24,237 nt of DNA from a virus. Location: positions 1-24,237 of the IMG/VR virus record IMGVR_UViG_3300006920_000244; one strand, written 5' to 3'. Below are positions 1 to 24,237 of the stretch, one piece after another. How positions within the stretch are numbered: position 1 is the first letter of the stretch; the number at the start of each line of letters is the position of its first letter. The position numbers and the translations under genes are program-made. The notes below the pieces were generated by a model. The model ran no database searches. It was not told the origin of the DNA and worked only from the letters and a program-made list of their open reading frames with translations.

Positions 1-102
1 GATAACATAACTGGTTGGGAGTCGGTCATAGAGGAAAATAACATGGACCCTTGTAATGGGGTTATTGGTCAGCCCAACCAATTTGGATCAGGTATAAAAT
101 GA
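1..102 (+). CDS. C-terminus of an upstream structural gene (partial)
   Basis: An open frame enters from the left edge in phase with base 1 and ends at a TGA at 100-102. That stop overlaps the ATG of the next gene as ATGA, the usual arrangement in this cluster. Only the last 33 residues are visible, ending in a Gly/Asn/Gln-rich tail (...GQPNQFGSGIK). No domain can be assigned. The segment around residues 6-12 (WESVIEE) resembles the extreme C-terminus of the LamG-domain protein that ends at 7022 (WESVISE). The likeness extends to the DNA: 15 of 18 bases match between 13-30 and 6996-7013. The missing gene could therefore be a relative of that protein, but the match is short. Confidence 0.7.
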   Translation, partial: DNITGWESVIEENNMDPCNGVIGQPNQFGSGIK

Positions 103-389
103 ACTACACTAATCATTTAAAGTTAGGCTATAATGAATTGATACATAAAGGAAAAGCAGTAGTTACTTCTTTAAACTCTGTGGAATTTAGGAAGTCTATG
201 AAAGATATTCAAAGCCTTCCGGCTAAGGTAGGAACAATACCTCCTGGATTCGAGCATCGTGCTGACAAGATATCAAATTTATTTTATAATACTCCCGATC
301 TTGATTGGTTGATATGTTGGACTAACAATATATCAGACCCTTTTCAGCAATTGAATGTTGGTGACCGAATAAGAATAGTGAGCATCTAG
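99..389 (+). CDS. LysM-like baseplate protein, gp53-like
   Basis: A 96-residue protein whose second half (about residues 50-96) has the pattern of LysM and T4 gp53-type baseplate proteins. It shows an aromatic-rich 'DLDWLICWTNNISDP' segment (residues 67-81), then a 'LNVGDRIRI' ending, matching the family theme of x-WxI-x-x-N-x-I-x-DP followed by L-x-x-G-D-x-I-x-I. In T4, gp53 is a wedge component that joins neighbouring wedges around the hub. P2 gpX is a comparable small LysM-like tail protein. T4 gp53 is longer (196 aa), so this may be a minimal version or a gpX-like protein. The ATG overlaps the upstream stop (ATGA), and the next gene starts one base after its TAG, so the start is well supported by context. 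The family call rests on motif reading only. Confidence 0.62.
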   Translation: MNYTNHLKLGYNELIHKGKAVVTSLNSVEFRKSMKDIQSLPAKVGTIPPGFEHRADKISNLFYNTPDLDWLICWTNNISDPFQQLNVGDRIRIVSI

Positions 390-390
390 A

Positions 391-3240
391 GTGTCTAAAT
401 CCTATCCATATAATGTAATCCTTACTAAGGATCCTACAGTTATAGACCGTTTATTTTTCGATAAGATAACGGGGGTGACTAGCTTTAGTAGTAAGCTATC
501 TTCCTTAACTTCCGAAGAGAGAGAAGAATCTTTTATAGTATCTCCTTTATCTAACCGTAATTTTTTAAGCCTTGATGTTAATTTCCCCCAAGGGGATCCA
601 AAGTCAAAGTTTGTGGTCTTGAAGTTATTAGAAACTTCTGAATTACTAGAGTACTTTAGTATCACCACAGAATCTTTTCAAGAAGCCTTAAACTGTAAAG
701 CAAAAGTAAATCTAGCTCTTAGAGGGGGTGCTGATGAATTACTGGTTGACAATATTCTGAAGGGAGCAAGGCCGAGATTTTATCTATCTTACGGCATTGG
801 CGATGATACTTCGGAATGGGCTGGTCCTTTCACTTTAGAACTAATAGACGCTAACATATCAATAACTTCCGATGGAATTAGGGAGTTAGAGCTAATGTTT
901 AGTCCTACTTTAAATACTCTTGAAGTGTTTACGAATAAATCCTTCAACGACTATCAGTATGCTCAATCCGACTCTATTTTTGACACTAGGTTTAATGATG
1001 AAGTTGTAATCGCAACTAAGAAAAAATATAAATTATCAGAAAACAAGGAGGCTAATGAGCCTGCTGAAAATTTTGATAGTATAGTAAGAGATCTAATATC
1101 TTCCTACATAAGCGACAGGTTTACCACGGTTCCTAGAGGAAATGTTTTAGTACTTATTCCTGACGGTATAAAAAGCATCATGGATACTATTGGGAAAATA
1201 TCAACCGTTTCAAGATTCTCTAAACCTCTTATAAATAGTAGATATGGACATTGCTTAGGAAAATTAGGGATAGACATCAACGTATCTTGGCCTAAATTAT
1301 ATCCCCCTGAAAAAACTAAAAAGGAACTCACTCAGATAACAGAAAAAATAATAGAGAATAAGTCTTCTGAAATAAAAAATCTTAATAATAAAATAAAAGA
1401 ATTAAAAGAGGATTACAAGGTACAACAAAAAAAGTTTTTTGATGCTACTACCTCCGAAAGAGAAAATTTTTATGAAAAAAGAGCTAACAGTTTGCTCAGA
1501 CGGATTTCTAAGTTAGAGGAGTCTGTTAAAGACCGAAAAGGTCAGATAAAAGTCGCTGGATTACCTCCCCCCAAACCTGTTCCCTTAGATATTGGATTAG
1601 GACCCTTTGAAACGAAAAGCCTCACAGAACTTGCTGAGAAGGAAAGAGATAGATTATCACAGGGTTATTCCTCTAATCCTGAAGAACTTCAAACATCATT
1701 TTATGATATTTCTGAATTGACTCACTTTGTATTGTCCATGGGAGGTGTAATTGATGAGACTAATAAAAATGATTCTAAAAATGTGTTAAACTCTTTAAAG
1801 CCATTATATACTTTTGCTAAATGTTTGTCTGATTTCGGCGATCTACCTAATGACTTTACTATATTCGAGGAGAATGACATGCGTGTCGTAAAGCTGTTAA
1901 AAGAAAGCAAACTGATTAAGGATGAAACCTCTCCTGTGGTAATCTTTGGGAGATCAGCATTTATAAAACATTCAATTTATCCTTCTCCCAGTGAGAAAAG
2001 CGTTTTTGGTGTAGAAAGATATGGGGTTAAACCTTCTGATAATCCTCTTGTAAACAGAAATTCTAAGACACTTTACAATTCAGAATTTCCTAACAAAGAT
2101 TATGACCCCGACTATGGGGAAAAGTTGCTAAAAAGAAATGAGGTAATAGGAGTGTATGGAACAGAGGGTGGTGTTAACAGAATGGAATTGGCTGATCAAA
2201 GGCAAAAACTTCAAAACTATATTAAAACATTTCAGGAGGCTTTCAAAGTAAAGTATTCTATTCGAACATCTTCGTTTAATGAAGGTATGGGACCATACTC
2301 TTCTCCTATTAAAGAACTTACGAAAGATAAAGATGACCCTGTAGTTTTTACTCACAATGTTACCAACTCTAATGTTTTGTCTTTAAGTTTTGATAGCAGT
2401 CCTTATAAAGGTCAACTTCTAAGTTATCAAGCGGAAAGTTCTTATAGACTTTTAGATGAGGTATTCGGAAATTCCGGTCAAATTTTGGGTAGTCAAAGTT
2501 TAAATACCGGCCCGATGGCAGACTACATTAATTACATATCTACTACTTTAGCTTCTAGCCGTTTATCTTCTTCTAATAACTACGGAAAAACTGTCCTTTC
2601 TACCATAAAAAAAGCTATGTCTACGGAAGTGGCTGGAAGACTTTATTTAAAGATTCCCGAAGAATCCAGAGGGATATCTGATAAGACTTTTCTAGATTTG
2701 GTTATTATAAAAGCTTCTACTAAATCTTCCAAGAAGTTAAAAAGTATTTCTGGGGGCAGGCTTAAGAGTGAAGCTGAGATTCTTAAGAACATTAACAAGT
2801 ATATTATTAATGTTGACATAAAAACTTTACCCTTTTTTAATATCCCTTGTCATCTTGGACGGCAATGCGTTTTGTTTGGTAAGCCTAATACTATAATAGG
2901 TTCTAATGATCTTAGAGAAAAAGTTTCAGTAGTAGATGCTTTTTATACAAATTCTTACAAGATAGTGTCGTATTCTCACAAAATATCTCCTTCTGAATCC
3001 TCGTCTAGTTTTAAGCTCATGAGAGATGGGACTAACTCAGAAGCAGAGATTAGTTCTAATGCTTTTGAATTATTCTCTAAGCAGTTACAGGAATCTATGG
3101 ATGAGGTGTTCTCCACAGACTTCGTTAAAAACGAAAAAGATAGAACGGTTCTAAATTTGCTTTCCATTAACCCTGCTGGTCCTCCAACTAATGAAAACCA
3201 AGAAAGACTCATACGTGAAAAACGGAACGGATTAAATTAG
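391..3240 (+). CDS. Baseplate hub-like protein (gp27/gpD-type) with inserted coiled coil
   Basis: A 949-residue protein with a GTG start one base after the preceding stop. The N-terminal 180 residues are beta-rich ('RPRFYLSYGIGDDTSEWAGPF', then an L-x-L-x-F strand), as in tail hub proteins. Residues about 305-385 are dense in Lys/Glu with heptad-like spacing and look like a long coiled coil. Near the C-terminus (about 814-880), 'IPCHLGRQCVLFG' is followed by 'YKIVSYSHKISPSES' and 'FKLMRDG'. This is the pattern of the last hub domain, where G/S-x-Y-x-I-x-x-V-x-H-x-I precedes a closing strand with an arginine. The next gene encodes the spike, as T4 gp27 and gp5 form one complex. It is far longer than T4 gp27 (391 aa). 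The hub role is inferred from this C-terminal pattern and from position; the central region is unrecognised. Confidence 0.6.
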   Translation: MSKSYPYNVILTKDPTVIDRLFFDKITGVTSFSSKLSSLTSEEREESFIVSPLSNRNFLSLDVNFPQGDPKSKFVVLKLLETSELLEYFSITTESFQEALNCKAKVNLALRGGADELLVDNILKGARPRFYLSYGIGDDTSEWAGPFTLELIDANISITSDGIRELELMFSPTLNTLEVFTNKSFNDYQYAQSDSIFDTRFNDEVVIATKKKYKLSENKEANEPAENFDSIVRDLISSYISDRFTTVPRGNVLVLIPDGIKSIMDTIGKISTVSRFSKPLINSRYGHCLGKLGIDINVSWPKLYPPEKTKKELTQITEKIIENKSSEIKNLNNKIKELKEDYKVQQKKFFDATTSERENFYEKRANSLLRRISKLEESVKDRKGQIKVAGLPPPKPVPLDIGLGPFETKSLTELAEKERDRLSQGYSSNPEELQTSFYDISELTHFVLSMGGVIDETNKNDSKNVLNSLKPLYTFAKCLSDFGDLPNDFTIFEENDMRVVKLLKESKLIKDETSPVVIFGRSAFIKHSIYPSPSEKSVFGVERYGVKPSDNPLVNRNSKTLYNSEFPNKDYDPDYGEKLLKRNEVIGVYGTEGGVNRMELADQRQKLQNYIKTFQEAFKVKYSIRTSSFNEGMGPYSSPIKELTKDKDDPVVFTHNVTNSNVLSLSFDSSPYKGQLLSYQAESSYRLLDEVFGNSGQILGSQSLNTGPMADYINYISTTLASSRLSSSNNYGKTVLSTIKKAMSTEVAGRLYLKIPEESRGISDKTFLDLVIIKASTKSSKKLKSISGGRLKSEAEILKNINKYIINVDIKTLPFFNIPCHLGRQCVLFGKPNTIIGSNDLREKVSVVDAFYTNSYKIVSYSHKISPSESSSSFKLMRDGTNSEAEISSNAFELFSKQLQESMDEVFSTDFVKNEKDRTVLNLLSINPAGPPTNENQERLIREKRNGLN

Positions 3241-3249
3241 GTAACCATA

Positions 3250-4401
3250 ATGAATGTTGTAGTAGGAAAAGTAGAGAATAATAAAGACACTACCGAGACG
3301 GGAGTACTTCAGGTCATCATCCCTAAAGAATCGGACCCTGATCAAGAATACATAACAGAGGTAACCTACACCTCCCCTTACTATAGAATGAATACGGGGG
3401 GGATAGTGGCAATCCCGGAGGTCGGCGCGGAGATACTTGTGCTTCATAATAAAAATCCGAGACGTGGAGAGAGTAACTACTACTACCTATCGTGCGTAAT
3501 ATCAGCAAAGGCTAGAGGAGGTTCGGATGAATTCTTGACAAACCCTTCTTCAGGAAAGCAATCTCGCATTAGGATAAATCCAAACTTTACTCCGTTTAAT
3601 AATAACGATACTAAAGCTAAGATTTATGGAAAAAATCAAAAGCCTGTAACTCAAGCATTCACTAACACTGCGGGAGCAGGATTATACATTCACAGGGATT
3701 TCGAAAAAGTACCGATAGCTAATGATGTCACTTTAAAGTCGGAAGGAGGAAACGAAGTAAACGTAGGTAGTTTAGGAGTTCAGATATCAAATGAGGAAGG
3801 GGACTCCGTAGTTCTAACAGGTGCTACAAAGAATGACATGTATGCAAAGAGGGGACTATACATCGAGACTACTGGTCCTCAAGAATACAAATGTGTTAAC
3901 TCAGATATTAACATGAGAATTCTTGAGGGTGGCGACGTAAATATTGAAAACAATTCTGCTGGTCTTCGATCTTTGGGCAAATGGTTTGGAAATATTAGAT
4001 TAAAAAGTAGGTTTCGTAATATAGACTTAGTAGCAGGTTCTCCCACTAGTAATGTAAATATAATTACACCTGGAGCTAACATACAGGTTGACGGACTAGG
4101 TAATATAAAAATACTATCTACAGGTGGATTAAATTTTAATACTATTGGATCTATGAATTTTACATCTAACACAGGGGATATCAACTTAACATCATTGGCG
4201 GGATCCGTAAATTCTTACGCCGGTATGGCTATATCTACGCAGGCTACAAATTACTTTAAGAACACTAGTGATGACAATTTCGCTGGTGCTACTGTAGATA
4301 CGAATAGTGCAATTGCTCCTTTCCCAGTTCCACCTCCTCTTGCAGCATCACCTCCTGATATTACAGCTAATGATTACGGAGATCCTTTAGGAGCAATTTA
4401 A
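3250..4401 (+). CDS. Tail spike / puncturing protein, gp5/VgrG-like, without lysozyme domain
   Basis: A 383-residue protein. Residues 1-88 read as the OB-fold of gp5/VgrG/gpV spikes. It opens with a short 'VVVGKVENN' strand, then 'GVLQVIIP', then 'YYRMNTGGIVAIPEVGAEILVLH', matching the family signature of a G-x-V-x-x-P-E-V-G-x-x-V strand pair, then 'YYLSCV'. Residues about 215-335 are short alternating strands rich in Gly, Asn, Ile and Ser (for example NVNIITPGANIQVDG, GDINLTSLAGSVN). This fits the intertwined beta-helix needle of such trimers. The end is Pro-rich (FPVPPPLAASPPD). T4 gp5 (575 aa) carries a lysozyme domain between the OB-fold and the helix; none is visible here, and no PAAR-type tip is seen. 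The start follows the hub gene by nine bases with an AGGT nearby. The stop overlaps the next ATG (TAATG). Confidence 0.8.
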   Translation: MNVVVGKVENNKDTTETGVLQVIIPKESDPDQEYITEVTYTSPYYRMNTGGIVAIPEVGAEILVLHNKNPRRGESNYYYLSCVISAKARGGSDEFLTNPSSGKQSRIRINPNFTPFNNNDTKAKIYGKNQKPVTQAFTNTAGAGLYIHRDFEKVPIANDVTLKSEGGNEVNVGSLGVQISNEEGDSVVLTGATKNDMYAKRGLYIETTGPQEYKCVNSDINMRILEGGDVNIENNSAGLRSLGKWFGNIRLKSRFRNIDLVAGSPTSNVNIITPGANIQVDGLGNIKILSTGGLNFNTIGSMNFTSNTGDINLTSLAGSVNSYAGMAISTQATNYFKNTSDDNFAGATVDTNSAIAPFPVPPPLAASPPDITANDYGDPLGAI

Positions 4402-7022
4402 TGGCTTTTGACGCAAAAACATTTTTAGAATCAGATCCTAGTAATAGTTTAGGAGGTTTAGGGGCTAGCTTTGGATTGCCTAGCTGTATGTTAGGTCTAG
4501 CAGCCGATGTATTAGGTCTTATACCTGCTCCTATCCTCTTGGCGATGAGGCAAGCTATTGAGTTTGCTCAAGCATTAGCAGACGCTGTTATTAAAAGAAT
4601 TAATTCATACATTAGGGATTTATTAGGTATTTCATTATTCCCTGACAGAGATGGGTTTAAAGGATACTTCTCTGAGTTCTCCAGATTTAAGATGGATGTT
4701 CTTTCTGGAATCGTAGGTGCCATAGCTGGATTTGCTGCTTTCGCGCAGGCAATACAGCAAGCCGCTGAAGAATTAATGGGGAGATATCAGCAAGCTGTTG
4801 ATTGCCTCGCTGCCTTTAAAAAGTCTTTAGATTTTCAGAATGGAAATGCAGGAGAGAGAAGAGCGGAGTTAGCTGCCCTTGAACCTACTGGATACGATAA
4901 TATGATAAACTCCCAGTTTGGAGTTTACTTTCAGCAATCTCAGCAAGCTCAACAATTTAGCGATGAATGTCAGGATCAACTAGATGTTATTGATGGAATC
5001 TTATTAGAAAGAACTTTAAACCCTTCTTTAGAGCCTGGAGATTTGCCTGATGAAGTTGTAGAGTCAGTATTCCGTTTGGAAGCTGGACCTCCTAAGTCTA
5101 CCCTTGGTAAGTTTGTTCTCTCTGTTGATGGTCTGTATTATGACTCCAAGACAGATGGGATTACTCCGGCGTTGCTTGAGTTAGATAATAGAAAGAAGGA
5201 TCTAGATCTTCTTGATGAGGGAGGGTTTGATAATCCTGACCTTTGGAAACTAGAATATGATCCTAGCTTGGGTGGTAGGGGTGCTCCGACAACTTCAGAT
5301 GAGCTACAGTATTACTTCAATAGTATCCTAGATCCTAAGTTATTAGATAATTCTCAAGCATTATTAAACTTCTATAATGCGGATGAGCTTTTATTGTCTT
5401 TGGAAGGGCAGAAGGATAGAAAGGTATTTGATGTTTCATCTGAGATTCAAGAGCTAATAGATGACGGGGAGTCACAGGCGGTGATATCTAATCTTCGTCA
5501 AGTTATGCTGTCTGAGACCTCTCATTTCCAGGATAAGATAAATAAACGTAAGAAGCAAATTGAGCTTGCTGTTAAGGTTCCTAATTTCTTAGGTAATGGA
5601 CCTCAATTCACTCCTGGCAATGTTCCTGTAAATGATTTCTCTTACTTAGCTGGGTCAAACTTTTTACTAGATATTGAAAATCAAAGAAGCATTACTATAG
5701 ATCAAGCAGATGTTACAGGCGTTGTCTTGCCTTTAGAGATTAAGTATACTGACAAGATTGAGACTAATGATCCTGTAGTGTTGGATCATATTCTATTGAG
5801 TAATGTGGCTAAGGGAGAAATAATTAGTAATCCTTCTAGTCCTGCTGCTCCTACTCTCCATATTAATGATCGTATATCGGAAGATGGGTTAATTGGTTTG
5901 TACAACTATCTGACTGTGCAATCAAGTTTACCTTCGGGAACTGACTTTGGAGTTCATAATAGCAGTAGATTAGGAGGAGGTTACGCTTCTCAAATAATTG
6001 GGTCGGTATCTAGCGTCTTTAATAAGGGTCTAGGTATACCTTTCTTAAGCGGGGTAGCGTTGCCTAGTAAGGATGATAACTCAGTGATTGCAAGTATGGG
6101 ATCTTATGTTAAGCTTCCTTCTAAGAATGAGTTTAAAGACTTCTTGTATAACAGCGAGGGTGCAAGCCTTGAGAACTGGATATATGTTCCTAGCTTAGAT
6201 AACGCCAATGCAGGCTGGAACGTCAATGACAATAGTACGATGGGATTGTATCGCCTCATATTAGCTAACGAGAATGTAGGAATAGCGCAAGGCAAGGAAC
6301 CTCAGCCAGACATAGATAATTTAAATTTAGATTCTGGAACGGATGTTGTAAGAGGTTTAGTATACGGTTTCACAAGAGATAGAAGATTCACACAAGGGTT
6401 AGAGCCTAGTAATAGTGATTCAGACAATAGCGTTGAAAACAGCGTTTTAGTTTTAGCACCAACTCAATCCTATGATTCTTCTAGCGCAGGATTTATTGCT
6501 AATAGAACAGCAAACTGCAATAAGGATTCCTACTACGGGATGACGATTCCTGTGTGGCAAATAATAAACAACAAGTCATTATCTAGTTGCGGAGAATCGT
6601 TTTGCCAGTTATCGGTATCCTTAGATCCTGTTGAGGATAAGATTAGCGTTTATCTTGATGGTACTTTGCTATCCACGTCTAGCTACCAAGGAGTATTTGG
6701 AACAACCAAGGTTAATTCAACGTTCAAGGCTCCTTCCGTATACCAAGATAATTCCTTTGAATACTCGGCAGGACCTTATCTAGATTCTTACTTTACTCCT
6801 TGGATTATAGGAGGCGGTTATACGGACGGGTTCTCAGCAGGAAACTTCATGGGAGGAGAGTATGGAGGAAAGGTTAGTGGCCTGAAGGGTTACGTAGGTT
6901 GTAGTAGATTTTATTCAAAGCCACTTAGTGATGGTGAGGTACTAAATAACTATAACGCTACTAAGAATTTCTTCAAGAATATATCTCTAAAAGAGGATTG
7001 GGAATCTGTCATAAGTGAGTAA
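4401..7022 (+). CDS. Virion protein with hydrophobic helical N-terminus and C-terminal LamG/concanavalin-like domain
   Basis: An 873-residue protein. An AGGAG at 4389-4393, seven bases before the ATG, is one of the clearest ribosome sites in the window, and the start overlaps the previous stop (TAATG). The N-terminus holds two Ala/Leu/Ile-rich stretches (about residues 26-64 and 99-121), probably helical, then a polar region with Glu/Asp/Lys helices to about residue 400. From about residue 570 to 858 it resembles a LamG/concanavalin A-like fold. It shows a 'NWIYVPSL' opening strand, 'SVSLDPVEDKISVYLDGTLL' in the middle, and a closing 'GLKGYVGCSRFYSKPLSDGEV' followed by 'NNYNATKNFF'. That is the usual G-x-[IV]-x-x-x-R-x-Y-x-[RK]-x-L-[ST]-x-x-E-[IV]-x-x-N-Y closing motif. 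Such domains bind glycans or support protein contacts in tail proteins. The N-terminal region is unrecognised, so its place in the virion is inferred from gene order only. Confidence 0.68.
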   Translation: MAFDAKTFLESDPSNSLGGLGASFGLPSCMLGLAADVLGLIPAPILLAMRQAIEFAQALADAVIKRINSYIRDLLGISLFPDRDGFKGYFSEFSRFKMDVLSGIVGAIAGFAAFAQAIQQAAEELMGRYQQAVDCLAAFKKSLDFQNGNAGERRAELAALEPTGYDNMINSQFGVYFQQSQQAQQFSDECQDQLDVIDGILLERTLNPSLEPGDLPDEVVESVFRLEAGPPKSTLGKFVLSVDGLYYDSKTDGITPALLELDNRKKDLDLLDEGGFDNPDLWKLEYDPSLGGRGAPTTSDELQYYFNSILDPKLLDNSQALLNFYNADELLLSLEGQKDRKVFDVSSEIQELIDDGESQAVISNLRQVMLSETSHFQDKINKRKKQIELAVKVPNFLGNGPQFTPGNVPVNDFSYLAGSNFLLDIENQRSITIDQADVTGVVLPLEIKYTDKIETNDPVVLDHILLSNVAKGEIISNPSSPAAPTLHINDRISEDGLIGLYNYLTVQSSLPSGTDFGVHNSSRLGGGYASQIIGSVSSVFNKGLGIPFLSGVALPSKDDNSVIASMGSYVKLPSKNEFKDFLYNSEGASLENWIYVPSLDNANAGWNVNDNSTMGLYRLILANENVGIAQGKEPQPDIDNLNLDSGTDVVRGLVYGFTRDRRFTQGLEPSNSDSDNSVENSVLVLAPTQSYDSSSAGFIANRTANCNKDSYYGMTIPVWQIINNKSLSSCGESFCQLSVSLDPVEDKISVYLDGTLLSTSSYQGVFGTTKVNSTFKAPSVYQDNSFEYSAGPYLDSYFTPWIIGGGYTDGFSAGNFMGGEYGGKVSGLKGYVGCSRFYSKPLSDGEVLNNYNATKNFFKNISLKEDWESVISE

Positions 7023-7024
7023 GG

Positions 7025-9106
7025 ATGGTAGATAAGTATTTTGTAAACTGTAGAGGGGCAACTTTCAATAAAGTCCATACTGATGAGTGGGATAAGTCAG
7101 GAGGTCTTCCTAGGATGAGCACTCCTTTTCAACCAGTCACAGTTGATTACGATAAGGATTACATGACCTTTGCAGGGTCTACTAAAACTTCTAATTGGCT
7201 TCATTGGAATGATGACGAAGCTAACAGTCAACTAGATTATTTATCTAAAATAGGGGTAAATCTAATAAGGGTATACGCAGACCTGTTTACCTGGGATGCT
7301 TTAGGGAGTAGATATTTGCAATCGGTAGAGTCTCTAGCAAAACTATGCAACTCCAAAAAAATGTATATTCAATGGGTCTTATTTGATGGATATACTCAAG
7401 ACGATACTCCTTCTACCAATCATTCATTAGGGTATCTAGATCCCTCTACTATCCCTGAGGCGATGTCTTGGGGAATTCGTAGATGGCAGAGGTGCCCTAC
7501 TATTAACGAGAATAGCATTAGCGGAACCAGAGATTACTTTAAGTTAGTGGAGGACATTCCTAGTAGATCAGGTTCCTCATTATCTCCTAAAGTAGAATCT
7601 TACATATCTGATATGTTGTCAACCGCTGGAAAGTACAGATCGGCATTGTCGTGGGAAGTAATGCACGATGTCAACATTCTTGATACTGAGACTAATGCAT
7701 ATTCTTTTTTAATTGCTGCCATAAACAAGGTGAATTCGTTAAAGACTGCAAATCAAAAAACTACAATTTCGTCAAAATACTTAAATGCGTATAGTACTAA
7801 GGGGTCTAATGGTACACCCGATGTATACGATAGCACCTTAATAGAGCAAGTAATTCCTTTACTTGACTACGCTTGCGAGCTAACAATTAATTTTACAATT
7901 TTAGGCTTTATAAATTCTTACAGGAGATTACTTGATTTTTCTTCTAAAACTAAAAAGCCTTTTATGCTGATAGATTCTTTTAATGAGTCTTTATTGACTC
8001 CTTCTGAATTCTTTACTTTTGCAAAAGATTTCAATGTTGGAGTTATTTGTGAAGGCATGGTTGATCGAGCCATGAGTAGAAAGCCTAACAATGATACGAA
8101 AGGTATTTTGTATGATGACGGGTCTTGCAGAAGAAGTGTTGACGCTAGTGCTGTAAAATCTAAGGCATCTAATGACGGCATAGGGTTCACTAAATTAAGT
8201 TTACCTTCCGAGAAAACTGATTTCAACAATCTGTATAGTAAAGTAGCTTCTAGCTTTGAGAGGTTTGAAGCTCATGGTGACTTTGGTTATTGGACCTTTT
8301 CTTCGATTCATGAGGCTCATGAGGGGTACCCTGAGTTTTCGGGAACGCCTATAGGTTATCTGCCCATGGCATCTTCAGTATCGTCTACCAAGAACGGATG
8401 GGGAGTCGTAGGAGATGGGTTAGGCTACGGTTATGAGAGTAATTATTTATTTTCAAGTCTTAAACTTTGGGACCAGTATGGGAACCAGAACTTCGCAAGC
8501 TGGAAACTATTCCAACATATATCCGATCCTGTAGAAAGGGATAAGCAGGGATCTAAAATGCTGGCAAAGCTTATAAGGCTAACCCAAGACTTGGACATGA
8601 CATTCGGACATAATTTTCACAATAGCGAAGGGTATTCTATACCAAGTTTAGTGTCTTTTGCTACTCAAAATAATGTGCAGACTTATGCTTCGGGGTATTT
8701 GCCAACGTCCCTTACTAAAACTAGTAAGTACAATAAGAGTCCTTTAGTGGGGAGTCCTAAACTTCTTTCAAACTTATCTCCTTCTGATGGAGGGTACAGG
8801 CAATCAGTTACCGAATTAGATAAACCTCTTTGTTATTGGAATAGGCCCTCGGGGGCAGAATTCGCCAGCGGATGCTGTGACTACAGTGCAGCTATTACTG
8901 TAGGGACCATGGATACGGAATATACTGATATCTTAAATACAAAAATTGATTGGTCCTCTTACGACACTGATTTCTTCTATTGGTCGGCATATTTGTATAA
9001 TGCTTACGTTGAAGCTAATAATAGCTTAAAAAGTTATCTAGAAGCATTAGGAGATCCTAGGGTATCGAGCTACTTAGTTACCCAAACCCCAGTGGTAATA
9101 GGCTAG
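7025..9106 (+). CDS. GH5-like (clan GH-A) TIM-barrel protein with atypical active-site residues
   Basis: A 693-residue protein; the ATG lies two bases after the preceding stop. Residues about 50-375 follow the strand order of clan GH-A glycosidases. 'LSKIGVNLIRVYADLFTW' (residues 73-90) is the strand 2 theme. 'MYIQWVLFDGY' (113-123) is the next strand. 'ALSWEVMHD' (207-215) sits where the family has W-x-x-x-N-E. 'KKPFMLIDSFNES' (310-322) sits where it has K-P-x-x-x-x-E-[FY]-G. 'NVGVICEGMVDR' (337-348) looks like strand 8. In this reading the acid/base glutamate is Asp215, the preceding Asn is His214 and the nucleophile glutamate is Asp317. Activity is thus doubtful, or the domain may only bind glycan. 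Residues 380-693 form an unrecognised aromatic-rich region, perhaps for virion attachment. It converges with the minus-strand gene and shares four bases with it. Fold assignment is by eye only. Confidence 0.5.
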   Translation: MVDKYFVNCRGATFNKVHTDEWDKSGGLPRMSTPFQPVTVDYDKDYMTFAGSTKTSNWLHWNDDEANSQLDYLSKIGVNLIRVYADLFTWDALGSRYLQSVESLAKLCNSKKMYIQWVLFDGYTQDDTPSTNHSLGYLDPSTIPEAMSWGIRRWQRCPTINENSISGTRDYFKLVEDIPSRSGSSLSPKVESYISDMLSTAGKYRSALSWEVMHDVNILDTETNAYSFLIAAINKVNSLKTANQKTTISSKYLNAYSTKGSNGTPDVYDSTLIEQVIPLLDYACELTINFTILGFINSYRRLLDFSSKTKKPFMLIDSFNESLLTPSEFFTFAKDFNVGVICEGMVDRAMSRKPNNDTKGILYDDGSCRRSVDASAVKSKASNDGIGFTKLSLPSEKTDFNNLYSKVASSFERFEAHGDFGYWTFSSIHEAHEGYPEFSGTPIGYLPMASSVSSTKNGWGVVGDGLGYGYESNYLFSSLKLWDQYGNQNFASWKLFQHISDPVERDKQGSKMLAKLIRLTQDLDMTFGHNFHNSEGYSIPSLVSFATQNNVQTYASGYLPTSLTKTSKYNKSPLVGSPKLLSNLSPSDGGYRQSVTELDKPLCYWNRPSGAEFASGCCDYSAAITVGTMDTEYTDILNTKIDWSSYDTDFFYWSAYLYNAYVEANNSLKSYLEALGDPRVSSYLVTQTPVVIG
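9103..9106. other. CTAG shared by two convergent stop codons
   Basis: The plus-strand GH5-like gene ends in TAG at 9104-9106. The minus-strand gene ends in TAG on the complement of 9103-9105. The palindrome CTAG therefore provides both stops, leaving no intergenic base between convergent genes. No terminator-like hairpin with a T-run is evident on either side, so transcripts from the two strands probably overlap. Confidence 0.95.
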
Positions 9107-11484
9107 TATACCCTTCCCCCTTTAGCAATATGATTATGTTTAATCATTGCTGCTGGCAATACTTCTTCCGCATTTAAAGACTCTTCATAGGTGTAATTGC
9201 TTAAGTAGTTTTCTAACTTATTAATTACGTCATCTGCTGAGGTTCCTACAATCACTAAATTTTGATAGACAGTCCATCCTTGAGGGACAAAAGGAGTACT
9301 GTTTACTCCTGCATATATACTTCCGTATTGCATACCCATGTACATCTTTTGGCCGTAAGGGTCGTTATCCCATAAACCTCTACTAAATTTAGTAGCCCTA
9401 GCATCCCCATTGTTTGCCGTGCCATCATCAGTTATGGTACCACTTACAGCATAATTAGTAATATCACTGATAATATCTGTAGGGTACATCCAATTACTTG
9501 CGACATTTGAAGGACTATTTCCTTTATTAGGAGACATTACGTAGTATTTTCCTACTGCTACAGAAGATAGATCTCCAGGAGCATCATCATTTCTTTCTTG
9601 TATTACCATAACCTTTCTACTTCCTAGCCAGTGCTCAGAAGGAGAAACTCCATATATAGATGTAGAGTCTGTATATCCTTCAAATTTAGAAGTAAACTTA
9701 ACATATCCGTCCGCACCGCTTGTTACTACTTGTGCAAGACTCATAAAGTTTCCAGAAGCATCTGCTCCTTGAGTATTATCTCCTTTGTAGTTGTAAATAA
9801 CTTTTAACGCTTGCCGAAACTGACTTGATGCCTGAAGAGGAGGGAAAGCACTAAAAGTTACTCCTAATTCAAGAGCTTCCTGCCCAGAGACGCTGGTTCC
9901 GTTTGAGAAAGTAATCTTATGAACAGGCAGTCCCGACAACTTTATTTTTCTTTTATTTTCAGGAGAATAAACATACATTTCATTCATTCTTCCGTCTATA
10001 GTTCCTCCTAAAAGGGAGTTATAAGTCCCCCCTGTTCCCGCAAAATCAGCTTGCGACTCATGCCAATACTTCATAGTATCAAATACTTTGTTTTTAATTT
10101 TATCTGATAGTTTTACATCATTAGATTTTAAATAAACATCTGAATTTCTGTAATTATCAATACTAAACTTGGAAGATAAGTATACCCCATATAACTCTCT
10201 GTGTACTCCTTCTACTCCATTATGATTCACATCTTTTTGGAGGTACAGTCTTTGACCTCCGTTAAATATTTGATTTGTATCCACTGCTCCTCTTTCTGTA
10301 GCATTAATTGGTGTATCTAAAAATCCTTTTCCTACACCCTTCGAATCCCAATAATCACTTACGGAACTATTGGAGTAAGTGAACGGATATAAATAATAGG
10401 GGAACGCAGTAGGATCCCCTGAAGTTGCACCACCTCCCTTCAGTTCTCCTCCGAAATCCACAGGATACATGCCAGCTTTTATACTTCCTGAGTCTCCATC
10501 AATATCTACTTTAGAGTAGCATCCTACGGCGTTTGACTGCTGAAAAAAACCATGTATCTTTTCTGGAGTAAATGACCTAGCTTGAGTAATGCCTTTAACT
10601 TGTCTATACATTAACTGGCCCATTGCTGATCCTGGAATAGGGTTGTAGTATGTTAGGGGAAGGGGAGGGTCAAAGTATAGATCCTTTAGAGCGTAATCCT
10701 CCTCACTAGTACCAGTTGAGATTGCGTAAGACGCAAGGAAATCATAAAAGGCTCTAAAGGAGTCTTGTACTTGATAATCGCCATAGGATTGCGCCCCGTA
10801 TCCGAAAAGTCCATCTGGTTGCGTAATGATTGCCCCATCGGCATTCTCACACTCTGCCGATGGTTTGCTTATCCAAACGTCAACCATCCGACCACTATTC
10901 TCATCTACCAATAAAGTGTTATTACCAATAGTGATTACGTTATCTCCCGCGTACTTAGACTGAGTTCCTTCTTTGTAGGGCTTATACCAGTCAAAATACC
11001 AAGATAAAACTCTGTCATAATCAAATCCCCACCTGTTAGTACCGTATCCGTGCCTAATAGCTTCTCCCCCAAATCCTTGGTCAGTGTCATTAAAGTCTAA
11101 AAGGGCTGAAACCTCATCAGAAGCTAGAGTTCCTGATCCGAAATATTTTACATCATCCCAAGCTGATGCTTGAAATCTTCCTGTTACAAAATGGTATTCG
11201 TCTTCAAAAAACGCTCTCCTAGTGTTATTAATGCTTAAACTAGAAGTATCTACTTTTGGACGTGATTGCAGATTAGTAAGTGATTTTTGATTTGTTCTAG
11301 TAAGTTGAGGTCCGTAATCGGCAGAAGCGTTAATAGACTCTCCGCCAAGTGGAAACTCTTCTGAGTTAATGTATCCGTAATTAGGAGTTCTTGGGACAAA
11401 ATCGTCGTGATGCTCTCTTGATATTCTAGCCATGGTATATTGAGGTAATTTGTATACTGCCTCTAAATATCTATACAGATACAT
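9103..11484 (-). CDS. Large protein of unknown function encoded antisense to the baseplate operon
   Basis: A 793-residue uninterrupted frame, the only minus-strand gene in the window. In this AT-rich DNA a frame of that length is very unlikely by chance, and no competing plus-strand gene covers it. The protein is visibly rich in Tyr, Gly, Ser, Asn and Asp, with aromatic clusters such as 'VLSWYFDWYKPYKEG' (residues 159-173), and it has no evident signal peptide or membrane segment. This composition fits a secreted or virion-surface beta-rich protein such as an adhesin or fibre, but I recognise no family. It ends on the CTAG shared with the GH5-like gene. An alternative start at Met18 (base 11433, MARISREHH...) looks more like a natural N-terminus and would leave 69 bases for divergent promoters. 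Neither start has a clear Shine-Dalgarno sequence. Confidence 0.85.
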   Translation of the reverse strand: MYLYRYLEAVYKLPQYTMARISREHHDDFVPRTPNYGYINSEEFPLGGESINASADYGPQLTRTNQKSLTNLQSRPKVDTSSLSINNTRRAFFEDEYHFVTGRFQASAWDDVKYFGSGTLASDEVSALLDFNDTDQGFGGEAIRHGYGTNRWGFDYDRVLSWYFDWYKPYKEGTQSKYAGDNVITIGNNTLLVDENSGRMVDVWISKPSAECENADGAIITQPDGLFGYGAQSYGDYQVQDSFRAFYDFLASYAISTGTSEEDYALKDLYFDPPLPLTYYNPIPGSAMGQLMYRQVKGITQARSFTPEKIHGFFQQSNAVGCYSKVDIDGDSGSIKAGMYPVDFGGELKGGGATSGDPTAFPYYLYPFTYSNSSVSDYWDSKGVGKGFLDTPINATERGAVDTNQIFNGGQRLYLQKDVNHNGVEGVHRELYGVYLSSKFSIDNYRNSDVYLKSNDVKLSDKIKNKVFDTMKYWHESQADFAGTGGTYNSLLGGTIDGRMNEMYVYSPENKRKIKLSGLPVHKITFSNGTSVSGQEALELGVTFSAFPPLQASSQFRQALKVIYNYKGDNTQGADASGNFMSLAQVVTSGADGYVKFTSKFEGYTDSTSIYGVSPSEHWLGSRKVMVIQERNDDAPGDLSSVAVGKYYVMSPNKGNSPSNVASNWMYPTDIISDITNYAVSGTITDDGTANNGDARATKFSRGLWDNDPYGQKMYMGMQYGSIYAGVNSTPFVPQGWTVYQNLVIVGTSADDVINKLENYLSNYTYEESLNAEEVLPAAMIKHNHIAKGGRVY

Positions 11485-11502
11485 TTTTCTGAATATTTTA
11501 AA
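11434..11502. promoter_or_regulatory. Candidate divergent control region ahead of the gp25-like gene
   Basis: This is the only point where two genes diverge. If the minus-strand gene starts at Met18, 69 bases separate it from the gp25-like ATG; if at Met1, only 18. Three marks are seen. TCTAAATA at 11462-11469 on the plus strand is one base off the T4-type late box TATAAATA. TATACT at 11453-11458 resembles a sigma70 -10. ATTTTAAAAT at 11495-11504 is a perfect palindrome touching the gp25-like ATG; its minus strand contains a -10-like TAAAAT. All are AT-rich and could be chance. The stronger argument for a promoter is layout: a transcript from the left would have to read through 2.4 kb antisense to reach the wedge genes. 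Confidence 0.3.
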
Positions 11503-11946
11503 ATGGCAATTTCAAGCAACACAACAACTTTTGGAAATTTAGTTCCGGGGCCTATGCAGAGACCCGTTACAGGTCAGGATCCTAGATTAGTAGGTTTAGA
11601 GTACCCTGTACCTGTTGACCCTAAAAACGGATACTTCAGCAAGATGTCGGGACTATCATTAGTTAAGTCTAATTTAAGGTCTATTTTAAAGACGGAAAGA
11701 GGCGAGCGTTTTATGAGACCTGATTACGGGTGCAATTTGCGTAAGTTTCTAATGGAGCCTTTAGATGCTGTGACCTTTTCACTGATAAAAGAAGAGATTG
11801 TCATTGCCATACGTAGATACCTTAGCACAGTTTCTTTAGGAAAGGTTCAAGTGTTTGAAACTGTAGATTCTAACTTAAAAGTAAATCTCTTTTGCAACTA
11901 TAGAAATTTAACTTCGACTTCATTTAATGTCGGTGTAAGGATATAA
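11503..11946 (+). CDS. 25: Baseplate wedge protein gp25-like (GPW/gp25 family)
   Basis: A 147-residue protein, close to T4 gp25 (132 aa). The core is unmistakable: 'GLSLVKSNLRSILKTERGERFMRPDYG' spans residues 50-76, matching the family theme I-x-x-x-I-x-x-I-L-x-T-x-x-G-E-R-x-M-x-P-x-[FY]-G. The helix 'IKEEIVIAIRRYL' and the strand 'KVQVFET' follow. In T4, gp25 belongs to the wedge core with gp6 and gp7 and contacts the first sheath ring; TssE is its type VI secretion counterpart. About 45 extra residues precede the core. The usual Glu-Pro-Arg motif after the helix is not visible; this protein has 'RYLSTVSLGKVQV' there. It is the first plus-strand gene after the antisense gene, has no clear Shine-Dalgarno, and its stop overlaps the next start (TAATG). 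Confidence 0.93.
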   Translation: MAISSNTTTFGNLVPGPMQRPVTGQDPRLVGLEYPVPVDPKNGYFSKMSGLSLVKSNLRSILKTERGERFMRPDYGCNLRKFLMEPLDAVTFSLIKEEIVIAIRRYLSTVSLGKVQVFETVDSNLKVNLFCNYRNLTSTSFNVGVRI

Positions 11947-13550
11947 TGGTAGTATTTTCAGGAACGGTTCAATCAGATTTTTTAAAGAAACTTCCTTCTG
12001 AACTGGACAATAAGCAGGGACTCATAAATTTCGCTTCGTCGGACTTTAATTCTTTACGATCTAATCTGTTATCGTATGTAAAAGCTAATTTTCCTTTAGA
12101 TTATAATAACTTTGAAAGCTCTGACTTTGGAATGTTATTACTTGAGATGATGGCAGCGGTAGGGCACATTCAATCGAATAAGTCTGATTACCTTGCTAAC
12201 GAAAACTACATTGGAACGGCACGTAGTAGGGATAGTGTAAAGAGATTGATGGAGCTTATAGGGGTTCGGATGAAGGGTCCTATTGCTGCTGCTGCTAACG
12301 CATCCGTTACATACACTACGAACGCTGTTGCTGCTCCTTCTTCAATGACAGTAGCGGCTGTTGATAGAGTTAAATCAATTACGTCTCCTGAGGATGGAGC
12401 TACGTTAAGTTATACGTTATACAAAGTAAACTCAAACGGAACTGTAGACTTAACCACTCCTTCAGTTGATTTAGAATTTGAAGTTTCTTCTTCAGGCGGC
12501 ACAGTCTTGGTTACGGATGCGGTATTGTTGGAAGGAGCTTTGGTAAGAGAGAGGGGGACCTTTACGTCTCCTGAATCTATCCAATCAATCAATCTAGGTC
12601 AAGCCCCTTACATTGAGAAAAGTGCTCAGGTGTACCTAGAAGGAAATCCTCTAACCGAGGGAATTTATAAGGAAGAAGAAAATATCTACTTCGCCTCCGG
12701 CGGCACAGATAAGGTTTTTCAGGTAACTACTGATGAAACTTTTAGGGCTTCTCTTTTGTTCGGGGATAACAGTATTGGTCAAAGCCCTTCTATAGGAGAT
12801 CAATATACTGTCACTTATCGAGTTGGAGGAGGAACTAGAGGTAATATCGCAAATGGATCTTTAAACATTCCTATAACCATTACTTCCACGCTTGGCGCAG
12901 CTACGGAGCAGATTCAAGGAACCTTGGAAAATACTAGTGTAGGAACTGGAGGAAGAGGTGCCGAGTCTATAGCTCAAGCTAAAAGATATGCGCCACTAGT
13001 GTTTAGAAGTCAGGACCGGCTTGTAACTCTTTCTGATTATAAGGGGTTTGCTAATTTGTTTGCCTCTAACTACGGAAGCACTGGGAAGGTCACAGCCACC
13101 GTTAGACGAGCTTATTCTTCCGCTAATATGATAGACTTGTTTGTATTAGAACGAGCCTCAGACAGGCAACTGAGGCGTGCTACGAAGGAGTATAAGAGAC
13201 AGCTTCTGGCTGAGATACAAGACAAGAAGATGCTTACGGATGAGGTTGTCATCGTTGACGGATTAATCAGAACTTTAGATTTGATAGTAACTTTAACTGT
13301 AGATTCTAAATTCAGAAGAAATGAAGCTCCTTTAATTCAGAGTGCAAGAGCGTCCATTGAAAACTACATGAACATTGATAATACTGACTTTGCGGAGCCT
13401 TTCGTTCCTCAGGATCTTATTAGAACTGTTCTAGAGGATGAAACTAATATTAGATACGCAACGGTTGACAATGTGGAATCTGCAATTACAGTAGGCTTTA
13501 ATGAAATCATACAGCTTAATAACTTAACTGTCAAGGTAAATTACATCTAA
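11946..13550 (+). CDS. 6: Baseplate wedge protein gp6-like (baseplate J family)
   Basis: A 534-residue protein. The N-terminus (residues 33-107) has the gp6 pattern: 'FNSLRSNLLSYVKANFP', then 'NFESSDFGMLLLEMMAAVGHI', then 'ANENYIGTARSRDSVKRLMELIGV', where the family reads N-E-x-F-x-x-T-A and ends in L-G-[YV]. The central baseplate J signature lies at about 266-305: 'RASLLFGDNSIGQSPSIGD', then 'VTYRVGGGTRGNI'. Residues 341-367 ('IAQAKRYAPLVFRSQDRLVTLSDY') match the A-P-x-x-[FY]-x-x-x-x-R-x-V-T-x-x-D-Y motif. In T4, gp6 dimers build the inner ring of the baseplate and tie wedges together. T4 gp6 has 660 residues, so this copy is compact. AAGGA at 11937-11941 stands four bases before the ATG. 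Both ends overlap their neighbours as TAATG. Confidence 0.92.
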   Translation: MVVFSGTVQSDFLKKLPSELDNKQGLINFASSDFNSLRSNLLSYVKANFPLDYNNFESSDFGMLLLEMMAAVGHIQSNKSDYLANENYIGTARSRDSVKRLMELIGVRMKGPIAAAANASVTYTTNAVAAPSSMTVAAVDRVKSITSPEDGATLSYTLYKVNSNGTVDLTTPSVDLEFEVSSSGGTVLVTDAVLLEGALVRERGTFTSPESIQSINLGQAPYIEKSAQVYLEGNPLTEGIYKEEENIYFASGGTDKVFQVTTDETFRASLLFGDNSIGQSPSIGDQYTVTYRVGGGTRGNIANGSLNIPITITSTLGAATEQIQGTLENTSVGTGGRGAESIAQAKRYAPLVFRSQDRLVTLSDYKGFANLFASNYGSTGKVTATVRRAYSSANMIDLFVLERASDRQLRRATKEYKRQLLAEIQDKKMLTDEVVIVDGLIRTLDLIVTLTVDSKFRRNEAPLIQSARASIENYMNIDNTDFAEPFVPQDLIRTVLEDETNIRYATVDNVESAITVGFNEIIQLNNLTVKVNYI

Positions 13551-16500
13551 TGTCGGGTAAGACTTATTTAAGAAATCAAACATACTTTAAGCCAAATTAC
13601 TTTAAAGCATTAAAGTACATTCTTCCTGAGTATCTCTATGAAGATGATATCGAGGGAACCGCTAAGGACGTTGATGTAGTTGACACTTTAATCAACTCTC
13701 ATTTAGATATCGCTAATAACATATCTTCTGTGTTACATGTTAGTGCTGTTTCGCAGGGCTTGTACAGTTCCATAGATTCCTTTAAGGGCATAGCTCCATT
13801 TTTTGTAAAGCAAAATCAACTAACCAACATTACTACTCAAGAGTTCGAAGATGATGTTCTTACTTATTTTGACAGGACGTTTGCTAGTTTTGAGAACTTA
13901 AATGAGTTTGACCAGTTCCTAGAGGATACTTTACTTCCAGCTATAAACTTAAACAATCCTGACTCTACTTACTTTGGAAGTATAGGATCCACCTCCGCTA
14001 TACACAATTATTTAATAAATAAATTATCTTGGATGTATTTTTTAAATACTTCAGGAGATTCTTTTGATCCCTCTTCTTATGTCAAGGGTTTAATAACAAG
14101 TAGTTTATTTGTAGGCAATCCTGTAAGCATTAGTGACGGTATCAAGGGATTGACGGAGTTTGTATGGAGAAACGAAATGGGGGACTACTATCCTTCAAGT
14201 TTGTTTGCCCCTGGATCATCTGCTTCTTTGAGTGGGACACAGCAATTAGATAAGTTAAAGACCTGGGTTGATGTAGCTTACTCCCCTCTTTATGCTGACA
14301 AATCCGACTTTACTGTTAGAGATAGATTTAAAACCTTTTCTGAAAACAGTATAAAGTATACTGATAAGGTTGAAAGTGGTCCGTTCGCCAGATTGATTAG
14401 GTCTTTATCTTTCCTAGCTTTTGACATCAACAATCAAACTGAGGAGATTGCTTCTCTATACGATATAGATGATTGTCCTGATGATTACCTTCCTCTTGTA
14501 GCTCAATTAATTGGTTGGGATTTATATGGGGATGATGCGAATAAATGGAGGTTACAACTAAGAAACGCTGTTTCAATTTATAAAACTATTGGAACTAAAA
14601 AAGCAATTCAACGTACTGTAAATACTGTTTTTCCTAAAGATAAATTTCCCATTGAAAGTAGGATTACTGAGATGTGGGAGTCTTATGTTCCTTATCTAAT
14701 TTACTACGCTTTAGCTACGGAGTCCGATAAGTTTAAAGACTTCCAGACATGGAATCGTGACGAAGCTGAAAACATGGATGTTGAAGGTTACTCAACCAAC
14801 AGCATGGATGAAAACATTAGGATGGCTGTCGATAGGATTCTACTAGAAACAGTCCAGCAGTTCCCTGATAGTTTCTCCCTAACTTATTGGATTGAACAAT
14901 CAAGTTTATCGTTTAATTACAGAGGAAGAGTATATCCTATTCCTCCGTTTGAAGAGTATCCATACTATGTTAACGTAGAGCTAAACCAAGATATGATCAG
15001 CTTTATAGCTGATAGATTAGCTTGCTTTGGAGTTAGACAGGAGTTTGCTTTAGATGTTAGCTCCTACATATCTTCTAATGCATTGAACGTCGATGATGAA
15101 CCTCGTGCAGGGTCATGGCTATTATTTACGTCAGGTTATAATTCTCCTCCAAATCTTGATAACCTTTTATTGAACCTTAACGATAACAGGTTTGATTACG
15201 CTAGCTTGTGGTCAGGTAAATCTTCTCACTTTAAACTTGTTTTAGATGCTTCTGAATTTGATTTTACTAAGAAAGGATTGACTGGCGTTGACTCCGGGGA
15301 TGCTATTGGACTTTTATCTCAGTCTGTGCTTAGGAGTGCTCCTGCTCACTCCATACCTTTAATATCCTTAGAAGTTTCAGGAGAACCTGACTTAGTGTCC
15401 TTGGAGGGTAGTTCCCTTCCTTTAATATACTACGACGATACAGAGATAGATGTTGGTGCTGGAAATAATTACTTCACTAAGGGATTCTCTTTTAACAGTT
15501 ATAAGAGAGGAGTTAATCCTGGGGGAAACGAAATTCAAAGATCTGCTACCGAAAGCTTGGTATCTCCTGAGTTTCTAACAGAATCAGTAGTAGGTGCAAT
15601 ACCTAGAAATACTTCTAGAAGAAGATCCTATGAGAAAGTAATGCCATTTAATGGGTATTACGATAGGACCGGATTTAATATGCCTGTTGGATTTAGCATG
15701 GCATCAGGTTTAAGCGGTATTCCTTTAGGGTTAGTCCCTAGTTCTTTGGGATACACTCCTGTTACTAGCCATGTTAATCTTCCTGCTATCTGGGCGCAAT
15801 GCGAAGGATTGAATTCTACTAATTCTTATTACGAGTATGATGTTAGTAATACTCAAAACGTAAGAGGCATAGCGTCCACGTTCCAAAGTAATTCAGACTA
15901 TACTACTGATCGAGGGCAGCTTCCAGGAATATATGCTTCAATGCATAGAATAAGTGAGAATGAAAAGTATTTAAGATCTTATCTTGTTAGCGGTCCTATT
16001 GCACTTAAAAATCAAATAGCTATTACTACTGATGAAACTGAGTTAAATACCCTACGAGATTTGCTAACAAATCAAACTAGAGGTATACTTCAGTCGTATG
16101 CTAACGGGTTTAGCAACTCTTCTGTAGTAGGATACGCATTCCCTGAATCCACTAGTGATTATTATAACTTTGAGTTTGGAAGAGATTTACACAGGCTTTA
16201 CCATCAGTATAAAGACAACTTCAAGTGGCACAGGTTAAGTCCTGAGGTACAAGAGTTAGATGGTGCAAACTTATTCTCTCATGTTTTTGGACCTTTAGTA
16301 TACAATCATAATTTTGAAAAATTAGGAAACGTAACGGAATTAGTATCAACCTCTTTTGCTTCTCCTGCTAAGATAAGTGTTACTAGCACTCCCTTTACAG
16401 GAGCAGGATCCTTCGCTGCTTCGTCGCCAGAGAGTATGTATTTGGATACTCCTGAAAGGGTATCTTCTGGCATAATAGATGGAGTTGAGCTTGTACTAGC

Positions 16501-17521
16501 TTCAGCTACAAGCGAGAATAATTCTTTTTCTATAATTAAAGTTCCTGGTAGTTCGAAGAAATCGTATGAGGAAACTTTCCTCTTTGATAAAACTTTGCTA
16601 TTAATGAGGTCAGGATTTGGTGCTCTTACAAGGATTAGATTTGATATTTCTAAGTATGAAGAACCTTACAATCATCCTATCTCTAAGAACTTCTTAACTC
16701 CTGATCACGACTTTAAAATTGATTTAAACAGTATTATTAGCAATGATGCGGGAACTTTCTTGGGAGGGCGAAGAGTAGGGGTTTGGATCCACACTAAGCC
16801 TGAGTCGGGAAAAATGTGGACTTACGATAAGTATGGTAAGTGGATCCATCATGATCAACGGGTTAGCAGATCACACTTAATGTCCAGATACGGTCATATC
16901 AAGTCTTTAGCTTATAAGCCAAATGATCCTGAATCTACTAATACTCCTGGTCTAGAGTGTATCGATAATACGGGGACCTCTAGGACTTCTCCAGTGATTG
17001 GATTAGGTGAAGATGATTTTGAGAACTTTGAGATTCACTTTGATACTAGGAACAGAGAGTTAATAGTTCCGAAAGATTACCAAAGCTCTTATGGACAGAT
17101 TCACAGGTTAACTCAAGAGTATGTAGTTGAAGTATTTATGGCTCCAGGATCCCAACCCGATGAATTTATGTTGATTGACAAGGTTAGTATTCAAGACTTA
17201 ACATTAAAAACTTTGTCAGAAGTATTTGCAGCAGGAACTCTATCTGATCCTCTATGCAGCTTAAGTGAATTTAAATACGGTTGTGAGGAGTATAGGGTGG
17301 AGCTTTCTAAGAAAGATTTGTTTGATGTTTTAAAGCATTTTAATAACTTGTCAGGAAAGAATGCTGCGATCCCTTATGCTAGCAGAGACAAAGATAAGAC
17401 TGAGACTATAATGGGACCTCGGGGAGGTTCAAAAGTTAACTATGTGTTTACGGATGAGTTTGTCGGAGGGAGACATTTACTTAATCCTATACTACATTTA
17501 GAGATTATATTCTATTCATAA
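13550..17521 (+). CDS. 7: Baseplate wedge protein gp7-like with P2 gpI-type domain, enlarged
   Basis: A 1323-residue protein directly after the gp6-like gene, as gene 7 follows gene 6 in T4. Residues about 300-368 carry the P2 gpI tail-protein pattern: 'LYDIDDCPDDYLPLVAQLIGW' followed by 'WRLQLRNAVSIYKTIGTKKAIQRTVNTVFP'. The family reads C-x-x-x-x-L-P-x-L-A-x-x-L-G-x-D, then W-R-x-x-[IL]-x-x-A, then G-T-x-x-[AG]-[IL]. In T4, gp7 wraps the gp6 dimer and links the inner and outer baseplate; T4 gp7 has 1032 residues. The extra length lies in the C-terminal part (about residues 600-1323), which is Ser/Asn/Tyr-rich and beta-like. That part includes 'RRVGVWIHTKPESGKMWTYD' and 'EIHFDTRNRELIVP', which resemble carbohydrate-binding or jelly-roll strands but match no family I recognise. 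TAATG overlaps occur at both ends. Confidence 0.8.
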   Translation: MSGKTYLRNQTYFKPNYFKALKYILPEYLYEDDIEGTAKDVDVVDTLINSHLDIANNISSVLHVSAVSQGLYSSIDSFKGIAPFFVKQNQLTNITTQEFEDDVLTYFDRTFASFENLNEFDQFLEDTLLPAINLNNPDSTYFGSIGSTSAIHNYLINKLSWMYFLNTSGDSFDPSSYVKGLITSSLFVGNPVSISDGIKGLTEFVWRNEMGDYYPSSLFAPGSSASLSGTQQLDKLKTWVDVAYSPLYADKSDFTVRDRFKTFSENSIKYTDKVESGPFARLIRSLSFLAFDINNQTEEIASLYDIDDCPDDYLPLVAQLIGWDLYGDDANKWRLQLRNAVSIYKTIGTKKAIQRTVNTVFPKDKFPIESRITEMWESYVPYLIYYALATESDKFKDFQTWNRDEAENMDVEGYSTNSMDENIRMAVDRILLETVQQFPDSFSLTYWIEQSSLSFNYRGRVYPIPPFEEYPYYVNVELNQDMISFIADRLACFGVRQEFALDVSSYISSNALNVDDEPRAGSWLLFTSGYNSPPNLDNLLLNLNDNRFDYASLWSGKSSHFKLVLDASEFDFTKKGLTGVDSGDAIGLLSQSVLRSAPAHSIPLISLEVSGEPDLVSLEGSSLPLIYYDDTEIDVGAGNNYFTKGFSFNSYKRGVNPGGNEIQRSATESLVSPEFLTESVVGAIPRNTSRRRSYEKVMPFNGYYDRTGFNMPVGFSMASGLSGIPLGLVPSSLGYTPVTSHVNLPAIWAQCEGLNSTNSYYEYDVSNTQNVRGIASTFQSNSDYTTDRGQLPGIYASMHRISENEKYLRSYLVSGPIALKNQIAITTDETELNTLRDLLTNQTRGILQSYANGFSNSSVVGYAFPESTSDYYNFEFGRDLHRLYHQYKDNFKWHRLSPEVQELDGANLFSHVFGPLVYNHNFEKLGNVTELVSTSFASPAKISVTSTPFTGAGSFAASSPESMYLDTPERVSSGIIDGVELVLASATSENNSFSIIKVPGSSKKSYEETFLFDKTLLLMRSGFGALTRIRFDISKYEEPYNHPISKNFLTPDHDFKIDLNSIISNDAGTFLGGRRVGVWIHTKPESGKMWTYDKYGKWIHHDQRVSRSHLMSRYGHIKSLAYKPNDPESTNTPGLECIDNTGTSRTSPVIGLGEDDFENFEIHFDTRNRELIVPKDYQSSYGQIHRLTQEYVVEVFMAPGSQPDEFMLIDKVSIQDLTLKTLSEVFAAGTLSDPLCSLSEFKYGCEEYRVELSKKDLFDVLKHFNNLSGKNAAIPYASRDKDKTETIMGPRGGSKVNYVFTDEFVGGRHLLNPILHLEIIFYS

Positions 17522-18633
17522 TGATTACTCAAGGATTTGGAGAAGTATTAACTGATGCTCTTACGGTGAACCCTGCACTTGCTGACCTTCCTTCAGCAAG
17601 TGCAATACTGGACACCTCTAACTACACTTTCCAAGCTATAACCTATGGAAAAGATGCAGACGGGTTTAGAGGTTTTCATTCACACGCAATTATAAACAAT
17701 GCTGCAACAGGGTGGGTTAATGGTGCTATTTCAAACGGAGCGTCCTCTTACGACGGCCAGCTTTTTGGTGTTATAAACTACGCTTATCCTGCAACCGGAA
17801 TTGCTGGTACTGTAAGTTCTTATGTTACTTCAGCTACTTATGTTGAATTTTCCTCGACGTATAACTCAGTACCTAATTATCCAAGTATATCAGATACTCG
17901 ATTAGAAAGAGGCTCTACCTTAAACACTCCTGTATCTTCATTCTATATCCCCAGTGCATTACCAGACTTAGGCCACTATCCTAATGCTGCTGTAGATCCT
18001 CAACTAAGTAGTATTTGGAATAAAGTAGGAGGATATCCCGTCTCTGGAAACACTAAGTATGACTTTTATTACGGAGGCGGAGGAGGTTTAATTCCGTTAT
18101 TTAGTGGTACTCTTAGTAGCTATTATAATGCTAATTCCCTGTTAGATAAAGACGGATACTTAACCATGAATCCTTCAGGATTAGGTCCTTCCGGGCCTGC
18201 TTCTAGGTATGATAACGGACCTATTTTAGTTAGTGCTGCTACCGAAGGGTTTAATGAGTTAATAGGGGTTCCTGTACACCCTTCTGGGGGTCTTATAAAG
18301 TTGTGTTCCACCATTAGAAATGGTGACGCAGTGAGCCTAGCTGCTTTCGGAGGAGTTAAACACATAGGGGTTTATTGCATGGATGTTAAGAAGATGCTAT
18401 CAGAAGGATTATTACCGCCTTATAAATGGGATGCCCTAAATAATATTAGAAAATATAAACTCGTGGCAAAAGTAACCACTATACATGATCCTTTGATGCA
18501 TAGAGACTGTGTTATATTGTCGGGTTTGCAAGATTTACTTAATGTAGGAACATCGGTAAGTTTTGGTACAACAATATATCATTATCTCGACCAAGCAGGA
18601 CCTCTCGTTTCTATAATATTTGATTTTAAATAA
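17521..18633 (+). CDS. Baseplate-associated protein of unknown family (position of T4 gene 8)
   Basis: A 370-residue protein translationally coupled (TAATG) to the gp7-like gene. It has no signal peptide or membrane segment. The first two thirds are rich in Ser, Tyr, Gly, Pro and Ala with a Gly run (YYGGGGGL). The last third is more structured: 'KHIGVYCMDVKKMLSEGLLPP', 'RKYKLVAKVTTIHDPLMHRD', then alternating strands to 'VSIIFDFK'. In T4 this slot holds gene 8, whose 334-residue product binds the gp7 arm. The size and place are comparable, but I see no sequence motif that proves homology. It could equally be a fibre-connector specific to this phage group. No clear ribosome site precedes its ATG, so translation probably depends on re-initiation. 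Confidence 0.7.
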   Translation: MITQGFGEVLTDALTVNPALADLPSASAILDTSNYTFQAITYGKDADGFRGFHSHAIINNAATGWVNGAISNGASSYDGQLFGVINYAYPATGIAGTVSSYVTSATYVEFSSTYNSVPNYPSISDTRLERGSTLNTPVSSFYIPSALPDLGHYPNAAVDPQLSSIWNKVGGYPVSGNTKYDFYYGGGGGLIPLFSGTLSSYYNANSLLDKDGYLTMNPSGLGPSGPASRYDNGPILVSAATEGFNELIGVPVHPSGGLIKLCSTIRNGDAVSLAAFGGVKHIGVYCMDVKKMLSEGLLPPYKWDALNNIRKYKLVAKVTTIHDPLMHRDCVILSGLQDLLNVGTSVSFGTTIYHYLDQAGPLVSIIFDFK

Positions 18634-18634
18634 T

Positions 18635-19252
18635 ATGAATAAATCACTATCAAGTCAATTGGGTATTAAAGGTCATCTCACTATCCACAAGGTAAAGGAT
18701 GATCAGGAAGAGCTACTTTATGACGAAGATAATGTCATTGTATCGGGCTTCGGATGGGCGTTAGCTCATCTTTACGGTAGAGTGGGATCAGACACCATTA
18801 CTGATTACCAAATCGACAGGTTCAAGTTAGGTGTTAGCGGATCTGAAGCACTTCAGGTAAGCTCCACCTCCGATCTTTCTGGATCCCTATCTTCTGCTGC
18901 GGAATACACCTCTACTGGTGATAGCAACCTAGCTGCCGTATCAGGGTATCAATGGCAAAACAATGACGCTCCGGCCACTGCAAGATGGTATGCTAAGATA
19001 CCTTACAGCAAGGTTACAAAGGTAGATGACAGGACTGTAAGGTATACTATATTCATTGATGAGGATTCTTGTAATAACCTTTCTAGACCAGGAGTCTCTG
19101 AGGCTAGTTTAAATGAAATTGGGTTGTTTGTAAAGAATCCAAAAGCAAGTTCACCTGAGACTTCTATTTTAGCAGCTTACAGGTACTTTAGCAATATTAG
19201 AAAAACATCAGATTTCGGTCTAGTGTTTAGATGGACAATATCATTCGGATAA
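18635..19252 (+). CDS. Small fibre- or baseplate-attachment-like protein
   Basis: A 205-residue protein. I place the start at the ATG at 18635, one base after the previous stop, rather than at an upstream TTG (18620) that would overlap by 14 bases; this fits the near-zero spacing elsewhere. The N-terminus 'IKGHLTIHKVKDD' followed by 'EDNVIVSGFGWALAHLYG' reads like tail proteins that begin with a G-x-L strand and an N-x-[IV]-x-x-x-G turn. The C-terminus 'SLNEIGLFVKNP', then 'ILAAYRYFSNIRKTSDFGLVFRWTISFG' follows a pattern frequent in phage tail proteins (E-x-G-L-F, then A-x-x-x-F-x-x-I-x-K-x-x-x-x-x-L-x-x-x-W-x-I-x-F). The exact family and role are unassigned. It sits between the gp8-position protein and a beta-helix fibre, so a connector role is plausible. 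Confidence 0.72.
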   Translation: MNKSLSSQLGIKGHLTIHKVKDDQEELLYDEDNVIVSGFGWALAHLYGRVGSDTITDYQIDRFKLGVSGSEALQVSSTSDLSGSLSSAAEYTSTGDSNLAAVSGYQWQNNDAPATARWYAKIPYSKVTKVDDRTVRYTIFIDEDSCNNLSRPGVSEASLNEIGLFVKNPKASSPETSILAAYRYFSNIRKTSDFGLVFRWTISFG

Positions 19253-19253
19253 A

Positions 19254-22200
19254 ATGTTAAACCCAAGTGACGTGTATGTTGAAGGTGGCTCGGATAAGCT
19301 ATTAGTCTGTTGGACTGATAAGGTTACGAAGTATGACGCTAGCTCCTTTTATAACTGGGAGCAAGACAACCTGCCTTTATATGATTTAGATGAGCGTACT
19401 CATTTAGCTTGGGAGAAGTTTGGTCACCCTACCTCAGCATTGACAGGCATGTCATTTATTGTATCCGCAGACGCTACAGACTCTTGCAACCCTTTGTACT
19501 TCACTACTCTTAGTGCTTGTGTGGCTGCGTTACCAGAGGTTATTAATTATCCTATTCTTGTAGAAGTTGCAAGCTTTGGCAACCTAGGAGGTTTAGAGTT
19601 ATCTAATAAGTCTTTTGGTCCTAGAGGTTCTATTGAAATTGTAAATAGAAACAGTTCTTTTGGATCGCCTACTACCGCTAGTGGTGCGGGTAGCAATAAG
19701 ATGTCTTATGCTACTTTTGATTCGGATTATACAGATTACTCTTTAGTTTCTTCAATTAGCAATGGCAATACCGCTTCTATAGCTGCTGCTCTGACAGCGG
19801 GATCTGCATGTCCTCTGCTAGCTAACGATGCTCAGAATGCTAGACTTCTTACTAAGGGTAGTAATGGGGAAGAAATATTTATTTCTTCGGGTGTTTCACC
19901 TAGTTCGTATGCGGATGCTAGATTTGTAAATCCTTATGTATTCTGTAAGAAAACCGATTTTAATGCCCCTTCTTTAGGTAGATTAACGGCTGCTCTTGCA
20001 AGCACTGAAGCCCCTTGGGATGTTGCGGCTACGAGTGTTACTGTTGCTTCTAAATTTAAGTTTACTCCTTTTGATAAGGGTAGAACTGCTGAGAAAGATA
20101 CTTATGACGTGAGCACCGTAAACCACTTATCTGGCGATGAGATAAAATGGGGTGGCTTAAGTAACAACAGTCCTATGACTGCTTTTGCTTACTTTAATAG
20201 CCTAGATTATATTAAGGTTAACAATTGCAATGGTCCTGTCTATATTAGAAATTTCAATGTGGATAGTCAACATGCGAAGGACAGGGGAATTGAAGTAAAA
20301 AACTCTAAGGTTAATTTAGAAAGATGTTCAGTCTCTAGAGCTAACAAGGCAGGATTACATGTAGATAGCTCTGAAGTTAATTTATTAAGAGGGTTTGTTT
20401 CATTTAGAAACTACGAATTAATTAACCTAGTGAGGACAGGTGTGCCTTTTGCAGACAAGAGAGAAAGCTACGCTAGTCAAGACTCTTACGGTGCAGGAAT
20501 TTACGCAATTAATTCTATTGTAAATATACAGTCTACTTATTCTAGAGATATTGAAAAGTCTTCTCAAGCTTCGGCTGCTCCTTACTATGCTAATTGGGCA
20601 GCGGCAGCAGGAGCATCAGGCATTCCTCTTCCTTCCTTAGAAGCTATTTACTGCTTGTCTAGAAACGACATAGGCATCCATGCTGTCAACTCTACCTTAA
20701 CAGGCGGAAGAACTGAGCTAAACGGAATTTCTCCTACCTCCTGGAATGACGCTATTGCATTAACTTCTGAGCTTAATACTGAAGCCGGTATACGATTAGA
20801 AAATAGTGTTGTAGATTATAGTGGTAGATTACTACTGGATGGAAATTATTTTGGTCTTGATTCTGCTAACTCAAAGGTTTTCGTCGATTCGGTAGCAGCT
20901 AGGTATAATCAAGCAACAGGATATAAGTTTGTAAATTCTGAGTTCGTATACAATAAAGATTTGTATGCCGGATATCTTATGGGAGTATCTCAGGAAGTAG
21001 GGATTGAGACACATTTACTTTCGCAAGTTTTAGGTGCTTCAAATAACAAGGATATAGAATGTTATAACTCAACCATATCTCCCTTGTATGCGAGTTCTAT
21101 GCCTAGCCTTTATCAAGCGGTTTACACTGCTTCCTCTTTTGGCAAGTCTGATAAGACAGTAGGCAGCGATGGCACTGTCTTGCTTCCTTCTATTGAAGCT
21201 ACTAATAACTCTAAATTAGATTTGATCGGTGCTCATATTGATAGGTCCGAAATAGAAGATGATTTAACAGGAAATTCAGAAGCTTGCTACGGAGCAATGA
21301 TTAAGGCAACCGACAATTCAACAGTTGTTTGTAGGGGAACTAAGCGATATGCTAACGTCATGTTGGGTCCTGATAGTAGGGCGAAGTCACATCCTTTAGC
21401 CGCCGTGTATGCTGGGAACAATTCTAAGGTAGCATTTCAAGGCCCTACTGTCATAGCTATGGTGGGTGTTGATGCTTTGGCTGAGGGGAACTCGATTATT
21501 GATTTCGGACCTCACAGAAATACTGAAAATGAATTACTAGTATCCTCTTTTGATTTATCTTCTGACTCGTCAAACCATAGTAGAGTTGAACTGCACTCTG
21601 TAAGAGCATGTCTAGTCGCTAATCAACAATCTAAAATCAGTATGACTGATTTAGGTAGTTATACTACTTTATATGAAAATAGTCCTAGCGTTAGTGGCCG
21701 AGATGATACTTACACTTATCTACTTAGCGATCAAAAAGAACTTTGCGTAAGTGGTGGATGGATGCAGTTATATCCTAATGCAAACTTAAGCAGAAGCCCG
21801 ACTCAAATTCCTTACAAGCCAGCAAACCTTCCCGCTAAAACTGTAAGTGCAAGATATGCTTTTGCATCGGAAGCGAGTATTCTAGGGTACAGGTATCTAA
21901 ACGCTTACGCCAGTCTTGACGCTACTCCTTCTGCTGTTACAACAGGTGGAATGTCTGTAAGGGCGGTTGGAGATAGTTTAGTAGAGGCTACTAATGTTCA
22001 CTTCCCTTGTGGATGGCCTAACTGCTCTGGTGTAGTATACGACTTCGATGGTACGGCTCCTCTTCTGGGTCCTGTATGTAGCAGGTTGCACATTTGGAAT
22101 ATTGCCGATACTTCTTTACTGAAGGCTTCCTACTTATCTATATCGGGAGTTCATCCAGTTGATGCTCCTTATCACGGTCCTTCGGGAACTTGGAGTGATC

Positions 22201-22775
22201 ACTATGGTGCCCCTAGTACAACTCCTGATACTAGCGGACTATCTATTTTAGATTACTATGGAGTGAATACGGCTAATCCTTTCTTAGGCAGACCCTCTGT
22301 TCAAAATCTTGGAGCTTTCCGATTGTACTTCTCTGTTGACCCAGTTGCTAAATTCCTTGATGCTGCTGGAGGATCTTTGTCAGGAGTTATTCCTCAGGTA
22401 TTCTCACAAGGCTATAGTTTTTCCGGTGCTGTATCAGCCACTGATAACCCTTTCTACGGAGCTAGCGCAAACTACACCTCTCTACTTAGAAAGAAACTTG
22501 TCAATGGTGTTGAAACTAATACTTGGGTGGCTTCTGGATTTTACTATCCTTCTGAAATGGTATCAAATCCAGATACAACCTTGGTAATCGTAGATGATTC
22601 TGGGGCTAACGCATTTGCAAACGCGAAACATAATTCAGTTGACAAATCCTTAATAGGAAAGCGTGTTAATATCTTCTACCCTACTAAGGGATTTGGAGGC
22701 GACTCTGATACTGTTTCACAATACGGACAAGGACTATTATCAGTTAATAACTTCGATCTTAAGAAGGATGACTAA
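19254..22775 (+). CDS. Large beta-helix tail fibre or tail spike protein
   Basis: A 1173-residue protein. Residues 33-54 ('YNWEQDNLPLYDLDERTHLAWE') form a distinctive N-terminal element, also recognisable in the next gene and probably used for docking. Residues about 95-135 begin a beta-solenoid (PILVEVASFG, GSIEIVNR). From about 325 to 800 the protein is a ladder of short strands with a recurring [NDH/Q]-S-x-[VIL] step near residues 349, 371, 420, 479, 517, 539, 561, 652, 688, 723, 746, 775 and 793. Many steps are about 22 residues apart, the usual size of one right-handed beta-helix coil. The last 350 residues are mixed, with no recognised enzyme motif. Such proteins serve as host-binding or polysaccharide-degrading spikes. 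No pectate-lyase or endosialidase residues were identified. The stop overlaps the next start (TAATG). Confidence 0.78.
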   Translation: MLNPSDVYVEGGSDKLLVCWTDKVTKYDASSFYNWEQDNLPLYDLDERTHLAWEKFGHPTSALTGMSFIVSADATDSCNPLYFTTLSACVAALPEVINYPILVEVASFGNLGGLELSNKSFGPRGSIEIVNRNSSFGSPTTASGAGSNKMSYATFDSDYTDYSLVSSISNGNTASIAAALTAGSACPLLANDAQNARLLTKGSNGEEIFISSGVSPSSYADARFVNPYVFCKKTDFNAPSLGRLTAALASTEAPWDVAATSVTVASKFKFTPFDKGRTAEKDTYDVSTVNHLSGDEIKWGGLSNNSPMTAFAYFNSLDYIKVNNCNGPVYIRNFNVDSQHAKDRGIEVKNSKVNLERCSVSRANKAGLHVDSSEVNLLRGFVSFRNYELINLVRTGVPFADKRESYASQDSYGAGIYAINSIVNIQSTYSRDIEKSSQASAAPYYANWAAAAGASGIPLPSLEAIYCLSRNDIGIHAVNSTLTGGRTELNGISPTSWNDAIALTSELNTEAGIRLENSVVDYSGRLLLDGNYFGLDSANSKVFVDSVAARYNQATGYKFVNSEFVYNKDLYAGYLMGVSQEVGIETHLLSQVLGASNNKDIECYNSTISPLYASSMPSLYQAVYTASSFGKSDKTVGSDGTVLLPSIEATNNSKLDLIGAHIDRSEIEDDLTGNSEACYGAMIKATDNSTVVCRGTKRYANVMLGPDSRAKSHPLAAVYAGNNSKVAFQGPTVIAMVGVDALAEGNSIIDFGPHRNTENELLVSSFDLSSDSSNHSRVELHSVRACLVANQQSKISMTDLGSYTTLYENSPSVSGRDDTYTYLLSDQKELCVSGGWMQLYPNANLSRSPTQIPYKPANLPAKTVSARYAFASEASILGYRYLNAYASLDATPSAVTTGGMSVRAVGDSLVEATNVHFPCGWPNCSGVVYDFDGTAPLLGPVCSRLHIWNIADTSLLKASYLSISGVHPVDAPYHGPSGTWSDHYGAPSTTPDTSGLSILDYYGVNTANPFLGRPSVQNLGAFRLYFSVDPVAKFLDAAGGSLSGVIPQVFSQGYSFSGAVSATDNPFYGASANYTSLLRKKLVNGVETNTWVASGFYYPSEMVSNPDTTLVIVDDSGANAFANAKHNSVDKSLIGKRVNIFYPTKGFGGDSDTVSQYGQGLLSVNNFDLKKDD

Positions 22776-24237
22776 TGGCTACTAAATACTACGACACTAA
22801 TTACACTTTTATCAACCCTGTTAGATACTTTAAGGCTAACGATCCCTATTACTTTGAAGTTGACAACATTCCAATTAAGCAATTAGAAGAGAGTAACAAT
22901 TTTTTAAAGGATCAGGTAGATGGTCTTCTAGATGAAGTTAACAAGACTGAAGAAACCGCTGAGATTGATAGAAGTGGATTTAGCGAACTTAAACCTTACG
23001 TTGTAGGTAATGACAGGGTAGTAAGGGTAAAGCCTGGACGTTACACTTCTCGTATAAATAACGCTTACTCCTTAACACCCTTGCAAGTTGTCGATCAAGT
23101 GTTCGGGTTAGGTAATGCTGTAAGTGGAGAATCTAACACTTGGCAAACTGAGACCAATAGAGGTTCCTATGTATCAGGAATACTAAACGAGTTTACCAGA
23201 GGAAGAGAAGGTATTGCTTTAAATATGAATGGTCTTTTTGAAAGATCTTTTGTATGGCCTATTGACACTGAGGATGGAGAAAGCCTCACAACTCCTAATC
23301 TACTTAACGTAACCAATAATTTAGATTACGGGGGCAATTTAGCAAGGGATGATAAGCCTTTATACCCTAACGTCATTGGAGCGTTAATAAAGAGTATGAC
23401 GGAGGATTTAACTAGAAATCTAACTCTTGTTAAGAATTTATATGCTCCTACTACCCCTCGTTTTGGAGGGCAACAAGGTAGAACTGAGTCTGAGTTTATA
23501 AAGAGATGGAGAGGAGCTATTAGAACTTCTGTTGTAGATGTTCCTGATGAGCTTCAAATAGAGATTCCTCCGTTTGTTGGTGATGACTTCTTTTACACTA
23601 ATGAGGCAGGAGATAAAACTAATGTAGATTCTAATGTAAGAATTGATTTAGTATTTATATATTCAAAAGCTGTCGATGAAGTGGATACTACCATCGCAAA
23701 GTTCGACTCTCTTGGAAATGTAGAGCCTCCTAAGACCACGCCGGTTCTGGGAGTTCTTAAAGGTGCTGGCCTAGGAGTATCTAAGAAAACTTCAATTAAC
23801 AATCTGGGTACCGAAGACACAGTTGATTTAACTAGTTTAGACGGTATGCCTTTAATGCTGGCTAACCCTGGTGATCAAACTGGAGATCACATAGGATTTA
23901 CAACTTCTGCCATGGGAGTTATCAGAGGTTCATTCCCCTCCCCTGATGACTTACTTAACCTAGCTCCTGTTCTTTCTGAAAATTTAGAAACAGATTCTTA
24001 TGCTTTGATAGGACAAACTATCCTGCCCGTAGCTTATATTTTAGTTGAAAAGGGTAGTGAGCTTGTGTCAAATGAATTTATTACCAAAGACCATGTTCTA
24101 GACATTAGACCCTTCTTTAGAACAACAGAGCTTGCATATAACGAAAGAGCAGGACTTGCAGCGGCAACTCCTCAAATTTCTATAGCTAACCCTGTCGTGA
24201 CGGAAGCTCATTTGGAGATGGCTAAATCAGAAATTTA
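22775..24237 (+). CDS. Virion structural protein, N-terminal 487 residues (partial, runs off the window)
   Basis: An open frame starts at the ATG at 22775, overlapping the previous stop (TAATG), with AAGGA at 22764-22768 six bases upstream. It has no stop before the window ends. I translated it through to the last complete codon at 24235. Residues 13-46 ('INPVRYFKANDPYYFEVDNI', then 'PIKQLEESNNFLKDQV') contain the same E-x-D-N-[LI]-P-x-x-x-L-[DE]-E element as the N-terminus of the beta-helix protein before it. Later text includes 'PLYPNVIGALIKSM' and 'LQIEIPPFVGDDFFY', with mostly polar and Pro/Asp-rich stretches. The residues 'VRIDLVFIYSKAVDE' and 'LDIRPFFRTTELAY' look like the folded core. 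No known enzyme motif is seen. A baseplate or fibre-base role is inferred from location and the shared N-terminal element. Confidence 0.8.
   Translation, partial: MATKYYDTNYTFINPVRYFKANDPYYFEVDNIPIKQLEESNNFLKDQVDGLLDEVNKTEETAEIDRSGFSELKPYVVGNDRVVRVKPGRYTSRINNAYSLTPLQVVDQVFGLGNAVSGESNTWQTETNRGSYVSGILNEFTRGREGIALNMNGLFERSFVWPIDTEDGESLTTPNLLNVTNNLDYGGNLARDDKPLYPNVIGALIKSMTEDLTRNLTLVKNLYAPTTPRFGGQQGRTESEFIKRWRGAIRTSVVDVPDELQIEIPPFVGDDFFYTNEAGDKTNVDSNVRIDLVFIYSKAVDEVDTTIAKFDSLGNVEPPKTTPVLGVLKGAGLGVSKKTSINNLGTEDTVDLTSLDGMPLMLANPGDQTGDHIGFTTSAMGVIRGSFPSPDDLLNLAPVLSENLETDSYALIGQTILPVAYILVEKGSELVSNEFITKDHVLDIRPFFRTTELAYNERAGLAAATPQISIANPVVTEAHLEMAKSEI

Follow-up and report, generated by a model that had tools for sequence, protein, structure and literature searches.

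Animals and protozoa have pseudoglycosidases whose ligands are glycans or molecules that mimic sugars (PMC7828330). Klotho, which is GH1-like, and YKL-39 are glycosidase barrels that lack the catalytic set and are used for binding (PMC7828330); both are animal receptor or immune proteins, however, and the proteins listed in that work include no phage baseplate protein. A phage example comes from the endosialidase EndoNF, which after mutational inactivation has nanomolar affinity for its glycan (PMC7828330). Loss of catalysis thus need not prevent tight glycan binding by a virion glycosidase, although this form is laboratory-made and belongs to GH58. An active phage enzyme of the GH5 type has also been described: gp095 of Erwinia phage S6 (Schitoviridae), with predicted catalytic residues Glu570 and Glu689, is active on carboxymethylcellulose and has been tied to cellulose, an exopolysaccharide, as the first receptor (PMC9544554). 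Phages with a GH5 barrel are therefore nothing new in themselves. The protein studied here is likewise a phage-encoded GH5-like barrel, but it has Asp at both places where S6 gp095 keeps Glu and, unlike EndoNF, acquired its change naturally; the new aspect is an active site that is degenerate yet stably conserved. In the literature searched, we found no phage baseplate described as containing a degenerate GH5 barrel, which is weak evidence of novelty because subscription journals were mostly outside the search.

The window, by which we mean the whole stretch of DNA analyzed, spans 24,237 nucleotides of an IMG/VR virus record (IMGVR_UViG_3300006920_000244, positions 1 to 24,237). The barrel gene lies on the forward strand at 7025–9106 and, as supported by the open reading frame, homologs and an AlphaFold model, encodes a GH5/clan GH-A-like protein of 693 aa within a baseplate operon. 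Its baseplate neighbors are a gp53-like wedge (phrog_232), a gp25-like wedge and a gp6/J-like wedge. The slot holding the gene is flanked upstream by a forward-strand gene at 4401–7022 and downstream by the gp25-like gene (11503–11946, forward; PF04965, E 1.9e-11; phrog_261), which is followed by the gp6/J-like gene (11946–13550, forward; phrog_219, E 5.5e-36). A 64.5-kb contig with an essentially identical barrel gene also encodes the terminase large subunit, portal, major head protein and tail sheath, and the phage is therefore contractile-tailed. The C terminus of the upstream gene product (6201–7019) weakly resembles LamG/concanavalin lectins (PF13385, E 0.016, in two of four homologs), and the slot thus adjoins another possible glycan binder.

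Two further observations concern the surroundings of the slot in other phages. The closest gp6-like wedge in INPHARED, at 26%, belongs to a 595-kb uncultured phage (LR756511.1) that has a similar order of gp53, gp25 and gp6 and a slot without the barrel; the phage group of the window may be related to huge phages. At two loci, both ORFs of a pair located 3' of the gp6-like gene (786 and 1404 aa in L048, 783 and 1025 aa in L017) match the family of the 1323-aa baseplate protein, possibly as the result of a duplication.

Searched alone, the window protein had no match in Pfam, NCBIfam, PHROGs (best E 0.45) or PDB sequences, and tblastn with it found none among INPHARED phages. Two scans of bacterial genomes revealed neither a cellular nor a prophage relative of the barrel. 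Every curated family cut-off lay above the score of the window-clade protein, and the protein goes undetected by current annotation and would be labelled hypothetical. Direct searches yielded only relatives at about 49–100% identity. We gathered related phages via their gp6-like neighbor, using the gp6/J-like wedge as the query, which gave 58 loci, and iterated a profile over the ORFs of these. The iterated profile recovered distant relatives in the same slot, between the upstream gene and the gp25-like gene, and further searches extended the family to an alignment of 21 sequences.

The aligned sequences fell into three active-site states. Seven relatives (L029, L030, L066, L049, L091, L092 and L100), about 21–27% identical, have N-E at strand 4, H-x-Y at strand 6 and E at strand 7, as do the GH5/clan GH-A enzymes (7lr1/7lr6 of GH5_18, 3wh9 and 8d89), and we denote this state E/E. 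In the D/D state, found in the window, L004, L006 and L007, strand 4 has H-D, strand 7 has D and the H-x-Y is absent; the four distinct sequences are joined by one fragment, L051, which counts for strand 7 only. The remaining state, K/A, has N-K or S-K and then A and comprises ten sequences (L020, L021, L022, L031, L033, L061, L080, L086, L088 and L089). Common to all full-length members is the strand 2 Arg also seen in GH5, R82 in the window (7268–7270, forward), assigned from the family alignment and the codons.

In the window, the position where relatives place the acid/base Glu of N-E falls in WEVMHD (residues 210–215, 7652–7669, forward), with D215 encoded at 7667–7669, and that of the nucleophile Glu falls in KPFMLIDSFNES (residues 311–322, 7955–7990, forward), with D317 at 7973–7975. 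The open reading frame and both motifs lie exactly where the original prediction had put them, and its central claim, that both catalytic Glu positions read as Asp, is borne out by the seven relatives with N-E and E in the aligned columns and by a profile–profile comparison of D/D and E/E sequences (probability 99.9, E 1.3e-32) that paired D215 and D317 with Glu. The local alignments contained no gaps, and the spacing was anchored by an invariant Pro before strand 7. The change extends beyond the two carboxylates: in the window clade the Asn before the acid/base is replaced by His (H214–D215), the His-x-Tyr of strand 6 is lost, in a strand whose alignment is uncertain within the D/D clade, and the aromatic after strand 8, another GH5 hallmark, is lost as well. 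A strand 8 Glu, E343 (8051–8053, forward), is invariant in the D/D clade only and might provide an alternative carboxylate. The C-terminal region (residues 386–693, 8180–9103, forward) is conserved in the D/D clade.

Two oddities were seen in individual contigs. In L027, the barrel-family gene is split into two ORFs (596 and 356 aa) by a frameshift or an assembly error. The start of contig L051 (positions 3–47) translates to HRDLHSFPTRRSSDL and resembles a sequencing adapter left in the public contig.

A structural model built from the four close sequences reached a pLDDT of 28, and the alignment of the 21 family members was used instead. The resulting AlphaFold model of residues 1–394 had a pTM of 0.76 and a mean pLDDT of 65, with unreliable loops at 124–184 and 255–266, and contained eight strands in barrel order (10–13, 80–84, 114–118, 207–214, 245–250, 283–286, 313–316 and 339–343). 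We assign residues 1–385 (7025–8179, forward) to the (beta/alpha)8 barrel domain. In the model, D215 comes immediately after strand 4 and D317 immediately after strand 7, so that the two Asp lie at the C-terminal ends of the strands named by the original prediction. A Foldseek search of the PDB was led by GH5_18 enzymes, GH5 mannosidases and mannanases, GH164 and other clan GH-A members (best E 6e-8), with TM-scores to GH5 of only about 0.5. The top 36 matches were all glycosidases, chiefly of GH5 and the rest of clan GH-A, and some non-glycosidase barrels appeared lower. In a viral structure library, the best match was the GH5 protein of Pseudomonas phage POR1. The GH5-like barrel in GH-A strand order thus stood up as a predicted structure.

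Profile searches against glycoside hydrolases, the other proposed check, were negative for the window protein alone and positive for its relatives. Pfam Cellulase was matched by 9 of the 21 members (best E 2e-4); at its cut-off of 23.5 bits, the window protein had no match and the relatives, as whole proteins or records, scored below wherever the cut-off was shown. Against the PDB, the family profile matched glycosidases only, the best being the GH5 endo-mannanase 8d89 (E 0.0035), and the profile matches led by this enzyme aligned the N-E of the family with that of GH5. The sequence scores to GH5 are weak, and the weight lies in their agreement with fold and motif. The window protein has the (beta/alpha)8 barrel and the strand 2 Arg of GH5 and lacks the Asn-preceded acid/base Glu, the nucleophile Glu, the His-x-Tyr and a score above the Pfam Cellulase cut-off. 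As two of these are defining residues, the protein should not be classed among the GH5 enzymes, although GH5-like is an acceptable description.

In an unrooted tree with long branches, the D/D and K/A sequences each formed one clade (support 100/100), with the E/E sequences as the remainder. GH5 enzymes outside this family are, to our knowledge, Glu/Glu, and E/E is therefore likely the ancestral state, from which D/D and K/A would be two separate departures, with the caveat of the missing root and the long branches. The barrel is under strong purifying selection, with a dN/dS of about 0.08 between the window and L004. The four distinct window-clade sequences (49–86% identity to the window) all share both Asp, H214 and E343 are likewise invariant throughout the D/D clade, and across independent contigs the codon of D317 is GAT in some and GAC in others. 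Sequencing error and pseudogene decay were considered as sources of the Asp pair and are ruled out by the same Asp in independent contigs, the synonymous codon differences and the low dN/dS. Conserved residues were not significantly enriched at the barrel's pocket end (9.5% of the shifted masks performed equally), and sequence alone does not therefore mark the pocket as the working part.

Complete slots in the gp6-neighbor sample, for which the barrel was not used in the search, contained the gene in 14 contigs and lacked it in 28. In most slots without it, the two flanking genes share about one base, and the barrel gene is therefore an accessory insertion. Beside the D/D barrels, and only there, is found a convergent partner gene, located in the window on the reverse strand at 9103–11484 and encoding 793 aa (689 aa in L006). 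The partner is 27% identical between subclades and had no informative profile match, DUF3907 matching weakly in two members (best E 0.0026).

The comparison of close pairs revealed that this cassette moves on its own. In L006 and L007, identity is 94–100% over a stretch that begins early in the barrel gene and runs almost to the end of the partner, and about 50–77% outside it; between the window and L004, the flanks are mostly 88–100%, the barrel 78–90% and the partner 56–76% identical. Recombination and divergence of the cassette of barrel and partner are uncoupled from the baseplate backbone, as in receptor-binding modules. Host-recognition modules commonly show such exchange and local divergence, and an accessory, recombining and diversifying cassette in a tail operon has the character of an adsorption module. 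The convergent arrangement of the two genes raised the idea of a Mu-like invertible segment, which was rejected because the pair has no convincing inverted repeats on either side.

The K/A clade differs in carrying an extra C-terminal part of ~600 aa (L061, 7640–9550, with equivalents in L021, L022, L031, L033, L080, L086 and L088), which has a conserved N-x-D and GDD pattern. This part gave one weak Pfam match, to the GH49 N-terminal domain, and no PDB match, and the GH49-like reading is only a lead; from its sequence, the part may be a depolymerase that succeeded a dead barrel. At about 7100–9550 in L033 and L061, identical C-terminal DNA is joined to diverged barrels and flanks, a sequence pattern of recent recombination within the gene.

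Computation establishes the homology to and descent from a GH-A-like enzyme, the fold, the Glu replacement, the conservation and the recombining accessory slot. Building on these, we consider it fairly probable that a clan GH-A barrel has turned into a non-hydrolytic glycan-binding adsorption module of a myovirus. The gene descends from a GH5/clan GH-A-type retaining beta-glycosidase that entered the slot between two baseplate genes; in the window clade, the catalytic pair became Asp/Asp and the Asn became His, and the strand 6 His-x-Tyr was lost, while purifying selection kept the fold. Probably placed on the virion, the barrel protein would now hold a host-surface or matrix glycan in its pocket without cleaving it and, presumably working jointly with the convergent partner protein, would give the particle a reversible grip before the baseplate commits. 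Glycosidase homology combined with loss of the catalytic set is what characterizes pseudoglycosidases, Asp/Asp being a conservative form of the loss. That the resemblance to GH5 is due to chance, the protein being another kind of TIM barrel in which the Asp positions mean nothing, is very improbable: such an accident would fit the lack of database matches to the window protein alone and the non-glycosidase barrels lower in the fold list, but it is largely refuted by relatives that match GH5 profiles and bear the GH5 catalytic set in aligned columns, and by the glycosidases filling the top of that list.

The original prediction allowed either a retired glycosidase or an enzyme with unusual carboxylates; the barrel with its Asp pair stands, and the former is the more probable of the two. 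In glycosidases of other clans, Asp can serve as the nucleophile or the acid/base, and the Asp pair is therefore no proof of inactivity. The protein could be an active glycosidase with D215 as the acid/base and D317 as the nucleophile or base, possibly inverting, given the wider spacing of carboxylates on shorter side chains, or possibly with E343 as a replacement. Both changes indeed retained a carboxylate, where the other derived clade went to Lys/Ala, and the clade's invariant H214, D215, D317 and E343 and its strong purifying selection would suit an enzyme. In clan GH-A, which is defined by Glu/Glu, replacing Glu by Asp usually lowers activity by orders of magnitude, however, and the residues that assist GH5 catalysis, the Asn and the His-x-Tyr, are also missing. 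We therefore regard an active enzyme as unlikely; the retired glycosidase is favored because the Asn, the His-x-Tyr and the strand 8 aromatic have gone and a sister clade is fully dead. It is also improbable that the barrel is a structural or spacer scaffold, with the C-terminal region or the partner binding the receptor. Such a role would agree with the nonsignificant enrichment at the pocket end, with a partner that diverges faster than the barrel, as a specificity part would, and with the added C-terminal part of K/A members; against it, two thirds of the relatives lack the gene and leave no gap, making it dispensable for building the baseplate, and within each clade the changed positions show no drift, each being fixed to a particular residue.

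Arguments about how phages pass between cutting a glycan and simply holding one usually draw on unrelated proteins. In this phage group, a single slot contains Glu/Glu, Asp/Asp and Lys/Ala forms, and the slot looks like a natural series leading from a cutting enzyme to a likely sugar-gripping module, making the evolution of an enzyme into an adhesin testable with natural variants. Clan GH-A is the largest glycosidase clan; if the Asp/Asp form were active instead, it would represent a novel catalytic pair for a clan whose hallmark is Glu/Glu, inside a phage baseplate.

What the first reader, a model, noticed from the sequence alone, without database searches (positions are those of the whole stretch)
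19350..22912. Shared N-terminal docking-like motif in two consecutive fibre/structural genes
The beta-helix protein has 'YNWEQDNLPLYDLDERTHLAWE' (residues 33-54, bases 19350-19415). The following gene has 'YYFEVDNIPIKQLEESNNFLKD' (residues 25-46, bases 22847-22912). They share Y-x-[WF]-E-x-D-N-[LI]-P-x-x-x-L-[DE]-E in otherwise dissimilar proteins. A common N-terminal element in adjacent virion genes suggests a reusable adaptor that fixes different proteins to the same baseplate site.
Basis: seen in the sequence. Interest (0 to 1): 0.52.

Follow-up and report, generated by a model that had tools for sequence, protein, structure and literature searches.

The report
Shared N-terminal adaptor of phage fibres
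Two neighbouring genes of an uncultured virus of bacteria, one a spike-like and one a fibre-like protein, start with the same short, very strictly conserved piece, which most likely plugs different host-contacting proteins into the tail, a useful but not unprecedented design.

Summary
P0001 (A, 1173 aa, residues 33-54) and P0002 (B, residues 25-46) carry the motif at the stated coordinates. It is homology, not chance. It is the most conserved 20-residue stretch in both families, and it is the only part by which sliding-window profiles of one family recognise the other. In the predicted models the helix starts at the same motif residue in A (40) and in B (32). A is directly upstream of B in 92 of 96 distinct B genes with enough upstream sequence. 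The element also fronts unrelated proteins in other phages, including an S74-chaperone tail fibre, a 1604-aa collagen-like fibre and a 310-aa structural protein of Salmonella phage Arash. A is a beta-helix tailspike-like protein; B may end in a lectin-like domain (weak). A reusable N-terminal adaptor is the best reading. That both proteins sit on the same baseplate site is untested. T4 gp10/gp11/gp12 are a known precedent for sequential baseplate genes built on a common unit. New sequence family of a known kind.

The parts
19254..22775 (+). gene A: 1173-aa beta-helix, tailspike-like protein
   Evidence: AlphaFold2 model pLDDT 83.3, pTM 0.86; Foldseek best PDB hit is the Acinetobacter phage AP22 gp54 tailspike, E 7.9e-5
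19311..19418 (+).
   Evidence: predicted coil 1-38 and helix 40-55
22775..24237 (+). gene B (cut by the window end; 856 aa in L003, which is 100% identical over residues 1-487)
   Evidence: model of the L003 protein pLDDT 69.5, pTM 0.53; weak lectin/fibre-knob likeness of residues 506-830
22811..22915 (+).
   Evidence: predicted coil 1-31 and helix 32-58
18620..19252 (+). gene E (210 aa), directly upstream of A; its N-terminus is related to that of gene D in relatives; candidate anchor or neighbour
   Evidence: PHROG 5417 (unknown function) E 5e-5; hhalign D against E 6.5e-24
17521..18633 (+). gene D (370 aa), gp8 position; candidate anchor or neighbour
13550..17521 (+). Tail_P2_I-containing 1323-aa wedge protein (gp7-like position)
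   Evidence: Pfam PF09684, E 5.9e-7
11503..13550 (+). gp25-like and gp6/J-like baseplate wedge genes (11503-11946 and 11946-13550)
   Evidence: Pfam GPW_gp25 E 1.9e-11; PHROG 219 baseplate wedge subunit E 5.5e-36

Best explanation
A and B share a homologous N-terminal adaptor of about 35 residues. Its first half (V-x2-[FY]-x5-Y-x-aromatic) is an extended strand; its second half begins with a D-N-x-P helix cap and runs into a short helix with hydrophobics at +4, +7, +14 (and partly +11, +18) counted from the D, which most likely forms a short coiled coil that brings three chains into register. The extended strand is the part that binds a conserved partner on the tail periphery, most likely a baseplate wedge protein encoded just upstream. 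The body that follows (a beta-helix spike in A, a fibre with a possible lectin-like end in B, collagen-like or S74-chaperone fibres in other phages) makes contact with the host and can be exchanged behind the adaptor. Shown here: homology, position, conservation, attachment to unrelated bodies, and in-register predicted secondary structure. Inferred: trimer, docking, the partner, and a common site.
For: The element is the most conserved 20-residue window in both families: 0.946 against a mean of 0.588 in A (58 full-length sequences) and 0.964 against 0.595 in B (57). In a wider alignment the 7 invariant B columns over 83 rows are Met1 and six that lie in the element (P24, Y25, V29, D30, N31, P33). 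Y at -5, an aromatic at -3, and D, N and P at 0, 1 and 3 are invariant in A (60 segments), B (152) and the third class C (19) alike, and hydrophobics at +4, +7, +14 recur in all three (segments were anchored on D-N-x-P, so D, N and P are so by selection, and no carrier was lost by this: 0 of 285). A and B elements of one phage are only 0.21-0.39 identical (median 0.30, n=92), so the shared residues were kept while the rest diverged. The helix starts at the same motif residue in both models. The element fronts a 602-aa tail fibre with an S74 chaperone (PHROG 910 E 4.1e-42; PF13884 E 5.1e-11) and a 1604-aa collagen-like fibre. It lies N-terminally in 285 of 285 distinct carriers. A sits directly upstream of B in 92 of 96 distinct B genes with at least 4.6 kb upstream. 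These loci were nearly all seeded on B, so the A copy was not selected for.
Against: No partner or contact is shown. pLDDT of the element is about 53-76 (B) and 55-69 (A). Position +11 is not hydrophobic in A, so the heptad is imperfect. In Arash the carrier gene does not lie in the tail-fibre cluster. In class C phages the element usually occurs once per genome, so a shared site for two proteins is not general. The reverse profile search (B against A) was not clean.
Confidence: 0.66

Rival explanations
1. The element is only a trimer-starting segment: the D-N-x-P cap and short coiled coil register three chains, and each body docks by other, unrelated surfaces.
For: The heptad-like pattern and the helix starting at DNxP; fibres commonly need N-terminal registration (recalled).
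Against: The strictest conservation lies before and at the start of the helix (Y at -5, aromatic at -3, D, N), which a coiled coil alone does not need.
Confidence: 0.18
2. The two genes arose by duplication of a common N-terminus, and the copies now bind each other or successive neighbours (a chain D-E-A-B), not one common baseplate site.
For: D and E are a second neighbouring pair with related N-termini (hhalign 6.5e-24); third and decayed copies lie next to A and B in L213, L157, L308, L104 and L171; branched tailspike complexes exist in CBA120 (PMC8825819, abstract).
Against: L209 has B without A, and most class C phages have a single carrier, so the element does not need a partner copy.
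Confidence: 0.12
3. The element is an assembly or processing signal (for example a protease or chaperone recognition site) and not a structural dock.
For: Short, N-terminal and strict.
Against: Its motif runs into a patterned helix, which such a signal does not need; no protease-site search was made.
Confidence: 0.03
4. Chance or composition.
For: The window pair alone is weak (E 0.083).
Confidence: 0.01

Closest known systems
T4 gp10/gp11/gp12 (and gp9) peripheral baseplate trimers
   Same: Sequential genes; gp10, gp11 and gp12 can be superimposed and are thought to share a primordial fold, and the N-terminal 200 residues of gp10 are 23% identical to gp9 (PMC3004832, passages read). A and B stand after gp25-, gp6- and Tail_P2_I-like genes.
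   Different: The unit here is a 35-residue segment visible by sequence; no family or PDB sequence link to T4 gp9-gp12 was found.
Tailspike baseplate anchor domains of phage CBA120 (TSP4-N)
   Same: An N-terminal part that anchors tailspike bodies to the baseplate (PMC8825819, abstract and outline).
   Different: There the anchor is a 335-residue set of folded domains; here it is a short strand plus helix carried by both neighbours.
Conserved N-terminal anchors of Klebsiella phage receptor-binding proteins
   Same: Conserved N-terminus with variable C-terminal bodies (recalled; PMC6872550 seen in a search listing only).
   Different: No sequence comparison was made.
Salmonella phage Arash gp199 and Vibrio phage D148 306-aa protein (class C)
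   Same: The same element near the N-terminus (residues 9-43 and 12-44 by the motif profile), found by motif-only tblastn.
   Different: A different body, one carrier per genome, and 180-188 kb phages in which whole A and B have no match.

Membership tests
Reusable N-terminal adaptor of receptor-binding proteins (functional kind) | lies at the N-terminus | tested here: met
   281 of 285 distinct carriers start it by residue 45, 4 of 285 at 46-80
Reusable N-terminal adaptor of receptor-binding proteins (functional kind) | homologous across otherwise unrelated bodies | tested here: met
   window control; 273 bodies fall in 7 blastp clusters at E 1e-4
Reusable N-terminal adaptor of receptor-binding proteins (functional kind) | bodies include recognised fibres or spikes | tested here: met
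   S74 fibre in L093, collagen-like fibre in L235, beta-helix of A
Reusable N-terminal adaptor of receptor-binding proteins (functional kind) | binds a tail or baseplate partner, the same for different bodies | not testable with these tools
   no complex prediction offered; no solved relative by sequence
T4 gp9-gp12 peripheral baseplate trimers | gene position after the wedge genes | tested here: met
   gp25-, gp6- and Tail_P2_I-like genes upstream; T4-like head protease, major head protein and sheath downstream in relatives
T4 gp9-gp12 peripheral baseplate trimers | sequence or fold relation to gp9-gp12 | tested here: inconclusive
   no PHROG, Pfam or PDB sequence match; no significant Foldseek match for B
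Beta-helix tailspikes (gene A) | beta-helix body | tested here: met
   model pTM 0.86 with repeated short strands; 12 PDB matches at E <= 0.001, several of them phage tailspikes, but with low TM-scores of 0.12-0.14
Beta-helix tailspikes (gene A) | trimer and polysaccharide-cleaving activity | not testable with these tools
   monomer model only
H-type lectin fibre tip (gene B C-terminus) | lectin sandwich fold | tested here: inconclusive
   Helix pomatia agglutinin Z 4.6, rmsd 3.9, 97 aligned; pyocin fibre knobs Z 3.0-3.3, rmsd 3.5-4.0, 77-84 aligned; all below Z 5

The most novel reading that the evidence does not exclude
The element is a portable plug for a conserved tail socket shared by very different large phages (marine T4-like phages with the A-B pair, and 170-188 kb phages of the Arash and Vibrio D148 type). 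Two different receptor-binding proteins compete for, or alternate on, the same site of the baseplate within one virion, so that one phage displays spikes and fibres on one type of socket.
Probability: 0.25. Interest if true: 0.62.

Novelty: new member of a known kind. Interest (0 to 1): 0.45.

Why it matters
The element is a sequence tag for finding tail fibres and spikes in uncultured phages whose fibre genes have no database family (A and B have no significant match in Pfam or PHROGs, and none in 50,697 phage records). If the docking reading is right, it marks the cut point behind which host-contacting bodies are exchanged, and it makes the question of which wedge protein holds the fibres in these phages directly testable.

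Tried and rejected
Chance: rejected by shuffles and window controls. Known family: P0001 and P0002 gave no significant Pfam or PHROG match; a weak PHROG 17578 hit over B residues 15-66 (E 0.13) and PHROG 25279 over residues 3-72 of a class C protein (E 0.079) were not followed. Solved relatives by sequence: no credible match for B, A or C (the best were E 1.9 for B and E 0.12 for A, taken as chance). Fold of B: Foldseek found nothing at E <= 0.001 in the PDB or BFVD; VIA-align gave only Z < 5. Achromobacter phage Motura (E 6) was rejected: the protein under the match lacks D-N-x-P, and the whole record had no match to the motif profile. A Capybara microvirus hit (E 0.9) was taken as chance. 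The A-type motif alone found no phage record, nor did the small-B form. Whether the A and B elements co-vary within a phage was not tested.

Rows left out: A5 used 82 of the 99 non-redundant B rows plus L003 in place of L002 (17 dropped: seven class C, the rest fragments or to shorten the list); A6 used 66 of 71 A rows plus P0001 (5 dropped: L023, L004, L043, L047, L177). itself dropped ORFs cut by a locus end, L075-L077, L216-L234 and the class C loci L078-L096. One search skipped L001 and L216-L234 (pieces around earlier matches). Loci overlap in part (several come from one contig), so the pair count was repeated on distinct B sequences.
Full report
WHAT WAS CLAIMED AND WHAT IS THERE. The window is a 24,237-base IMG/VR virus record. 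The DNA pattern for E-x-D-N-x-P occurs only in these two places in the window, 0.04 being expected. Pairwise BLASTP of the two proteins is weak, E 0.083, so the pair alone would not settle it.

HOMOLOGY. A scan of viral contigs with B brought 73 loci. Nearly all carry A and B side by side, each with the element. A profile of 47 distinct A N-termini finds the B proteins among 1737 ORFs at E 2e-4 to 0.47, ahead of every unrelated ORF (best 0.96); the B profile finds A at E 0.002 to about 5.7 with some unrelated ORFs mixed in; profile-profile comparison gives E 3.7e-5, probability 71, over 36 columns. In the control, profiles of every 40-column window of A (106 windows) were run against 83 B proteins, and of B (70 windows) against 67 A proteins: only windows overlapping the element score (best medians 13.5 and 11.2 bits), and the next-ranked windows have median 0. 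The element is also the most conserved 20-residue window in each full-length family: 0.946 (mean 0.588, 58 sequences) and 0.964 (mean 0.595, 57 sequences).

HOW FAR IT REACHES. Whole A and B have no match in 50,697 phage records. The B element alone, as a 37-residue query, finds Salmonella phage Arash gp199 (310 aa, annotated structural protein; E 4e-3) and three Vibrio phages (306 aa; E 2e-3), in both types near the N-terminus; a class C query finds the same four records at E 1e-7 to 3e-7 and no others. Scans from these brought loci L078-L096 with a third type of carrier, here class C, V-D-N-R-P-L. In that 1.4-Mb genome the motif profile matches only the A and B genes of this contig. The element is thus a feature of phages.

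POSITION AND BODIES. In 217 loci (3057 ORFs of 80 aa or more) 285 distinct proteins score at least 20 bits; 281 start the element by residue 45, four at residues 46-80, none later; 11 weaker hits follow, from 12.8 bits down. These loci were mostly fetched with the motif or with B, so the count is not a frequency. After removal of the element, 273 bodies of 150 aa or more fall into 7 clusters at blastp E 1e-4 (140, 109, 9, 9, 3, 2, 1). Two carriers are unmistakable fibres: in L093 the element (residues 8-41) precedes a tail-collar fibre domain and a C-terminal S74 chaperone (PHROG 910 E 4.1e-42; PF13884 E 5.1e-11), and in L235 it precedes a 1604-aa collagen-like fibre (PHROG 3904 and others; the repeats inflate these scores).

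THE PAIR. Among distinct B genes with at least 4.6 kb upstream, 92 of 96 have a motif-bearing A gene within 60 bases upstream. The four exceptions are a broken A (L023), a diverged second beta-helix gene lying between (L157), a second B copy (L213) and a phage without A (L209); of 16 distinct class C genes none has A. Seeded on A instead, 13 of 14 A genes with at least 300 bases downstream, in the 76 loci new in that step, are followed by a motif-bearing B; the exception is followed by the diverged beta-helix gene. Searched whole, five contigs of the A-B group have exactly two carriers each; of eight class C phages including Arash and Vibrio D148, seven have one and one has two; Motura has none.

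ANATOMY. Aligned on D-N-x-P, A (60 segments), B (152) and C (19) share a hydrophobic residue at -14 (0.97-1.00), mostly one at -11 (0.85-0.99), an invariant Y at -5, always an aromatic-type hydrophobic at -3, D, N and P at 0, 1 and 3, and hydrophobics at +4, +7 and +14, with +11 and +18 partly so. The full-length models put the start of a helix at the residue after D-N in both: A helix 40-55 after coil 1-38, B helix 32-58 after coil 1-31. Confidence there is low (block pLDDT 53-76), as would be expected of a segment ordered only in a trimer or a complex; that is inference. A and B elements of one phage are only 21-39% identical (median 30%, 92 pairs), so the shared residues stand out.

WHAT THE BODIES ARE. 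A is a beta-helix (pTM 0.86); its best PDB matches are the AP22 gp54 tailspike (E 7.9e-5) and other tailspikes and beta-helix glycosidases, with low TM-scores. B has no significant fold match; residues 506-830 resemble, weakly (Z 2.7-4.6), Helix pomatia agglutinin and pyocin and AP22 fibre knobs, which fits a fibre with a lectin-like end but does not prove it. Upstream are gp25-, gp6- and Tail_P2_I-like wedge genes, downstream in relatives a T4-like head protease, head protein and sheath: the genes stand where T4 has gp8 to gp12 (the T4 gene order is recalled).

MECHANISM. The most likely reading is an adaptor: an extended strand that binds a conserved tail partner, a helix cap, and a short coiled coil that registers a trimeric body. 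Homology, position, conservation and modular use are shown. Trimer, docking, partner and a common site are inferred. A pure trimer starter, or a chain in which neighbours bind each other, remain possible. The latter gains some weight from a second pair: genes D and E just upstream have related N-termini (hhalign 6.5e-24, probability 99.6; 76 D and 96 E sequences), although in the window itself D lacks the first part.

KNOWN OR NEW. Sequential T4 baseplate genes gp10, gp11 and gp12 share a fold, and gp10 and gp9 share N-terminal sequence (PMC3004832, passages); CBA120 TSP4 has an N-terminal anchor for tailspikes (PMC8825819, abstract). The kind is therefore known. This family of elements matched no library searched at a significant level. 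I found no paper on it, but my paper searches were by topic and by the Arash name, and a motif cannot be searched for in them, so I do not claim that it is unpublished.

Noticed in passing
17521-18633 and 18620-19252 (and L213 6343-7835): The two genes upstream of A (D, gp8 position, and E, about 200 aa) have related N-termini in relatives (G-x-[LV]-E-[IV] ... N-[VLM]-[IV]-x-x-G), a second neighbouring pair; hhalign E 6.5e-24. The window's D lacks the first part.
   Followed up: partly
L213 565-2652; L157 6674-10585; L308 8826-11954; L104 4191-5966; L171 9928-12624: Extra copies beside A and B: a second full B-type carrier in L213, and diverged elements in a second beta-helix-like gene (L157, L308) or in the gene after B (L104, L171).
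   Followed up: partly
L312 (QCKN01000003.1): A 130-kb contig filed under the Prochlorococcus single-cell genome AG-409-P03 carries the E-A-B cassette and a T4-type major head protein: a likely phage of, or caught with, Prochlorococcus.
   Followed up: partly
7025-9106 (+): A 693-aa ORF between tail genes whose N-terminal part reads to me like a glycoside hydrolase barrel (by eye, from memory); no Pfam match.
   Followed up: no
9103-11484 (-): A single 793-aa ORF on the opposite strand, between baseplate genes on the + strand.
   Followed up: no
L168 6953-7429, L213 96-602, L171 12612-13058 and others: A small lipoprotein-like gene (signal ending in LLASCS or similar, then glycine-rich) follows the carrier genes in the phages with short B proteins.
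   Followed up: no
L235 7402-8535 (-): A TnpB-like ORF (377 aa, by eye) sits next to the 1604-aa collagen-like fibre gene that carries the element.
   Followed up: no
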